Shown: positions 1-64,000 of the stretch, piece after piece
Numbering within the stretch: position 1 is the stretch's first letter
How the letters are laid out: every line of letters begins with the position of its first letter
Source: Deminuibacter soli
GTDB lineage: Bacteria; Bacteroidota; Bacteroidia; Chitinophagales; Chitinophagaceae
Assembly (NCBI RefSeq): GCF_003412455.1
Contig: NZ_QTJU01000005.1
Span: 1-64,000, forward strand
Length of the DNA: 64,000 nucleotides
Reading direction: 5' to 3'
Program-made: the position numbers and the translations under genes
Notes under the pieces: model-generated
What the model was told of the DNA's origin: nothing
The model's database searches: none
Seen by the model: the letters and a program-made list of their open reading frames with translations, nothing else

Positions 1-126
1 AGAATCCTCGTTGCAAAGCAATGTCTTTTGCAAATGAACCGCTTTAATCAGCTGTATCAGAAAAAACATTACTTTACAACGAGGTCTATTATCTACAAAA
101 AAAGTCAACCTTATTCAGGCAAGTAC

Positions 127-162
127 ATTCATTCACTATTGCCTATTCACTATTCACCAGTG
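127..162. repeat. Intergenic GAATAGT-type repeat, copy 1
   Basis: This short low-complexity stretch is built of repeated CTATTCAC/ATTCACTATT units. Its reverse complement matches 1467-1501 on the far side of bioA with only a few mismatches over about 35 bases, so the two copies form an inverted pair around that gene. A third relative lies at 22338-22370. The function is unknown. Confidence 0.7.
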
Positions 163-185
163 ATCCCCCTTACTTCCGTTTCCCC

Positions 186-193
186 TACTTTTG
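186..193 (+). promoter_or_regulatory. Putative -7 element of the bioA promoter
   Basis: The octamer TACTTTTG fits the Bacteroidota -7 consensus TAnnTTTG. It ends only four bases before the bioA start codon, so transcription would begin at or very near the ATG and the message would be almost leaderless. No convincing -33 TTTG box is seen upstream, so this is a match to consensus only. Confidence 0.4.
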
Positions 194-197
194 CGCG

Positions 198-1457
198 ATG
201 AACCTGACAGAAAGAGACAAACAATATATCTGGCATCCGTTTACACCACAGAAAAACATGCCTGTACCCATGCCCGTGGCTTCGGCCAAAGGCACCCTGC
301 TGTACGATACCGATGGCAATGCTTACATCGACGCCATCAGCAGCTGGTGGGTAACCATTCATGGCCATGCACACCCCTACATTGCCGGGCAGCTGTACAA
401 ACAGGCCCTCACGCTGGAGCAGGTGATCTTCGCCGGCTTTACGCACGAACCGGCTGTATCACTGGCAGAAAAACTGCTGCAACTGCTGCCCGGTAATTTC
501 AGCAAGGTGTTTTACAGCGATAATGGCTCTACCGCTACCGAGGTATCCTTAAAAATGGCCGTACAATACTGGTGGAACAAAGAACAGCGCCAGCGCAAAA
601 AGATCATCGCACTGAAAAACTCCTATCATGGTGATACATTCGGCGCTATGAGTGTGAGCGACCGCAGTGTGTTTACACTCGCTTTTCATGATCTGCTGTT
701 TGAAGTACTGTTTATTGATGCCCCTGCCCCGGAGAATATTGCAGACAGCATTGCCCTGCTGCAGCAACACAGCAATGAAACCGCTGCCATTATTTATGAA
801 CCGCTGATACAGGGCGCGGGCGGACTGAAAATGTATAATGCCGCTTCACTGAATCAACTGCTCGCAGCCGCCAAAGAAGCCGGTATTTTATGTATTGCCG
901 ATGAGGTGATGACAGGCTTTGGTCGCACAGGCAAGCTGTTCGCCAGTGAATACATCAATATCAAGCCCGATATTATTTGCCTAAGCAAGGGACTTACCGG
1001 CGGCACCATGCCATTGGGTGTTACTGCCTGCACCGATGTTATTTACCAGGCTTATGTACAGGACGATCAGCTGAAGACCTTCTTCCACGGCCATTCCTTT
1101 ACCGCCAACCCGCTTGCATGCACAGCAGCGCTGGCCAGCCTGCACCTGCTGCAACAGCCCGGCGCCATGGAGCGTATTGATAGCATTGTACAAAGCCACC
1201 GGCAATTTGCCACCACCATCACCGGCCATCCGCACATCAAAAACCTGCGCCAGCTGGGCACCATCCTGGCCTTCGAAATAAACAAGGGGAAAGACGAGTA
1301 CCTGAACAATATCAGTCAAACCATTACTGCGCAATGTTTGCAGGAAGGCGTATACCTGCGCCCCCTGGGCAATACGGTGTACCTGATGCCGCCTTATTGC
1401 ATTACTGCGGATGAGCTGAGCAAGGTGTATGAGACGGTACGCAAAGTAATTGCCTAA
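198..1457 (+). CDS. bioA: Adenosylmethionine-8-amino-7-oxononanoate aminotransferase
   Basis: This 419-residue protein has the full length of BioA, the PLP-dependent class III aminotransferase that converts KAPA to DAPA in biotin synthesis, with SAM as amino donor. The N-terminus carries the BioA-typical IWHPFTP segment, followed by SSWWVTIHGH. The middle holds the phosphate-binding YSDNGSTATE stretch, the ADEVMTGFGRTGK segment with the aspartate that contacts the PLP ring, and the CLSKGLTGG motif with the Schiff-base lysine. The C-terminal LRPLGNTVYLMPPY stretch is also typical. No other biotin gene lies in the window, so it stands alone between inverted repeat copies. The start is the ATG just behind a TACTTTTG promoter element. 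Confidence 0.95.
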   Translation: MNLTERDKQYIWHPFTPQKNMPVPMPVASAKGTLLYDTDGNAYIDAISSWWVTIHGHAHPYIAGQLYKQALTLEQVIFAGFTHEPAVSLAEKLLQLLPGNFSKVFYSDNGSTATEVSLKMAVQYWWNKEQRQRKKIIALKNSYHGDTFGAMSVSDRSVFTLAFHDLLFEVLFIDAPAPENIADSIALLQQHSNETAAIIYEPLIQGAGGLKMYNAASLNQLLAAAKEAGILCIADEVMTGFGRTGKLFASEYINIKPDIICLSKGLTGGTMPLGVTACTDVIYQAYVQDDQLKTFFHGHSFTANPLACTAALASLHLLQQPGAMERIDSIVQSHRQFATTITGHPHIKNLRQLGTILAFEINKGKDEYLNNISQTITAQCLQEGVYLRPLGNTVYLMPPYCITADELSKVYETVRKVIA

Positions 1458-1466
1458 TGTGGAAAC

Positions 1467-1501
1467 CACTGGTGAAAAGTGAATAGTCAATAGTGAATAA
1501 A
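1467..1501. repeat. Intergenic GAATAGT-type repeat, copy 2
   Basis: This stretch starts ten bases after bioA and reads as repeated GTGAATAGTCAATAGTGAATA units. It is the inverted counterpart of 127-162 and a direct relative of 22338-22370. Its placement just after a stop codon is compatible with a role at the transcript end, but it has no T-run and is not a classical terminator. Confidence 0.7.
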
Positions 1502-1600
1502 ACAGCCACCGTTGCCGTTGCCAGTGTCCCCACCGGCAACATTCGCACGACAGGAAACAGCTGCAAGCCTGTTTGGTATAAATCGCCTCCGGCGACAGGT

Positions 1601-1660
1601 TTTATACTCGCTTAGATCGTCTCGACGTGTCGACTGTCGATTCTCGAAATTGTTACTCGA
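1601..1660. repeat. Intergenic repeat with GCGAGTAT core
   Basis: Read on the minus strand this stretch contains a TTTCGAGAATCGACAGTCGA-like block followed by CGATCTAAGCGAGTATAAAA. The same blocks recur near 33650-33749, 41300-41356 and 41531-41560, and parts recur near 22416-22434, 29680-29700 and 53164-53185. It lies between the convergent bioA and M1 peptidase genes. No open frame of interest was seen in it. Confidence 0.6.
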
Positions 1661-1686
1661 GATCACTTACCACTCACCTGCTTTTA

Positions 1687-3660
1687 TCACTCCCCGCTTA
1701 CTGCCTTCACATTATTGCTTCTATCTGCATCCGGCAGCTTTGCATCCGGGTCAATGGTTACCTTATCGGCTGCTGCAGGCACAGGTATGGTAATGGTAGT
1801 TGCTTTTTGCTGCAGCCAGGTTTCCACAGGCAGTGTAAAGCGCTGGTGTGTGCCATTGAGCAGGGCAATATCAACCACAGCAGGGAAAGCCTGTTTATCG
1901 AGATTTGCAAAGCTGATACGCACCACCTGCCGGTTACCTTCTTTTGCATTTACAGCATTTGTTACCGCAACATCATAACGCCAGTTATTGTAAAACCAGC
2001 TTCTCCAGAACCAGCTCAGGTCTTCACCTGCCCCATTGTCCATAGCGCGGAAAAAGTCTTCCGGCTGCGGATGTTTGAAAGCCCAGTGTGCGATGTATTG
2101 TTTAAACGCATAGTCAAAACGGTCGGCGCCGAGAATCTGCTCGCGCAGCAATACCAGTCCGAATGCAGGTTTGAAATATGTTAAGGGGTGACGGTATTTC
2201 TCCGGTATCGCATCGGGCGCAGTCATGATAGACGGGCAGGCCGGGTCAACGAGCACCGGCACAATTTCATCAGCGGGATTGCCGCCGCCTTCTGCGTATT
2301 CTGCATCGCGTTTGGGTGCATATTCGCCCTTGTTAAAAACATCCGATGCATAAATATCGATAAACGTGTTAAAGCCCTCATCCATCCAGGCAAAGCGTCG
2401 TTCGTCAGAACCGACGATCATGGGAAACCAGTTATGGCCAATTTCATGGGCCGTTACCCAGAACAGTTCCTTGCCTTTATCGGTGATGCCGTCGAATAAA
2501 ATACCGGGATACTCCATGCCGCCTGCAATACCTGCTTCGTTGATGGCTACGGAGTAAGGATAGGGAAACCATTTCTCTGAAAAGTATTCAATAGAACCTT
2601 TCAGGTATTCCGTAGCACGGCCCCATGCCTCGTTGCCGGCGCTTTCAACCGGGTATACACTCATGGCCATTGACTTTTTACCATTGGGCAACCGCACGCC
2701 GGCTGCATCCCATATGTATGCACCGGATGCGCCGAAAGCCACGTCACGCGTGTTTTTCATGAGGTAGTGCCAGCTAAGGGTGCCGCTGTGTACAGGTCGT
2801 GATGCAGGGTCACCTATTTCAGCAGCGCTGCGAATCATGATGGTCTTGTCGCTGTTGCGTGCCTGCGCCAGGCGTGCGATCTGTTGTTTGGTGAGCACGG
2901 TTTCAGGGTTCAGCAAATCACCCGGACCGGCAACAATGATATCCCAGGGAACCGTAACGGTATAATCAATATCACCATAATCATAATAGAATTCGCTGGC
3001 CAGGTATGGCAGGGTATTCCAGCCGCGTGCGGCATCGTACACGCACATATGCGGAAACCATTGTGCTATTTCATAAATAGTACCCTTGCTGGTGGCTACA
3101 TAATCTGTACGGCCGCCAAAAGCACCGGGAATGGTATAATGATAACTGATCTGTAAAGTAATTGTACCGCCCTTGGGTGCCAGTGGTTTGGCAAGGCGCA
3201 CCTGCATGCGTGTATCGGTAATGGTGTAATTGGCCTGTACAGCTGCATTCGGGCTGGTTGTTACACCGGTGATCACAAAACCATTGGTATGTGCAGGTGC
3301 AGTAGCGCCGGTTAAAAAGTTGGAACGGGCATCACTGCGGTATGTATTCTGATCCAGGTTCAGCCACAGGTATTCAAGTGAATCAGGACTATTATTGGTA
3401 TAGGTAATGATGGCAGTGCCGGTTAATTCTTTCGAAGTTGTATCAATGGTGGCATGCAAACGGTAGTCTGCCCGGTTTTGCCAGTACTGCGGGCCGGGAT
3501 TGCCATTGGCTGCATGTATCGCGTCGCCGTTCTGGGTATAAAATACCGGCGAAAACAATGCAGCCGGCTGATACTGTGATGCTGCACCTGTTTGTGCATA
3601 TGCAGCACCGGTTGCGCACAGGGCCATACCACACAAAAAAGAAAGGGAATGTTTTCTCAT
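1687..3660 (-). CDS. M1 family zinc metallopeptidase, secreted
   Basis: This 657-residue protein is a gluzincin aminopeptidase of the M1 family, which removes N-terminal residues from peptides. The zinc site is complete: HEIGH at residues 405-409 and the third ligand Glu428 in WMDEGF, at the HExxH-x18-E spacing. The GGMEYPG segment upstream is the family's GxMEN-like substrate-anchoring region. The start was set at the ATG at 3660, because a signal peptide follows directly (MRKHSLSFLCGMALCATGAAYAQ); seven earlier residues would be out of place. The protein is therefore probably periplasmic or exported. It stands alone, convergent with bioA, with about 600 bases before the polyketide cluster. 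Confidence 0.9.
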   Translation of the reverse strand: MRKHSLSFLCGMALCATGAAYAQTGAASQYQPAALFSPVFYTQNGDAIHAANGNPGPQYWQNRADYRLHATIDTTSKELTGTAIITYTNNSPDSLEYLWLNLDQNTYRSDARSNFLTGATAPAHTNGFVITGVTTSPNAAVQANYTITDTRMQVRLAKPLAPKGGTITLQISYHYTIPGAFGGRTDYVATSKGTIYEIAQWFPHMCVYDAARGWNTLPYLASEFYYDYGDIDYTVTVPWDIIVAGPGDLLNPETVLTKQQIARLAQARNSDKTIMIRSAAEIGDPASRPVHSGTLSWHYLMKNTRDVAFGASGAYIWDAAGVRLPNGKKSMAMSVYPVESAGNEAWGRATEYLKGSIEYFSEKWFPYPYSVAINEAGIAGGMEYPGILFDGITDKGKELFWVTAHEIGHNWFPMIVGSDERRFAWMDEGFNTFIDIYASDVFNKGEYAPKRDAEYAEGGGNPADEIVPVLVDPACPSIMTAPDAIPEKYRHPLTYFKPAFGLVLLREQILGADRFDYAFKQYIAHWAFKHPQPEDFFRAMDNGAGEDLSWFWRSWFYNNWRYDVAVTNAVNAKEGNRQVVRISFANLDKQAFPAVVDIALLNGTHQRFTLPVETWLQQKATTITIPVPAAADKVTIDPDAKLPDADRSNNVKAVSGE

Positions 3661-4270
3661 GATAAAACGATAATCAAACAATATTTTAATGATAGCGGGT
3701 AAAAATAAGCGTAAGCGCTGAGCTGCAAGCGATATAACGGTGCTTTTCTTTTAATAAGGCATCATCCGTGCAGATACAACAGCAAAAGCAGTGCAGATGC
3801 GACAGCTAAAATTTGGTTTTTATTTTTTTTATATATATTTTTATTCCAGCATCTGCAATAACCAAAACTGCAACTGAAATCCCTTTATCCTTTGTTCCCA
3901 CTGTTACTAATACATTAATGGCTTGCCAGGTACCGTACCCTTGGCTTAACGTTTCTACTGTTTGTATTTATTTTAATCTGTACCATTTGAACAATGGTGG
4001 TTTGTACTGCCATAAACCCTTGTAACAGCCCGTTTTTATTCCAACTTGCCATTACCATTTTCACCAGCGTTTGTAGCGCAATTTTTTCGTATGCCCGTGC
4101 GTGCCTTCTGCAAACCCGGAGATGAATTGTTATGCCCAACCGGCTTTTTGTTGAAGAATAGCATGAATGAATAAAAATAAATAAGATTGAACAACGATTG
4201 TCTTGCCCTTGAAAGTAGTTTGCCTTGCCATGTAATAACCATTTGAACTGCACCTTAAAAAAATGCGACC
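3661..4270. other. Long intergenic region upstream of the polyketide cluster
   Basis: This region separates the divergent M1 peptidase and the first synthase gene and must hold both promoters. It is AT-rich and I see no believable gene in it. The 11-mer ACCATTTGAAC occurs twice, at 3982-3992 and at 4238-4248, the second copy 22 bases before the synthase ATG. The first copy sits in a small dyad (ACCATT, five bases, AATGGT). These are candidate regulator sites only. No clean TAnnTTTG element was found. Confidence 0.4.
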
Positions 4271-7200
4271 ATGACTAGTACTACTTTTATCGTGGGTATA
4301 ACCCCTTTTGAACAGCCCGACGCAGATTTAGCCGTAGCCCTTGCCAAAGCCGGCCTGTTCCCTGTTATCCACGCAGGGCGCGATGCGGTGAAGGCCAATG
4401 CAGCCGTAGCACGGTTTACTGCACAATGCAGCTTACCCTTCGGCATCTGTTTTCCTGAAACATTCTCCGGCACTGTTGATTTGCCGCAGCAGGCCACCAT
4501 GGCCATTGTTCCCTTTCACTCAAGACTGCCCATACCACGTCATGTACAGTTATACTACCAGGTATATTCACTGGAAGAAGCACTGGCAGCAAGCGCTGCA
4601 GGCGCAACAGCACTTGTACTCAAAGGCAGTGAAAGCGGTGGCTGCAGCGGGGATACGGCCGCCTTTATATTGTTACAGCAGGTATTACAGCAAGCACCCG
4701 GCATCCCGGTGTTGCTGCAGGGTGGCATAGGCGTGCACAACGCAGCAGCAATAACCGCACTGGGCGCAGCAGGTGTAGTGCTCGATAGCCAGCTGGCCTT
4801 GTTTCCTGAAAGCAATATTCCCAAAAGCACACGCACTATCTGCGAAAAGCTCAATGGCAGCGAAACCAGGCTGATAGGGCATTACCGCGTACTGGTGCGG
4901 CCAGATTCACCGGCATTGACTGATGACGCAGTTATTACAGACTACTTTACCGGTTACGATGTTACGCAGGCTTACCTGCCCATTGGCCAGGATATAACAC
5001 TGGCGATTGACCTGCAACAGCAATACAAAAAACTCAGCCGCCTGTATTTTGCCATGCGTGAAGCCATGCACGGCCATTTAAAACAGGCACAGCATTTTAA
5101 TATACTCAGCGCAGGCAACAAACTTGCGCAGCAACTGCAACTCACCTACCCCATTGCACAAGGCCCCATGACACGCGTAAGCGATGTGCCTGCCTTTGCA
5201 GCAGCCGTCGCAAATGCAGGCGCACTGCCATTTGTAGCCTTATCGCTGTTAAAAGGTGAACAGGCAAAACAACTGCTGCGCGAAACCAAACAGCAGGCCA
5301 ACGGCAACACCTGGGGAGCAGGCATACTCGGGTTTGCTGACGCGGAACTGCGCAACGAACAGATTGGTTATATACTGGAAGAAAAACCACCGGTAGTACT
5401 TATTGCAGGCGGTACACCCGCACAGGCCAAATCGATGGAGCAGGCCGGCATACCGGCTTTTCTGCATGTACCTTCTGCATCGCTGCTTGATTTATTTCTA
5501 CGCGAAGGCGCAACAAAGTTTGTGTTCGAAGGCAGGGAATGCGGGGGGCATGTAGGCCCGCTGTCGAGCCTGGTGTTGTGGGAAAAACAGATCAACCGGC
5601 TGTTGCAGGAAGACGATCTCAGCCGCATCTCCATATTTTTTGCAGGTGGCATACACGATGCACGCAGCGCTGCACTGGTAGCCACCATGGCCGCACCACT
5701 GGCTGCACGCGGTGCAGCGATCGGCGTACTCATGGGCACTGCTTATTTGTACACGCAGGAAGCAGTGAGCACCGGCGCCATACTGCCCCAGTTTCAGCAA
5801 CAGGCCATAGCACAGCAACACACGGTATTGCTCGAAACAGCACCGGGCCATGAAACACGTTGCCTGCAATCGCCTTTTACTGATTTCTTTAAACAGGAGA
5901 AGCTACGCCTGCAGCAGGAAGGCGTTCCTAAAAAAGAAATATGGGAACAGCTGGAATCGCTGAATGTAGGCCGCCTGCGTATTGCAGCGAAAGGACTTGA
6001 ACGCAATGGCAACAACCTGCAGCAACTCAACGAACAGCAGCAGCTGCAAAACGGCATGTACATGATTGGGCAGGTAGCTGCCCTGCAAAACAAAGTGCTT
6101 ACCATGCAGCAACTGCACCAGGCGGTTGCAATGGACAACTATGCACTATTACAACAAGCCATGCTGCCTGAGCAGCCTGTGCACGACGATCAGGCACTGA
6201 ACATAGCCATTGTAGGCATGGCATGTATCTATCCCGGTGCCCGGAACGTGGAAGAGTTCTGGCGCAACATTATACTTGGGAAAGATGCCGTAACCGAAGT
6301 ACCGGATGAACGCTGGAACAAAGCACTGTACTACGATCCCGCCTCTGTCAATGGAGATAAAACACCCAGCAAATGGGGCGGCTTTATTCCATCTATCGAC
6401 TTCGATCCGCTGGCCTTTGGTATTCCCCCGCAATCACTTGCCGCCATAGAACCCACGCAGCTGTTAAGCTTGCTGGTAGCCAAACAGGCATTGGACAATG
6501 CCGGTTATGGCAGTGATGCATTAAACAAAGAAAACGTATCGGTGATCATCGGAGCAGAAGGCGGTAACGATTTGGCAGGCAGTTATACATTCCGCTCGCT
6601 GTTTACGCAGTTATTTGGCGAAATACCCGCTGAGCTGGATGCTGCGCTGCCAAGAATGACGGAAGATTCCTTCCCCGGTGTACTTGCCAATGTAATTTCA
6701 GGCCGTATTACCAACCGCCTTGACCTGGGTGGCAGAAACTATACGGTAGATGCTGCCTGCGCTTCTTCCCTGGCTGCGCTTGACCTCGCCTGCCAGGAAC
6801 TGCAACTCGAAAAATCAGACATGGTGCTGGCCGGCGCTGCCGACCTGCACAACAGCATATGCGACTACCTCCTGTTCTCCAGCACGCAGGCCCTTTCCCG
6901 CAAAGGCCGCTGCAGCACATTCGACGCAGGGGCCGATGGCATTGCCCTAGGCGAAGGCATTGCGATGCTGGTACTGAAACGCCATGCCGATGCTAAACGC
7001 GACGGAGACACGGTTTACGCCGTGATTAAGGGCATCGGCGGCTCAAGCGATGGCAAGAGCCTCGGGCTGACCGCGCCGCGCAAAAACGGCCAGTTACGCG
7101 CCCTGGAGCGCGCCTACACGCAGGCAGGCATTTCACCTGCTGCCGCAGGTTTAATTGAAGCACATGGTACAGGTACCGTTGTAGGTGATAAAACAGAACT

Positions 7201-10200
7201 GAGCGCGCTGTCGCAAATGTTCCAGCAGTCAGGGGCTTTAACTGCACAAACCTGGCTGGGATCGGTAAAAACACAGATTGGCCATACCAAGTGCGCAGCC
7301 GGTCTGGCCGGTGTTATCAAAGCAGCCTTGTCTGTATACCATGGTGTAAAACCTGCAACACTTCACCTTAGCACGCCCAATGCATATTATAAAGCAGGTG
7401 AAAGTCCGTTTGCCTTTAACCAGGTAGCCGGTGTATGGAACAGCACACGCCGCGTAGCCGGTATCAGTGCTTTTGGCTTTGGCGGCACCAATTTCCATGC
7501 AGTGATAGAAAACGATACACAGGCAGCTGCACCCGCTGCACTCAGCATATTACAGGCGTGGCCATCGGAGTTGTTTGTGTTCAGGGGAAAACAATTCAGT
7601 GATGCGCAAACACTGCTGCGCAGTGTGCATACCCTGCTGCAACACAACGATGGCACCAGTTTAACCAGTATTGCCTTCAGCCTGCACCAGTACAGCAACG
7701 ATCCCATCCAGCTGTGTATTGTGGCCAATGATGCAGAAGACCTTGCTGTAAAAATCAACCTGGCCTTATCAGGCGCAGCAGCAACCGGCGTATACCCGCT
7801 GCAGCCCGTAGCAGGCAAGGTAGCCTTCCTGTTTCCCGGGCAGGGCAGTCAGCGTATTAACATGGCGCGCGACCTGTTTGTGTGTTTCCCTGCGCTGCGC
7901 AGCTGGCTGGCGCAATACCCTGCTTATGAACAACTGCTTTTCCCTGCTGCCGTGTTTACTGCGCAACAGGCAGAAGAACAGAAACAAGCCATTAAAGACA
8001 CACGCATAGCACAACCCCTGCTGGGCATTACAGGCATGGCCATTGCACAACTGTTACAACTGCTGGGTATTACGCCCGATATGGCAGGCGGACATAGTTA
8101 TGGCGAACTGCCTGCGCTTTGCCTGGCAGGCGTTTTTGCACCCGATCAGCTGGTGCCCTTAAGTGAACAGAGAGCCAAAGCCATACTCGATGCCATTGAA
8201 GATGACAAAGGCACCATGATGGCCGTAAGCTGCAACGAAAACGATTTGCAGCAAATACTTTCGCTTGAACCGGGTGTTTATGCCGTTAACCACAACTCGC
8301 CCCAGCAATGGGTGCTCGCCGGTGGCACGGAACCGATGGAACGCCTGATGCAGCAGCTGAGAGACCGGAAGACTTCCTTCCGCCAGCTCGAAGTAGCGTG
8401 TGCCTTTCACAGTCCGCTGTTAAGCAAATCAAAAGCATTGTACCAGCAGGTATTGAACAATGTGCCATTCCGCGCGCCGGCCATACCGGTATGGAGCAAT
8501 ACCACGGCCGAACGTTACCCCACAACAGCCACTGCCATCAAGGAACGCTTAACCGATCACCTGGTGCAGCCCGTACTGTTCAGCGCACAGGTACAGCAGA
8601 TGTACGCAGCCGGGGCAAGGGTGTTTATAGAAGCAGGTCCGGGCAAGGTGTTGAGCGGACTGGTTAAAAACATTCTTGGTAAAGACGAACTGTTGTTACA
8701 CACCGAAGACAAAGACCAGCACGGTATTACCCACCTGCTGCATATGCTGGGCCGGTATATTGCCAGCGGTCGCGAAGTGGCCTTACAGCAATTGTTTGCC
8801 GGCAGAAAAGCAGCGATACTCAATCTCGACAACCCGCTGCAACATGCACGCAGCAACACCGTATGGAAGGTAAATGGCCATATGGCCCTGCCTGTAACCG
8901 GCAAACTGCCGCCGCATGGCGCCATGCCGGTTACCACGCCACTGCAATTAACACAGCCACACTGGCAAACAGCCGCACCGGTTGCAGCCGGCACATCTGA
9001 ACAGGTGGTGCAGGAATACCTCAGCAATATCAAAGCATTGATACAGGCGCAGCGCGATGTAATGATGGGCTTTCTTGGCAACCCGCAGTTGCCCGCAGTT
9101 ACCCCGGCCGTAGTAGTACAGCCCGCAGCAGCACAGCAATTGCCATCACCACAACCAGCAGTGGCAGCTGTAACAACTGCAACACCTGTTGTGGCAGACC
9201 TGAAACAACTACTGCTCCACATAGTAAGTGATAAAACAGGTTATCCTGCAGACATGCTGGGCATGGATATGGACATGGAAGCCGACCTGAGCATTGATTC
9301 CATCAAACGCACCGAAATACTGGGCGAGCTGAAACTGCGACTAGGTGGTGATTGGAACGGCAGCACCGAACAACTGTCACAGGGCAAAACACTGCAGGCA
9401 TTGTTACAGGTACTGCAAAGCGCCGCGCCCGTACAGGCAGCCGTAGCACTGGTTACAGCAGCTGAACAAACACATATCGTATCATTCAGCGCAGCAGAAC
9501 TGAAACAGATTTTACTGAATGTTGTAAGCGATAAAACCGGCTACCCCGCAGATATGCTGGGCATGGAGCTTGACCTGGAAGCCGATCTCAGTATCGATTC
9601 CATCAAACGCATGGAAATTATCGGTGAACTCAAAACAAAAACAGGCTTCAGCGGAAGCGACCAGCAAAGCGAACAGCTAAGCGCCCTTAAAACCCTGCAG
9701 GCACTGGTCAACTGGCTGGCCGAAACCCTCACCCGCAGCTTTGAGCCGGTAAAGGAAGCGCAGAAGATTATTGAAGAAGGATTCACACCTGCCACGGGCA
9801 ATGCTGTACTCAGCCGCCTGCGGCTGGAAAAAACTGCGCAGCCTTTAAGCAGCGCCAATAGCCACAACCTGCAGGGATGCAGCTTTGCCGTTGCCGGAGA
9901 TACAGCAACATTGAACGAATTACAGGCATTACTGCATCCGCTTGGCGCAACCGCAGTACAAGCATTGCCGGGACAAATGCCTGTGCATTGTGACGGGTTT
10001 ATACAACTGGACCTGTTTAATACATCATCACCGCTCAGCATCGCCGATAGCATGGCCATGCTGCAGCAACTCAACTGGCAGCAGCTGAAATGGGTACTGG
10101 CTGCAAGCGACCTGACTGCACATGCACGCAATGAAAACACAGCTGAAGTACTAAGCCGCATACAGGGATACCAGGGGTTTATCAAAAGCCTTGCAAAAGA

Positions 10201-11209
10201 ATACGAACACGTATGCTGCAGCAGCATTGAGTTGCAGCAGCCCATGCCCGCCGATCAGCTCGCAGCACTATTGCTGGGCGAACTACAGTATGCCACCACA
10301 AGCGCAGCCATCAGCTACGATAATGGTCACCGTTTTGTGCTGCAGCCCATGCCTGCAGCATTGGAAACACATACCGCTTCTGCCCTGCAGCTCACCAAGG
10401 AAAGCGTGGTACTGGTATTGGGAGGTGCACAGGGCATTACTGCAGAACTGATGATTCGCTTTGCGCAGGATTATCCCTGCCACTTTATACTCGTAGGCCG
10501 CTCTGCCGACCCGCGTGAACTGGCAGCAACAGCCGGCAGCCACCTGCACACCAAAGAGCAGATCAAACAATGGCTGATCACAGGCGGCACGGTGAAACGC
10601 CCTGCAGAAATAGAACAGCGCACCCAGGAAATACACAAGAACAACCAGGCCCGCAAAACCATTACCGCACTGGAGCAAACAGGCGCAACCGTTAGTTATT
10701 ATTCGCTGGATGCACGCGATGAAACAGCACTTGCACAGCTGGTACAGCAACTGTACAGCACCTATGGCCGCATAGATGGCGTAGTGCATGGTGCCGGTTT
10801 ACTGGAAGACAAATTGTTTGCACAAAAAACACCGGAATCGTTTGAGCGCGTGTTTACCACCAAGGTAAACCCCATGCGTGTGTTGGCTGCACAATTACAG
10901 CCAGGCCTGCAATTCATGGTATTGTTTTCGAGCGTGGCCTCGGCCTATGGCAACCGCGGGCAAACTGATTATGCCGCAGCCAACAGCGTGCTGGACGCCA
11001 GTGCAGCATTGCTGCGCAGCAAACTGAATACACATGTGATAGCCATTAACTGGGGCCCGTGGAAGGGAACAGGCATGGTATCGCCCAGCCTGGAACGGGA
11101 GTACGAACGCAAGGGCATTGCACTGATTCCGCTGGCACATGGCATGGAAGCCTTTATGCAGGAACTGCGGCACGGCAACGACAGCCAGGTAATTATCATG
11201 GCCGGTTAG
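4271..11209 (+). CDS. Giant PUFA-synthase-like polyketide synthase, NPD-NPD-KS-AT-ACP-ACP-KR
   Basis: This 2312-residue type I synthase should build and reduce an acyl chain on its own carrier domains. Two TIM-barrel modules of the nitronate monooxygenase/PfaD enoyl-reductase type come first (about 1-270 and 280-600). The second has ECGGHVG near residue 420; the first has ESGGCSG at the matching place and lacks the histidine. A ketosynthase follows (about 640-1080) with Cys830, His965 and His1005, then an acyltransferase (about 1180-1500) with PGQGSQ and nucleophile Ser1276 in GHSYGE. Two carrier domains with IDSIKR motifs have Ser1677 and Ser1777, exactly 100 residues apart. A ketoreductase ends the protein (about 2040-2300) with GGAQGITAE and DYAAAN. 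No dehydratase is seen; the next gene has one. The carrier motif and order resemble PfaA. It starts a cluster running to 21873. Confidence 0.92.
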   Translation: MTSTTFIVGITPFEQPDADLAVALAKAGLFPVIHAGRDAVKANAAVARFTAQCSLPFGICFPETFSGTVDLPQQATMAIVPFHSRLPIPRHVQLYYQVYSLEEALAASAAGATALVLKGSESGGCSGDTAAFILLQQVLQQAPGIPVLLQGGIGVHNAAAITALGAAGVVLDSQLALFPESNIPKSTRTICEKLNGSETRLIGHYRVLVRPDSPALTDDAVITDYFTGYDVTQAYLPIGQDITLAIDLQQQYKKLSRLYFAMREAMHGHLKQAQHFNILSAGNKLAQQLQLTYPIAQGPMTRVSDVPAFAAAVANAGALPFVALSLLKGEQAKQLLRETKQQANGNTWGAGILGFADAELRNEQIGYILEEKPPVVLIAGGTPAQAKSMEQAGIPAFLHVPSASLLDLFLREGATKFVFEGRECGGHVGPLSSLVLWEKQINRLLQEDDLSRISIFFAGGIHDARSAALVATMAAPLAARGAAIGVLMGTAYLYTQEAVSTGAILPQFQQQAIAQQHTVLLETAPGHETRCLQSPFTDFFKQEKLRLQQEGVPKKEIWEQLESLNVGRLRIAAKGLERNGNNLQQLNEQQQLQNGMYMIGQVAALQNKVLTMQQLHQAVAMDNYALLQQAMLPEQPVHDDQALNIAIVGMACIYPGARNVEEFWRNIILGKDAVTEVPDERWNKALYYDPASVNGDKTPSKWGGFIPSIDFDPLAFGIPPQSLAAIEPTQLLSLLVAKQALDNAGYGSDALNKENVSVIIGAEGGNDLAGSYTFRSLFTQLFGEIPAELDAALPRMTEDSFPGVLANVISGRITNRLDLGGRNYTVDAACASSLAALDLACQELQLEKSDMVLAGAADLHNSICDYLLFSSTQALSRKGRCSTFDAGADGIALGEGIAMLVLKRHADAKRDGDTVYAVIKGIGGSSDGKSLGLTAPRKNGQLRALERAYTQAGISPAAAGLIEAHGTGTVVGDKTELSALSQMFQQSGALTAQTWLGSVKTQIGHTKCAAGLAGVIKAALSVYHGVKPATLHLSTPNAYYKAGESPFAFNQVAGVWNSTRRVAGISAFGFGGTNFHAVIENDTQAAAPAALSILQAWPSELFVFRGKQFSDAQTLLRSVHTLLQHNDGTSLTSIAFSLHQYSNDPIQLCIVANDAEDLAVKINLALSGAAATGVYPLQPVAGKVAFLFPGQGSQRINMARDLFVCFPALRSWLAQYPAYEQLLFPAAVFTAQQAEEQKQAIKDTRIAQPLLGITGMAIAQLLQLLGITPDMAGGHSYGELPALCLAGVFAPDQLVPLSEQRAKAILDAIEDDKGTMMAVSCNENDLQQILSLEPGVYAVNHNSPQQWVLAGGTEPMERLMQQLRDRKTSFRQLEVACAFHSPLLSKSKALYQQVLNNVPFRAPAIPVWSNTTAERYPTTATAIKERLTDHLVQPVLFSAQVQQMYAAGARVFIEAGPGKVLSGLVKNILGKDELLLHTEDKDQHGITHLLHMLGRYIASGREVALQQLFAGRKAAILNLDNPLQHARSNTVWKVNGHMALPVTGKLPPHGAMPVTTPLQLTQPHWQTAAPVAAGTSEQVVQEYLSNIKALIQAQRDVMMGFLGNPQLPAVTPAVVVQPAAAQQLPSPQPAVAAVTTATPVVADLKQLLLHIVSDKTGYPADMLGMDMDMEADLSIDSIKRTEILGELKLRLGGDWNGSTEQLSQGKTLQALLQVLQSAAPVQAAVALVTAAEQTHIVSFSAAELKQILLNVVSDKTGYPADMLGMELDLEADLSIDSIKRMEIIGELKTKTGFSGSDQQSEQLSALKTLQALVNWLAETLTRSFEPVKEAQKIIEEGFTPATGNAVLSRLRLEKTAQPLSSANSHNLQGCSFAVAGDTATLNELQALLHPLGATAVQALPGQMPVHCDGFIQLDLFNTSSPLSIADSMAMLQQLNWQQLKWVLAASDLTAHARNENTAEVLSRIQGYQGFIKSLAKEYEHVCCSSIELQQPMPADQLAALLLGELQYATTSAAISYDNGHRFVLQPMPAALETHTASALQLTKESVVLVLGGAQGITAELMIRFAQDYPCHFILVGRSADPRELAATAGSHLHTKEQIKQWLITGGTVKRPAEIEQRTQEIHKNNQARKTITALEQTGATVSYYSLDARDETALAQLVQQLYSTYGRIDGVVHGAGLLEDKLFAQKTPESFERVFTTKVNPMRVLAAQLQPGLQFMVLFSSVASAYGNRGQTDYAAANSVLDASAALLRSKLNTHVIAINWGPWKGTGMVSPSLEREYERKGIALIPLAHGMEAFMQELRHGNDSQVIIMAG

Positions 11210-11265
11210 CCAGCCGCGCATTGCCCGAAACACGAATACTAACTCGCTCTGTTGAATTAACACCT

Positions 11266-14200
11266 ATGTCCCATCAAACCCATATCGCCATCATCGGCAT
11301 GTCCGGCATGTTTCCCGGCGCAGCCAATGTGCCGTCTTTCTGGGAGAACATCCTGCATAAAAAAGACGCCATTGAAACTGTGCCCGCTAACCGGATAGAT
11401 GCCCTATTCTTTGATACGCAAACCACGGCGCCTGACCGCTTTTACTGCCGCCGCGGTGGTTTTATAGATGCACATGCACAATTTAACCCCGTTCCCTTCG
11501 GCATTTTGCCTGTAGCCGTTGAAGGCACAGAACCCGAGCAATTGCTGGCCCTGCAGCTTGCACGCGATGCCCTGCGTGATGCAGACCTGCTGCACAATCA
11601 TATCTCATTGGGCAATACCGGCATCATCATTGGCAAGGGTAACTACAGCGGTCCTGCCGCTGTGCGTGCCATTGAAATTGTACGCAACGGCGAACAGCTG
11701 GCAGCACTGCTGCGCACTGCGCTGCCGCATTTATCACCCGAAGAGCTACAGCAGGTAAAGCAGCAATACCAGTTACAAAAAGGCCGTTTTACACCAGATA
11801 CCGTCATGGGTTTAATTCCCAACCTCACCGCATCGCTGGTAGCCAACCGGCTTAACCTTGGCGGCACTGCGCACACAGTAGATGCAGCCTGCGCCAGCTC
11901 GTTACTGGCCGTGCACCAGTGTATACAAGAGCTGGAAAGCGGCCGCTGCGATACCATGATTGCAGGAGGCGTACATGCCTGCCAGAATGCACCTTTCTGG
12001 AGCATTTTTACGCAGCTGGGGGCCTTATCCAGGCAACAGCAGATACGCCCGTTTGATCAGAAGGCAGACGGGCTGCTCATTGGCGAAGGCTGCGGTTTCG
12101 TGGTACTCAAAAAGCTGGAACACGCGCTGCGGGATGGCAACAAAGTATACGCCGTAATCAGGGGCACCGGTATATCCAGCGACGGCGCCGGCCAGAGTGT
12201 GATGAGCCCTGCTGTAAAAGGCCAGGTAAAGGCCATTACACAGGCCTGGCAACAGGCTGGCTTGCCCATGCAGCAGGTGGGTTATATTGAGGCACATGGC
12301 ACCGGCACCCCATTAGGAGATAAAACAGAGATCGCCTCGTTGCAGCAGGCATTCGGCTTTGATGCTGCATTGCCTAAAGCAGGACTGGGTTCCGTAAAAT
12401 CCAATATAGGTCACGCCATGCCTGCAGCCGGCATTGCCGGTTTAATTAAAACTGCGCTGGCTTTGTATTACGGCAAACTGCCGCCTACCCTGCATTGCGA
12501 TGAGCCGGTAAATGCCCTGCAGCAAACCCGCTTTGCACCGGTAACCGAAACAGCAGACTGGGATGCAGGCACCCTGCCACGCATAGCCGGTGTAAATGCT
12601 TTTGGTTTTGGCGGCATCAATGCCCATGTGGTGTTACAAGGCTTTGAAGCATCGAAGCAGATTCCGCGGAAGTCAACACAAAGCAGCAATACCACACAGC
12701 AAAAAGACAAAGTGCTGCTGCTGGCACGCCCTAGCAATGAGGCACTGCTGCAGGCGCTGCAACACAACGAACAGCAAACAGGGGAAGGCAATTTCCGCAT
12801 TGCCTTGTTTGATCCCACCCCTGAACGCATACAGAAGGCCATCAAAATAGTTACCCGCAACACCCCATGGCGCAACAGGCAGGATATCTGGTATACACCT
12901 GAACCACTATTAAGCAACGGCGGCAAACTCGCTTTTGTATTTCCTGGTCTTGACGGACTGGCTGCCGGTGAAACAGCTTCCATTGCGCAATACTTTAACC
13001 TCACTCCTGTACAGCATTCCGCTACCCGGACAGGTGAACTGTTGCACAATGTTTTCGCTGCCATCAACAGCAGCCGTTATATTGATGCAGCCCTAAAACA
13101 ACTCGGTGTGCAACCTGATATAATTGCCGGCCATAGCCTGGGTGAATGGCTGGGATGGAGCAGCGCAGGCATGGTAGAAGAAGCATCTGTGCTGCAACTG
13201 CTGGGCGACTTAAACCCGGCAGATTACCAGTTGCAGCATTCCCGTTTCCTGGCAGTGGGTTGCGGGTATGATCGTATCAAACCTTTGATGGATCAGATTC
13301 CAGGTCTCTATTTATCCAACGATAATTGTCCGCAGCAGATCATTGTTTGCGGCACACCGGAAGCAGTGGAACAATTAACCACCCTGTTACTGGAGCAGCA
13401 GGTATTTCACCAGCAACTGCCCTTCCAGAGCGGCTTCCACTCCCCTTTTGTAAAGGCACAGTTACCCTTGCTGCTGGCCAATGTAAACAAGATCAGCTTT
13501 ACGCCGGGCAAGGTGCCGCTATGGTCTGCCACCAGCCTGCAGCCTTACCCGCAAAACAAGGAAGCCATATTGGCCTTAACAGAAGAACACTTAACACATA
13601 CCGTTCGCTTCAGGGAATTAACACAGCAGCTGTACAAAGAAGGCGTACGGGTATTTATACAGGCAGGTGCAGGCGGACTGAACGGCTTTATAGACGATAC
13701 GCTGAAACAGCAATCCTACAGCGCGGTTGCAGCCAATGTGGCCACGCGCAGCGGCATTGGCCAGCTGCAACGGGTACTGGCCGCTTTATTTGTAGAAGGC
13801 CGTGCTATTGCGATGGATTTTATACAGCCACAACAACCTGTGAAACAGGCAGGCACAGCCATACAGCTGCAACTGGGCTCACCACTGGTGCAACACTGGC
13901 CACTGCTGCAAAGCATTGCCACACCACCCGCGAAACCACGTGCAGCAGGCATACCGGTATCGCAGCCTGTGCAGGCATTGCCGGCACATGCACCGGCCCT
14001 TGCGCAAACAGTCAGCGAAAACATAGCCCTGCTGCAGGAGGCACAAAACGAATTGCTGGCGCTGTTACAGCAACGCCCCGTAACAAGCACCACACCTGCA
14101 TTTGCCGCACCGCCGCCTGTACAGCCCAAACAATTTAACGCGCCTTTGCAGGTATCATTGCACACACACCCCTACCTGCTGGATCATGCACTGATGCGGC

Positions 14201-15567
14201 AGAAAGAAGGCTGGCAGCATATGGACGACATGGAGCCGGTGATTCCCATGACCATGATACTGGAACTGTTTGCCGATGCTGCAGCCAATGCCGCACCTGG
14301 CAAACGGGTACTGCAGATAAACGAAGTACAGGTATTTCAATGGATGAGCGTTGCCACCGATTTAAACAGCGTGATTCAATGCGAATGGCAAAACAACAAC
14401 AGCCTGCAGCTGCACATTGACCAGTATGCGCGCGCAGGTGTGCTGCTGGGTGATAGCTATACCGCAGCGCCGCCTTTTAACCTGAACCCGGGTGAAGCCA
14501 CCGGCATTGCTCCTGACCGGGCCACCATTTACCGCGGGCATATGTTTCATGGACCGGCCTACCAGGGCATTGTACGCGTGTTACATACCGGCAAACAGGG
14601 CATCACCGGTATTATTGAAGGCGGCACAGGCAAAGGCTCATTGCTCGACAATGCAGGACAGCTCTTTGGGCTGTGGCTGCAACTGACATTAACAGAAGAG
14701 CGGGTAGCCTTCCCGGTAAACATCCGCGAAGTAAATTTCTACGATGATTATACCAGGCAGCACGGAACATTTGAGTGCACCTGTGTGCTTACACAACTCA
14801 CACCGGAATATGCATTGGGCGATTTCATTTTGATGCGCGATGGCAAAGTATGGGCCACCATTAAAGGCTGGCAAAACAGGCGGCTCGAAATAGATGCCCG
14901 CCTGTGGCAAAGCTGCATGCAGCCGCTGGGCACTGCATTGAGCGATATGCTTGCGCCGGGCGTATTCTTCTTCAACAGCCGTTACCAGCGCGTGAATTCA
15001 TGGCATTTTATTCTAAAGCGATACTTCACCGGGGCTGAACGCCGTTATCGACAGCAATTGCCGATAAACAAACAAAAGCAATGGACCATCAGCCGTATTG
15101 CAGCTAAAGATGCCGTACGTTATGTGCTGGACCAACGTGATGCATCCTGTTATCTTAACGAACTGAGCATACATAACCATACCAACGGGCAGCCTTATGC
15201 AAGCGGTGAAACAACGGCAGACATACAGCTTTCCATCGCCCACAAAGGCACCGATGCAGTGGCCATTGCCGCAGCAGGTAAACGGGTTGGTATTGACATA
15301 GAGCTGATAGCCCCACGCAGTGAAGGTTTTATCGATATGGTATTCGCTGCACAGGAATGGGCGCTGATCAAAGACCTTGACCTGCCTGAATGGACTACCC
15401 GCTGCTGGGTAGCGAAAGAAGCTTATGCCAAATACCTAGGCACAGGTTTACAGGGCAACCCGAAACAATACGGGATTACAGCGATACAAGGCCATGCGCT
15501 TAAAATAAACGAGACCTGGATCACCACAATTCAACACAAAAATTACATTATCGGATGGACCATTTAA
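11266..15567 (+). CDS. Second PUFA-synthase-like subunit, KS-AT-DH-phosphopantetheinyl transferase
   Basis: This 1433-residue protein complements the preceding synthase. The ketosynthase (about 1-440) keeps Cys209, His344 and His383. The acyltransferase (about 550-860) has nucleophile Ser624 in GHSLGE, but the usual GQGSQ motif reads PGLDGLAAGE, so the oxyanion glutamine seems lost and the domain may be weak or have another role. A hotdog dehydratase-like domain begins near 960 with HPYLLDH. The C-terminus (about 1290-1433) is a 4'-phosphopantetheinyl transferase with GIDIE and WVAKEAYAK, which could load the carrier domains of this cluster. I chose the ATG at 11266, 56 bases after the first synthase; an upstream in-frame start would add 69 residues that overlap that gene and match nothing. 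Its end overlaps the next gene by 13 bases. Confidence 0.9.
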   Translation: MSHQTHIAIIGMSGMFPGAANVPSFWENILHKKDAIETVPANRIDALFFDTQTTAPDRFYCRRGGFIDAHAQFNPVPFGILPVAVEGTEPEQLLALQLARDALRDADLLHNHISLGNTGIIIGKGNYSGPAAVRAIEIVRNGEQLAALLRTALPHLSPEELQQVKQQYQLQKGRFTPDTVMGLIPNLTASLVANRLNLGGTAHTVDAACASSLLAVHQCIQELESGRCDTMIAGGVHACQNAPFWSIFTQLGALSRQQQIRPFDQKADGLLIGEGCGFVVLKKLEHALRDGNKVYAVIRGTGISSDGAGQSVMSPAVKGQVKAITQAWQQAGLPMQQVGYIEAHGTGTPLGDKTEIASLQQAFGFDAALPKAGLGSVKSNIGHAMPAAGIAGLIKTALALYYGKLPPTLHCDEPVNALQQTRFAPVTETADWDAGTLPRIAGVNAFGFGGINAHVVLQGFEASKQIPRKSTQSSNTTQQKDKVLLLARPSNEALLQALQHNEQQTGEGNFRIALFDPTPERIQKAIKIVTRNTPWRNRQDIWYTPEPLLSNGGKLAFVFPGLDGLAAGETASIAQYFNLTPVQHSATRTGELLHNVFAAINSSRYIDAALKQLGVQPDIIAGHSLGEWLGWSSAGMVEEASVLQLLGDLNPADYQLQHSRFLAVGCGYDRIKPLMDQIPGLYLSNDNCPQQIIVCGTPEAVEQLTTLLLEQQVFHQQLPFQSGFHSPFVKAQLPLLLANVNKISFTPGKVPLWSATSLQPYPQNKEAILALTEEHLTHTVRFRELTQQLYKEGVRVFIQAGAGGLNGFIDDTLKQQSYSAVAANVATRSGIGQLQRVLAALFVEGRAIAMDFIQPQQPVKQAGTAIQLQLGSPLVQHWPLLQSIATPPAKPRAAGIPVSQPVQALPAHAPALAQTVSENIALLQEAQNELLALLQQRPVTSTTPAFAAPPPVQPKQFNAPLQVSLHTHPYLLDHALMRQKEGWQHMDDMEPVIPMTMILELFADAAANAAPGKRVLQINEVQVFQWMSVATDLNSVIQCEWQNNNSLQLHIDQYARAGVLLGDSYTAAPPFNLNPGEATGIAPDRATIYRGHMFHGPAYQGIVRVLHTGKQGITGIIEGGTGKGSLLDNAGQLFGLWLQLTLTEERVAFPVNIREVNFYDDYTRQHGTFECTCVLTQLTPEYALGDFILMRDGKVWATIKGWQNRRLEIDARLWQSCMQPLGTALSDMLAPGVFFFNSRYQRVNSWHFILKRYFTGAERRYRQQLPINKQKQWTISRIAAKDAVRYVLDQRDASCYLNELSIHNHTNGQPYASGETTADIQLSIAHKGTDAVAIAAAGKRVGIDIELIAPRSEGFIDMVFAAQEWALIKDLDLPEWTTRCWVAKEAYAKYLGTGLQGNPKQYGITAIQGHALKINETWITTIQHKNYIIGWTI

Positions 15568-15854
15568 CACCAGCAACCAGACTTAGCAGCGACGAGATTT
15601 TCGTTGTACTCAAACAATTCATCACAGAAGTAATCGGCGCCGAGTTTGCAGACGGGCTCGACATTTCAAAGGACAGCACCTTTACCCGCGACCTGGAAAT
15701 GGACAGCATTGAGCTGGTTGCTTTCTCGGAAAAAGTAAAACAGCATTTCGGCACAGGCATCGATTTCACCGGCTGGTTATCGAACATGGATATAGACCAG
15801 CTTATTGCATTAAACCTGAACAACATCATCCAATACATCCAGCAATGCCAGTAA
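15555..15854 (+). CDS. Discrete acyl carrier protein
   Basis: This 99-residue protein has the size and helical pattern of a free-standing carrier protein. The phosphopantetheine attachment serine is in MDSIEL, preceded by a TFTRDLEM stretch typical of the ACP helix II start. It overlaps the synthase upstream by 13 bases and the hydrolase downstream by 10, so the three genes are almost surely translated together. The phosphopantetheinyl transferase fused to the upstream protein is the obvious activator. It may supply a starter or extender acyl unit or carry the finished chain to the transferases; the sequence does not say which. Confidence 0.88.
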   Translation: MDHLTPATRLSSDEIFVVLKQFITEVIGAEFADGLDISKDSTFTRDLEMDSIELVAFSEKVKQHFGTGIDFTGWLSNMDIDQLIALNLNNIIQYIQQCQ

Positions 15855-16687
15855 TCAAGTTAACCAGTAACACCACCCTGCACTACCAGGAAATGAACAG
15901 GGGCGCTGCAGAAACCATTGTGCTGATACATGGCATGATGAGCAACCTCTCTGTGTTTTATTTCAACATCGCTCCCATGCTCGCACAGCGGTACCATGTA
16001 GTGCTGTACGATTTAAAGGGCCATGGCCTCAGCAGCAAATGCACCTGGGGTTATCACCTGCAGGGCATGGCAGCCGATTTAATACAACTGCTCGATGCAC
16101 TGCACCTGCGCCAGGTACACGTGGCCGGTTACAGCTATGGTGCACTGATTGCCCTGCAAACAGCCGTATCGTATCCCGAACGCATACAGCAACTCGTAGC
16201 CATTGAAGCGCCCGACCCATTTGAACAGCAAACATTGGCCCGCATTGATGCCTACAGCAAAAGTGCATTACTCGAACAAATAGCCGCAGCCGGCAAGGCA
16301 CAGGGCAAACCCATGAGCAAAAGACAACTGGAACGCAACTATAACCTCTATCATTTTTTATTGAAACAAACCACCCTGCAGCAGGATATGCTGGCTGAAA
16401 AAGATTTCATGCAGCAGCCAGGCATTGACCGCCTGCTGCACAATACGCTGCTGTTATACGGCACCGATTCTCCCTGCGCCAGTACAGGCAAACAGCTGCT
16501 GCGTAAAATACCCAACGCACAACTTGCCTGGCTGGCAGGCGACCACCACATACCCGTGCAACAACCCTTCCAGGTAGGCAGCAGCATCAACAGTTTCCTG
16601 CAACCACGTGAAAACAGGATACACCATTTTCAACCTTCTGCCACAAGCATCGGCGTAGAAACACCCGGCTGGAACCTGGCGATGTAG
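15845..16687 (+). CDS. Alpha/beta hydrolase of the polyketide cluster, possible thioesterase
   Basis: This 280-residue protein has the alpha/beta hydrolase fold. The strand-turn LIHGMM forms the oxyanion region, the nucleophile is Ser97 in GYSYG, and GDHHIP near the C-terminus supplies a likely catalytic histidine. There is no signal peptide, so it should act in the cytoplasm. Its ten-base overlap with the carrier protein gene argues for release or editing of acyl chains on the synthase, in the manner of a type II thioesterase. A hydrolase acting on another ester or amide is equally possible from sequence alone. The C-terminal 25 residues look unstructured. Confidence 0.8.
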   Translation: MPVIKLTSNTTLHYQEMNRGAAETIVLIHGMMSNLSVFYFNIAPMLAQRYHVVLYDLKGHGLSSKCTWGYHLQGMAADLIQLLDALHLRQVHVAGYSYGALIALQTAVSYPERIQQLVAIEAPDPFEQQTLARIDAYSKSALLEQIAAAGKAQGKPMSKRQLERNYNLYHFLLKQTTLQQDMLAEKDFMQQPGIDRLLHNTLLLYGTDSPCASTGKQLLRKIPNAQLAWLAGDHHIPVQQPFQVGSSINSFLQPRENRIHHFQPSATSIGVETPGWNLAM

Positions 16688-16847
16688 CGGCTGCGCCGCG
16701 TTCCGAAGTTCAATTGTTCAATGGTTCAATGGTTAGCAGCCATACCCGATTCAACACGAGCAATGGAACTTTTGAACTACTGGAACTTTTGAACCGGCGC
16801 TCTATCAACGTCAAACCTGAAACTTGAAACACAAAACTGAAAACACC
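16688..16847. repeat. Stuttering repeats between the hydrolase and glycosyltransferase genes
   Basis: This gap is filled with imperfect short repeats. TGGAACTTTTGAAC occurs twice, at 16764-16777 and 16781-16794. GTTCAATGGTTCAATGGTTA-like units lie at 16707-16735, and TGAAACTTGAAACACAAAACTGAAAAC-like units precede the next start codon. No terminator with a T-run was seen, so the genes on both sides may still share a transcript. The composition matches other intergenic stutter repeats in the window. Confidence 0.55.
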
Positions 16848-18047
16848 ATGGCTAAATTTGTATTCACTGTTCCCCCGCTCGCAGGCCACGTAAACCCTAC
16901 GTTAAGCATTGGTGCTGCCCTGCTGCAGCAGGGACATGAAGTAGGCTGGATAAGCATTGACCCAACACTCGAAACCCGCCTGCCGCAGGGCGCACACTGG
17001 CTGCCTGTACCGCCGCAGCCCGGTACCCTGCCCGAAGCAGAACGCATCAGCAATATTTCGCAGCAAAATGTATACGGTGTAGAAAGCATCCGCTTCCTGT
17101 ACGATGATGTGCTGATTCCATTAAACCGTTACCTGTACCACTGTATCTGCGACCTGCTCGACAGCTACCGGCCCGACCTGGTTATACACGATCACCAGGT
17201 ATTTGCAGGGGCCATGGCTGCCTGGAAAAAAAACATTCCGTTTGTTACTTCGGTTACCGCACCTGCTTCTGTAAAAATGAAAGATGAGCTGCCGGCCATA
17301 CACCAGTGGGAAAACAATAAAATACTGCAACTGCAGCAACAACTTGGCCTGCACCATCCTGAAGCCATTACGCTTTCACAGCAACTGGTGCTGCTGTATA
17401 CCACGCAGTTGTTTTTTGGTGATACGCAGCTTTCACAAGAATACCATTTCACCGGCCCCGTTACTTCCAACAGACCGGCGCATGTAGCTTTTAACTGGGA
17501 TGCCTTTCACGCGCATGGTTACGCCTATACCATACTCGTATCTATCGGCACTACGTTTGATCATGCGTATAAAAAAGACTTCTTTGAAAAGCTGGTCGCC
17601 GCATTCGCCGGGGAGAACATACAGGTGATTGTGGTATCAACACCCGGTTTGCTCAACAGCTGGCCGGAGAATTTTATAGTACAGGAACGCGTGCCGCAAC
17701 TGCAATTGCTGCCGTATGTGGATGCCGTTGCTTGCCACGGCGGGCAAAACACCGTATCTGAAACCCTGCAGCATGGCCTGCCCCTGGTAGTAGTGCCCAT
17801 TGCATACGACCAGTCGTATGTAGCATCGCGTGTAACCGCTACCGGATGCGGGCTGCGGCTGAATTACAAGCGTTTTACTCCTGCACAGCTGCGGCAGCAT
17901 GTATACAGCATCTTAACCGAACCTGCCTATAAAAACGCTGCTGAAACCATGCGCCATTCGTTTGAACAGGCAGGCGGCACTGCCTATGCCGTTCAGCTGC
18001 TCGAAAACTGTTTGCAAACACAGCCTGCTTTCACCACACTTACCTAA
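16848..18047 (+). CDS. GT1-family glycosyltransferase A (MGT/UGT-like)
   Basis: This 399-residue GT-B fold enzyme should transfer a sugar from a nucleotide donor to a small lipophilic acceptor. The N-terminal acceptor domain has the catalytic histidine His14 in PPLAGHVNPTL. The C-terminal donor domain has the family signature around HGGQNTVSETLQHGLP followed by PIAYDQ. The start is the ATG at 16848, because MAKFVFTVPP aligns exactly with the start of the next gene; a longer frame adds eight residues of intergenic repeat. It is followed after 21 bases by a paralogue, and the pair sits in the polyketide cluster. The acceptor is probably the synthase product. Sugar and donor cannot be read from sequence. 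Confidence 0.88.
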   Translation: MAKFVFTVPPLAGHVNPTLSIGAALLQQGHEVGWISIDPTLETRLPQGAHWLPVPPQPGTLPEAERISNISQQNVYGVESIRFLYDDVLIPLNRYLYHCICDLLDSYRPDLVIHDHQVFAGAMAAWKKNIPFVTSVTAPASVKMKDELPAIHQWENNKILQLQQQLGLHHPEAITLSQQLVLLYTTQLFFGDTQLSQEYHFTGPVTSNRPAHVAFNWDAFHAHGYAYTILVSIGTTFDHAYKKDFFEKLVAAFAGENIQVIVVSTPGLLNSWPENFIVQERVPQLQLLPYVDAVACHGGQNTVSETLQHGLPLVVVPIAYDQSYVASRVTATGCGLRLNYKRFTPAQLRQHVYSILTEPAYKNAAETMRHSFEQAGGTAYAVQLLENCLQTQPAFTTLT

Positions 18048-18068
18048 CCCTGCTCAACTATCTGTATC

Positions 18069-19292
18069 ATGGCTAAATTTTTATTTGTAGTTCCGCCCTT
18101 TTTCGGCCACATCAGTCCTACCCTGAGCGTGGGCGCCACTTTGCTGCAACGCGGACACAAGGTGGTATGGACAGGGCTGCAACCTCTGGCGCCGCACCAT
18201 ATACCCGAAGGCGGCGTATGGATTACTCCTGAAGAAGAACTGGCCCCGCACCGCGAGGCGATTGCACGTGTGTTAAAACGCCAGGATGACGGCCCCAACA
18301 TTTCAGGTGCAGAAGCCCTGAAACTGGCACTGGAAGAAACCTATGCCCCCTTTTGCCGCTGGATGATGCCAGGCGTATCACGCATTGCCGATAACTTTCA
18401 GCCGGATGTTATTGTGAGCGATTGCATTACCTGGGCAGGCGCCATATGCGCTTACAGCAAAGGCATTCCTTATGCCACTACCACGCCGGTGCCACCCGGC
18501 ATTGTGGGTGAAGAAATGCTGGAAACACCTAAAATCAATGCCTGGCAAAATGCCCTGATCACCGGCCTGCAGCAGGAGTTTGGCATTTATACCGATGCAC
18601 ACATTGTTAACTCACCGCAGCTGAATATTGTATTCACCTCTGCCGAGTTTGCCGGTTGCACAAAGCCACCGCCACACATGCAATTTACCGGGCCGGTGAA
18701 AGGCAGGCCCAACAATGCACCGTTTGACTGGGATAAACTGGCGGCGATGCCTTCTCCCAAAGTATACGCCTCTATCGGTACTTTGCTGGTAAACATACGC
18801 AAGGAGTTTTTCAGCAAGCTGGTTACTGCATTTGGCAATACACCGGTAACCATTGTGGCAGCAACACATCCCGGCATTATGGAAGAATGGCCGTCGAATT
18901 TTATTGTGCAGGATTTTGTACCACAGTCGGCTGTAATGGCACAGATGGATGCAGTGATTTGTCATGGTGGCTTTAATACCGTGAACGACACCTTCCTGCA
19001 TGGCCTGCCCATGATAATCACGCCCATTGCCTATGACCAGTTTCATACGGCATCGCTGATAGAGCGCGCCGGCTGCGGCATTAAACTGCGCTACAAGCGC
19101 CTGCGCATACCCGACCTGCAGCAGGCCCTGCATAATGTGTTGCACAACCCGCAATACAGGCTGGCCGCACAACGCATACGGGAAACTTATATCAATGCGG
19201 GCGGCAACGATGCAGCAGTATTTCACCTCGAACAATTTGCAGCCGCAAACAAAACCAGCACCCATCTAACGAATGCAAACAGCCACATATGA
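18069..19292 (+). CDS. GT1-family glycosyltransferase B, paralogue of the preceding gene
   Basis: This 407-residue protein repeats the plan of its upstream neighbour: His14 in PPFFGHISPTL, and a donor-binding segment around CHGGFNTVNDTFLHG with PIAYDQ after it. The two proteins are alike throughout, so they arose by tandem duplication, but they differ enough to suggest different acceptors or successive sugar additions. It overlaps the following acyltransferase gene by four bases (ATGA), which implies translational coupling. No signal peptide is present, as expected for a cytoplasmic nucleotide-sugar enzyme. Confidence 0.88.
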   Translation: MAKFLFVVPPFFGHISPTLSVGATLLQRGHKVVWTGLQPLAPHHIPEGGVWITPEEELAPHREAIARVLKRQDDGPNISGAEALKLALEETYAPFCRWMMPGVSRIADNFQPDVIVSDCITWAGAICAYSKGIPYATTTPVPPGIVGEEMLETPKINAWQNALITGLQQEFGIYTDAHIVNSPQLNIVFTSAEFAGCTKPPPHMQFTGPVKGRPNNAPFDWDKLAAMPSPKVYASIGTLLVNIRKEFFSKLVTAFGNTPVTIVAATHPGIMEEWPSNFIVQDFVPQSAVMAQMDAVICHGGFNTVNDTFLHGLPMIITPIAYDQFHTASLIERAGCGIKLRYKRLRIPDLQQALHNVLHNPQYRLAAQRIRETYINAGGNDAAVFHLEQFAAANKTSTHLTNANSHI

Positions 19293-20611
19293 GAAGACAA
19301 CTGATTTTTCTTGAACACCTGATGTATGGCAACGGAAGCCAGCCTTTCAATGGTGTATTTCACCTGCAGCTGAAAGGCGGGATTACTGCTGAAGGGTTGC
19401 GGCATGCGCTTGACCGCATACAGGTAAAACATGCCATGTTGCGCGCACGCATTACCACCGGTGCACATAACATGCCGTGGTTTGAATGCCAGGTAGAAGC
19501 ACCGCCCATTCCGCTGGAGATTGTTTCACGAGAAGATGATGACCACTGGCGCAGGCGAACAGAACAGGAATGGAAAACCTTGTTCCCGGTTGAAACCGGT
19601 CCGCTTGCGAAAATGGTATGGTTACGCGACGCCGCTACCAGCGATCTGCTGCTGGCCTTTCATCACTGTTTGTGCGATGGCTCTTCTGCAGTAGCCATTG
19701 TGCAGGAATTATTATTACTGCTGGAACAACCCGGCGCCCACATCGGCACGGATGATATGATACCGCCCGTGCAGCAATGGGCTAAACAGTACATTCAATG
19801 GCCGCTGCTGCACAGCCTTTCCCGCCGCAGCATGGCTGCAGCAGCCAAAATATTTATAGGTGCAGGCGCAGCTTTTATTAATACCAGCAAACCCCTGAAC
19901 ATACCCAGGAATGAAGATTACCTGCTGCACTGGAAGCTGGATGCAGCACAGTCTGCCGCGCTGTTGCAGCAATGCAAACTGCATGGCGTAACGGTAAACA
20001 CCGCGCTGGCGCTGGCCTGGCTGCGTGCGTATGAAGTAGTGAAACAGGCAGGTAAATTCAAAATCACCTGCCCGGTCGACATCCGAAAGTTTGTACCGGA
20101 AATAAAAAGCGATAGTATATTCTCCTTTGGCGTCTCTATCAGTTTTGCATTTGACGGTGACACCAAAACACCTTTCTGGCAAAAAGCCATCTTACTGCAA
20201 CAACAGGCAGCCAAACAGTTACAGCAACTGAAACCATATCATCTACTCTGTTCGCTTGAGCATTTTCATGGTATACAGCCTGCCATGCAAAAGCTGTTTC
20301 GGTACGGTAAAATCAAGAACGATTTTATGTTCTCTAACATGGGGCCGCTGCCCATCCGGCAAAAGTACCATGGCTTTGAAGTAACAGCCATCCATAGTCC
20401 AACAGTGATTGGCCCGTTTGGAAACCCCACCACCATCATCACCTCTACCTATGACGGTCAAATGGATTTTGGTTTTGTTTCCAACAACACCATTGTTTCG
20501 CTGGAACAGGCAAAGGCCATCAAGGCAGCTGCACTAAATCTGTTGTTTAGCCACGCAGCCATTGCTACAACAGCTATACAACACATCACCCTGCAAAACA
20601 CCATTGCATGA
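19289..20611 (+). CDS. Condensation-domain-like acyltransferase A
   Basis: This 440-residue protein belongs to the superfamily of NRPS condensation domains, PapA acyltransferases and wax-ester-synthase-like enzymes. It begins with the fold's first strand and helix (MRRQLIFLEHLM) and keeps the catalytic HHxxxDG motif as HHCLCDG, with His126 and Asp130. The SNMGPL segment near 340 matches the structural N-containing motif of the C-terminal half. There are no adenylation or carrier domains, so it works alone. It likely moves an acyl group from a carrier or CoA onto the sugar or hydroxyl of the cluster product. It overlaps the genes on both sides by four bases, and the next gene is its paralogue. 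Confidence 0.82.
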   Translation: MRRQLIFLEHLMYGNGSQPFNGVFHLQLKGGITAEGLRHALDRIQVKHAMLRARITTGAHNMPWFECQVEAPPIPLEIVSREDDDHWRRRTEQEWKTLFPVETGPLAKMVWLRDAATSDLLLAFHHCLCDGSSAVAIVQELLLLLEQPGAHIGTDDMIPPVQQWAKQYIQWPLLHSLSRRSMAAAAKIFIGAGAAFINTSKPLNIPRNEDYLLHWKLDAAQSAALLQQCKLHGVTVNTALALAWLRAYEVVKQAGKFKITCPVDIRKFVPEIKSDSIFSFGVSISFAFDGDTKTPFWQKAILLQQQAAKQLQQLKPYHLLCSLEHFHGIQPAMQKLFRYGKIKNDFMFSNMGPLPIRQKYHGFEVTAIHSPTVIGPFGNPTTIITSTYDGQMDFGFVSNNTIVSLEQAKAIKAAALNLLFSHAAIATTAIQHITLQNTIA

Positions 20612-21873
20612 AACGCAAACTGCTGATAGGCGAACGGATTATGTATGTAGACGCCGCAACTCCCGTAAATTGTGTATTCACTGTACGTTTGCTTGGGCAA
20701 ATTACGCTGCCTATGCTTGAAACAGCCTGCGCACGCCTGCAGGCCTCACATGCCATGTTGCGCGCTGTGATACGCAAAAATGCCTGGGGCCGCCCCTATT
20801 TTGTTACCAGGCCGCAAACACTGCCGCTCCCCATTGTGATACGTGAACGCAGTCACAATGACCAATGGCTCAATGAATCGGAATGGCAGTGGAAACAGCT
20901 GTTCAATGAATACGAAGGGCCACTGGCAAGGATGGTGTGGTTACGGGGACCACAGGTTTCAGAACTGATGCTGGTTTGCGCACACTGTATCTGCGACGGC
21001 ACCACCATTGCCAACCTCATGCGCGAACTGTTGCAGCTGATCGACAACCCTGCTGCCGAACTCGGTACAGACGAAGGTTTCAGCCACCTGCGCCAGCTGT
21101 TGCCCCGGCACCGGCTGCCATTCTCCAAAAAACTGAAAACATCTTTATTCGCCGGCATTACCCGTGTAAGCATGCAGGCAAAAAAGTTTGCGATAGCTGC
21201 ACCCGGTACACCGCAGGTGTTGCACTGGAAACTTTCCGAAACAGCTACAACCGATTTGTTACTGCGCAGCAAACAGGCAGGCTGCTCCCTGCATACCATG
21301 TTGTGTGTGGCTTTTCTGCAGGCGTTTAAAGAAGTACAGGGCGATAGTGCACGCGGCAAACTGATTTGCCCCGCAGACATCAGGCGCTATGTGCCGGCCC
21401 TTGCCAAACACCATATGTTTGCCTATGCACCGGTGATAGAATTGTCACTGACTGCAACAACGGGCAATGATTTCTGGAGCCATGCGCAGTCACTCAAACA
21501 AACGCTTATGCTGCACCTCAACAACCTGCATGTGGAAGACCAGCTGTTGTTGGGTGAATATTTCCACGGCAGTGTGCCGCAAATGATACGCATGCTGCAA
21601 AGCATGGACGGCGCGCATGATGTAACCCTCAGCAATATGGGCAAACTCGATATCCCGGCGCATTACAAGCATTTTGACGTGGCAGATGTGTTCAGTCCAA
21701 CAGTGGCTTTTCCCTGGCGCAATGCCAACACGCTTGTAGCCAGTTCGTTCCGCAACCGGCTGGATTGCTGTTTTGTGTTTAACGATGCTTTTTTAAGCAA
21801 ATCGGCGGCAGAGCGCATCCGCGACCGGGCTACCAGCCTGCTGCAGCAGCCCTATACCGTGCCTGCTGCCTGA
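20608..21873 (+). CDS. Condensation-domain-like acyltransferase B
   Basis: This 421-residue protein is a paralogue of the preceding one. Its catalytic motif reads AHCICDG: the first histidine of HHxxxDG is replaced by alanine, but the essential second histidine (His126) and Asp130 remain. SNMGKL near 340 again marks the C-terminal half. The start overlaps the upstream stop as ATGA. It closes the cluster; the next gene, a thioredoxin, begins 127 bases later. With two glycosyltransferases and two acyltransferases, two rounds of sugar addition and acylation are conceivable, which is inference only. Confidence 0.8.
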   Translation: MKRKLLIGERIMYVDAATPVNCVFTVRLLGQITLPMLETACARLQASHAMLRAVIRKNAWGRPYFVTRPQTLPLPIVIRERSHNDQWLNESEWQWKQLFNEYEGPLARMVWLRGPQVSELMLVCAHCICDGTTIANLMRELLQLIDNPAAELGTDEGFSHLRQLLPRHRLPFSKKLKTSLFAGITRVSMQAKKFAIAAPGTPQVLHWKLSETATTDLLLRSKQAGCSLHTMLCVAFLQAFKEVQGDSARGKLICPADIRRYVPALAKHHMFAYAPVIELSLTATTGNDFWSHAQSLKQTLMLHLNNLHVEDQLLLGEYFHGSVPQMIRMLQSMDGAHDVTLSNMGKLDIPAHYKHFDVADVFSPTVAFPWRNANTLVASSFRNRLDCCFVFNDAFLSKSAAERIRDRATSLLQQPYTVPAA

Positions 21874-22000
21874 TCTGCAGTATCCTGACCTTTTCCGGTT
21901 GTAATGGCAGGTATATATCAGCCGTTTGTTCATTCTGACAGCCGTTATTGCCTGCCGGGTAAACTAGCATCTTTTTTGAAGAAATTAGGAAAAGTACTTT

Positions 22001-22315
22001 ATGGATACAACAGATAAAAAAGAAACCTTCCGCGACATTATCCAGAGCGGCAAACCCGTACTGGTTGATTTTTTTGCAGAATGGTGTGGCCCCTGTAAAA
22101 CCATGGCGCCTGTGCTAAAACAGGTGCAGGAAAAAATGAAAGATGAACTGCGTATCCTGAAAATGGACGTTGATAAAAACCCCGCAGTTGCCCAGGCTTT
22201 CGGTATACAGGGTGTACCTACGTTTATCCTCTTCAAAAACGGCGAAATTGTATGGCGTCAGTCAGGAGCCATGCCCCAGGCGCAGCTGGAGAGTTTCCTG
22301 AGGCAGAATATGTAA
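22001..22315 (+). CDS. Thioredoxin
   Basis: This 104-residue protein is a canonical cytoplasmic thioredoxin that reduces protein disulfides. The redox motif WCGPCK has Cys29 and Cys32, and the cis-proline lies in GVPTF near residue 74. No signal peptide is present. It follows the polyketide cluster in the same direction but after 127 bases, so it probably has its own promoter and a housekeeping role. It ends before a repeat block and a strong bidirectional terminator. Confidence 0.93.
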   Translation: MDTTDKKETFRDIIQSGKPVLVDFFAEWCGPCKTMAPVLKQVQEKMKDELRILKMDVDKNPAVAQAFGIQGVPTFILFKNGEIVWRQSGAMPQAQLESFLRQNM

Positions 22316-22337
22316 TGGTTAGTGCGTACCGGCTTTG

Positions 22338-22434
22338 CCGGTGAATAGTGAATAGTCAATAGTCAATAAATTATGCGCGTGGCTGTGTCCCCACAGCCGC
22401 CGGCGAAGCGGTCGGGAAAACTCGCTAATCAATC
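22338..22434. repeat. Composite intergenic repeat
   Basis: Three repeat types are strung together here. A GAATAGTGAATAGTCAATAGT block (22338-22370) is related to the copies around bioA. A small perfect hairpin GGCTGTG-TCCC-CACAGCC lies at 22381-22398. A reverse copy of the GCGAGTTTT core follows at 22416-22434 (GAAAACTCGCTAATC). The order suggests modular repeats assembled side by side. No gene is seen. Confidence 0.55.
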
Positions 22435-22481
22435 TGACGCGTTGCAATAAATTCCTCCGCTTCACGACTGACGACTTACGT

Positions 22482-22520
22482 AAAAAAATCCCCGGCCTTA
22501 AACTGGCCGGGGATTTTTTT
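22482..22520. terminator. Bidirectional rho-independent terminator
   Basis: A perfect stem CCCCGGCC / GGCCGGGG around a seven-base loop is flanked by A-runs on the left and T-runs on the right, so it works in both directions. It separates the thioredoxin gene (+) from the convergent GMC oxidoreductase gene (-), whose stop codon it touches. Confidence 0.9.
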
Positions 22521-24219
22521 ATAGTTCGTTTTTCTTTAGCTGTGTTACCGCATAATCTACGGCCCTTGCTGTTAAGGCCATGTAGGTAAGCGAGGGGTTT
22601 TGTGTGGAGGTAGATGTCATACATGCGCCGTCTGTTACAAATACATTCTTGCAGGCATGCAGCTGGTTCCATTTGTTGAGCATAGATGTTTTGGGGTCAT
22701 TGCCCATGCGTACACCGCCCATCTCGTGAATATCCAGTCCGGGCGCCTGTTTGGAATCGCCTGTTTTGATGTTGGTAAAACCGGCTTTGGTGTACATCTC
22801 GGTCATCTGCTCAAAAAAGTCTTTCAGCATTTTCTCATCATTGTCATCATAAGCAATGTCAAGATGCAATAACGGAATACCCCATTCATCTTTTTTACTG
22901 GCATCAAGGGTGAGCTTGTTGCTTTCTTTCGGGATGGTTTCACCCATCATATGCGAGCCAACATACCAGCCGGTTGTTTCGGGGTTAAACAGGTTTTCTT
23001 TCAGTGTTTTGCCAAAGCCTTCCGTATGCATGTTTTTACCACGGCCTGATGAAAAGCCTGCTGCGTAGCCACGCAAAAAGTCCGTCTCCTGTTTTACCAC
23101 GTTGCGGAAGCGCGGAAGGTATGCACTGGTGGGCGTACGGCCATCGGTGGTGCTGTCTTTAAATCCGTCGTACTCTGCCGAGATATGGCCGCGATAGTTG
23201 TGAAATGCAAAGTATTTGCCCAGCACACCGCTGTCGTTACCCAAACCATTGGGGAAACGGTGCGAGGTAGAATTGAGCAGGATGATATTGGTGTTCACGG
23301 CAGCCGCATTTACAAAAATCACGTTGGCATAATACTCAATCATCTCCTTGCTTTGCGTATCTACCACGCGTACGCCGGTTGCTTTTCCTTTCTGTTCATC
23401 GTAAATAATAGAATGCACTACCGAGTGCGGGCGCATGGTTAAGTTACCGGTGCGCTGTGCCCAGGGCAAGGTAGATGAATTGCTGCTGAAATACCCGCCA
23501 AACGGGCATCCGCGCTGGCAAAGGTTTCTTTTCTGGCATTGTCCCCTGCCCTGTTCCAGGTGTATGGGCTGCGGTTCTGTAAGATGCGCACAACGTGCAT
23601 AAATCACATTGCGGTCTTTATAGTTTTTCGATACGAAGTCTTTGAAGTAATTCTCCACACAGCTCAGTTCAAGCGGGGGCAGAAACTCACCGTCAGGCAG
23701 GTTGGGCAAACCGTCTTTATTGCCGGAGATGCCTGCGAATTTCTCTACATGGCTGTACCAGGGCGCGATGTCTTTGTAGCGGATAGGCCAGTCAACTGCA
23801 AAACCATCCCTTGCCGGGCCTTCAAAGTCAAAGTCGCTCCAGCGCTGCGTTTGGCGGGCCCACAACAGTGACTTGCCACCCACCTGGTAACCGCGTATCC
23901 AGTCAAACGGTTTGTCCTGCACATACGGATGTTCCGTGTCTTTTACAAAGAAGTGCATGGCATCTTCCCTGAATGCATAACAACGGCTTACAACAGGGTT
24001 GGCTTCTTTTACATCGGCTGTTATATCGCCCCTGTGTTCAAATTCCCAGGGATATTTGTTGGTAGTAGGATAATCTTTCAGGTGCTGTACATCGCGGCCT
24101 CTTTCAAGCACCAGTGTTTTGAGACCTTTTTCTGTAAATTCTTTTGCAGCCCAGCCGCCACTGATACCTGAACCGATTACAATAGCGTCGAACGTGCGGG
24201 TTTCTTTAGTATTGCCCAT
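22519..24219 (-). CDS. GMC-family FAD-dependent oxidoreductase
   Basis: This 566-residue protein is a glucose-methanol-choline oxidoreductase of the type that pairs with a gluconate-2-dehydrogenase-like small subunit and oxidises sugars or other alcohols. The N-terminus has the FAD-binding IGSGISGGWAAKE fold followed by LVLERG. A cysteine-rich CQKRNLCQRGCPFGG segment near 230-245 is typical of this subgroup. The C-terminal HEMGGVRMG and NPSLTYMALTARA segments carry the GMC active-site and FAD-binding residues. The protein has no signal peptide, but the partner gene immediately upstream (24-base gap) encodes a twin-arginine-like leader, so the complex could be exported as a pair. Substrate unknown. 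Confidence 0.88.
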   Translation of the reverse strand: MGNTKETRTFDAIVIGSGISGGWAAKEFTEKGLKTLVLERGRDVQHLKDYPTTNKYPWEFEHRGDITADVKEANPVVSRCYAFREDAMHFFVKDTEHPYVQDKPFDWIRGYQVGGKSLLWARQTQRWSDFDFEGPARDGFAVDWPIRYKDIAPWYSHVEKFAGISGNKDGLPNLPDGEFLPPLELSCVENYFKDFVSKNYKDRNVIYARCAHLTEPQPIHLEQGRGQCQKRNLCQRGCPFGGYFSSNSSTLPWAQRTGNLTMRPHSVVHSIIYDEQKGKATGVRVVDTQSKEMIEYYANVIFVNAAAVNTNIILLNSTSHRFPNGLGNDSGVLGKYFAFHNYRGHISAEYDGFKDSTTDGRTPTSAYLPRFRNVVKQETDFLRGYAAGFSSGRGKNMHTEGFGKTLKENLFNPETTGWYVGSHMMGETIPKESNKLTLDASKKDEWGIPLLHLDIAYDDNDEKMLKDFFEQMTEMYTKAGFTNIKTGDSKQAPGLDIHEMGGVRMGNDPKTSMLNKWNQLHACKNVFVTDGACMTSTSTQNPSLTYMALTARAVDYAVTQLKKNEL

Positions 24220-24243
24220 ATAATTGAGGGTAAAGCGTAAATG

Positions 24244-24795
24244 TTAAGCCACCTTTCTGGCAGCGGGTTTATAGGGTACACAGCCTTTGTAACGGGAAGG
24301 CACCAGTTCGTACACCTGAACCTTGGTTAAATAAAATTTGGAGCTGGTATAACAGCGGATGGTAAGTCGTTTGGTAGCCTGATAAAACCAGGCTGCATCA
24401 TCTTTTTCATCTTTCACTGTTTCCAGTTTGGTCAGCAGGGCTTCGCGCTGCTGCGGTGTGCTGCTGAGGTAGTTTTTACCGTTCAGGTCATTGCTCATTT
24501 TCTCAAATGCGGCAAAACCTGCCTGCCAGCGGTCACGATCGGCTTTGGTAAAGCAATCATCTACCATGGTTAACACAAACAGGTGTGCAGATACATCTTT
24601 GGCACCGGGTGTGGTAGTGGCAGGGATAATGGTTTCGGAAAGTTCGGCCAGGGTCTTTTCCTGGTCTCCGTCAATCGCTATATGCTTTAACAGCATACTC
24701 GATTTGGCATGATGCTGCAGGCACGCTGGCAATAAGGCCATCCCCGCAGACATGTACAAAAATTGTTTCAGAACGGTTCTTCTGTTCAATGGCAT
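24244..24795 (-). CDS. Gluconate 2-dehydrogenase subunit 3 family protein
   Basis: This 183-residue protein matches the small subunit that accompanies GMC dehydrogenases. Its leader MPLNRRTVLKQFL has a twin-arginine pattern followed by a hydrophobic stretch and LLPAC, which also looks like a lipobox. It may thus guide the folded dehydrogenase through the Tat pathway and anchor it. The LAELSETIIPATTTPGAKD segment is the recognisable family core. It lies directly upstream of the GMC gene on the same strand with a 24-base gap, a typical two-gene operon. Confidence 0.83.
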   Translation of the reverse strand: MPLNRRTVLKQFLYMSAGMALLPACLQHHAKSSMLLKHIAIDGDQEKTLAELSETIIPATTTPGAKDVSAHLFVLTMVDDCFTKADRDRWQAGFAAFEKMSNDLNGKNYLSSTPQQREALLTKLETVKDEKDDAAWFYQATKRLTIRCYTSSKFYLTKVQVYELVPSRYKGCVPYKPAARKVA

Positions 24796-24992
24796 CGCTC
24801 GGTTGTTTTACGGTTGGGAGCAGTAAGATAAAAGAATAAAAGCTAATGGCAAAAATAATAGCAAAACCGTTTTATTACTGGAAAGAACTGTGATACTCTT
24901 TTGGCTTTTCCCTGTACTTTTCCGGCAACTGCCCAACCATCAAACAATAAAACAATCTTATTACATATTACAGATTCTTTATATTGCAAACC

Positions 24993-26192
24993 ATGTTCAA
25001 TTATTCTGTGATTAATGTTATTACCGGCCTGGTATTTATTTTCCTGCTCTACAGCCTGTTTGTAACCGCCTTGCAGGAGGGCCTGGCCGGTTTGTTCCAG
25101 CGCAGGTCGCGCGTTTTGTATAAGGGCATTCGCAGCATGCTTAGCAATACGCAGCCCAAAGGGCGGTTTGCCCAGTTACGCGAATACCTTGTTTGCAGGA
25201 TAACGGATTTATATACCTGGCTGCTCGGCTGGTTTGTGAAAAGAGCGCCGCGCACTTTATACGGCCGCTTTTATGCGCATCCCATTATTAAAAACTATGG
25301 GGAGAATGCACTGTTCAGCAAACCCTCCTATCTCAGTGCAAAGAACTTTTCTACGGTGCTGATTGATACGCTCAAAAATCTTGACCCGGAGAATGAACTG
25401 AAGAAAGCTGATTTTATGATGGTGCAAAATGCCATCAATACCTACAGTAAAGCACCTGCCGCACAGCCCGGCACGCAGCCGCAGCAACCGGTTATTGATG
25501 CAGATACGTTTAAAATACTGAACTACCATCTCAACGAATCGGAAGGCAGCCTTGACCTGTTTGCGCAACACCTGGAACAGTGGTTCAACGATTCTATGGA
25601 CAGGGTAAGCGGCTGGTATAAAAGAACCACGCATTTCTGGTTGTTTGGCATTGGATTGCTGCTGGCCATAACCCTGAATATTGACAGCATCAGTATCTCT
25701 ACCTGTCTTTCAAAGAACAAAGACAAGAGCGATCAACTGGCAGCCATTGGCGCTGCCGCCGCCACCAACCCTTCTTACAATCCCGCGAACGACAGTTCGC
25801 TGGCCAGCCAGGCTTTTACACAACTCAATGCCGATCGCGACAGCATAACCACCCTGCTGGGACTGGGCTGGAAAGATTATGGCAAAACAGACACAACCTT
25901 TATCCGCCTGTTACAAAAAAGGCACCTTGCCTTTTTACAGCAGGTGCCTTTAACCAATAACATCCCCGATTCAATATTTAATCAACACGGGTTTTATATA
26001 AAGTCCAGTTATATAGCCAGCCATATAACGTGGACGAGTTTCTTCGGTTTCTTTATCACGGCCATTGCCATTAGCCTGGGTGCGCCTTTCTGGTTCGATT
26101 TGCTGAACAAGTTTGTGAACCTGCGTTCCAGCGGTAAAGCCATTGATCCAAGCGGCAGTTCTACGCGCAACGGTGTTGCGGGCAATAACTAG
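24993..26192 (+). CDS. Uncharacterised membrane protein
   Basis: I do not recognise a named family for this 399-residue protein. It has a transmembrane helix at the N-terminus (INVITGLVFIFLLYSLFVTAL), a charged cytoplasmic-looking stretch, a second helix near 215-235 (FWLFGIGLLLAITLNI) and a third near 350-370 (WTSFFGFFITAIAISLGAPFW). The segment between the last two is hydrophilic, with little visible motif content. I chose the ATG at 24993 over a TTG nine bases earlier because it directly precedes the hydrophobic helix. Its stop overlaps the convergent LiaF-like gene by four bases. The large loop could be a sensing or scaffold domain, but nothing shows that. Confidence 0.75.
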   Translation: MFNYSVINVITGLVFIFLLYSLFVTALQEGLAGLFQRRSRVLYKGIRSMLSNTQPKGRFAQLREYLVCRITDLYTWLLGWFVKRAPRTLYGRFYAHPIIKNYGENALFSKPSYLSAKNFSTVLIDTLKNLDPENELKKADFMMVQNAINTYSKAPAAQPGTQPQQPVIDADTFKILNYHLNESEGSLDLFAQHLEQWFNDSMDRVSGWYKRTTHFWLFGIGLLLAITLNIDSISISTCLSKNKDKSDQLAAIGAAAATNPSYNPANDSSLASQAFTQLNADRDSITTLLGLGWKDYGKTDTTFIRLLQKRHLAFLQQVPLTNNIPDSIFNQHGFYIKSSYIASHITWTSFFGFFITAIAISLGAPFWFDLLNKFVNLRSSGKAIDPSGSSTRNGVAGNN

Positions 26193-26881
26193 AAGCTGGT
26201 GATTTCGATGCCACCCATAAACGCGGTGCCATCAATAACCAGCACTTTGTTTTGGGTTGGGTCTGCATCTACAAGGGTACGCTTGTCATCAATACCGCCC
26301 ATGATGGCAGTAAGATCACTTTTTATAATCCAGTCTGCCGGCAGCAGCAATTTGCAGCCACCCATAAAGCAGGTGATGTCCAGCGTGGCGGGTGATTGTA
26401 AGCCGGCATTGCGCAAATCGATGGAAGCGCCGCCCATAAAACAGGTTACATCACCACCCTTGAAATCGTCGGTAGCCACCACCGCTTTGTTGTTCGAAAA
26501 AACGGCAGTGATATCTACCTCCTGTGCTTTCCATTCCCTTTTGTAATAACGTCCGCCGTTGTAACGCGACATCAGGAAGAAACCGGTGATCATAATAGCA
26601 GCCGGCCACACATATTCATGCAGGTTCCAGCCGGGCATCTGCATATTCAGCACACCATATACACCCCAGAAAAAAGGGAATACCCACACAGGGTTCCTGA
26701 AACGGTTAGCCAGTGCAATAGCCAAACCTGCGGCAACCGCAAACATGGGCCAGCTTACCAGCCATGCAGGTATACCCGTAAAAAATTTTGAGGCGAACAA
26801 GATAAAGCCCGCGGCAACCAGCACTAAACCAATAACCGGCCTGTGATTGCGCTGTATTCTGTTGGTATGAAAACGGCTCAT
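26189..26881 (-). CDS. LiaF-like membrane protein (DUF5668 plus LiaF C-terminal type)
   Basis: This 230-residue protein has four short hydrophobic segments in the first 105 residues (PVIGLVLVAAGFILF onward), then a soluble domain with repeated FMGG turns (TCFMGGASID, TCFMGGCKLL, AIMGGIDDK, AFMGGIEI). That repeat is the hallmark of the LiaF/VraT C-terminal beta-helix-like domain that modulates cell-envelope stress kinases in Firmicutes. In Bacteroidota the family is common but of unknown role. No kinase or regulator is adjacent. The ATG at 26881 was preferred to an earlier in-frame codon because it leads into the charged, then hydrophobic N-terminus. An envelope-stress function is inference from the fold. 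Confidence 0.8.
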   Translation of the reverse strand: MSRFHTNRIQRNHRPVIGLVLVAAGFILFASKFFTGIPAWLVSWPMFAVAAGLAIALANRFRNPVWVFPFFWGVYGVLNMQMPGWNLHEYVWPAAIMITGFFLMSRYNGGRYYKREWKAQEVDITAVFSNNKAVVATDDFKGGDVTCFMGGASIDLRNAGLQSPATLDITCFMGGCKLLLPADWIIKSDLTAIMGGIDDKRTLVDADPTQNKVLVIDGTAFMGGIEITSF

Positions 26882-26998
26882 AAAATGATGTTTTAATTGA
26901 TACACCAAAATTATTGCAGCAACAGGCGCAGGTCAAGCCGGTATAGGTTAATGCCATACGGCGGGCAGGTAAATGGCCGGGATTTGCCGGTGAACAAA

Positions 26999-27072
26999 GA
27001 AGATGGCTCAATGGTTTGATGGCTGAATGGCTGCATTAAACTATCAAACCATGTAACCATCAAGCCATCTTC
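26999..27072. repeat. Imperfect inverted repeat downstream of the MFS gene
   Basis: The arms AAGATGGCT / AGCCATCTT and TGGTTTGAT / ATCAAACCA can pair into a long interrupted hairpin that ends four bases after the MFS stop codon. The text is made of GATGGCTGAATGG-type stutter units like those elsewhere in the window. It may stop transcription or protect the 3' end, but it lacks a clear T-run. Confidence 0.55.
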
Positions 27073-27075
27073 CCC

Positions 27076-28356
27076 TTACTCATGCCCCATGGCCACTGCG
27101 GGTTCCTGTGCAGGGGCGGCAACGGCGGCTGCTTTTCGGGCGTTGATGAAACGGTTTACGAAATACATACACACTGCACAGGTAACCAATGCCACCATGG
27201 TACAGATGCCTACAATATTAAAATGCTGTAACGCACCGTTGGGTAATTCGGTAATAATAGAACCGCCGATAATGGTGGCAATACCACCACCCATTTGCTG
27301 TATGGAGGAGTTGATGCTCATAAAAGCACCACGGTCGCTCATGTCGGGTATGCCTGAAATCAATGCCTGTGAAGGAATCATACGGGATGAAATGCTCACA
27401 AACGTGATTACGTTAATTACCATCACTATCCACATGGGTGTAATGGTAAGATTGGTAAAAATCGGCATCATGATTAAGCCGAGCGAGGTTCCGAAAAGGA
27501 AGGTTTTGTATTTGCCTACCGCATCACTCCATTTACCTACCAATGGGCCAATTGCAAGACCTGCCAGACCGGTTACAAAGAATATCAGCATCAGCTTGTC
27601 TTCCGGTATGCCTACATTGTGCACCATGAAGGCTGATGAAAAAGGCATGATCATAAAACCACCGGCAGACATAAACACGGTTGTTAAAAAAGCCAGCTGG
27701 TATTTTTTGTTGGAAGCTGTGTGGGCAAGATGCGCAAAGGCATTGCGATCGTGCTGCACGGCAAGGTGACTGGTTACCGGTTTCATCCAGCGGAACAGGA
27801 TAATGCCTACCACCACGCAAAAGCCAACAATCAGCAGGAACGGGGAATGCCAGCCATAACGGCTTGCGAGAAATAAACCCAGCGGGATACCCGCTACCTG
27901 GCTTACAGCAAACGAGGTTTGCACAAAACCCATTACGCGGCCACGCACCTGCAGGCTAAACAAGTCTGCAATAATGGCCATGCTGATAGAACCCATAACA
28001 CCACCGAACAGGCCGGTAACAATACGTGCCAGCAGCAAAAAGGAATAATTGGGTGCAATGCCGCAGAGAAAGGTGCCTACTACAAAGCCGGTGTAAAAGA
28101 AAAGCAGCATTTTCTTGCGGTCGAAACGGTCTGCAAAACCTGCAGCACAAATGCCGGAAATACCGGCGCTGAAAGCATAGGCAGATACGACAAAACTGAA
28201 TTGGGAAGGCGTAATTTTCATTACGCGCATCAGGTTGGCGCCAAGGGGTGCCATTACCATAAAATCGAGAATAACAGTAAACTGGATAATTGCCAGCATG
28301 GCTATCATGAATGCCTGATAGCGGGTAAAAGTTTTTGTGTGATTGGTTGCTGTCAT
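27076..28356 (-). CDS. MFS transporter, drug-efflux type
   Basis: This 426-residue membrane protein has the twelve hydrophobic segments of the major facilitator superfamily. ADRFDRKKML between helices 2 and 3 is the conserved loop motif A (G-x-x-x-D-R-x-G-R-R type), and GKWSDAVGKYK is its second-half copy. The start ATG at 28356 places a short charged N-terminus before helix 1; a longer frame would run into the neighbouring gene. The next gene upstream on the same strand is a small HMA-like protein and then a TetR regulator, so this is probably an inducible efflux locus. The substrate is unknown. Confidence 0.9.
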   Translation of the reverse strand: MTATNHTKTFTRYQAFMIAMLAIIQFTVILDFMVMAPLGANLMRVMKITPSQFSFVVSAYAFSAGISGICAAGFADRFDRKKMLLFFYTGFVVGTFLCGIAPNYSFLLLARIVTGLFGGVMGSISMAIIADLFSLQVRGRVMGFVQTSFAVSQVAGIPLGLFLASRYGWHSPFLLIVGFCVVVGIILFRWMKPVTSHLAVQHDRNAFAHLAHTASNKKYQLAFLTTVFMSAGGFMIMPFSSAFMVHNVGIPEDKLMLIFFVTGLAGLAIGPLVGKWSDAVGKYKTFLFGTSLGLIMMPIFTNLTITPMWIVMVINVITFVSISSRMIPSQALISGIPDMSDRGAFMSINSSIQQMGGGIATIIGGSIITELPNGALQHFNIVGICTMVALVTCAVCMYFVNRFINARKAAAVAAPAQEPAVAMGHE

Positions 28357-28390
28357 AGTAATCAATTTAAAATAAATGGAGGTTGAATCA

Positions 28391-28618
28391 TTAGCCGGGT
28401 AACTCTTCACACAAAAAGCCGCTGCTGTTTACCAGCGCAATAATATCGGCTGCCTGTACCTGTTGCGCAACTACCCGCAAAACCTTGTCGCAATCGTTAC
28501 GGTCTACCGTCCAGCGGCGGATATTGGGCGCATGGTTAAGGCGGCTGCCTACCATGGCACAGGCAGCATCGCAGCAGATATTGGTTTTGAATACCAGTAT
28601 TTGTGTTTCCAGCTCCAT
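28391..28618 (-). CDS. Small HMA-like protein
   Basis: This 75-residue protein has the length and alternating strand-helix pattern of a heavy-metal-associated (ferredoxin-like) domain. In the metal-loop position the usual CxxC is replaced by CCDAAC. A further cysteine lies near the end (FLCEEL). It sits between an MFS pump and a TetR regulator on the same strand with short gaps (34 and 33 bases), so the three genes are probably one operon. It could be a metal chaperone or a small sensor. The altered metal motif makes metal binding uncertain. I regard the gene as real because of its fold pattern and spacing. Confidence 0.65.
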   Translation of the reverse strand: MELETQILVFKTNICCDAACAMVGSRLNHAPNIRRWTVDRNDCDKVLRVVAQQVQAADIIALVNSSGFLCEELPG

Positions 28619-28634
28619 AAATGAACATTCATTT
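28619..28634. promoter_or_regulatory. Palindromic operator, probable TetR site 1
   Basis: The arms AAATGAA and TTCATTT pair perfectly around two bases (CA). The site lies just upstream of the HMA-like gene start and within the gap after the TetR gene. The ten-base core TGAACATTCA recurs in reverse orientation in front of the TetR gene. TetR-family proteins often bind such dyads near their own genes, so this is a good candidate binding site. Confidence 0.6.
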
Positions 28635-28651
28635 AGGTGAATGAGTAAAAA

Positions 28652-29242
28652 TTAAGGTTTGATGGCCTTCAGCACCAGCTTCAGTGTGCTTTCCAGCATT
28701 TCATCGGTTAACACAAACGGTTCACCAGCCATGTTTTTGCCGAGTTTGTGCATACGCACCAGGTTATACAGCGGCGCAAACACGAGTGACCAGTACATTT
28801 CGAACGGCATTTCGGCCAGTTCCTTGTTTTCAATGGCTTTGTGGGCAATGCTTTTCATTACCGTTAAAAACCGCGGGCCGGGTGTTTTAAAGGTTTCGTT
28901 GTACAATGGCGTATAGGTGATATGTTCCAGGAAATGCGTGGTTTGCGGGTTTTCGATGGCAAAGCGCGCACGGTTTTTCCACTGTACTTTCAGGGCTGTG
29001 GCAAAATCCATGTCTTCGTTCAGCCCTTCTATAATGGCGTTGAAAAAAAGATCGCGCTGCTGCAGGTATAGCTGGATGATCAGGTCGTCCCTGTCTTTAA
29101 AATAAATGTAAATGGTAGCAGGCGAAACCCCTGCGGCCCTGGCCAGCTTTTGCATGCTTAAGCCGTCAAAGCCTTCATTCACAATCATTTCCAACGCTTT
29201 CTCCTGGATGGTGGTCATTTTATTTTCATCGCGTATTCTCAT
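28652..29242 (-). CDS. TetR/AcrR family transcriptional regulator
   Basis: This 196-residue protein has the TetR plan: an N-terminal helix-turn-helix (residues about 10-55, with MQKLARAAGVSPATIYIYFKDRDDL) and a larger helical ligand domain. Length and motif are typical. It is the first gene of a same-strand group with the HMA-like protein and the MFS pump, and matching dyads lie just before it and just after it. The simplest model is a repressor of its own operon that is released by the compound the pump exports. The ligand cannot be deduced. Confidence 0.92.
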   Translation of the reverse strand: MRIRDENKMTTIQEKALEMIVNEGFDGLSMQKLARAAGVSPATIYIYFKDRDDLIIQLYLQQRDLFFNAIIEGLNEDMDFATALKVQWKNRARFAIENPQTTHFLEHITYTPLYNETFKTPGPRFLTVMKSIAHKAIENKELAEMPFEMYWSLVFAPLYNLVRMHKLGKNMAGEPFVLTDEMLESTLKLVLKAIKP

Positions 29243-29259
29243 GGCAGCACAAAAATAAG

Positions 29260-29272
29260 TGAATGTTCATTC
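29260..29272. promoter_or_regulatory. Palindromic operator, probable TetR site 2
   Basis: TGAATGTTCA at 29260-29269 is the exact reverse complement of the core at 28622-28631. The overlapping arms GAATG and CATTC (29261-29272) also pair. The site lies 18 bases upstream of the tetR start codon, where bound repressor would block transcription of the regulator operon. Confidence 0.6.
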
Positions 29273-29373
29273 TTTTATAACATCCGGGGGAATATTTTTT
29301 TATGGAGCAGGGAGGTTCCCCAGGGGCTTCGGGACTAAGAAACCGATAAAAAAACGTATATTAAAAGAAAAAA

Positions 29374-29652
29374 ATGTCGATGTCAGCACTTGCCATACAG
29401 GAAACTGTACCACTCTATTTTGATTTCAAGGATCCGTCGGATCTTGTATTTTTTGTACTGCATATTGCAGAAAACGAGGAGCTGTTGATTATTGAATGCG
29501 AACATCCGGCCTTTGTGAAGTATTTTAAATCAACCAGCATTTGCGGGGACAGGGAGTTTACTTCCTTTGTAGAACCCAAGCCCAGCGATCCTTTCCACGA
29601 ATTTTATGTTGGCATGCGGCGCGCGGTGAAGTGTTTCTTGAAGAAATGCTGA
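29374..29652 (+). CDS. Small hypothetical protein
   Basis: I do not recognise this 92-residue protein. It is acidic in the first half and basic at the very end (RRAVKCFLKKC). It has no signal peptide or membrane segment. The codon use looks like that of neighbouring genes and the frame is not the shadow of another gene, which favours a real gene. It stands alone after the divergent tetR and before a repeat-filled gap. No function is proposed. Confidence 0.5.
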   Translation: MSMSALAIQETVPLYFDFKDPSDLVFFVLHIAENEELLIIECEHPAFVKYFKSTSICGDREFTSFVEPKPSDPFHEFYVGMRRAVKCFLKKC

Positions 29653-29800
29653 GGGCATCGTGAGTGAGGAAAGCCCCGGGAATCGACAGTCGAGACATCG
29701 ACACACCGAGATGATTTTTGCGAATTTTGGCTAACACTACTTCCGCTGAGGCGGTTTTGATTAAATAAGCTTGCGGCTCGTAGCCTGAAGCTTGCGGCTG
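29650..29800. repeat. Intergenic repeat cluster
   Basis: Three repeat families occur here. CATCGTGAGTGAGGAAAGC (29658-29676) recurs in slightly changed form near 33628. GAATCGACAGTCGAGACATCGA follows at about 29680 and belongs to the GTCGATTCTCGA family. An AAGCTTGCGGCTCGTAGCCTGAAGCTTGC stretch at 29767-29795 is nearly repeated at 41395-41420. No gene is seen between 29653 and 29921. Confidence 0.55.
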
Positions 29801-29921
29801 GCTGTATCAACCCTTCCCCCTACCTCCTGGTATTTTCTTTTTAACCTGTTGCTTTTAACTTAAGTGAAAAACGCCTGGCAAAATATGACTGACCTTTGGC
29901 ATAACTAAAAAATACCAGGTT

Positions 29922-30512
29922 ATGACAGCAACAAATTCATCCAGTATCAACCGCCCAGGCTAGGCTATTGAAACCGCGAAATCCTTACGTACGCTATATT
30001 TCACGCGCGCTGCCTTTTCTATTGTATGGGTACTGCTGGTGGCAACAGCAGCTAAAACAAATGCTACGGCTGCAACGATTCTTTTTATCATTTACCCGGT
30101 ATGGGATGCTATCGCTACTTATTTTGATATAAAGGCGAACCCGCCTGCTGCCAGCAAAACGCCGCAATATGTAAATGCCGCCATCAGCATTATCACGGCT
30201 ATAGCAGTAAGTATTGCGTTGCAGAAGGGCATTCCACAGGCGCTGCAGGTTTTTGGAACCTGGGCTATTCTGACGGGATTGATTCAATTAATACTGGGAC
30301 TGCGCCGCCGTAAACAACTGGGCGGTCAATGGCCGATGATCATCAGTGGTGGCCAGTCTATGCTGGCAGGCATTGCTTTTATCGCTATGGCTCATCAGCC
30401 CAACCAGGGCATTTCCACGCTTGCAGGTTATGCTGCTTTTGGTGCATTTTACTTTCTGCTGACGGCTTTCCGTTTAAGCAAAACAATTAACGCTGTACCA
30501 ATTACAGCCTGA
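29922..30512 (+). pseudogene. DUF308-like membrane protein interrupted by an in-frame TAG
   Basis: An ATG at 29922 opens a frame that is closed after 13 codons by TAG at 29961-29963 and then continues in the same frame for 182 more codons. The continuing frame encodes six or so hydrophobic segments, starting with SLRTLYFTRAAFSIVWVLLV, which sits between the stop codon and the first usable later start, a GTG at 30039. A protein begun there (157 residues) would lose this first helix, which looks native. The simplest reading is a recent nonsense mutation in a DUF308/HdeD-like gene; a sequencing error or a very unusual start codon are alternatives. It is convergent with the Crp-like gene. Confidence 0.65.
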
Positions 30513-30524
30513 GCATGTAAACGA

Positions 30525-31112
30525 TCAACGGTTGATTCTTTTGCGGATGCGGCTGAGCGATGGATTGGTGATGCCGAGATACGACGAGATATGATAAGCC
30601 GGAATGCGGTTGACGATATTGGGATGCTCATCAAGCAGCCGGATGAATCTTTCTTCATGGGTAATGAATAACAATTCTTCCGTACGTGTTTGCGAATAGG
30701 TAAAAAACAGTTCTGCCAGCAAGCGGCCAAACTTGGCCCAATCCGGGCGCATGTCGTAAAGGCTTGTGAGGTCGCGGTAGGATATGTAGATGATCTCCGA
30801 ATCTTCCATGGCCTGGATAAAATAATGGCAAATCTTCCGCGTGATAAAGCTGCGGAAGGAAACCAGGAACTGGTTTTCGGAGAAAAAGAAAATGTTCTTT
30901 TCCTCCCCTGTTTCGGGGTCTGCATAATATATGCGGAAAATGCCTTTGATCACCAGCCCGAGGTCGTTACACACCACGTACTGCATGTTAAAGAAGTCGC
31001 CCTTACTGATTTTGCGGGACTTCCAGGATGGTTTGCTGACAGCTATATCATTTTCACTCAGCCCGGCGAAGCTGGCCAAATGCGTGCTTAGGATTTCGAA
31101 ATTGTCGCTCAT
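30525..31112 (-). CDS. Crp/Fnr family transcriptional regulator
   Basis: This 195-residue protein has an N-terminal cyclic-nucleotide-binding-like beta barrel (about 20-130) and a C-terminal winged helix whose recognition helix reads ISSYLGITNPSLSRIRKR. The residues that bind cAMP in Crp are not conserved, as is usual for this large Bacteroidota group, so the ligand is unknown. No FNR-type cysteine cluster is present. It ends 12 bases from the convergent broken DUF308-like gene and has about 190 bases of free sequence upstream. Genes it controls cannot be identified from the window. Confidence 0.9.
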   Translation of the reverse strand: MSDNFEILSTHLASFAGLSENDIAVSKPSWKSRKISKGDFFNMQYVVCNDLGLVIKGIFRIYYADPETGEEKNIFFFSENQFLVSFRSFITRKICHYFIQAMEDSEIIYISYRDLTSLYDMRPDWAKFGRLLAELFFTYSQTRTEELLFITHEERFIRLLDEHPNIVNRIPAYHISSYLGITNPSLSRIRKRINR

Positions 31113-31302
31113 ACTTTGTCTGTTTTCACTACCTGGGTTGCTGATGCCTCAATCAGAAATGAATTTAACCATTTCCTGCAGGTCAGCGCAGTTGGTAAGC
31201 AAAAATCGACAAGGCTTAATGTTTAAATTTTCACTTAAGTTAAAATAGTGACAGTAGTTCCGGTATGCAGGCAGTCTGGCGGGCAACGGCGTTTGGAAAG
31301 GG

Positions 31303-32529
31303 CTACCTTGCAGCCAACAATTTCTGCGCACGGCGCCATTGTGCATCAGTCATAACGCAGCGAAAGCCGGTGTGGTTTTCACCGGAATCGGGCGAAGTTT
31401 TCATGCGTGCAGCAGGGCGATAGCTGGCGCAGTACGAGGCATTACACAAAAATGAACCGCCGCGCACTACGCGCTTGGCTGCATAAGGCTCTTCGGGATC
31501 GTACGATTTATCAGGCCCCTGCGGGTTGTGCAAAGCACCTGCTGCTTTTTCGGTTTGATAAGTGTCGGGGCGATACCAGTCTGCACACCATTCCCATACG
31601 TTCCCCATCATATCGTACAGGCCATAGCCATTGGGTGCATAAGCAGCAACCGGTGCAGTAAGCACATAGCCATCCTGCTGTGTGTTGGTGGCGGGAAACT
31701 GTCCCTGCCAGATATTGGCTTTATCGTGTTGTGTATCGGCGGGCGCATCATCGCCCCAGCTGTATTCTTTACCGGAAAGTCCGCCACGTGCAGCATATTC
31801 CCATTGCGCTTCGGTAGGCAGACTTTTGCCGGCCCATTTGGCATAAGCGGCAGCATCGTACCAGCATACCTGTACTACGGGATGGTTGGCTGCGGGTGCA
31901 GCGGCACCTGCCCCTTCGGGGTGTTTCCAGCTGGCACCGGGCACATAGCGCCACCACTGGCTGTAATCATGCAGGTCAACCGCCTGTGCGGTTTGGGTAA
32001 ATACCAGGGCGCCGGGCACCAGTGTGGCTTCATCCGGTTCCGGGGTATTGGGTGGCACCTGTTTTTTCAGTTCTTCCCAGCTGGGCTTTTTCTCTGCTTC
32101 GGTAATATAATGGGTAGCTGCTACAAATTGGGTGAAGGCAGCATTGGTTACTTCTGTCTGGTCAATCCAGAAACCATCTACGGTTACCTGGTGCAGCGGC
32201 AATTCATCGGGGCGGGCAAATTTGCCTACTCCCCCCATGGTGTACGTACCGCCTGCTACCCAAACCATACCTTTTGGCCAGGGCTTGGCAGGCCAGCGGG
32301 CGGTGTCGGCAACAGGTATGGTGTAATCCAGGTTGGAGAGCTGTACAGCAGCAGTTTTGCCGGATTGCAGCATGGCTCCCACTCTCGAATGCGGCGTGCC
32401 GCAACTCATGGCAGCACTGTCTTTTTTGGCAGTGGCATTGCCGGATGCAGCTGCTTTATCACGGCAGGAAAAGAAAGCACCGGGCAAACAGGCAAGTGCG
32501 AGCAATGGAACAACACGTTGGATTCGCAT
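31303..32529 (-). CDS. Formylglycine-generating enzyme family lipoprotein
   Basis: This 408-residue protein has the SUMF1/FGE fold, which in true FGEs oxidises a cysteine of sulfatases to formylglycine. It keeps both catalytic cysteines, Cys362 and Cys367, in RGGSFLCNASYC, and the later TGFRC. Many FGE-like proteins lack them, so real FGE activity is plausible. The N-terminus reads as a lipoprotein signal (hydrophobic stretch ending in AFFSC), so it would sit in the envelope. I chose the ATG at 32529 because it starts the signal; a TTG 21 bases upstream adds seven residues. No sulfatase gene lies in the window. Other roles of the superfamily, such as metal-dependent oxygenases, remain possible. 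Confidence 0.85.
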   Translation of the reverse strand: MRIQRVVPLLALACLPGAFFSCRDKAAASGNATAKKDSAAMSCGTPHSRVGAMLQSGKTAAVQLSNLDYTIPVADTARWPAKPWPKGMVWVAGGTYTMGGVGKFARPDELPLHQVTVDGFWIDQTEVTNAAFTQFVAATHYITEAEKKPSWEELKKQVPPNTPEPDEATLVPGALVFTQTAQAVDLHDYSQWWRYVPGASWKHPEGAGAAAPAANHPVVQVCWYDAAAYAKWAGKSLPTEAQWEYAARGGLSGKEYSWGDDAPADTQHDKANIWQGQFPATNTQQDGYVLTAPVAAYAPNGYGLYDMMGNVWEWCADWYRPDTYQTEKAAGALHNPQGPDKSYDPEEPYAAKRVVRGGSFLCNASYCASYRPAARMKTSPDSGENHTGFRCVMTDAQWRRAQKLLAAR

Positions 32530-32618
32530 AAATAATTTCTTGGTCACCAAATTACATCAAAAATACTGCCGCCGGCAGAATCGCATTAAAAGTCTATAAA
32601 AATAATAGACTTTACCCG

Positions 32619-33263
32619 TTATTGAATCAGGTGTTTGTTAAAACCTGCAGCAATGAGCTGTTCATTGGCTTCCCATACATCGCCGGGAATTTCCTGGTAT
32701 ACCTGGAAACCTTTGGCCGGGTATTCTTTGATGCGCTGCAGATCGCCCACCATAATATTGATCACTTTTTCAAGAGGTATATCGGGTGTGGGGTATTCAT
32801 CAAACGATAACTGCGGTGATGTTACGGTGAGCTGTTTATCGGGCCAGTGTTTTTTAAACGTGGCATAACTCCTGCGTTCCATGTAGGGCTTTTGTACTAC
32901 AATGAAAGATTGCGGATGCAGGTTGTGCTGCTCCAGCAGCTGCTGTGTAAAAAGGATGTTTTCGCCGGTATTGGCAGACCTGTTTTCGATAAGTATGGCT
33001 TCGCGCGGTACACCCATGGCAATGGCAATGGCGGCAAACTTGTCGGCTTCGGTTTCTGTCCAGCTTTGTTTGGTCAGGTTACCCAGCATGCCCGACATAA
33101 TGAGCAGCGGCGCCCATCCCTGCAGGTATAGTTCGGCACCACGTTCTGCAACACGGGTATCGTGGCTGCCAAGTACAAGAATACAATCTGCTTTTGTAAT
33201 GGTATGATGCAGGTGATGATAATCCCAAACCTTGCGGGCAAGTGCGGTTATTTCATTTGTCAT
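32619..33263 (-). CDS. YdcF/ElyC family protein (DUF218)
   Basis: This 214-residue protein has the DUF218 core: CILVLGSHDTRVAERGAELY near 27-46, LLIMSGMLGN near 53-62, ENRSANTGENI near 93-103, then VVQKPYMERRS. These loops build the nucleotide-like binding cleft of YdcF. ElyC and SanA relatives are linked to envelope integrity, but the soluble YdcF branch has no settled function. There is no transmembrane helix, which places it with YdcF. The start was set at 33263, ahead of MTNEITALARKVW; a frame nine codons longer begins in AT-rich intergenic text. Confidence 0.85.
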   Translation of the reverse strand: MTNEITALARKVWDYHHLHHTITKADCILVLGSHDTRVAERGAELYLQGWAPLLIMSGMLGNLTKQSWTETEADKFAAIAIAMGVPREAILIENRSANTGENILFTQQLLEQHNLHPQSFIVVQKPYMERRSYATFKKHWPDKQLTVTSPQLSFDEYPTPDIPLEKVINIMVGDLQRIKEYPAKGFQVYQEIPGDVWEANEQLIAAGFNKHLIQ

Positions 33264-33407
33264 GCAACAAAAATAAGTGCTTGCACGCATACTTGCTGTT
33301 GCACCTTTAACAGCGCCACATCAACGTTGCAACAGTGTAATACCGTGAAAACACCTATTGCATTTGTAACAATAAAGGGTCAACTTGTGGTTCCAAAATA
33401 AAACACC

Positions 33408-33563
33408 ATGTCTGTTTTAATTTACCCGGTTTTATCCCTAAGCGCTGTTTACATTGGTAAAAGTCTTTACCGCTGGTATCTTGACGTTAAATCTGTCAAC
33501 AGCACCATAAAATCGCAAATGCGCCTGCTGAACATGATCGACAGCAAAATAAACATTGACTAG
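33408..33563 (+). CDS. Possible small membrane-associated protein
   Basis: This 51-codon frame encodes a hydrophobic N-terminal half (SVLIYPVLSLSAVYIGKSLY) and a polar C-terminal half with several lysines. That one-helix plan is common among real small membrane proteins. It stands in the gap between the divergent YdcF gene and the transpeptidase. I see no recognisable family and no strong ribosome binding site, so it may also be chance. Confidence 0.4.
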   Translation: MSVLIYPVLSLSAVYIGKSLYRWYLDVKSVNSTIKSQMRLLNMIDSKINID

Positions 33564-33624
33564 CCGCACCCATACTGCCTTTCTTACCCAATGGAGTACC
33601 CCCTGAACGTTTTAACCCTGCCCT

Positions 33625-33800
33625 TACATCGTGAGCCGTGAGGAAAGCCATCGAGAATCGAGAATCGACACATCGACACTATCTAAGCGGGTGCCAGTTT
33701 CGAGAATCGACACTTCGACACATCGACACTATCTAAGCGAATATTTTAGCCATTCAACAATCCAGCCATTTAACTATTCTTCCATCTAACCATTTCTTTC
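33625..33800. repeat. Intergenic tandem copies of the GTCGATTCTCGA / TAAGCG repeat
   Basis: A block reading roughly GAATCGACACATCGACACTATCTAAGCG occurs twice, ending at about 33690 and 33740, separated by GGTGCCAGTTTCGA. It is the clearest tandem copy of the repeat seen at 1601-1660 and 41300-41356. After it come stutter units of the kind CCATTTAACTATTCTTCCATCTAACCATTT. The gap 33564-34068 holds only this and a doubtful small frame. Confidence 0.65.
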
Positions 33801-33876
33801 CATTTCCCGTTTGCTCCTGACATACTGTTGTCACTACCGCGTATTTACTTTGCCTGGTAACCAAAACAGATTTCCT

Positions 33877-33999
33877 ATGATTCACTTACCGGCATTGATA
33901 CAATACCAGTTTGCACTTAACCTGCCCGACCCGGCTGCCATTAAGCGGGTAATACAGGCGGCCGAACTCATTATCCGGCTGTTACAGCATTTCCTGTAA
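33877..33999 (+). CDS. Doubtful 40-residue open frame
   Basis: The frame encodes an amphipathic helical-looking peptide (AAIKRVIQAAELIIRLLQHF at the end). A TACTTTG sequence, close to the -7 promoter consensus, lies 23 bases upstream. There is no known family and the size is small, so this is a weak call kept because the region otherwise looks like a promoter with a short transcript. Confidence 0.25.
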   Translation: MIHLPALIQYQFALNLPDPAAIKRVIQAAELIIRLLQHFL

Positions 34000-34068
34000 A
34001 CAGTTGCCGGGGAAAGCTGTTATGTATCATGCTGCACCGCATGGTACAGCAGCTTAAACCAGCCAGTT

Positions 34069-35724
34069 ATGACAAATGCTTCCCCGAGAAACCCGGGTGT
34101 TGAATTGTTTTCTTCCATGTGCCTGTGCCTGTTATTGATTTTGCTGCAGGCCTGTAACAACAACCCAAAACAGGCAGCCGCACATACAGACAGTTTGCCC
34201 AAACAGGTGCCCAAACACCTCGATACCCTGGTAGCAGGCAGTTTTAACTTTGCCTCGGGCATTGCACTGGACAGCGCAGCCATCGGCCGCTTTTTGCAGG
34301 GAAGACCTGCTTTTAAAGAATTTGAGCAATCCTTTTATACGTTTTACCGCGCCAATCATTTCAACTATGCCTGGTACGATAAAAACGGGCTCATAGAAAC
34401 TGCCAATGTGCTGGTATCGGGCATTATGGACAGTGAGGCAGACGGGGTAAACCCAACCATCCCCTATAAAAATGATTTCCTGCAACTGCTGCAGTACAAT
34501 GACAGCACAATTGCTGCCAGCCCCAACCGGCCCGACACAGCTACTGAGCTGATGCTTACAGGCGAATATTTCAACTACGCCAAAAACATTTTCTCCGGCA
34601 AACTGAATGGCCAGGCACCAGGCATGAACTGGTTTTTACCCAGGAGCAAACTCTCCTATGCACAGCTGCTGGAGAAAAACCTTTCGGACAATACCATTGG
34701 CGTAAAAGAAGACAATATTGTAAGCCCACAATATCACGGCCTCAAAAAAGCGTTGGCGCTGTACCGCGACATTGATAAAAACGGGCAGTTCAACAGCAAT
34801 ATTCCCGGTATTAAAAAAACACTGAAGCCGGGCGATATTGATACCGTGGTAAGCCTGGTAAAACAACGTCTTTTTCTTTTGGGCGACCTGCCTTCACCCG
34901 ACAACAGCAAGCTGTTTGATGTGGCCCTTGGCGCTGCTGCCGCACGTTTTAAAAGCAGGCATGGCATTTCACCGGATTCTACCATTACTACCGCGATGAT
35001 CACCGCACTGAATGTGCCGGTGAAGCAACGCATAGAGCAACTGATGGCCAATATGGAACGCCTGCGCTGGATACCGGCAGATAGTATTGAAGAGAATTTT
35101 ATACTGGTGAATATCCCGGCATACACGCTGCACTTTTTTGAGAAAAGCAAAGATGCCTGGAGTTGCAATGTAGTGGTGGGCAACACGGCGAATAAAACCG
35201 TTATCTTCAGCGGCAGGCTGCAATATGTGGTATTAAGTCCTTACTGGTATGTACCGCCCGGTATTTTGCGGAAAGAAGTATTGCCCGGTATCAAACGCAA
35301 CAGCAATTACCTGGCATCGCACCGCATGGAATGGAACGGCGGCAATGTGCGGCAGAAACCAGGTCCATCCAACTCACTTGGACTGGTGAAGTTCATTTTC
35401 CCGAACGCCAACAATATTTACCTGCACGATAGTCCTTCAAAGTCATTGTTCAATGAAGACAACCGGGCCTTCAGTCATGGCTGCATACGCGTGGCCAAAG
35501 CGCATGACCTGGCATTGCGTTTACTGCGCGATGATCCCAACTGGCCGCCTGACAAAATTGAAAAAGGCATGAACAGCGGCAAGGAACAATGGATTACCCT
35601 GAAGAAAAAGATTCCGGTATACATCGGTTATTTTACCGCTTTCATGGACAAGGACGGCGTGCTCAATTTCAGGCAGGATGTGTACAAACGCGACAGCAGG
35701 CTGTACAGTATGCTTGCACAGTAA
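34069..35724 (+). CDS. L,D-transpeptidase, YcbB-like
   Basis: This 551-residue protein should cross-link peptidoglycan through L,D bonds or attach proteins to it. It has a lipoprotein-type leader (hydrophobic stretch ending in LLQACNN), an N-terminal helical part, a peptidoglycan-binding-like segment (about 240-330) and the YkuD catalytic domain (about 340-500). The active site is the SHGCIRV motif with nucleophile Cys472. The domain order and size match YcbB/LdtD. The export signal puts it in the periplasm, lipid-anchored. It stands alone, with the decayed arsR remnant directly after its stop codon. Confidence 0.9.
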   Translation: MTNASPRNPGVELFSSMCLCLLLILLQACNNNPKQAAAHTDSLPKQVPKHLDTLVAGSFNFASGIALDSAAIGRFLQGRPAFKEFEQSFYTFYRANHFNYAWYDKNGLIETANVLVSGIMDSEADGVNPTIPYKNDFLQLLQYNDSTIAASPNRPDTATELMLTGEYFNYAKNIFSGKLNGQAPGMNWFLPRSKLSYAQLLEKNLSDNTIGVKEDNIVSPQYHGLKKALALYRDIDKNGQFNSNIPGIKKTLKPGDIDTVVSLVKQRLFLLGDLPSPDNSKLFDVALGAAAARFKSRHGISPDSTITTAMITALNVPVKQRIEQLMANMERLRWIPADSIEENFILVNIPAYTLHFFEKSKDAWSCNVVVGNTANKTVIFSGRLQYVVLSPYWYVPPGILRKEVLPGIKRNSNYLASHRMEWNGGNVRQKPGPSNSLGLVKFIFPNANNIYLHDSPSKSLFNEDNRAFSHGCIRVAKAHDLALRLLRDDPNWPPDKIEKGMNSGKEQWITLKKKIPVYIGYFTAFMDKDGVLNFRQDVYKRDSRLYSMLAQ

Positions 35725-36057
35725 AACGGACAATTTATCTCTCGCGGAAACCGCTGAAGACGCTGCATATTTTAGCGGAGATTGAAACGGAAACGGAATC
35801 CGCAGGTGGCAGACCAGTTTAACATCAGCCGCCCGGCTGTGTCGAAACACATTAAAATATTAACGGAATGCGGTTTGATCACCATCAGGCAGCAGGGGCG
35901 TGAACGCTTTTGCGTGGCAAAACTGCAAAAGCTGGATGAGGTATCACAATGGGTAGAACAATACCGGCCGTTCTGGACAGCCAGGCTGGATGCCCTGGAC
36001 GCCTTTTTATCGCAGGCAGCACAACCTGCAGTGAAACGTAAACAATCAAAAAAATAA
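35725..36057 (+). pseudogene. arsR-type regulator with decayed N-terminus
   Basis: The frame from a TTG at 35782 encodes 91 residues that are clearly the second half of an ArsR regulator: recognition helix ISRPAVSKHIKILTECGLI, then WVEQYRPFW, a pattern typical of ArsR genes paired with SRPBCC genes. The first 25-30 residues are missing, and TAG at 35773-35775 closes the frame upstream. In another frame just before it, TLHILAE resembles the lost helix, so I infer at least one frameshift. No ATG is available. It could still be translated from TTG as a short protein, but that would lack part of the DNA-binding fold. The SRPBCC gene follows after 4 bases. Confidence 0.55.
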
Positions 36058-36061
36058 CAGC

Positions 36062-36499
36062 ATGAACAATCAGCCATTTGTAATTGAACGCACGTTCAAT
36101 GCGCCGGCAGCAAGGGTTTGGAAAGCCCTTACCGACAGGGATGAGATGCAGCAATGGTATTTTAACCTCTCTGCATTTAAACCGGAAGTGGGTTTTACTT
36201 TTGAGTTCACCGGGGGCAAAGATGATGTAATCTATGTGCATGTATGCGGGATACTGGAAGTTGTACCTGAACGTAAACTCAGCTATAGCTGGCAGTACAA
36301 AGATTATGAAGGCAGATCTGTAGTAACCTTTGAACTGTTCCCTGAAGGTGATGGCACCCGGCTTAAGCTAACACATGAAGGGCTGGAAACTTTTCCGCAG
36401 AACAATCCCGATTTTGCCAAAACCAGTTTTGAACAGGGCTGGACGTACATTATCGGCAAATCGCTCAGGGAATATATTGAGCCGGTACACAGCAATTAA
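36062..36499 (+). CDS. SRPBCC (AHSA1-type) domain protein
   Basis: This 145-residue protein has the START-like helix-grip fold with the AHSA1 signature: an opening ERTFNAPAARVWKALTD and a closing SFEQGWTYIIGKSLREY. These proteins bind small hydrophobic ligands in a cavity; in pairs with ArsR regulators they are common but poorly understood. Length and both ends are complete. The partner regulator immediately upstream looks broken, so this gene may now be expressed without control. Confidence 0.88.
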   Translation: MNNQPFVIERTFNAPAARVWKALTDRDEMQQWYFNLSAFKPEVGFTFEFTGGKDDVIYVHVCGILEVVPERKLSYSWQYKDYEGRSVVTFELFPEGDGTRLKLTHEGLETFPQNNPDFAKTSFEQGWTYIIGKSLREYIEPVHSN

Positions 36500-36599
36500 T
36501 TATACCGGCACCAGGTTTGCAGCAAAACCAGCAACCGGGCGACAGATACCATGCTTGCTGCCCGGCTGTTTTCGTTGTATTGTTTTGCAAAACCTTGAT

Positions 36600-37295
36600 A
36601 TGCACAACTACCATCTCGCCTTTACTGAAACCATTGTGCGGCTGCTGACTGCGGCGGCGCTGGGCAGCGCAGTTGGCTGGGAACGGCAGCGGAAAAACGG
36701 ACCTGCCGGCCTTAGAACACATATGCTTGTTTGTGTAGGCGCAGCGCTCACCATGCTTGTGTCCATGTTCGGCTTCAGCGATATACTCGGCACACCTTCT
36801 GTAGTACTTGACCCATCCCGTATTGCGGCGCAGGTAATCAGCGGCATTGGTTTTCTGGGCGCAGGCACCATTATATTTTTAAGGCCGCAGCTGATCCGTG
36901 GCTTAACTACTGCCGCAGGTTTATGGGCTGTAGCGGCTGTTGGGCTGGCTGTTGGCGCAGGATTGTATATTGCTGCCGTAAGCACCACAGTAATCATCCT
37001 GCTGATACTAGCCGCCATCAAACCACTCGAGAAACGGCTGTTCGCACAACAACAGCTGCGTAAACTCACCCTGATTATCAATACCAGGCAAACACCGGTT
37101 GCAGCTATTGAAAAAATTGTTCAGCAAAACGAACTCGAAGTAATGGAACTGTCTATGCAGGCCACGCAACACGAAAACGAATACCTGGTGAGGCTGGTCT
37201 TCGGCAAATCTGCCGGCAGCAAACAATTGCTGAATGCTGCTAAACAATTGCAGCAGCTCGATACAAACCGCAAACCGCCGGAACGAACGGTATAA
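36600..37295 (+). CDS. MgtC/SapB family membrane protein
   Basis: This 231-residue protein begins with the MgtC core of five hydrophobic segments, with GWERQRKNGPAGLRTHMLV and IGFLGAGTI as family hallmarks. A soluble ACT-like C-terminal domain follows (about 150-231). MgtC proteins help cells cope with low magnesium or act on ATP synthase in some pathogens; which applies here is unknown. The ATG at 36600 starts the normal N-terminus; a longer frame would overlap the preceding gene. It is convergent with the PEBP-like gene. Confidence 0.9.
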   Translation: MHNYHLAFTETIVRLLTAAALGSAVGWERQRKNGPAGLRTHMLVCVGAALTMLVSMFGFSDILGTPSVVLDPSRIAAQVISGIGFLGAGTIIFLRPQLIRGLTTAAGLWAVAAVGLAVGAGLYIAAVSTTVIILLILAAIKPLEKRLFAQQQLRKLTLIINTRQTPVAAIEKIVQQNELEVMELSMQATQHENEYLVRLVFGKSAGSKQLLNAAKQLQQLDTNRKPPERTV

Positions 37296-37304
37296 CCTGC
37301 TAAT

Positions 37305-37766
37305 TTAACTTTTGTGCTTCGCAAAAGTGCCCATCAGTTCACCGGATGCAACAATATGCCCTTCCATGGCCTGTTCCAATGCTTTCCTTTCAGACCCTGC
37401 GGGTATATCCAGCAATTTATTGAGTGCGTACACCCGAAAAAAGTAGCGGTGTGTGCCGGAAGGCGGGCATGGGCCGCCATAGCCTGTTTTACCAAAACCA
37501 TTGCGACCGCTGATACCCGGGTTGCTGTTTTCACCAACAGCGGTACCGGGTGGTATATTCCACACCAGCCAGTGCACAAACGTGCCGTGGGTGGCATCAG
37601 GATCTTCGGCGATAATGGCAATAGAGGCAGCCGTTTCAGGCACGGTACAGATACCAATCGGCGGATTTACGTCTTCTCCTTCACAGGTATACTTTTTGGG
37701 AACAGGCTGTCCCGGTTCAAATGCAGCACTTACAATACGCAGAGTGGCTGTAGCAATGGCTTCCAT
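37305..37766 (-). CDS. YbhB/YbcL family Raf-kinase-inhibitor-like (PEBP) protein
   Basis: This 153-residue protein has the phosphatidylethanolamine-binding fold. The ligand-pocket motifs are clear: IAEDPDATHGTFVHWLVWNIP (the DPDxP and GxxxHW type) and YGGPCPPSGTHRYFFRVYAL. The function of bacterial members is not known in general. No signal peptide is seen. The ATG at 37766 was preferred to one eleven codons earlier because alignment to the family starts there. It stands alone near sdhB. Confidence 0.9.
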   Translation of the reverse strand: MEAIATATLRIVSAAFEPGQPVPKKYTCEGEDVNPPIGICTVPETAASIAIIAEDPDATHGTFVHWLVWNIPPGTAVGENSNPGISGRNGFGKTGYGGPCPPSGTHRYFFRVYALNKLLDIPAGSERKALEQAMEGHIVASGELMGTFAKHKS

Positions 37767-37886
37767 AGAGTTGTCTTTTGTGTGTGAGAAGTTAACCATT
37801 TTTTGCCTGAATAGTTCAACCGGAAGCAGGATTATTCCAGCACCTGCAGCGGGATGGCTGCATTGTTCTATTGTTCAATGATTTGC

Positions 37887-38633
37887 CTACTTATGCAGCA
37901 GTGAGGCTTTGTTGTATTCATAATTCATGCGGGCGATGTGCAGCACGGAAATTTGCTGCGGGCACTCCACTTCACAGGCTTCGGTATTGGTGCAATGCCC
38001 AAAATGTTCTTTGTGCATTTGTGCCACCATTTTCTGTGTCCTTGCGGCTGTTTCTGTTTGTCCCTGCGGCAGCAAGGCCATATGTGTAATTTTAGCACCG
38101 GTAAACAGCGCTGCACTGCTGTTTTTGCAGGTTGCCACGCAGGCACCGCAGCCAATGCAGGCAGCCGCATCAAAAGCAGCTTCTGCGGTTTCATGTGCAT
38201 AGGGAATGCTGTTGGCTTCGGGTGCCTGGCCGGTACTTACGGATACATAACCACCGGCACCAATGATGCGGTCAAACGCACTGCGGTCAATTTTCAAATC
38301 GCATACTACCGGGAAAGCGGCGGCCCTGAAGGGTTCTGCATAAATGGTATCACCATCTTTAAAGCTGCGCATGTACAGCTGGCAGGTAGTGGTATGTTTC
38401 AGCGGCCCGTGTGCGCGGCCGTTGATCATCATGCCGCATTGCCCGCAAATGCCTTCCCTGCAATCTGAATCAAACTCAATTACCCGCTCGCCCTGCTTCA
38501 TCAGCTGTTCATTCAGCAGGTCAAGCATTTCCAGGAACGACATGTCTTCCGGTATATCAGTTAGTGCATAGGTATGCATGGCACCTGTTGACGCGCCCTG
38601 CTCCTGCCGCCATATGTGCAATGTGAGCTTCAT
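37887..38633 (-). CDS. sdhB: Succinate dehydrogenase/fumarate reductase iron-sulfur subunit
   Basis: This 248-residue subunit carries electrons from the flavoprotein to quinone. The [2Fe-2S] site is DCREGICGQCG with a further cysteine in HTTTC; the two C-terminal cluster sites are CIGCGACVATC and CTNTEACEVECP. It is the last gene of sdhC-sdhA-sdhB on the minus strand, 19 bases after sdhA. The complex sits on the cytoplasmic face of the inner membrane. The three-subunit set, with one membrane subunit, matches the type B enzymes common in Bacteroidota. Confidence 0.94.
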   Translation of the reverse strand: MKLTLHIWRQEQGASTGAMHTYALTDIPEDMSFLEMLDLLNEQLMKQGERVIEFDSDCREGICGQCGMMINGRAHGPLKHTTTCQLYMRSFKDGDTIYAEPFRAAAFPVVCDLKIDRSAFDRIIGAGGYVSVSTGQAPEANSIPYAHETAEAAFDAAACIGCGACVATCKNSSAALFTGAKITHMALLPQGQTETAARTQKMVAQMHKEHFGHCTNTEACEVECPQQISVLHIARMNYEYNKASLLHK

Positions 38634-38652
38634 GGTTCGAATTTTACGGTGT

Positions 38653-40554
38653 TTATTTGTAGCTGCGTACAGAGAGTTTTACATTCTCAAAAACCAGTTC
38701 TTCCTTGTGTAAAACAGGTTCGCCTTTGTTCCATTCCCATACCGATACAAAACAAAAATTTTCATCATCGCGCAGCGCCTCCCCTTCCGGTGTCTGGTGT
38801 TCTTCCCTGAAATGCGCACCGCACGATTCTTCGCGTGTTAAGGCATCATGACAAAGCAGTTCACCCATTTCAAAATAATCTGCCACACGGCCTGCTTTTT
38901 CCAGTTCTGTATTAATGCGCTCGTTACCGGTTATGCACAGCTCATGATAAAACTGCTCTTTCAATGCCTTTATTTCACGGATCGCTTTTTCCAATCCGGC
39001 CCTGTTCCTGGACAAGCCGCAATAGTCGTACAGTATTTTACCCAGTGTTTTGTGAAAATGATCTGCCGGCAGTTGGCCCTTGCTTTGGAGAAACTGTTGC
39101 AGCTGCTGACGTACGGCTTTTTCTGCAGCTTCAAATGCAGGATGATCGGTATCTGTTTTACCGCCCTGCAATTCGCCTGCGAGGTAATTGGGTATGGTGT
39201 AGGGTGCAATAAAATAACCATCCACACTGGCCTGCAGCAGGGAATTAGCACCCAGCCTGTTGGCACCATGATCGGCAAAATTGGCTTCGCCCAGTGCAAA
39301 CAAACCGGGTATGGTGGTCATCAGTTCATAATCTACCCACAACCCGCCCATACTGAAATGTGCGGAAGGTGAAATTAGCATGGGTTGCCGGTAGGCGTTG
39401 ATACCGGTAATGCGCTGGTACATGGTAAACAGGTTGCCGTATTTCTCCGCAATTTTATTTTGTCCCTGTTCGCTGATGGCTTTGGAAAAATCGAGGTACA
39501 CTGCGTTCTTCATTACGCCGGCACCAAAGCCTGCATCAATACGCTCCTTCGCAGCACGCGAAGCAATATCGCGCGGGGCAAGGTTACCAAAAGAGGGATA
39601 CCGGCGCTCGAGGTAGTAATCGCGTTCTGCTTCAGGTATGTCATTGGGCGCACGCTCATCGGCCTGTTTGGCCGGCACCCATATGCGGCCATCATTGCGC
39701 AATGATTCGGACATCAGCGTTAGCTTGGATTGATGTTCGCCTGACTGTGGCAAAGAGGTGGGATGAAACTGCACCCAGCTGGGTGATGCCATACACGCAC
39801 CTTTTTTATGCGCCCGCCAGATGGCTGATGCATTGCAGCCCATGGCCAGGGTTGACAGGTAATACATTTTACCATACCCGCCCGTTGCCAGTACCACCAC
39901 ATGCGCCCCATGCCGTTCAATAGCGCCGGTTTGCAGGTCGCGCGTGATAATGCCTTTGGCTTTCCCATCTATCAGCACCAGGTCGAGCATTTCATGACGC
40001 GTGAATAACTGCACCTTGCCCGCAGCCTCCTGGCGCATCAGGGCCTGGTAAGCACCCAGCAATAGTTGCTGGCCTGTTTGTCCGCGTGCATAAAACGTAC
40101 GCGATACCTGTACCCCGCCAAAAGAGCGGTTATTGAGGTAGCCGCCATATTCCCTGGCAAAAGGCACGCCCTGCGCCACAGCCTGGTCAATAAGTTGCTG
40201 CGAGCATTCTGCCAGCCGGTATACATTGGCTTCCCTTGCCCTGAAATCGCCGCCTTTAATGGTATCGTAAAACATGCGGTAAATGCTATCACCATCGTTG
40301 CGGTAATTTTTACAGGCATTCACCCCACCCTGTGCAGCTACAGAATGTGCCCTGCGCGGTGTATCCTGGAAACAGAAGCTTTTTACCTGGTACCCCATCT
40401 CGGCCAGCGAGGCTGCGCACGAAGCACCGGCGAGGCCTGTGCCCACTACAATGATGTCCATCTTTTTCCTGTTGGCAGGGTTTACCAGTTTGGCATGCGC
40501 TTTATAACTGGCCCATTTCTCAGCCAGCGGACCGGCAGGGATTTTTGCATCCAT
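38653..40554 (-). CDS. sdhA: Succinate dehydrogenase/fumarate reductase flavoprotein subunit
   Basis: This 633-residue protein oxidises succinate to fumarate. It opens its FAD fold with [17 protein letters not shown]. The histidine that is covalently flavinylated lies in [11 protein letters not shown], and [13 protein letters not shown] is the substrate-binding segment. [20 protein letters not shown] holds the catalytic arginine region. Length fits type B flavoproteins. It lies four bases after sdhC, so the three genes are a tight operon. Confidence 0.95.
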
Positions 40555-40557
40555 ACT

Positions 40558-41220
40558 TCAGCTATTTGTAAAATAAACATAAATAGGAATAATAATAAAG
40601 CCACCTGTTATAACTACAGTATATAACCATCCCGACACTTTAACCCAGCGCGTAAATTTGGGATGATACAGGCCCAGCGTTCGTGCTGCACTGAAAAAGC
40701 CATGCAGCAGGTGAAACCCCATGGCAAACATGCACACTACATACAACAGCACGTACCACCATTGCGCAAACGCAAACACCACTACGGTATACAAATCAGG
40801 CTGGCCGCGGGCATCGAGCGGCAGGTCGGTGAATTTATACCTGTACCAGAAGTCTTTAAAATGAATGACGAGGAAAATCAAAATAATGGTGCCCAGCAGT
40901 CCCATGTTACGCGAATACCATTTGCTGGATGCGCCGCGTTTATCGTACACATACCGGGTGCCATTGGCACGCCTGCTTTGCAGGGTGAGCAGCAATGCAT
41001 ACACCGCATGACCAATAATGGAGCAATACAATACCCAGGCAATGACCTTAATGATGATATTGCCGGAGAGCAAACGCGAGTACCAGTTAAACTGCTCTTT
41101 TGCATCGGCAGCCGGCAGCAGCAACTGCAGGTTACCCAGCAAATGAATGACCAGGAACACGCAAAGAAACAAACCAGTGGCAGACATCCATAACTTTTGC
41201 GGAAGCGTGTTTTGCTGCAT
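40558..41220 (-). CDS. sdhC: Succinate dehydrogenase cytochrome b subunit
   Basis: This 220-residue membrane protein has five hydrophobic helices and is the haem-b-binding anchor of a type B succinate:quinone oxidoreductase. Histidines in the helices (for example LFLCVFLVIHLLGNL, CSIIGHAVYALLL, IILIFLVIHF and AMGFHLLHGFFSA) are placed to ligate two haems. It is first in the operon; a perfect 16-base dyad lies 34 bases upstream of its start, which makes regulation at this promoter likely. Confidence 0.92.
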   Translation of the reverse strand: MQQNTLPQKLWMSATGLFLCVFLVIHLLGNLQLLLPAADAKEQFNWYSRLLSGNIIIKVIAWVLYCSIIGHAVYALLLTLQSRRANGTRYVYDKRGASSKWYSRNMGLLGTIILIFLVIHFKDFWYRYKFTDLPLDARGQPDLYTVVVFAFAQWWYVLLYVVCMFAMGFHLLHGFFSAARTLGLYHPKFTRWVKVSGWLYTVVITGGFIIIPIYVYFTNS

Positions 41221-41253
41221 AGGTTCTTTTTTACAATAATAAAGGATAATGAC

Positions 41254-41269
41254 TGAACAGGACTGTTCA
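41254..41269. promoter_or_regulatory. Dyad upstream of the sdh operon
   Basis: TGAACAG and CTGTTCA pair perfectly around the two bases GA, 34 to 49 bases before the sdhC start codon. That is the position expected for an operator or activator site. I cannot name the protein that binds it. Confidence 0.45.
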
Positions 41270-41280
41270 TGTAACGGTTA

Positions 41281-41600
41281 CATCGTTAATCGGTGCGGGT
41301 ACCAATTTCGAGAACCGAGAATCGACAGTCGTGACTATCGAAGCGAGTATTAAATTGTTGGTATTCTATCGCCGTAGGCAACGTAGACTAAACAGGCTTG
41401 CAGCTCGTAGCTTGCAGCTGTTTTCCATCAATCAATGTCGTTTAGTTAACAGCTTCTTTGCGTTCTTTGTGGGTTTTTCTTTGTGGTCTTTGCGGTAAAA
41501 AATATCAATCACGCTTAACTGAACAACATTGAATCGTCAATCGTGACTATCGAAGCGAGTGAACAACAAAGCCATTTAACCATTGAACCCGTTACTGTGA
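41281..41600. repeat. Repeat-rich gap between sdhC and the 744-residue gene
   Basis: The gap 41221-41822 has no believable gene. It carries two copies of the GACTATCGAAGCGAGT repeat (around 41334-41356 and 41546-41560), one preceded by TTTCGAGAACCGAGAATCGACAG-like text. A GCTTGCAGCTCGTAGCTTGC block lies at 41395-41420. A stutter of CTTTGCG/CTTTGTGG units spans about 41455-41500. A CCATTTAACCATTGAAC unit comes at the end. All these types recur elsewhere in the window. Confidence 0.6.
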
Positions 41601-41822
41601 TAAATCACTGCAGCAGGATGATAAATCACCTTGCATACCGCATCCCCCTGCAGTACGTTTGCATACGCAATCAGTCCGGCACTACTCCATATCCTGAACT
41701 TACCGCCATTTTCCAGGAAATACACGTTACAGCAGTATACCAGCTCTCATCATGAAATAACACGCTGTTACCTTTCTTTCACCGCAAGCATACTGATGAA
41801 GTATGCACTAAAACATTGTCAT

Positions 41823-44057
41823 ATGGATACTAAAAAACTGGATGCTATTGTGGTAAGGCTTGCCAAGGATGCAAACATTACCGACACAAAAGATTTACGC
41901 GCCTATGCAGTTGATTACAATGGCAACATTGTAGAAACCGCCACTTTCGACGGGCAGGATGCGGTTATTAAATCTGCCGCACAAACAGATAAAATATACG
42001 TGGGTGCTGCGCTGCCCGATAACATACCTGCTGCCAAAGCCAATGAGCAAACACTGGCCAGTGCAGGTGCTTACCAGGCTGTGATGAAATTCACCGACAG
42101 GAATGTGATCGGCATAGAGCGCCTGCCGGACAATATTCTTCAATTCCCGCCATTCCGGTTTTGCAATGTTACCGGCCATGTACACAAAAACTTTGTGATC
42201 AATGGGGTTAATACCAATCTTCCCGTATGCCATGCAAGGGTACACATCTGCAACGTAGAGAAATTCTTCCTGGTACCCATTTATCTTAAACCACTGCCTG
42301 TTATACCGCCGCATTTGCTGGATGACTTAAAAGGCAGGCTGGCGCAGATTAACCAACCCGTACTAAAAATACCACCGCGTCCTGATCCCGGCCCATTGCG
42401 CGAAGCGGGTGTGGTGAAACAGAACCTCGCATTGCGTTCTTTGGTTGCCAAACCAGTTGCAAATATCAACGTTTCAAAAGCAACGGCTTTCAGGCAACCT
42501 GCAGCAGCAGGCAGGCAAACTGCAGCACAGCAACTGCCTGATACCGTGCTCAGCGAACTGCAGTCTGCAACAGTTGAAACCATTCAGCCGCTGGTATCCA
42601 GGTACCACGATATACTGTACCCTTACCTTTGCCTGTGGCCCATCTTCTGGCCCTGGTTTTACCGGCTGGAAGAAGAAGCAGTGGTAGAAACAGATTGCAG
42701 CGGCCACTTCTCTGCCTGGTTGTTTTTGCCGCCCAATACCACCGAAAACATTTACGTGTGGGTAGAAGTGAATATCGGCGGCAACTGGGTAACCGTGTAC
42801 CGCCCGCCTTTCCCTTGTTATACACGCTGGAATTATGCATGCGGCACCGATATCAATGTACAGGTTACCGATTCACGCGTACTGCCCTGTGAATGCAACC
42901 CGCTGGAAGGTGAATTTGTATGGATCAGCAATGTGAACAACACTTCGCTGCGCAGCATTGCCATGCACGATACACAGCCCAGTTTATTCAGTGATGCACG
43001 CGGACTGGCGAAGGGCATTCTTAGTGATAAGGCCAACCAGTTTATCAGTCCGTTCACCGGTGGCTTCCCTATCCGCGTTGGTTTTGGCGATGCCCTGCCT
43101 ACAGCCAGCATTACACATTACCGCTGGAAGTACCGCCGCATTGCAGATGGTTTCCTGAACCCGGTAAACGAATCATTCTATTACGATCAGAAACCGGTAT
43201 CCAAACCCTATATCTACGAACACCTGGTAAATGGCCTGCTGCTGCCCTTTGTAGGCAATTACCAGCTCGACGAGACCAGCAGTGCGGGTGTCATCTACAA
43301 AATACCGCCTTCTGAAGCCAGCATTGCCACAGGTGATGCATCGGCCAGGTGGACCACCTATATGACAGATACCATCAGTCTTGCAGCTGCAGATGCCAAA
43401 CTGGGCGATGGCCTCTTTGAATTTGTGCTGGAACTCTGCGACAACAATGGCGTAACACAAACACCGGGTAATGATGTATTCCTGGTAGACAGCCTGCTGG
43501 CTTCGCCACCCAACGCTGCAGCACTGCCTGCACGCAGCATTGATACCGATTACCTGTTTCATGGCGTTAACAATACCAACGCCGCTGACCCTATTACCGG
43601 CTTCCGCTTTTTACTGAGAATAGACAACAATGCCAGCGCCTGCCATATTGATGATGCGGTAGTGGAAAACCATGACACCGGCCACACCGGGAGCACTGCT
43701 GATACCGAATGCGGCTTTGCCACTTATAAGGATAAAAACACGGCCAGTGTGTTACTGCGCTTTGCAGCAGACCAGCTGCACCGCTATGCAGACTATTCGT
43801 TCGTAGTGAGCAAGGGCAATGTGGGTACGGTAGCCAGTTATGCAGACCAGGTGCCGCCGCCTGATAACACCACAACCGTTAACAGCGCAATCATACATTA
43901 CCAGGAAAGCGCCCCTATTGCCACGCTGCTGGGCACCTGTATACATGCTGCTTTTGCAGAAACCTTATACGTAACCGCCTACCATACCGATGGTAATACA
44001 CGTTATGTAAACTACGACAGATCAGACGTTGCGGCCTTTGCCGTAGAACCCGAATAG
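41823..44057 (+). CDS. Large protein of unknown function
   Basis: I do not recognise this 744-residue protein. It has no signal peptide and no clear membrane segment. The first 100 residues look like a small alpha/beta or transthyretin-like module. The middle has an odd aromatic and proline-rich run (YPYLCLWPIFWPWFYRL) followed by a beta-rich segment with WLFLPPNTTENIYVWVEV, as in carboxypeptidase-regulatory or adhesive domains. Several cysteines cluster near 355-365. The start could also be nine codons earlier (41796); MDTKKLDAIVV looks more natural. It ends at a strong terminator and has a repeat-filled gap in front, so it is transcribed alone. A structural or cell-contact role is only a guess. 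Confidence 0.8.
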   Translation: MDTKKLDAIVVRLAKDANITDTKDLRAYAVDYNGNIVETATFDGQDAVIKSAAQTDKIYVGAALPDNIPAAKANEQTLASAGAYQAVMKFTDRNVIGIERLPDNILQFPPFRFCNVTGHVHKNFVINGVNTNLPVCHARVHICNVEKFFLVPIYLKPLPVIPPHLLDDLKGRLAQINQPVLKIPPRPDPGPLREAGVVKQNLALRSLVAKPVANINVSKATAFRQPAAAGRQTAAQQLPDTVLSELQSATVETIQPLVSRYHDILYPYLCLWPIFWPWFYRLEEEAVVETDCSGHFSAWLFLPPNTTENIYVWVEVNIGGNWVTVYRPPFPCYTRWNYACGTDINVQVTDSRVLPCECNPLEGEFVWISNVNNTSLRSIAMHDTQPSLFSDARGLAKGILSDKANQFISPFTGGFPIRVGFGDALPTASITHYRWKYRRIADGFLNPVNESFYYDQKPVSKPYIYEHLVNGLLLPFVGNYQLDETSSAGVIYKIPPSEASIATGDASARWTTYMTDTISLAAADAKLGDGLFEFVLELCDNNGVTQTPGNDVFLVDSLLASPPNAAALPARSIDTDYLFHGVNNTNAADPITGFRFLLRIDNNASACHIDDAVVENHDTGHTGSTADTECGFATYKDKNTASVLLRFAADQLHRYADYSFVVSKGNVGTVASYADQVPPPDNTTTVNSAIIHYQESAPIATLLGTCIHAAFAETLYVTAYHTDGNTRYVNYDRSDVAAFAVEPE

Positions 44058-44085
44058 CTGCATCCATTCAATGCCCGCTTCAACA

Positions 44086-44116
44086 GGCCACCGTTTTGTA
44101 CGGTGGCCTTTTTTTT
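44086..44116 (+). terminator. Rho-independent terminator
   Basis: GGCCACCG and CGGTGGCC pair around a seven-base loop and are followed by a run of eight T. It ends the transcript of the 744-residue gene, about 30 bases after its stop codon. Confidence 0.9.
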
Positions 44117-44163
44117 GCTGTAACGTACCGCAGGCAACTATACCTGGCTGCACCGGCACCAAT

Positions 44164-44171
44164 TACATTTG
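44164..44171 (+). promoter_or_regulatory. Putative -7 element of the ompA-like gene
   Basis: TACATTTG matches the TAnnTTTG consensus exactly. It lies 48 bases before the chosen start codon and just after the terminator of the previous gene, which is where a promoter is needed. No clear -33 box was seen. Confidence 0.4.
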
Positions 44172-44219
44172 CCCGTTTAGATTTTGTTTTGTAATTATGA
44201 TCCAGCAAAAATTCAACTT

Positions 44220-44915
44220 ATGGCTACACATTCATTTGAAGAACAGGACGATCGGGGCATTGTTACCCGTTTGGTACGACCAGGCATTATCTCTTTTATC
44301 ATTTGTACGCTGCTGGTTTTAATTGCCAGGGGCTGCGCATTTCACGCAGGTGCGGATACCACGGCTGCTTTTGAACCGGTAAGCGGCGAAGCGCATGAAG
44401 CAACTACCGAACACACTGAAGCTGCCGAACCCGAAGCGCCGGCAACCAGCCGCGAAAGCATTAAAGTGCAACTGCCCGGCAATATTGAACTCAATGCCTA
44501 CAAGGGTGGTATTGAAGACCAGCTGGTTCGTTTTTTAAACGACAACACCGCAGTAGCAGGTAAAGACGTGTGGTTTGATTTCGACAACCTCAACTTCGCT
44601 ACCAACAGCGCCGTTATCACCAGCGAAAGCAATGAGCAGGTAAAAAACATTGCAGCCATTGTAAAAGCTTATCCGAAACTGAAAATCAAAATAGGCGGCT
44701 ATACCGACAAAACCGGTGACAGCACTGCCAACCTGAAATTATCACAGCAACGTGCCGATGCTACACTGGCTGCCCTGAAAGCAGAAAACGTATCGCCCGC
44801 ACAGCTGCTCGGCGCAGAAGGCTATGGCTCGCAGTTTGCGAAAGCTGCTGCCAATGCACCGGACGAAGAAAAGAAAAAAGACCGCCGCATATCCGTAGGC
44901 GTGCGCGAAAAATAG
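44220..44915 (+). CDS. OmpA-family peptidoglycan-binding protein with one membrane helix
   Basis: This 231-residue protein has an N-terminal hydrophobic helix (IISFIICTLLVLIARGCAF), an acidic linker rich in Glu, Ala and Thr, and a C-terminal OmpA domain (about 110-231). The domain shows the FDFDNLNFATNSAVIT start and GGYTDKTGDSTANLKLSQQRA, the peptidoglycan-binding core. The helix is not a typical cleaved signal, so the protein is probably anchored in the inner membrane or as a lipoprotein at the GC pair. The ATG at 44220 was chosen over one 12 codons earlier. It would link an envelope complex to the cell wall. Confidence 0.85.
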   Translation: MATHSFEEQDDRGIVTRLVRPGIISFIICTLLVLIARGCAFHAGADTTAAFEPVSGEAHEATTEHTEAAEPEAPATSRESIKVQLPGNIELNAYKGGIEDQLVRFLNDNTAVAGKDVWFDFDNLNFATNSAVITSESNEQVKNIAAIVKAYPKLKIKIGGYTDKTGDSTANLKLSQQRADATLAALKAENVSPAQLLGAEGYGSQFAKAAANAPDEEKKKDRRISVGVREK

Positions 44916-44934
44916 CAACATTAATGGTTTGAAA

Positions 44935-44969
44935 AGAAAACACGGCCAATGCCGTGTTTTCTTTTTTTA
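44935..44969 (+). terminator. Rho-independent terminator
   Basis: AGAAAACACGGC and GCCGTGTTTTCT pair around CAAT, followed by a T-run. It lies 20 bases after the OmpA-like gene and ends that transcript. Confidence 0.9.
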
Positions 44970-45150
44970 TGGCTATATGGTTGTATGGATATTCGTTGTG
45001 CGAGGAAGCAAATACACAGCAGCTGTAAGCGCCGGGCTTGCTTGTTGCAGCATTGCCTGTTGCCTGCGCATGCACTGTTCAACAAAAAGGCCCTGCGGAT
45101 GGGTTAAGTGCTGCTGGCATGGTTTTAACGCCGTTTCCTGAAAAAACTAT

Positions 45151-45687
45151 ATGGACAGCATCAATCAGCAACAGCCCGAACAAAACCGGGAAAACCTGCA
45201 GGGACAGGCGGCAGCAGCCAAACTAAAGGAACTGGGTGAAAAAGCAAAGAGTTGCTTCTTCTGCACACGCATTACCACCGGCGAACCATTTGCAACACGC
45301 CCCATGTCTGTACAAAAAGTAGATGACCAGGGTACCTGTTGGTTTTTAAGCGCAACAGACAGTCACAAGAATGCAGAAATTATTACCGATCCTGCTGTAC
45401 AGCTGTTATTCCAGGGAAGCGCCCATTCCGATTTTTTAACCCTGTACGGCAAGGCAAGTGTTAACCAGGATAAAGAAAAAATAAAAGAGTTATGGGAACC
45501 CATATTAAAGACCTGGTTCACCGAAGGCATCGACGATCCGCGCATATCCGTAATACAATTTGTACCCGAAACAGGTTATTACTGGGATACCAAACACGGT
45601 GAGTTTGTAGCCTTTGCCAAACAGGTAGCAGGTGCAGTAATGGGTAAAACACTTGATGATTCCATCGAAGGCACATTAACCATCTAA
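45151..45687 (+). CDS. Pyridoxamine 5'-phosphate oxidase-like (general stress) protein
   Basis: This 178-residue protein has the split-barrel FMN-binding fold of the PNPOx-like family, with the opening block KSCFFCTRITTGEPFATRPM and the later CWFLSATDSHKNAEI. Relatives are called general stress protein 26 and bind FMN or a similar cofactor; their substrates are mostly unknown. Length and motifs are complete and there is no signal peptide. It precedes the fasciclin gene by 84 bases in the same direction; they may share a promoter. Confidence 0.88.
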   Translation: MDSINQQQPEQNRENLQGQAAAAKLKELGEKAKSCFFCTRITTGEPFATRPMSVQKVDDQGTCWFLSATDSHKNAEIITDPAVQLLFQGSAHSDFLTLYGKASVNQDKEKIKELWEPILKTWFTEGIDDPRISVIQFVPETGYYWDTKHGEFVAFAKQVAGAVMGKTLDDSIEGTLTI

Positions 45688-45771
45688 AACTTATTTTCTG
45701 TTTTAAGATCCGTCCATAGTCAAGCGCCGTATATCAACCTGACCTGACATCTTACAACAAAAAATAAGAAA

Positions 45772-46335
45772 ATGAAACGCGTAAAATTGTTAGCCATTGT
45801 ATTCATTGCATCGCTGGTATCCAATGCCGGTATAAGCCAGGGCATTCAATCAGAGAAAACGGTACAGGTAGGCGGAGCGCCTATGTATCCTTCCAAAAAC
45901 ATTGTAGAGAATGCCGTTAACTCAAAAGACCATACTACGCTGGTAGCAGCAGTAAAAGCTGCCGGGCTGGTAGAAACATTGGAGGGCACTGGTCCGTTCA
46001 CCGTGTTTGCTCCTACCAATGCAGCATTTGACAAATTACCTGCAGGCACAGTAGAAACACTTGTGAAGCCCGAGAACAAAGCCATGCTTACCAGCATACT
46101 TACTTACCATGTGGTACCCGGCAGGCTGGATTCAAAAGCACTGGCCTCCCTTATTAAACAAGGTAATGGAAAGGCTGAACTTACTACCGTGCAGGGCAGC
46201 AAACTCACTGCTTCCATGAAAGGCAACCACATTGAATTAATGGATGACAAAGGCGGAATGTCAATGGTAACTATCAAAGATGTATACCAGAGCAATGGCG
46301 TTATTCATGTAATTGACACTGTGGTTATGCCGTAA
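45772..46335 (+). CDS. Fasciclin-domain secreted protein
   Basis: This 187-residue protein has a cleavable signal peptide (KLLAIVFIASLVSNAGISQ) and one fasciclin (FAS1) domain. Both conserved FAS1 blocks are seen: TGPFTVFAPTNAAFDKLPAG and, at the end, NGVIHVIDTVVMP. FAS1 domains mediate adhesion or matrix contact. It is probably exported to the periplasm or surface. A terminator follows its stop codon. Confidence 0.92.
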   Translation: MKRVKLLAIVFIASLVSNAGISQGIQSEKTVQVGGAPMYPSKNIVENAVNSKDHTTLVAAVKAAGLVETLEGTGPFTVFAPTNAAFDKLPAGTVETLVKPENKAMLTSILTYHVVPGRLDSKALASLIKQGNGKAELTTVQGSKLTASMKGNHIELMDDKGGMSMVTIKDVYQSNGVIHVIDTVVMP

Positions 46336-46359
46336 GCAACCACCTGTTATGTTACCGAA

Positions 46360-46384
46360 GGGTGCCGGTTACCGGCGCCCTTTT
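46360..46384 (+). terminator. Rho-independent terminator
   Basis: GGGTGCCGG and CCGGCGCCC pair (one G-T pair) around TTA and are followed by TTTT. It sits between the fasciclin gene and the convergent end of the STAND gene. Confidence 0.8.
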
Positions 46385-46402
46385 CTGTTTAGCCGTTTAT
46401 GT

Positions 46403-49400
46403 TTACCAGGGAAACTTCAGGTTGTAGCGCTTTCTCAGGTCTTTGAATGCCTTGCTGTCAGGATCGTAGATGTCTTTACGGCCGCTGAGCCAGCTGTTTA
46501 CTTCTTCAAAATTATCTACGTTAATCAGGCGTTCATTCGCAAATACCGCCAGCATATTGTCACGCACATAATAAATATTTTTACCATTGTTGCTGAAGCC
46601 ATAACAATCGTTCGGTGTTAACACAAAGGTTGCCTTTTTCTTCAGGCTGTCGCTCAGCAGATATAAATACTGGAAACCACTCCTGGCATCCTTGTTGGCC
46701 ATCACCAGCACATCGCCCCCGGTATCATTGTAACGCATGCTTTCTATGCCATACAAACTGGTAAAGGTGTTGATTTTCTGACCGGAAAAGTTCCTGCACA
46801 CAACAGCAGAATCATTCCCAGTTCCTGCCACAGTAATCACCGGCTGTGTCACCAGCAGCTGTTTCTTCAGGTTAAACCCTCTGATTGCTTCGTCGTAAAT
46901 GGTTTGCTGGTAAAACGCACCATCATGGTAGCTGCCCGCCACAATGGTATCGTTGTAGCCGCGTATCAATACGGTTTGTCCGCCCGGCACATCAGCTGCG
47001 TACGCGTAAAATATACCGGCATGAAAAGGCATGGTCACCTGCGGCAGCAAATCGCGCGTTAAAAATACCAGGGTATCGGTGTTTGCATAAATGATGGTAT
47101 CTGATTGGGAGAAATCGGCAAACCCCGACCCGTTAAACGAAACCTCAGGCTTGCCTGATTCGCTAAACAGCCCCACGTTGATTCTACCGTTTTTGGTATT
47201 GGCAATAATCAGCTCTTTGTAGCGCTTCGATAAACTGATGGAGCTGTATGAGCTGGTATCCAGCAGCACAGTTTTTTTGTCTGGTCCCAGCAACCGCACA
47301 CGCCGGTCTTCCCGCCAGCCATTGCGGTTGTATTGCCGGTAGGGAATCACCAGGTTGCCGGATGCTGTATAACGTATGCGGTATGAATCATAATCTGTCC
47401 AGTCGTTCCTGCTCAGGAATTCTTTTACGTACAGGCAACTCAGCCTGTTGCTATGTTTGCCATCGTTTAAAGCAATGGTATCGGTATGGCGGGTATCACA
47501 ATTGTATAATATAAGTTTGGCAGACAGCCCCAGCCCCGATGAATCATTCAGCGCCAGTACAGCGGTATGCCCGTGATTGATGAAATAGGCATAGTCGATT
47601 TTCTTAAATGTTTTTACGACTGTTTTTTGTTTCGTGTTAAACACAGAAAAATCAGCAGATCCCTGCCCGTTGTTCAGCGAATCGTTCCTGATTACTACAA
47701 AACCGGCATCGCCCGAGATATCTGCTTCGTAAGCAGGCAGCAGTTTTGCAGCTGCATTCAGCTGTGCCTGGTAAATGCCAAACGATGCCTGTACAGCTGG
47801 TGTGGCAAAGAGGTCAACGATCTTCTTTTCAATTTTATCCCGGCGTTCCTTGTCGTATCCTTTGTAGTCATACACATACCTGGCCAGCCGAACGGCATCC
47901 AGCTTGTTGGAGATGGTATCGATGCTGGATATAAAATCAATGGCGTAATAGGAATTGGCTACACGAAACGCCCAGATAACACCTGCAATCAGCAGGCCGA
48001 TGATGAGCAGGGAAGCCTTTACCAGGTTGCTGCTCAGCTGCATTTTACGGCTACGCAGAAAGTCGTCATATTCCTGCTTTTGCCCGGCTACCTTGCTGCT
48101 TGCAAAGAAGGCTTTTTCTTCCGGCTTTAAATCCAGCCCGTCTACATATTTCTCCCAGTTTTTTACCGACTGGTAGGGTATTGTTTCCCTGCTTTTGGTG
48201 TAATTGGCGATCTGGAATTTTATGCCGGTGAGCTTTTTGATCTTCGCATCTCGTTGCTGGTAAATTAAACGCGCCAGCACATCGTGCGCCAGCTCAAAGG
48301 TGTCGCCGCTATTGCGCAATATCTGGCTGGAAGCAAAATAATCCAGCGTATCTTTTAACAGCTGCGGATCTGTTTCACGCAGGAACTTAGCTGATTTCTT
48401 CCTGAACTTGTAAAAGCCCTCTTCCACGGTAAAGGCAGCAGGGTTCTTGGTACCCTGGTCGTTTACAAAAGAATCCAGGAAGCTGCTGATAAACGCACCA
48501 GCCGCTATGTCGGGATGCGTTTTTTTCAACTCTTCTTCCAGCCTGCCTTTGCGATCGAGCAGGAACCGCTGCAGCACATCTTTGATTTCGCCAAACTCTT
48601 TGATCTCGTCTCCTGTAAACTCCAGCGGCACGTATTCTTCTGTTCCCTGATAGCCCTGGTCATAGGTTCTCTCGTAGTCTATTTTCCAAAGCTGGTCCAG
48701 GTACACCTGCAGGTAAGGCAACAGCACCTCTCCTTTTTTCGACAGGGCACGCACCATCTGTGCTGTATTTTCTTCAGGGTTTTCAAGTGTGATGTTAAAC
48801 TTGTCGCAGGACTTAACAATGACAGATTGTATCTCTTTCGGCCGCATCGGCTCTATGCGCAGCCGCCTGTCTGATATGCCGGGAATGTCTTTCTCAAAGC
48901 TATCCAGCCAGGCAAAGTATTCTTCACGCATCACGATGATGAAGTGGCAATCGATCTCGCTGTTTAAATCGAGCAGTGCCTGTACGGTTTTGATAAACAC
49001 CGATTTCTCTTCGGGCGTAGCGAGGATCAGGAATTCCTCGAACTGGTCGAATATGATGTAGATGGGGCGCAGTGAAATGCGGGTGATCTGTTTCATGCGC
49101 TCAACGATACGCGTTACCTGTTGCTTTACTTTTACGGCAAGATCCATTACTTCTTCCCGTTCCGGCGCCGGCTGCACCTCGCCCGGCGTTGGGGCCGGGG
49201 CAGGCATGGTCTGGTGCCCGTTGCTGCGCGTAGCGGCATTGGCATAGCTGTTCAGGCATTTCTCCAGCGATGCGTTGATGTCATCACGCCTGCGGATGAA
49301 AAACGGCAGCCAGTCGGTTACGTCAAACTCGTTAGCCAGCCCGCACTGTATAATACTTGTTTTACCGGTGCCTGACTGGCCGTACAACAACACAATCCTG

Positions 49401-49522
49401 TTCTTGCTCACAAAATCGTACAGCAGGTCAACTTCCTTGTCACGACCGAAGAAGAACTCGCGCTCGTTTTTGTCGAAGGGGTCCAGTACTTTAAACGGAC
49501 TTTTCCTGGTAGTCTGCTTCAC
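46403..49522 (-). CDS. Membrane-anchored STAND-type ATPase, partner of a CHAT protease
   Basis: This 1039-residue protein looks like a STAND/nSTAND1-class NTPase, a signal-responsive switch that oligomerises on triggering. After a short leader come FFFGRDKEVDLL, a Walker A GQSGTGKTS (48-56) and a Walker B-like FDQFEE (158-163). A helical region with winged-helix-like content runs to about 490. One transmembrane helix (LLIIGLLIAGVIWAF) lies at about 500-516. The C-terminal 430 residues are beta-rich, with repeats of strand-turn character that resemble a diverged propeller; this would be the sensor. Its start overlaps the CHAT gene's end by four bases, so the two are co-translated. Defence or regulated death is inference from known CHAT-STAND families. 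Confidence 0.85.
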   Translation of the reverse strand: MKQTTRKSPFKVLDPFDKNEREFFFGRDKEVDLLYDFVSKNRIVLLYGQSGTGKTSIIQCGLANEFDVTDWLPFFIRRRDDINASLEKCLNSYANAATRSNGHQTMPAPAPTPGEVQPAPEREEVMDLAVKVKQQVTRIVERMKQITRISLRPIYIIFDQFEEFLILATPEEKSVFIKTVQALLDLNSEIDCHFIIVMREEYFAWLDSFEKDIPGISDRRLRIEPMRPKEIQSVIVKSCDKFNITLENPEENTAQMVRALSKKGEVLLPYLQVYLDQLWKIDYERTYDQGYQGTEEYVPLEFTGDEIKEFGEIKDVLQRFLLDRKGRLEEELKKTHPDIAAGAFISSFLDSFVNDQGTKNPAAFTVEEGFYKFRKKSAKFLRETDPQLLKDTLDYFASSQILRNSGDTFELAHDVLARLIYQQRDAKIKKLTGIKFQIANYTKSRETIPYQSVKNWEKYVDGLDLKPEEKAFFASSKVAGQKQEYDDFLRSRKMQLSSNLVKASLLIIGLLIAGVIWAFRVANSYYAIDFISSIDTISNKLDAVRLARYVYDYKGYDKERRDKIEKKIVDLFATPAVQASFGIYQAQLNAAAKLLPAYEADISGDAGFVVIRNDSLNNGQGSADFSVFNTKQKTVVKTFKKIDYAYFINHGHTAVLALNDSSGLGLSAKLILYNCDTRHTDTIALNDGKHSNRLSCLYVKEFLSRNDWTDYDSYRIRYTASGNLVIPYRQYNRNGWREDRRVRLLGPDKKTVLLDTSSYSSISLSKRYKELIIANTKNGRINVGLFSESGKPEVSFNGSGFADFSQSDTIIYANTDTLVFLTRDLLPQVTMPFHAGIFYAYAADVPGGQTVLIRGYNDTIVAGSYHDGAFYQQTIYDEAIRGFNLKKQLLVTQPVITVAGTGNDSAVVCRNFSGQKINTFTSLYGIESMRYNDTGGDVLVMANKDARSGFQYLYLLSDSLKKKATFVLTPNDCYGFSNNGKNIYYVRDNMLAVFANERLINVDNFEEVNSWLSGRKDIYDPDSKAFKDLRKRYNLKFPW

Positions 49523-51333
49523 GCGATAAATTTTTTGAATGCAACGAATTGCATCCGGATGGAGTTAAACCGGTCCTCTTCACTTTCTATGTTGGGTATT
49601 ACAAACGATTCCTTGGCATTGGTGGGGTCTTTTACGCGTTTGAAATAGATATCCTCATTCACTTCGCCCTTGTAAAACATGATATATGGTAAATCAGTAC
49701 GTTCAATGAATGAGTTGCGGTCAATCACAAACGGCGTAAGGTTCAGGTAATCCTTTACCGTTACCTTGTATTTTTTACGGGCAGCATCAATGGTGGTCAC
49801 ATCGCATTTGAGCAGTATAACGCCCCAATTATCGAGGAAGGAATTAATGTAGTAGTAATTCCATTCATCTTTACCAATGGCCTGCATGCAGCGCACAATA
49901 CGGTGTACATACTCTGCCTTGTCCCGGTTAATATGGCGCAGCTTTAAAATATCGATCTGCTGCACACTGGTTAAGTGATACCGGTGTATAAAACCCAGCG
50001 GCTTCACAAACACACACAATTGCCGTTCAGCCTCGTTACAGAATGCGGCCATACGGTCTTCATTCACCACTTTCTTCGCAGTTCTTACGCGCAGGTGATA
50101 GAGGTAATCGCAGGCATTTTTAAAGTCCTGGTCAAACTCAAACAGGTCTTTCAATATATCCTGTTCATCAATAAACTGGCGGATGCGTGCATTGGGTAAA
50201 TCTACGTTGCGCAGGTATTCCCTGATGGTTTGTATCAGCGGTATGTAGTTGTAGGTTTCCCTGTCAATTTTGTCGGGGTTAAGGTAGGTACGCAATGCAG
50301 TTTTCAATTCATCACTCAGTACAAAGTCCTGGTCGAACTTAATGTACAGTTCCCATATCTGCGCAATCATAATAATGCCGAGAAACTCCGTGGTGGTCTG
50401 AAACAGCTGTGCAATCTGCTTCAGCCGTTTAAAACCCATTACATCATAACCGCTGCCTTCGGTTTCGGTGATGGGGCAAATGAGCTTTTGCAGGTGTATG
50501 CCAATCGGGAACGGGATGCTGTTAACAATGGCAATCTGTTTGTCATTGTCCTGTACCGGTATATTATTTTGCTCGCGTTCAAAGTAATCGATGATACGCG
50601 GGTTGCCTGCCGCCTGGAACGATTCAAACAGCGTTTTGATGAGTTCATTGTTGGGCTTGGGATAAATGGCATAGGCAGGCTTAACAGGAATGGGATTGAT
50701 GGAAACAGCATCATCGTTCAGCGCATCCAGCCGCCACAGCGGCGCATCGGGATTGTGTGCAGGTTCGCTGTAATCTGTTACCAGGTGCCTGAATCCCTGT
50801 TCGCCCGGGAGGACTTGCTGCGTAAGCGGTGCTGCGGCACGCAGGGCTTCCTTACAGGCATCTTCAATGGTTTCATCGTTTTTCACCAGCTGCTCCCAGA
50901 AGCTCACGGAAAAGTTCCTGGCGCTCACGTCTTCCACCGGGGCACTGGTGGCAATAACGGCAGGCACCCCAGCATCCAGCAGCAGTTTTGTTTGTGCATA
51001 CGTAGCGCAGCCGTTTAATACCACCAGCTTCAGTTCGTTTTCTGCACATACTTTCAGCTGTGCAGCCATTCCCGGTGCATACAAAAACTGTTCGTTCATC
51101 TGCAACTGGTTACTGCCTGCATGCCCGCTGAAGTGAAAGATGATGAGATCACGCTCGTACCTGCGCAGCAGGCCGGCAGTGCGTTCCGGTGTGGCAAATG
51201 CTTCCAGGTGCACGATATAATCACCGGCAATATAACGTTCACTCAGTATGTCGTTGAGTTCATTGGCTTCTGCCGTAAGGTTGGGCAACGGGTTCTGGTA
51301 ACTGTTGGCAAATGCCAGTAATATCACTTTCAT
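49519..51333 (-). CDS. CHAT-domain caspase-like protease
   Basis: This 604-residue protein begins directly with a CHAT domain, a caspase-like cysteine peptidase fold (about 1-170). The catalytic dyad is intact: His71 in FHFSGHAGSN and Cys109 in LVVLNGCATYAQ. The remaining 430 residues are alpha-helical with no motif that I recognise; they may bind the partner or a target. There is no signal peptide, so it should act in the cytoplasm. It is the first gene of a two-gene unit and overlaps the STAND ATPase gene by four bases. A trigger sensed by the partner could activate this protease. Its own substrates are not visible nearby. Confidence 0.88.
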   Translation of the reverse strand: MKVILLAFANSYQNPLPNLTAEANELNDILSERYIAGDYIVHLEAFATPERTAGLLRRYERDLIIFHFSGHAGSNQLQMNEQFLYAPGMAAQLKVCAENELKLVVLNGCATYAQTKLLLDAGVPAVIATSAPVEDVSARNFSVSFWEQLVKNDETIEDACKEALRAAAPLTQQVLPGEQGFRHLVTDYSEPAHNPDAPLWRLDALNDDAVSINPIPVKPAYAIYPKPNNELIKTLFESFQAAGNPRIIDYFEREQNNIPVQDNDKQIAIVNSIPFPIGIHLQKLICPITETEGSGYDVMGFKRLKQIAQLFQTTTEFLGIIMIAQIWELYIKFDQDFVLSDELKTALRTYLNPDKIDRETYNYIPLIQTIREYLRNVDLPNARIRQFIDEQDILKDLFEFDQDFKNACDYLYHLRVRTAKKVVNEDRMAAFCNEAERQLCVFVKPLGFIHRYHLTSVQQIDILKLRHINRDKAEYVHRIVRCMQAIGKDEWNYYYINSFLDNWGVILLKCDVTTIDAARKKYKVTVKDYLNLTPFVIDRNSFIERTDLPYIMFYKGEVNEDIYFKRVKDPTNAKESFVIPNIESEEDRFNSIRMQFVAFKKFIA

Positions 51334-51842
51334 AAGTTCATTTTAAGAAGCAATAAAAAAGGGAATCGCAATGCTGACTACAACCCGGTTTGCATAGATT
51401 TCACAACACAACTGGCTTTACCGCCGTAACACAGCGAAAGACAGCAGTAAAACAATAGTTGTTTAAGAAAACAGGTATATATAACGGAGAAGAATGTCCT
51501 TTTCGTGGTTAATCATACAAGCAATACAGCAATAACCTGGCACCAGGCACTTACCCGGCTTCCATTTTCCGACACCAGCGAACTTGTGAAAAGTATTCAT
51601 GTATAACCAGTTTTAGTTTTGGCAATGCATAAAGCCCATTCGTACATACAATAAACAACAATTATCCAAAACTGGCGGGAGTGTTATACTGACAATACAA
51701 TATACCGTTTTTATCTGACACTTGCAATAGGCCGCCTATAAAACCCTGTGCAGGCTTTTGGCTGTTAGCAGATAGCTGTTAGCCTGAAAATACAAAGGGC
51801 GCCGTTACCGGCGCCCCATTCTATCGTTATGCAAAACAATCA
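51334..51842. other. Intergenic region upstream of the CHAT-STAND unit
   Basis: This 509-base gap holds the promoter of the CHAT gene on the minus strand and the 3' end of the hydrolase gene. I see no gene. Apart from the hairpin at 51797-51816 there is a GCTGTTAGCAGATAGCTGTTAGCC-like direct repeat at about 51762-51784, of the stutter type seen elsewhere. No clear TAnnTTTG element was found. Confidence 0.4.
51797..51816 (-). terminator. Hairpin after the metallo-hydrolase gene
   Basis: GGGCGCCG and CGGCGCCC pair almost perfectly with a four-base loop. Read on the minus strand it is followed by TTTGTATTTT. It lies 27 bases past the stop codon of the metallo-beta-lactamase-fold gene and should end its transcript. 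A near-identical stem follows the fasciclin gene. Confidence 0.7.
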
Positions 51843-53123
51843 TCAGTTTTTGGCTTTTACCTCGTATGGACCGAACACTGCTTTCACGGTTTTGCCCGGT
51901 TTGCTGTCGTCGAGGATGATTATATAGTATTGGTGGCCGCCCGGCAGTACGCGCACCAGGATATGGCCCTGTGTGCTGCGGTATGACTGCTGCACCAGCG
52001 GACCAATAACCAGCTCGTTGGCTTCCATCATATTGGTGGCAAACAGGTCGCGTTTGGCCGTGTACAGGTATGGGGAAATAACGCGTATCAGGGTTTCATG
52101 ACCGGGGTGGTCGGCTGTCCATACCTGCTCTATCCATACTGCCGGTTGTAACGTTTTTACCATATTGGCATTCACCGCGTCGCGGTTGCCGTGGTGATCC
52201 ATGGTAGCCACATCTACCGCACCTACTGCCTGTGCAATGGGAGTTTCTACATCGCGCCAGGCCGCATCTCCCAGGAAAACATTGCCCGGGCAATCGCCGC
52301 CGGTATAATACACAAATGGTCCGTAATGAATCAGCAGTACATTGCTCAATGCATTTTCATCGGGCCATGTTTTGGCATTTGCCGAATCAACCGGTGGGAA
52401 ATGCTGCGCAACACTGCTGTCTTTACCAGTCCAGATAAGTCCGTTCGATTTTACATTCTGCACGCCAAAATCGGGATAGCTGCGGTGCAACAGGTGCACC
52501 TGCGTGGCAGAGCCTGCTTTAAAGTACTGCAGTTGCATGCCATTGGCTGATTGCTCCTGTATAAACGCCTGGTAATTGCTCCAGGTAGTTTTGTAATGGG
52601 TATCCTGCGGCAGGCGGCCCAGGATAGTGCTCATGCTTACCGGGTAATGTTCATCCCGCTGCAACAGGTAATGAAACGGCAACAGCGTGCCTACACCGGT
52701 AATGCCTGTGAGCACGTATTTTTTACTGCTGCTCATGGGCGCACCAGGATAATAGCTGCCGAAATGATCGTCATGAAAATGGGTGATCAGCGCATAGTCG
52801 ATACCCTTATTGTATTGCTGCGGCGCTACCTGCTGAATGTAACCGGCAATCCATTCATACGGATGTTTGGAATTATCCGGCCGCATGGGCGTATTGCGTT
52901 TGGAGGTGGTGCGCGGGTTGGTGGGGTCGAGCTCACCGGCATCTGCCAGCATGGTAGTGCCATCCGGGAAAACAAAATAAGCAGCATTGCCGCGACCGGT
53001 GTTGATGTGGTGGAGGTCGAGGTAACCTTCTTTCCATTCCGGCAAAGGTTTACCTGCTTCGGCTACCTGCGCCTGTGCTGTGATACAGCTTAGCAAGAGC
53101 AGGGAAAGAATTGTTTTGTTCAT
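51843..53123 (-). CDS. Secreted metallo-beta-lactamase-fold hydrolase
   Basis: This 426-residue protein has a signal peptide (ILSLLLLSCITAQAQ) and the metallo-beta-lactamase fold, with the metal motif THFHDDHFG (HxHxDH) at about 115-125. Further metal or loop residues appear in MDHHGNRDA and HPGHE. The DLHHINTGRGNAAYFVFPDGTTML opening resembles ComEC-type and related exported hydrolases. It would act in the periplasm or outside the cell on an unknown ester, phosphodiester or lactam-like bond. It is separated from the TonB receptor gene upstream by a repeat and a terminator, so it is transcribed alone. Confidence 0.88.
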   Translation of the reverse strand: MNKTILSLLLLSCITAQAQVAEAGKPLPEWKEGYLDLHHINTGRGNAAYFVFPDGTTMLADAGELDPTNPRTTSKRNTPMRPDNSKHPYEWIAGYIQQVAPQQYNKGIDYALITHFHDDHFGSYYPGAPMSSSKKYVLTGITGVGTLLPFHYLLQRDEHYPVSMSTILGRLPQDTHYKTTWSNYQAFIQEQSANGMQLQYFKAGSATQVHLLHRSYPDFGVQNVKSNGLIWTGKDSSVAQHFPPVDSANAKTWPDENALSNVLLIHYGPFVYYTGGDCPGNVFLGDAAWRDVETPIAQAVGAVDVATMDHHGNRDAVNANMVKTLQPAVWIEQVWTADHPGHETLIRVISPYLYTAKRDLFATNMMEANELVIGPLVQQSYRSTQGHILVRVLPGGHQYYIIILDDSKPGKTVKAVFGPYEVKAKN

Positions 53124-53135
53124 ATAGCGTGTTTT

Positions 53136-53211
53136 TGTGAGTAGTGAGTGGTCAGTGGTGAGTGATCTTAGCGAGTTTTAATACTCACTACTCACTACTG
53201 ACCACTCACAA
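53136..53211. repeat. Inverted GTGAGTAGTGAG repeat with GCGAGTTTTAAT core
   Basis: The arms are built of GTGAGTAGTGAGTGGTCAGTGGTGAG units on the left and the reverse order of the same units on the right, around GATCTTAGCGAGTTTTAATAC. TTGTGAGT and ACTCACAA form the outer pair. The centre repeats the core found near 1611, 41346 and 33740. It lies between the TonB receptor terminator and the start of the hydrolase gene. Confidence 0.6.
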
Positions 53212-53246
53212 AAAAAATGCGGAATGACTTCATTCCGCATTTTTTT
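53211..53246. terminator. Strong bidirectional terminator
   Basis: A 16-base perfect stem, AAAAAAATGCGGAATG against CATTCCGCATTTTTTT, closes over the loop ACTT. Because both ends are A/T runs, it works in both directions. It lies 18 bases after the TonB receptor stop codon. Confidence 0.93.
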
Positions 53247-53263
53247 ATTAAACCATGATTCGT

Positions 53264-56200
53264 TTAGAAAGAATAACGGAGGCCGAACTGAACAGAGAAC
53301 AGTTTGTCGTATGATTTCACTTTCGCACCGGCATTGGTGTTTACGTTGTAAATATACGATTTGGTGGCCTGGTCAAAGCCCTGCTGTGTGTACAGGTTGG
53401 TGTTGGTAATTAATTTGTAACCACCCCAATCATGATTCAGCAGGTTCAGCACGTTGAAAATATCGGCGCGGAGTGTGAGTTTGTTGGTTTTGTAAATTTT
53501 GAAATCTTTCGCGATACTCATGTTCCACTGTGTGCGCCATGGCTGGATACCGTCGTTGTAGGCAGCGAATTTGCCCATGTTCCTTTCCAGGAATTTGCGG
53601 TACTCAGGACTTGTTTTCTGCAGCAGGGTGTTCATGCCTGTGCGGATATTGTCTGGTGTTTTAGGATCGTTCGGGTTAAACACATACGCCAGGTCAACAC
53701 CATCGTTGTTGGCACCGATCACGTCTTTATCAACATAAGAAGAGAAACGTGCAGCCTGGTAAGCCTGGAAAGAAGAGCTTACGCTGAAGCCATAGAAAGT
53801 AGGGCTCAGGAACAGGGCTACCAGTTTGTTGCGCTGATCGCCGTCGCTGTACCAGTTTCTGCCGTATGAACCGTAATTCCAGTAAGAAGAACCTACGCTG
53901 AAGTTGGCGTTACGCGGGTCACCGTTATCATAAGGAGGAGTGCCGGTAGCCTTGCCTCTTGCATATGACACGCTAAATGAACCGTCTTTTGCAATCTGTG
54001 CACTTGCCTCAATTACTGCACCCCAGAATTTGGAAGCCCAGCTGGTATTGGTGAAATAACGCACCTGTGCAAACTCTGATGCAATTCTTGAATTGGCCAG
54101 CTGCGGACGGCTGTTGGTGCCGGTAGCAGCCAGTGTGCTGGCAGGTACATATACTTCGCGGCCTTCGTTGGTAACAAAGTCAGGTGTACGTTTCATGTTC
54201 AGATCGTACAGGTAGTAGTTATCCCATGTATTGTCGAAATACAGGTTACCACCCATGCGGAACCAGGTATTGAAGTAGTGGTAGTAACTGATGCTGGTTT
54301 TAAATGTCAGCGGGTTTTTCAGGTGCTTGTCAAGTACCAGCACGGTAGTAGGCTGTGCAGACAGTGTTTTGAGGTAGGTAGAACCCGGCACCTTGCTGAA
54401 ATCGCTCTGGTAAGCTTTCCAGTCAGGAATAGGTACATTGGTTCTTACATCTACATATTTAAAGTTGGTACCGTTGTCGATATGTGCAAAAGTGATGGGC
54501 TGTGTGGTAAACTCAGATGCAAACAAACCGGCACCTACTTTCACGATATCGCGGCCGTTGCCATGAATATCCCAGATAAGGTTGGCGCGTGGCTGAATGT
54601 TTTTCGCATCAAACGGAACCACGTCTGTTTTAACACCCAGTTTCTGCTCCAGCAGCGGGTTGGGTGCTGGTTTATTGCCGATGATGGTTCCATCCCAACG
54701 TAAACCTACGGTAAGGTTCAGGTTAGGACGCAGGTTGGTTTCCATTTGTGCAAACAGGCCAACCTCGATCAACGGAACGCTGATTTTGGGGTTTTCATCT
54801 GTTGGTGAAATCTTCCTTACAAAACGGTAAGGATTGTTGTTCTCCATATCAGCAATGCTGGCATAGTAAAACTGGCCCTGCTGATCGTGTGTTAAACGGT
54901 CGGTGATATGGTTGATATTGTTGTCTGTACCAAATACAAAGTTGAGTTTGCCTGTTTTGTAGCGCAGGTTATCAACGATCTGGATTACATCAGATGCATC
55001 ACGTTCAGGCACCCAGTTCTGGTTACCGAAACCAACGGTTGTTTTGCCGGTGCTGCCGTCTGCAAAAGTAGAAGCCACATCCACAAATCCTTCAGGTACG
55101 CGGTTGTGCGTGTAGTGCAGGAATTTGCGGAAGGTGCTGAAGTTTACTTTCAGGTCGTTGTTTAATGTACTGTTGAACTCAGAACGCAGGCCGAGCATAA
55201 TGGCATTCTGTATTTCCACACCGGTATACTGGGTAGACAATACGCCACCACCTTTCAGTTTGTTGGGGTCAACAAAGTGCAGGTAGTTATACTTTAAGGT
55301 TAACAGGTTTTTCTTGTTGAGGTTCCAGTCAAAACGGGCAAACGCATTTTTGGTTTCCTGTTTAATGTTGATGGCACCATATTCCTGCTGCACAGGGAAG
55401 CCAAACTGGTTCTGCATAACAGACACCACTTTATCAAGATTGGCTTTGGTAATGTTCAGTGTTTTTTCGCCCTGTGCCTGTGAGCCGTAGAAGTTAAAAT
55501 CGTAGGCGCGGAAAGGAACGGTATTGCTGTACTGATCGTACGATACCAGGAAGTGCAGTTTGTCTTTGATAATTGCACCGCTGAGGTTAGCGCCGATCTG
55601 GAATGATTCGTATTTGGTGGTTACTTTATTGCCGTTTACATCTTTTTTAGCAGCGAGCGAGTTAGAACCATAGTACGTCCATGCAGCGCCCTGCAGCGTG
55701 TTGGTACCGCTTTTGGTAATGGCTTTCACCACACCACCCGAACCGCGGCCATTGGTAACATCGTATGAGTTGGTAGATACTTCAAACTCACGGATGCTTT
55801 CGGAAGAGATAGAGAAAGCAGCATCAGACAAACCGCCGAACGTAGCTCGCCTGTTGCTGACACCATCCAGCATATAACCGGTACCACCTGCCTTTGCACC
55901 TGCCAGTGAACCACCGTTTGCCAGTGGCGACAGGATCATGAGATCGGTATAGTTACGGGTAGCCAAAGGTATTTTAGAGATGGCTCTTGCGGTAACGGCA
56001 GTACCTGTACCCAACCTGCTTACACTGTTGTTAAAGCTGGAAGAGTGCACTTTTACTTCTGTTAACTCATTGGCGCCTTTCACGAGCACAATTTTGTGCA
56101 GCACCAGGCGGTCGCCCAGGTTAAGTGCATTATCTTTTAATAAGGTAGTTTGAAAACCCATCGAAGAAATCTCGATGTCGTAAGTACCTACCGGTAACTC

Positions 56201-56422
56201 GGAGAAGGTGAAATAACCCTGCTTGTTAGAAGAGGTAGACGCAACAAAACCTGTTGCCACATTTTTAAGATGAATAGCTGCACCCTGCAAAGGCTGGGTT
56301 TCGCTTTCATAAATAAAACCACTGAGACCGGAACCGCTCGACTGTGCCAATACAGCCGACTGCGCCAGTACCAGTAACAATAATCCAAGTAAGGCAATTT
56401 TCACCCGTGAACGGATTTTCAT
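53264..56422 (-). CDS. TonB-dependent receptor with carboxypeptidase-regulatory-like domain
   Basis: This 1052-residue outer-membrane protein has a signal peptide (residues 1-26), a beta-sandwich of the carboxypeptidase-regulatory-like type (about 30-115), a plug domain (about 130-260) and a long beta-barrel that ends in an aromatic residue (FGLRYSF), as expected. Length and order fit the receptors that take up large nutrients or siderophores in Bacteroidota. No SusD-like partner or sigma/anti-sigma pair is adjacent, so it is a lone receptor. The upstream TACTTTCG is close to a -7 element. The substrate is unknown. Confidence 0.9.
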   Translation of the reverse strand: MKIRSRVKIALLGLLLLVLAQSAVLAQSSGSGLSGFIYESETQPLQGAAIHLKNVATGFVASTSSNKQGYFTFSELPVGTYDIEISSMGFQTTLLKDNALNLGDRLVLHKIVLVKGANELTEVKVHSSSFNNSVSRLGTGTAVTARAISKIPLATRNYTDLMILSPLANGGSLAGAKAGGTGYMLDGVSNRRATFGGLSDAAFSISSESIREFEVSTNSYDVTNGRGSGGVVKAITKSGTNTLQGAAWTYYGSNSLAAKKDVNGNKVTTKYESFQIGANLSGAIIKDKLHFLVSYDQYSNTVPFRAYDFNFYGSQAQGEKTLNITKANLDKVVSVMQNQFGFPVQQEYGAINIKQETKNAFARFDWNLNKKNLLTLKYNYLHFVDPNKLKGGGVLSTQYTGVEIQNAIMLGLRSEFNSTLNNDLKVNFSTFRKFLHYTHNRVPEGFVDVASTFADGSTGKTTVGFGNQNWVPERDASDVIQIVDNLRYKTGKLNFVFGTDNNINHITDRLTHDQQGQFYYASIADMENNNPYRFVRKISPTDENPKISVPLIEVGLFAQMETNLRPNLNLTVGLRWDGTIIGNKPAPNPLLEQKLGVKTDVVPFDAKNIQPRANLIWDIHGNGRDIVKVGAGLFASEFTTQPITFAHIDNGTNFKYVDVRTNVPIPDWKAYQSDFSKVPGSTYLKTLSAQPTTVLVLDKHLKNPLTFKTSISYYHYFNTWFRMGGNLYFDNTWDNYYLYDLNMKRTPDFVTNEGREVYVPASTLAATGTNSRPQLANSRIASEFAQVRYFTNTSWASKFWGAVIEASAQIAKDGSFSVSYARGKATGTPPYDNGDPRNANFSVGSSYWNYGSYGRNWYSDGDQRNKLVALFLSPTFYGFSVSSSFQAYQAARFSSYVDKDVIGANNDGVDLAYVFNPNDPKTPDNIRTGMNTLLQKTSPEYRKFLERNMGKFAAYNDGIQPWRTQWNMSIAKDFKIYKTNKLTLRADIFNVLNLLNHDWGGYKLITNTNLYTQQGFDQATKSYIYNVNTNAGAKVKSYDKLFSVQFGLRYSF

Positions 56423-56694
56423 AATTAAGTGTTGGTTTGAAAATCAAAGCTATAGCTGTATTGACAGCCGTAAACGGGCGCGAAAGTAAGTTAATGGATT
56501 GTTAAACGAAAATTAATATAAAGTTCACAATACCCTATTTGACAAACGGTTAGCAATATTTAAATTGGGTGCGAGACAGTTTCCTGCAACTATAAGCATT
56601 TAGCCCACGATGGCTCACCGCTTTACCGCTCTATATTTTTATTCAGGCCAGTTTTTATCCCCGGATGTTTCCGGAGCTTCACGCCCATTTAACT

Positions 56695-57336
56695 TTAAAC
56701 ATCCAACTTTACACCTTCCACTATATTCACCCCCACCTGGGCCTGGTAACCGGCCGTAAAACTCCGCACGACTGACGGCGGCGTAAGCACCTGCAATGGC
56801 GCAGCTACTGGCAGGGCAATGGCTGTTTTGTAGCCAGCAGGCGACCAGGGAAAAAGCTGCCGGTTGTACAGCAGGCATGGTTTGCCCTCCCACACCACAA
56901 ATACCCCGTTGGGTAGTGCAGCTGCGGGCGCTTCATGGGTTAACTTCTCTCCTTTCCTGTTGATCCGTTCCCGGTGCAGTACTGCGTCAATTTCGTTTAT
57001 TGATACGCTTGCATCAAAGCCATGCTCCGGGTTGGCCTGCAGCCAGCAGGTTTTGAAATGTTCCGCTGCCTCGCGCCTGCATTCAAAACAAGGCCGGTGC
57101 CCTGCCGCGAAAGCCGTGGCCTCATCCAGGAAGAACAACTCCGTATACCGGTGCGGGGCCATTACCTGCCGTTTCCGGTCTTTAAACTCAAGCTGACAGA
57201 TCAGCCAGGCCTTCAGCTTAAACTGCCGCTCTACCTGCTGCTGCTCATTATGCAGTATGCCGCGGTTCCCCATCCACGCGCCACGCGCTTTGGTTTGAAT
57301 AAGATTGCCCCAGGGATCAACACGATTCTGTAACAT
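56695..57336 (-). CDS. Conserved protein with CxxC metal-like motif, function unknown
   Basis: This 213-residue protein belongs to a widespread family of unknown function that I recognise by its opening (RVDPWGNLIQTKARGAWMGN) and by GHRPCFECRR near 82-91. The CFEC pair and nearby histidine suggest a metal or Ada-like site. It has no signal peptide. It is divergent from the Crp-like gene to the right. Nothing in the neighbourhood suggests a pathway. Confidence 0.78.
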   Translation of the reverse strand: MLQNRVDPWGNLIQTKARGAWMGNRGILHNEQQQVERQFKLKAWLICQLEFKDRKRQVMAPHRYTELFFLDEATAFAAGHRPCFECRREAAEHFKTCWLQANPEHGFDASVSINEIDAVLHRERINRKGEKLTHEAPAAALPNGVFVVWEGKPCLLYNRQLFPWSPAGYKTAIALPVAAPLQVLTPPSVVRSFTAGYQAQVGVNIVEGVKLDV

Positions 57337-57417
57337 CCGGTTGTTTTACCTGTAAGGTAGCAGAATAATGGATTGATTGTTTTATGGTTTTATGGTGCTT
57401 ATCTTTATTCTCCTGCC

Positions 57418-57990
57418 ATGACACACGACCTGCTTCTCAAAAATATTGCCCGCCACATTCAGCTCACTGCAGCAGAAACACAGCACTTCACCTCGCTGCT
57501 AAGCTATAAAGAGCTGCCCAAAAAGACGCTGCTGCTGCAGGAAGGACAGCCCTGCAAACAATTAAGCTATGTACACGCCGGCGCTTTGCGGGCTTATCAT
57601 ACAGACAAGGAAGGCAAAGAATCGACCATCATGTTTGCCGTTGCAGACTGGTGGGTGACAGATATGTATTGTTTCTTGAACGCCAAACCCGCCATGATGT
57701 ATATTGAAACACTGGAAAGCAGCAGCATCTTCCAGTTAAGCAAAGAAAGGCTCGACCAGCTGTATACAGACATTCCCAAGTTCGAACGCTTTTTCCGGAT
57801 ACTGATGCAGAACGCGTATACCCGTGAACAGTTAAGGGTGATTGAGAACCTCTCCCTGTCTGCCAAAGAAAGATATGAAAGCTTCCTGCTGAAATACCCG
57901 CATATAGCGCAGATTGTAACACAGAAACAAATCGCCTCTTACCTCGGCATTACACCTGAATTTTTGAGTGCCGTAAGAAAAGCCCGGTAA
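57418..57990 (+). CDS. Crp/Fnr family transcriptional regulator
   Basis: This 190-residue protein has a cyclic-nucleotide-binding-like barrel (about 10-125) and a C-terminal winged helix with IASYLGITPEFLSAVRKAR as recognition helix. The ligand-binding residues of Crp are not kept and no FNR cysteines are present, so the signal is unknown. I set the start at the ATG at 57418 because it opens the typical HDLLLKNIARHI helix; 15 upstream codons look like chance. It resembles the second Crp-type gene at 30525-31112 in plan, not in detail. Confidence 0.88.
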   Translation: MTHDLLLKNIARHIQLTAAETQHFTSLLSYKELPKKTLLLQEGQPCKQLSYVHAGALRAYHTDKEGKESTIMFAVADWWVTDMYCFLNAKPAMMYIETLESSSIFQLSKERLDQLYTDIPKFERFFRILMQNAYTREQLRVIENLSLSAKERYESFLLKYPHIAQIVTQKQIASYLGITPEFLSAVRKAR

Positions 57991-58063
57991 ACTGTATTTC
58001 TTAATGTACCTTAAGTGCAGTTGAATAAATAGCGCCGTTCTTTGTGTAACAAAACGCTATCGC

Positions 58064-58420
58064 ATGTTAATACTTATTGCAGGGCCGTACAGAAGCGGCA
58101 CCAACGACGATCCGCAACTGATGCAGCAGAACCTGCACTACCTTGAATCCGTTGCCCTACCCCTGTTCAGGAAAGGCCATGTGCCCATGATCGGTGAATG
58201 GGTGGCGCTGCCCCTGATCCAGCTCGCCGGTTCTACCAAACCCGGAGACGCCGCCTGGGAAGAAGTGCAATACCCTGTTGCCCATCGCCTGCTGCAGAAA
58301 TGTGATGCCGTACTTAGACTTGAAGGAGCATCCAAAGGTGCAGATGAAGATGTACGTGTAGCAAAGGAAAGAGGGCTGAAAGTGTATTACCGGCTGGAGG
58401 ATGTGCCGGATGGGGAATGA
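58064..58420 (+). CDS. DUF4406/nucleoside deoxyribosyltransferase-like protein
   Basis: This 118-residue protein has the compact alpha/beta fold of DUF4406 and nucleoside 2-deoxyribosyltransferase relatives. It opens with the typical ILIAGPYRSGT loop, and CDAVLRLEGASKGADEDVRVAKERG near 85-108 is the second conserved block, with the acid residues expected at the active site. Family members act on nucleosides or nucleotides, but this short branch has no proven reaction. It stands alone behind the Crp-type gene. Confidence 0.75.
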   Translation: MLILIAGPYRSGTNDDPQLMQQNLHYLESVALPLFRKGHVPMIGEWVALPLIQLAGSTKPGDAAWEEVQYPVAHRLLQKCDAVLRLEGASKGADEDVRVAKERGLKVYYRLEDVPDGE

Positions 58421-58507
58421 ACAAGACGTGCCGGATAATTCAATCAGGGATAAAATGCACACACCAGAGTAAGAGCCAGAGCAATAAACTGCTCTACCTT
58501 TAACTAA

Positions 58508-59026
58508 ATGGCGAAGCAGCATTTCTTTATAGATAAGATCACCAACAGTATTGAGCAATCGGGCACCGGCAAAAGCTTTGAAACAGAAGTTACACCCTTA
58601 AAGAATGAGGAGCTGAAACTTGTTTTAAAGAAAAATGGCTGGCGATTTAATTGGAAAACAGAATACAAATATTACGGCCGGAGTTTATATAAGCTGAACA
58701 TAATAGGACAAACTGATATTCAAGGCCTGATTAGCCTGCAACTATTGGAAAATTATGTGGAAATGCATCTGATTGAAACAGCACCGCATAACTATGGCCA
58801 TGCAAAATTGTATCTCGGGGTTCCTGCAAACCTGGTCGCTTTTGCCTGCAAAACCAGTTATGATTGTGGCTTTGAAGGGTTTGTAGCTTTTACGGCTAAA
58901 ACAAGACTGATCCAGCATTATATGGACACATTGGGAGCAGAATTGATATTCAGAGACCGGATGAGCATTTCAGGAAATTCCGCAAAAAAACTGGTATCTT
59001 CGTACTACAAAAATCACTTTAAATGA
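58508..59026 (+). CDS. GNAT-like protein with tiny downstream partner
   Basis: This 172-residue protein has the strand-helix pattern of a GCN5-type acetyltransferase. The PHNYGHAKLYLGVPANLVAFACK stretch resembles the acetyl-CoA loop and helix, and the last 40 residues (LIQHYMDTLGAEL) resemble the family's C-terminal part. The glycine-rich A motif is weak, so activity is not assured. The base composition is poorer in G and C than the neighbours, which hints at transfer. Its stop codon overlaps the start of a 59-residue gene (ATGA), the arrangement of toxin-antitoxin or mobile accessory pairs. Whether it acts as a toxin is inference. Confidence 0.65.
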   Translation: MAKQHFFIDKITNSIEQSGTGKSFETEVTPLKNEELKLVLKKNGWRFNWKTEYKYYGRSLYKLNIIGQTDIQGLISLQLLENYVEMHLIETAPHNYGHAKLYLGVPANLVAFACKTSYDCGFEGFVAFTAKTRLIQHYMDTLGAELIFRDRMSISGNSAKKLVSSYYKNHFK

Positions 59027-59202
59027 CAGGTAAAAAACAATATTACCAATTGGATAATATCGGTTTTATTGGAACCCAGCAGAAAAAAAGTGAAGCCGAT
59101 ATAAAAAAGGATATTGAATTGACCGTGCAGTTTATCAAAAAAAGAAAAGCAGAACAACGCACACCACCCGCTACAATTACAAGGGCAACTAAAAGCAAAT
59201 AG
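59023..59202 (+). CDS. Small partner of the GNAT-like gene
   Basis: This 59-codon gene overlaps the preceding gene by four bases. The product is very basic and lysine-rich (for example KKQYYQLDNIGFIG, then FIKKRKAEQR), with no known domain. The coupling and size suggest an antitoxin, an activator or a DNA-binding helper of the GNAT-like protein. A terminator follows 27 bases after its stop codon, so the pair forms a separate two-gene unit. Confidence 0.6.
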   Translation: MTGKKQYYQLDNIGFIGTQQKKSEADIKKDIELTVQFIKKRKAEQRTPPATITRATKSK

Positions 59203-59228
59203 TTGCGCTTTTACGAAATGAATATAAC

Positions 59229-59253
59229 ACCCGCATAATGCGGGTATTTTTTT
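59229..59253 (+). terminator. Rho-independent terminator
   Basis: ACCCGCA and TGCGGGT pair around a three-base loop and are followed, after an A, by seven T. It closes the GNAT-like two-gene unit. Confidence 0.88.
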
Positions 59254-59306
59254 GTCCGGGCACGTATTATTGTGATAAGCGGAAAATCACCCTTATTTGA
59301 ACTGCA

Positions 59307-59314
59307 TAACTTTG
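59307..59314 (+). promoter_or_regulatory. Putative -7 element of the araC-type gene
   Basis: TAACTTTG matches TAnnTTTG and ends five bases before the start codon at 59319, so the message would have almost no leader. Confidence 0.4.
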
Positions 59315-59318
59315 CTCC

Positions 59319-60224
59319 ATGCGCAAAACAGAAACAGCAGGGGAATTTCTTGAACGGCAGGGCAAACACTATTCAGATGCAGGGCAGTTTAATGTATATA
59401 AAATAAACCGCCTGAGCCAGGGCGCAGCCGCTCCACCGCTCAGGCGTGACTTTTATAAAATTTCACTGGTACTGAACACCAGGGGTATTATTACCTATGC
59501 AGACAAATCCATTCACATCAACAACAACGCCCTGGTATTCAGCAATCCCCTGATGCCCTATTTTTGGCAAAGCCTGGGCAAGCGGCAAACCGGTTATTTC
59601 TGCATGTTCACCGAAGCGTTTGTGACCCACCAGCTTAAAACAAACATTCTTTCGCAATCCCCGTTGTTTAAAATCAACAGCAGCACGGTGGTGTTTCCTT
59701 CGCAGCAATCCACCGATTTCCTGGCAGGTATATTTGAGCAGATGCGGAAAGAAATACAATCTGCCTACCCCAATAAATACGACCTGTTGCGCAGTTACGT
59801 GCACCTGTTAATGCACGAAGCGCTGAAGATAACGCCTGCCGAACCACAGTACCAGCCCGGCTCTTCTGCCCACCGCATTGCCGGTATGTTCCTGGAACTG
59901 CTGGAGCGGCAGTTCCCGGTTACCTCGCCACAGCATGCATTGCAACTAAAAAACGCAGGTGAATACGCGGAGGCTTTAGCCATACACACCAATCACCTCA
60001 ACAAAATACTGAAGGAGGTAACCGGCAAAACAACTTCTGTTATACTTGCAGAACGCTTACTGAAAGAAGCCAAGGCCCTGCTGCTGCACAGCGACTGGGA
60101 TATTGCCTCCATCGGCTATTGTCTTGGCTTTGAGCACCCGGCCAACTTCAATATCTTCTTTAAAAAGCAGACCGGCGAAACGCCTAATCATTTCAGGAAA
60201 CAGGCAGTAATTGCCAGATCATAA
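59319..60224 (+). CDS. AraC-family transcriptional regulator
   Basis: This 301-residue protein has an N-terminal cupin-like sensing domain and a C-terminal AraC double helix-turn-helix (about 200-295): the first helix pair around IHTNHLNKILKEVTGKT, the second around DIASIGYCLGFEHPANFNIFFKKQTGETPNHFR. Length and motifs are full. Such regulators often sit next to the dehydrogenase they control, and a broken SDR gene lies just downstream in the same direction. The signal molecule is unknown. Confidence 0.92.
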   Translation: MRKTETAGEFLERQGKHYSDAGQFNVYKINRLSQGAAAPPLRRDFYKISLVLNTRGIITYADKSIHINNNALVFSNPLMPYFWQSLGKRQTGYFCMFTEAFVTHQLKTNILSQSPLFKINSSTVVFPSQQSTDFLAGIFEQMRKEIQSAYPNKYDLLRSYVHLLMHEALKITPAEPQYQPGSSAHRIAGMFLELLERQFPVTSPQHALQLKNAGEYAEALAIHTNHLNKILKEVTGKTTSVILAERLLKEAKALLLHSDWDIASIGYCLGFEHPANFNIFFKKQTGETPNHFRKQAVIARS

Positions 60225-60267
60225 ATTTGGGATTGAATGGCATAATTTTTAACGGCCGCGTGCCGGC

Positions 60268-60275
60268 TACCTTTG
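60268..60275 (+). promoter_or_regulatory. Putative -7 element before the SDR remnant
   Basis: TACCTTTG matches TAnnTTTG and lies 19 bases before the old start codon of the broken SDR gene. It shows that the promoter survives although the gene is disrupted. Confidence 0.4.
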
Positions 60276-60294
60276 TTGTGTAAATACACGCACA

Positions 60295-60556
60295 ATGGAA
60301 AGTGGTAGTGATAACAGGTGCCAGCAGCGGCATGGGCGAAGCTACCGCACGCAAACTGGTGCAGCAGGGTGCCGCCCAATCCGAACTGGGGCACGATATT
60401 ACCAGTCCTAAAGTAAAAGCCCTGTACGGCAACTTAACCAACATGCCCAAAATGGATGAAGAAGCTATTGCCTATGCGGTGATTTACGGCATTAGTCAGC
60501 CAGGTAATATTAATGTGAATGAGATAGTGCTGAGGCCGCCGGGGCAGACGAGGTGA
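60295..60556 (+). pseudogene. SDR-family oxidoreductase remnant with large internal deletion
   Basis: The nucleotide-binding start of a short-chain dehydrogenase (VVVITGASSGMGEATARKLV) is joined after about 30 residues directly to a typical SDR C-terminus (AIAYAVIYGISQPGNINVNEIVLRP). About 150 residues that should hold the catalytic Ser, Tyr and Lys are missing. The ATG at 60295 is also out of frame with the rest. The remnant lies between an araC gene upstream and a GlxA-type gene downstream, and a -7 promoter element is still in front of it. I regard it as a pseudogene; it cannot be an active dehydrogenase. Confidence 0.85.
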
Positions 60557-60569
60557 GAGTGACATCACC

Positions 60570-61535
60570 TCACACGCCAAACTTCCGCCTGTATTCCAGC
60601 GGTGACAAGCCTGTGCATCGCTTAAACACATCCCTGAATGCATTAATATCGTTATAGCCCACTTCGTACACAATTTCATTGATGGTCTTGCGGCCTTGTT
60701 CCAGCTGCTTTTTAACGGCTTCTACCTTTACGCGTTGAATGTATTCCACAATTGAATTACCGGTAAGCTTCTTAAACCGCCGCTCAAAGGTTCTTCTGCC
60801 CATACCGGCTTTTGCGCATATTGCTTCAACAGTCAGTTTCTGTTCGTAGTGCTGCTCAATATACTGTTGCGCTTCCAGTACATTTTTATCTGCATGATGC
60901 TTTTGCCCCAGGAAAATTACAAAAGGATGCTGGCTGCTCCTGTCCATATCTATCTCAAACATTTTGGAAGCCAGCACTGCCATTTCCCTGTTCAGGTGTT
61001 TCTCGATAATATATAGCAACAGGTTCAGGTACGAGTAAGCGCCACCGCAGGTGTAAATGCCATCTGCATCTGTAATCAGGCGGTCATCTATCACACGCAC
61101 ATCAGGAAACATTGCGCTGAATTCATTCCTGGCTGCCCAGTGTACGGCACATTCTTTATGATGCAGCAGGCCGGTAGCTGCAAGGAAAAAAGAACCTACG
61201 CACAGGCTCACAATCTCAGTGCCGTTTTTATACATGGCGCGCACCCAATCAATAAACTGTGCATTGCGTTTAACGGATTCAGGGAAATGTCCACAGGTAA
61301 TCGGTATCACAATTACATCTGTATGTGCAATCCCGTGTATGCCTGCGGTTGTATGAATTGTGTACAGGCCATTGTTTAAGGAAGTGGTTTTCTGCAGGCC
61401 TGCAATTGTTACCTCGTAAAAAGACGCCTTGCCCTGGTAACGCAAAAAATCGTTTACCCTGGTGAGTATCTGGAAACAACTGTCAACGCAGTTAATGGCA
61501 GCATCGTGTAAAGCCAGTATGGTAACATGCTTCAT
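60570..61535 (-). CDS. GlxA-family regulator (DJ-1/PfpI-like plus AraC helix-turn-helix)
   Basis: This 321-residue protein joins a DJ-1/PfpI-like sensing domain (about 1-190, with SLCVGSFFLAATGLL carrying the nucleophile-elbow cysteine) to an AraC-type DNA-binding domain (about 220-320, with VEAICAKAGMGRRTFERRFKKLTG and INEIVYEVGYNDINAFRDVFKR). This two-domain plan is the GlxA type, whose ligands are generally unknown. It converges on the SDR remnant, 13 bases away. Its target genes may have included the lost SDR. Confidence 0.92.
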   Translation of the reverse strand: MKHVTILALHDAAINCVDSCFQILTRVNDFLRYQGKASFYEVTIAGLQKTTSLNNGLYTIHTTAGIHGIAHTDVIVIPITCGHFPESVKRNAQFIDWVRAMYKNGTEIVSLCVGSFFLAATGLLHHKECAVHWAARNEFSAMFPDVRVIDDRLITDADGIYTCGGAYSYLNLLLYIIEKHLNREMAVLASKMFEIDMDRSSQHPFVIFLGQKHHADKNVLEAQQYIEQHYEQKLTVEAICAKAGMGRRTFERRFKKLTGNSIVEYIQRVKVEAVKKQLEQGRKTINEIVYEVGYNDINAFRDVFKRCTGLSPLEYRRKFGV

Positions 61536-61618
61536 GTACTAAAGATATCTGAAAAACCTGACGCATTCAACAGGTAAGATTGTCGTATTCCCCATGAGAC
61601 AACCCGCTTTTCCGTCAC

Positions 61619-61626
61619 TATTTTTG
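61619..61626 (+). promoter_or_regulatory. Putative -7 element of the VOC gene
   Basis: TATTTTTG fits TAnnTTTG. It lies 27 bases before the start codon at 61654 and inside the earlier, longer frame, which supports the shorter start. Confidence 0.4.
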
Positions 61627-61653
61627 CAGCATACACTAATCAAACAGGTACAA

Positions 61654-61980
61654 ATGAAAGCACTTGAAATCATCATTATCCCGGTGGCCGACCAGCAGAA
61701 GGCGAAAGACTTTTACCTGCAGCTCGGCTTTGAAGTAATTGTGGAAGCACCTGCAGACCATGGCCAAACCTGGCTGCAGCTGGGGCTTCCCGGTCAGCCC
61801 ACTTCTATTGCCCTCATGAAGTTCCATGGCATTATTATAGAAACGGAAAACATGGAAAAAGATATAGCCCATTTCACTGCCAAAGGCATTACCGTGGGCA
61901 ATATAGATACGCAGCCATGGGGACGTTTTGCCTGGCTGAAAGACCCGGATGGCAATGGTTTGTGCCTGCACCAGCAATAA
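61654..61980 (+). CDS. VOC-family (glyoxalase/dioxygenase-like) protein
   Basis: This 108-residue protein has one vicinal-oxygen-chelate fold, opening with the typical LEIIIIPVADQQKAKDFY and ending with AWLKDPDGNGLCLHQ. Such single-domain members dimerise and bind a metal; their reactions vary widely. The ATG at 61654 was chosen over one 20 codons earlier because the fold starts there and a promoter element lies between. It is divergent from the GlxA-type gene, which may control it. Confidence 0.88.
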   Translation: MKALEIIIIPVADQQKAKDFYLQLGFEVIVEAPADHGQTWLQLGLPGQPTSIALMKFHGIIIETENMEKDIAHFTAKGITVGNIDTQPWGRFAWLKDPDGNGLCLHQQ

Positions 61981-62021
61981 GCACGCAATTCCGTACCGGA
62001 AGCCACAGGCCACTATAACAA

Positions 62022-62060
62022 ATGGCCTTGCAGCAGTATCTATTCCTGCTGCAAGGCCAT
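62022..62060. terminator. Bidirectional terminator hairpin
   Basis: ATGGCCTTGCAGCAG and CTGCTGCAAGGCCAT pair perfectly over 15 bases around a nine-base loop. A T-run follows five bases later on the plus strand. It separates the convergent VOC and hydrolase genes. Confidence 0.85.
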
Positions 62061-62081
62061 CCGCCTTTTTATGTCAGTAGT

Positions 62082-62867
62082 TTATTTGGCAGCACCCTGT
62101 GCGGCTGCTTCAATTACTTTGGCCACTGCTTCGGGCTGTGATATATATACCACATGGCTGGCTTTTACTTCGGTTACTTTTGCACCAATGTGCTGGTACA
62201 TGGTTCTTTCCAGTACAGGATTAATGGCTTTGTCTTCTGTAGCAACAATTGCATAGGAAGGTTTGGTTTTCCATGCAGCCTGGGCAATAGGTGCAGTAAA
62301 GCAGGCGCCCACGATCGGCTGCTGCGAATCGAACATAAAGGCTGCTTTGGCCAGGTTAACATCGCCTGCAAAACACTCGTTAAACAGCGCTTTGTCGAAA
62401 TAAACGATACCGTTTGCATCAGCAGGCAGGATGCCGTTTTTAGGCAATGCCGGACCAGATTGATATACATCCAGTGTTGACTGACCAACTTCAGGTGCAA
62501 AGGCAGCCACATATACCAGGCTTGCTACCTTAGGCGATACACCGGCCTGTGTAATCACCGATCCGCCCCATGAATGGCCTACCAGCACAGCAGGTCCGTC
62601 CTGCTTGTCCAGCGCTCTTGTGGCAGCCTGTACATCATCATTCAGTGAGGTTAAAGGGTTTTGAACCAGGGTAACATGGTATCCGTGTTTTGTCAGTATT
62701 TTATATACACCTTCCCAGCCCGATGCATCAGCAAAAGCACCATGCACAATAACAATATTTTTGATTTTGGAACTGCCCTGTGCCATGCTTTTTAAAGAAC
62801 CGAAAGAGCACAATGAAGCAAGGGCTGCAAATAACAATGATTTACCAAATCTGATCTGCGTTTTCAT
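62082..62867 (-). CDS. Secreted alpha/beta hydrolase
   Basis: This 261-residue protein has a signal peptide (LLFAALASLCSFGSLKSMAQ) and the alpha/beta hydrolase fold. The oxyanion block is VIVHGAFADASGW, the nucleophile serine is in VGHSWGG (near 98), and the histidine is in VKASHVVYISQPE near the end. It is most like the periplasmic esterase-type branch that includes haloalkane-dehalogenase-like and EstC-like proteins. Substrate unknown. It is a single gene behind a strong terminator. Confidence 0.9.
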   Translation of the reverse strand: MKTQIRFGKSLLFAALASLCSFGSLKSMAQGSSKIKNIVIVHGAFADASGWEGVYKILTKHGYHVTLVQNPLTSLNDDVQAATRALDKQDGPAVLVGHSWGGSVITQAGVSPKVASLVYVAAFAPEVGQSTLDVYQSGPALPKNGILPADANGIVYFDKALFNECFAGDVNLAKAAFMFDSQQPIVGACFTAPIAQAAWKTKPSYAIVATEDKAINPVLERTMYQHIGAKVTEVKASHVVYISQPEAVAKVIEAAAQGAAK

Positions 62868-63215
62868 GTTTGTTTATTTTGTAAGATGATGATCCGTTGT
62901 CTTCGAAAGCAAAATTATACACCACCTGAACATAACCGCAGAACAAGGCTGTGAACAGGGCATTTTTACACCTGAACCAGGCATTCACTGTCGCGAACAG
63001 AACTGCATTTAACGATACGGCTAACGGCCATACGTAAATTATTTACCACACACAGCAGGTTGCTATCACTTTGCAAGCAGCCCAAAAACAACTTTAAACC
63101 TTAAACTTCCAACATTAAACACCCATCCACCGAAGTTTTGCCTAAAAACGCCCCGTAAGCGAACAATTCTTTATCTTGAATGCCAGAATATTATTCATCA
63201 AACCAAGATTGCACC
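62868..63215. other. Intergenic region, no gene seen
   Basis: This 348-base gap separates two divergent genes and must hold both promoters. I see no repeats of the families described above, no dyad worth reporting and no clear promoter box. Confidence 0.4.
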
Positions 63216-64000
63216 ATGCAGAAGATCCCCTCCTACCTGTTAGGATTACTATGTGCCGCGTCTGTTGCCGCCTGCGGCTCGGGCACTGATTCAAAAAACA
63301 CCGCAGACAGCACCGCCGCCAAAGATTCCACCACAACCGCCACCGGCGTTAACTACAGGATTGGCGTGCAGATGTGGACTTTCCGTGTGTTCCCCTTTGC
63401 CGACGCGCTGGACAAAGTGGACAGCGCAGGTATTAAAAACATTGAAGCTTTCTGGGGCCAGGATTTGGGCGCCGGTATGAAAGGCAAATTCGGCGGCGAC
63501 ATGACCGACGAAGAAAAAACCAAAGTAAAAGACCTGCTGGCTAAAAAAGGCATCAGCATCGTTGCCATGGGCGTAATTGTGCCGAAAGACAAAGCCGAAT
63601 GGATTAAGGCATTCGAGCTGGCCAAATACTTCGGCCTCAGTTATATTACCTCAGAACCCATCAAAAGTCAATGGGGCATGGTCGACAGCCTGGCCGGCGC
63701 ATACGGTATAAAAGTAGCCATCCACGACCATCCCAAACCCAATGTATACTGGCACCCCGATTCAGTGCTGGCCGCCATACAGGGCCATCCGAACATTGGC
63801 GCCTGCGCCGATATTGGTCACTGGGCCCGCAATGGCCTGAACCCGGTAGACTGCCTGAAAAAACTGGAAGGCCACATCTACGGTGCACACCTGAAAGACA
63901 TCGTGAAATTTGACGACCCCAAAGCAGCCGACACTGTAGTAACAAAAGGTGTTATCGACCTGCCTCCCGTATTCGCCGAACTCAAACGCCAGAACTTCAC
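63216..64000 (+). CDS. Sugar phosphate isomerase/epimerase lipoprotein, truncated by window end
   Basis: The first 261 residues are present and the frame is open to the window end. The N-terminus is a lipoprotein signal (LLGLLCAASVAACGSG) followed by a Thr/Ser/Ala-rich linker. The rest is a TIM barrel of the xylose-isomerase-like type: GVQMWTFRVFPF opens strand 1, IAIHDHPKP-like text (KVAIHDHPKP) and ADIGHWARNGLNP hold metal-binding His and Asp, and GAHLKDI is a later strand. This secreted branch is common in Bacteroidota near sugar-degradation genes, with substrates mostly unknown. The missing C-terminus lies outside the window. Confidence 0.9.
   Translation, partial: MQKIPSYLLGLLCAASVAACGSGTDSKNTADSTAAKDSTTTATGVNYRIGVQMWTFRVFPFADALDKVDSAGIKNIEAFWGQDLGAGMKGKFGGDMTDEEKTKVKDLLAKKGISIVAMGVIVPKDKAEWIKAFELAKYFGLSYITSEPIKSQWGMVDSLAGAYGIKVAIHDHPKPNVYWHPDSVLAAIQGHPNIGACADIGHWARNGLNPVDCLKKLEGHIYGAHLKDIVKFDDPKAADTVVTKGVIDLPPVFAELKRQNF

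Follow-up and report, generated by a model that had tools for sequence, protein, structure and literature searches.

A conserved Bacteroidota gene cassette links a secondary-lipid synthase to paired glycosyl- and acyltransferases and probably directs synthesis of an acylated diglycosyl lipid

Eight adjacent genes, all on the plus strand at positions 4271-21873 of the window (the whole 64,000-nucleotide stretch of DNA analysed here, from the 5.83 Mb genome of Deminuibacter soli), were defined by ORF calling together with Pfam and NCBIfam searches, and likely act as a single unit in the biosynthesis of an acylated diglycosyl lipid. Specifically, the most likely product, its chemistry being read from the genes, would be a long-chain (hydroxy)acyl diglycoside finished by acylation. 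Bacteroidota secondary-lipid synthases have been known since 2011 without a product, and the constant association of such a synthase with two glycosyltransferases and PapA-type acyltransferases predicts a definite compound class, with named culturable strains to look in. The features are as follows.

4271..11209, + strand, pfaDA-like (ArsA-like) synthase, 2312 aa (Pfam/NCBIfam; FabK matches in PDB)
11266..15567, + strand, pfaBC-like synthase, 1433 aa (Pfam, conserved motifs, AlphaFold model)
15555..15854, + strand, free acyl carrier protein, 99 aa, with a DLEMDSIEL motif (Pfam PP-binding)
15845..16687, + strand, alpha/beta hydrolase (Pfam Abhydrolase_1, E 2e-23)
16848..18047, + strand, GtA, GT1-fold glycosyltransferase (Pfam; YjiC/Ole-type GT1 in PDB)
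18069..19292, + strand, GtB, GT1-fold glycosyltransferase (Pfam)
19289..20611, + strand, PapA, HHxxxDG acyltransferase of the condensation/PapA5 superfamily (Pfam Condensation, PapA_C)
20608..21873, + strand, PapB, PapA5-like HxxxD acyltransferase (PDB 8s6l, PapA5, E 1.6e-13)
22480..22522, no strand assigned, strong terminator-like hairpin of 18 pairs, 3' of the thioredoxin gene (consensus match only)

A preliminary description of this DNA had listed two synthases, a free carrier protein, a hydrolase, two GT1 enzymes and two HxxxD acyltransferases in one direction, most of them with overlapping or near-touching ends. Both points hold: all eight reading frames lie on the plus strand with domains supported by Pfam or NCBIfam, and the gaps between them are, in order, +56, -13, -10, +160, +21, -4 and -4 nt. 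In about 80 relatives the median overlaps have the same values at pfaBC/ACP (-13), ACP/hydrolase (-10) and PapA/PapB (-4); the 160 nt between hydrolase and GtA are unusual, the median being 12 nt in relatives with separate glycosyltransferases. The start codons are most likely the ATG at 11266 for pfaBC and that at 16848 for GtA. No match to the Bacteroidota promoter consensus was found anywhere in the window, and its sigma-70 promoter matches did not exceed those of shuffled sequences.

On the same strand, 127 nt past papB, lies a thioredoxin gene (22001-22315), which may be co-transcribed with the cassette; the strong terminator-like hairpin appears only after it. Downstream, the opposite strand carries a GMC-type oxidoreductase gene accompanied by a small one (22519-24795), which together resemble an ordinary sugar-dehydrogenase-like pair, and then an MFS transporter with a TetR regulator (27076-29242). 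A similar-looking MFS gene with a TetR-like neighbour directly adjoins the cassette in two relatives (G116 and G188; loci L045/L150 and L048). The pair was rejected as a cassette component: it adjoins only in these two genomes, is 5 kb off in the window and does not recur in the named loci.

The first synthase, pfaDA, begins with a degenerate NMO-like domain (residues 1-260), followed by a FabK/NMO enoyl reductase (~283-623), KS1 (645-1138), AT1 (1186-1473), ACP1 (motif at 1672), ACP2 (1747-1816) and KR (2046-2265). A repeat of the DLSIDSIKR motif reveals the second ACP, and the second NMO-like domain retains the GGH motif; paired ER domains have a precedent in thraustochytrids (PMC13311796). 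Across 83 sequences the catalytic motifs of pfaDA are ~97% conserved. The second synthase, pfaBC, comprises KS2 with an active Cys (residues ~6-506), AT2 (~608-840), a DH (~945-1220) and a PPTase (~1300-1433); its motifs are invariant in 81 sequences and the KS2 Cys is 100% conserved. The stretch from AT2 to the PPTase gave no Pfam match. Residues 945-1220 were assigned to a PKS-type DH because an AlphaFold model of residues 945-1433 (pLDDT 88) matches PKS DH domains in the PDB with E ~1e-13 (CurJ 3kg8, E 1.2e-13), and because neither the catalytic His nor the DxxxQ motif varies among the 81 sequences. The D-S-I of the free ACP is likewise invariant in 81 sequences, and the catalytic residues of KS, AT, KR, DH and ER are all kept. 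AT2 corresponds to PfaB, for which a recent study reports a role as terminal acyltransferase (PMC12895367); this suggests by analogy that AT2 acts on the completed chain.

The top NCBIfam match is the PfaA model TIGR02813, at 1006.9 bits, and could be taken to indicate a genuine polyunsaturated fatty acid synthase flanked by unrelated genes. However, this is highly improbable: the score falls just below the cut-off of 1010.1; no chain-length factor lacking the Cys was found, the KS2 Cys being present in every sequence with no further KS-like domain; no FabA-like DH/isomerase match was obtained, the fold being that of a PKS-type double hot-dog DH; the PPTase carries P1b'; and the transferases are linked in every case, in some loci as fusions with one another. 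On score, chain-length factor and FabA-like domain the canonical pfaA-D synthase was therefore rejected. Specifically, the PPTase shows P1b' and P1a in 81/81 sequences, P0 in 2/81 and P1b in 0/81, which agrees with the secondary lipid synthases of types M-T, described by Shulse & Allen 2011 as having P1a x(G/D)xP and P1b' hShxH without P1b. That paper also assigns a product-less Type N to Chitinophaga pinensis and Chryseobacterium gleum and suggests for it a role in microcysts. By this description our synthase would fit Type N, with which it shares the phylum and genera, the P1a and P1b' motifs and the lack of a known product, whereas glycosyltransferases are unmentioned in the text of the paper. 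Thus, of the earlier assignment to the Pfa/secondary-lipid and heterocyst-glycolipid type, the secondary-lipid part stands, and both the canonical PUFA and the heterocyst-glycolipid synthase fall away, given the retained KS2 Cys without a chain-length factor, the PKS-type DH and the P1b' PPTase.

Among characterised types, the phenolic-lipid synthase ArsA/ArsD (Type P) of Azotobacter and Beijerinckia is the nearest by sequence. The pfaDA protein is homologous to the Beijerinckia ArsA-like protein (ER-KS-AT-ACPs-KR; 39.7% identity over 1634 columns), and pfaBC residues ~919-1431 to its ArsD-like protein (DH-PPTase). Unlike Beijerinckia, which has a type III PKS between the synthase genes, the cassette has none; it carries an extra KS2-AT2 on pfaBC, and GT1 and PapA genes instead. 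Type P is described as making C22-26 acyl chains for phenolic lipids (PMC3098273). Cyanobacterial heterocyst glycolipid (hgl) islands likewise combine a secondary-lipid synthase with a glucosyltransferase (HglT) (PMC11804610), but the cassette differs from them by its domain split, two GT1 enzymes, PapA-type finishing, the absence of hgd genes and the absence of an exporter recurring in the flanks. Fused pfaDA and pfaBC-PPTase also occur in Aquimarina and Flavobacterium, but within PKS-NRPS hybrids (JACS Au 2026).

Bacteroidota loci of this sort receive the antiSMASH label 'hglE-KS' (PMC10459008, PMC11446778). In C. herbae (PMC10459008) and S. thalpophilum, hglE-KS/T1PKS regions are recorded without a similar known cluster, and the C. 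herbae region appears, by its coordinates, to include one of our loci (L083). That region is labelled hglE-KS,T1PKS,terpene (PMC10459008); a link to a terpene or carotenoid product was rejected, there being no terpene gene among the recurring genes of the 3-4 kb flanks. The papers searched, with subscription papers and MIBiG outside the scope of the search, assign no product and do not describe the conserved transferase set, in line with the earlier remark that the glycolipid does not obviously match a known one.

The proteins expected to finish the chain also retain their active sites. In the alignment of relatives, the GxSxG and His of the hydrolase are 98% conserved, and the enzyme is probably a thioesterase for chain release or a lactonising enzyme. 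HH, D and G of PapA and H and D of PapB are 100% conserved; PapB has PapA5, a lipid acyltransferase, as its best PDB match, so that the cassette enzymes combine the HxxxD catalytic motif with PapA5 homology. GtA and GtB are 37% identical, and both fall in the GT1 group (UDPGT/EryCIII-like) that also holds macrolide glycosyltransferases. The residue ending their nucleotide-sugar motif is Gln in every GtA and His in 78/78 other GtB proteins; in the window GtB (motif end at residue 324) it is Gln, so this enzyme may use a different sugar donor. A Gln or His at this place bears on sugar choice in plant UGTs, and by analogy the contrast between GtA and GtB is a weak clue to different sugars.

The membership of the macrolide-type group raises the alternative of a diffusible, antibiotic-like glycosylated polyketide, in which the glycosyltransferases would serve activity or self-protection. 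The glycosyltransferases do match the macrolide-family MGT model, with scores under the cut-off, and the distribution described below is patchy and horizontally mobile; against this, there is a single iterative, ArsA/ArsD-like module pair, PapA5-like acyltransferases are present, and the cassette has no conserved exporter, resistance or regulator gene. We therefore give this alternative little credence and retain the acylated diglycosyl lipid. Specifically, for an exporter, none was found in the conserved cassette at 80 named loci with flanks of 3-4 kb. This absence also weighs against the acylated diglycosyl lipid, as does the GT1 group that its glycosyltransferases share with macrolide enzymes. 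Mycobacterial phenolic glycolipid pathways (PKS, glycosyltransferase and PapA5) follow the same logic of chain, sugar and PapA5-type acyl transfer; their synthase layout and sugars are unrelated, so they serve as an analogy only.

When 84,980 species genomes were scanned with the pfaBC alignment, 177 relatives emerged, and the best 80 of these, all from Bacteroidota, were analysed. They belong to Chitinophaga, Flavihumibacter, Taibaiella, Niabella, Pedobacter, Mucilaginibacter, Sphingobacterium, Dyadobacter, Chryseobacterium and Flavobacterium; the carriers are soil and environmental Bacteroidota of at least ten genera and four orders. The preliminary description had proposed searching synthases and gene order against Bacteroidota genomes: in tblastn with the window proteins, order and strand were as in the window at 80/80 named loci, two of which (L094 and L120) are cut by contig ends. 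The synthase also occurs in 6/299 sampled genomes of the same family, with the cassette around it by gene calling, some GC-rich genes having been hidden from the simple ORF caller. Among ORFs in the flanks, examined over 3-4 kb, a single family, the ninth gene described below, is common to more than three genera, and the others are unshared. Because the order recurs in the 80 named loci and six same-family genomes while the flanks are not shared, it is not due to chance.

Prevalence is patchy: 4/393 in a phylum sample, window genome included, and 68/249 in Weeksellaceae, the family of genome G501, which cross-matching of loci shows to include Chryseobacterium. Carriers of the cassette include about 60 genomes from a single Weeksellaceae genus, many named Chryseobacterium and several Chitinophaga. 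The evolutionary distances of all eight proteins correlate (r 0.80-0.94 across genera), in part through shared organism history. In the pfaBC tree, Sphingobacterium groups with the Flavobacteriales cassettes, apart from its family members Pedobacter and Mucilaginibacter, and the Flavobacterium seoulense sequence is placed within Chryseobacterium. These placements show that the synthase is transferred horizontally between lineages, families included, and that the linked genes accompany it. The window is the most divergent member of the tree, on a long branch whose place is unsure.

Gene fusions tie the parts together further. GtA and GtB are fused in one open frame of ~800 aa at 37 loci (Chryseobacterium 30/31, Flavobacterium 2/2, Sphingobacterium 5/5), which cluster on the tree. 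In addition, a ninth gene, encoding a conserved, previously undescribed membrane protein of ~165 aa with four helices, directly follows PapB in 70/80 named loci (loci L050-L129; for example L050:20361-20843). It is absent from the window, from Dyadobacter and from some Chitinophaga, and no copy was found elsewhere in the window genome in a search run without a positive control in that genome. The protein belongs to no Pfam or NCBIfam family (weak matches only) and has no fold match in the PDB. In the genomes G116 and G188 it forms the C-terminal part of PapB (588 and 643 aa), placing PapB at the membrane. Such fusions are good evidence that the fused parts act on one pathway, and together with the distance correlations they tie the transferases to the synthase; with the synteny, they speak against a separate transferase unit.

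The course that we propose, in which chain length, hydroxylation, order of steps, identity of sugars and acyl groups, location and role are all predicted, would run as follows. The fused PPTase would prime the synthase pair, which would then extend a long acyl chain from malonyl units in repeated cycles and probably retain one or more hydroxyls on it; a point against this is that the full reducing set could yield a chain free of hydroxyls. AT2, the free ACP and the hydrolase would finish or release the chain, GtA would then attach one sugar and GtB another, and PapA and PapB would add acyl groups to the glycolipid as esters, acting at the membrane in lineages that have the four-helix partner. 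The product would probably be a cell-envelope or secreted surfactant-like glycolipid. The earlier proposal of a fatty or polyketide chain carrying sugars and acyl groups thus gains from the phylum-wide synteny, both kinds of fusion, the co-inheritance and the exchange of finishing genes described next, while the compound itself is predicted from the genes.

The end of the cassette varies between lineages. In a second Weeksellaceae genus (G691, G714, G742, G759 and G766) the order pfaDA-pfaBC-ACP-hydrolase-GtA-GtB is kept, an antisense ORF having masked the ACP frame of G766 in the simple caller, and the Pap genes are replaced by a multi-helix protein of ~525 aa. Three of these proteins were tested: two match PMT_2, one above and one just below the cut-off, and one gave no match. 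In four checked PMT_2-type relatives the GtB motif ends in Gln, as in the window. Two Streptomyces plasmids (NBC_01243 and NBC_00984) have the same order from pfaDA to GT1, with one GT1 followed by a SAM methyltransferase and no known product. Their glycosyltransferase matches the GtA profile with a higher score than the GtB profile, which suggests from sequence that GtA is the ancestral first glycosyltransferase and GtB a later addition. Across lineages, therefore, synthase, ACP, hydrolase and GT1 are constant and the last modification is variable: PapA acyltransferases, a PMT_2-like membrane glycosyltransferase or a methyltransferase.

These variants also bear on the possibility that the product is a sugar ester and not a lipid glycoside. 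PapA5 transfers mycocerosates. In a comparable manner, GtA and GtB could make a disaccharide on another small acceptor, and PapA and PapB could move synthase-made chains from the ACP onto sugar hydroxyls to give a polyacylated saccharide; the intact HxxxD of the PapA5-like enzymes, the free ACP within the unit and a Pap copy number that varies from 2 to 3 between relatives are in keeping with this. However, the Pap-less relatives, with a PMT_2-like protein or a methyltransferase, keep synthase, ACP, hydrolase and GT1, and there the chain must therefore meet the sugar without a Pap enzyme. We regard the sugar ester as rather unlikely, and the acylated diglycosyl lipid remains our preferred reading.

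More tentatively, and with some doubt, the cassette may be one branch of a cross-phylum glycolipid machine, in which a fixed core (ArsA/ArsD-like synthase with added KS-AT, ACP, hydrolase and GT1) would make a glycosylated long-chain hydroxy fatty acid and exchangeable modules would add acyl groups, an extra sugar or a methyl. Fattiviracins and cycloviracins contain long trihydroxy fatty acids bearing glucose, some of them 2-methoxylated (PMC4365757); the actinomycete branch could make compounds like these, and as yet unisolated acylated diglycosyl relatives could come from the Bacteroidota branch. With the core kept and the finishing step swapped, products should differ predictably between Chryseobacterium, Pedobacter and Chitinophaga (acyl), the second Weeksellaceae genus (extra sugar) and Streptomyces (methyl).

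Two further layouts were observed. In G766, a second synthase pair (L144:10621-17927, contig C54) stands without transferase genes beside it. On plasmid pSC52_2 of Rhodobacteraceae SC52 (L155), a TauD-type dioxygenase, a methyltransferase and two unknown proteins lie between the members of an ArsA/ArsD-like synthase pair, a further secondary-lipid arrangement yet to be characterised.
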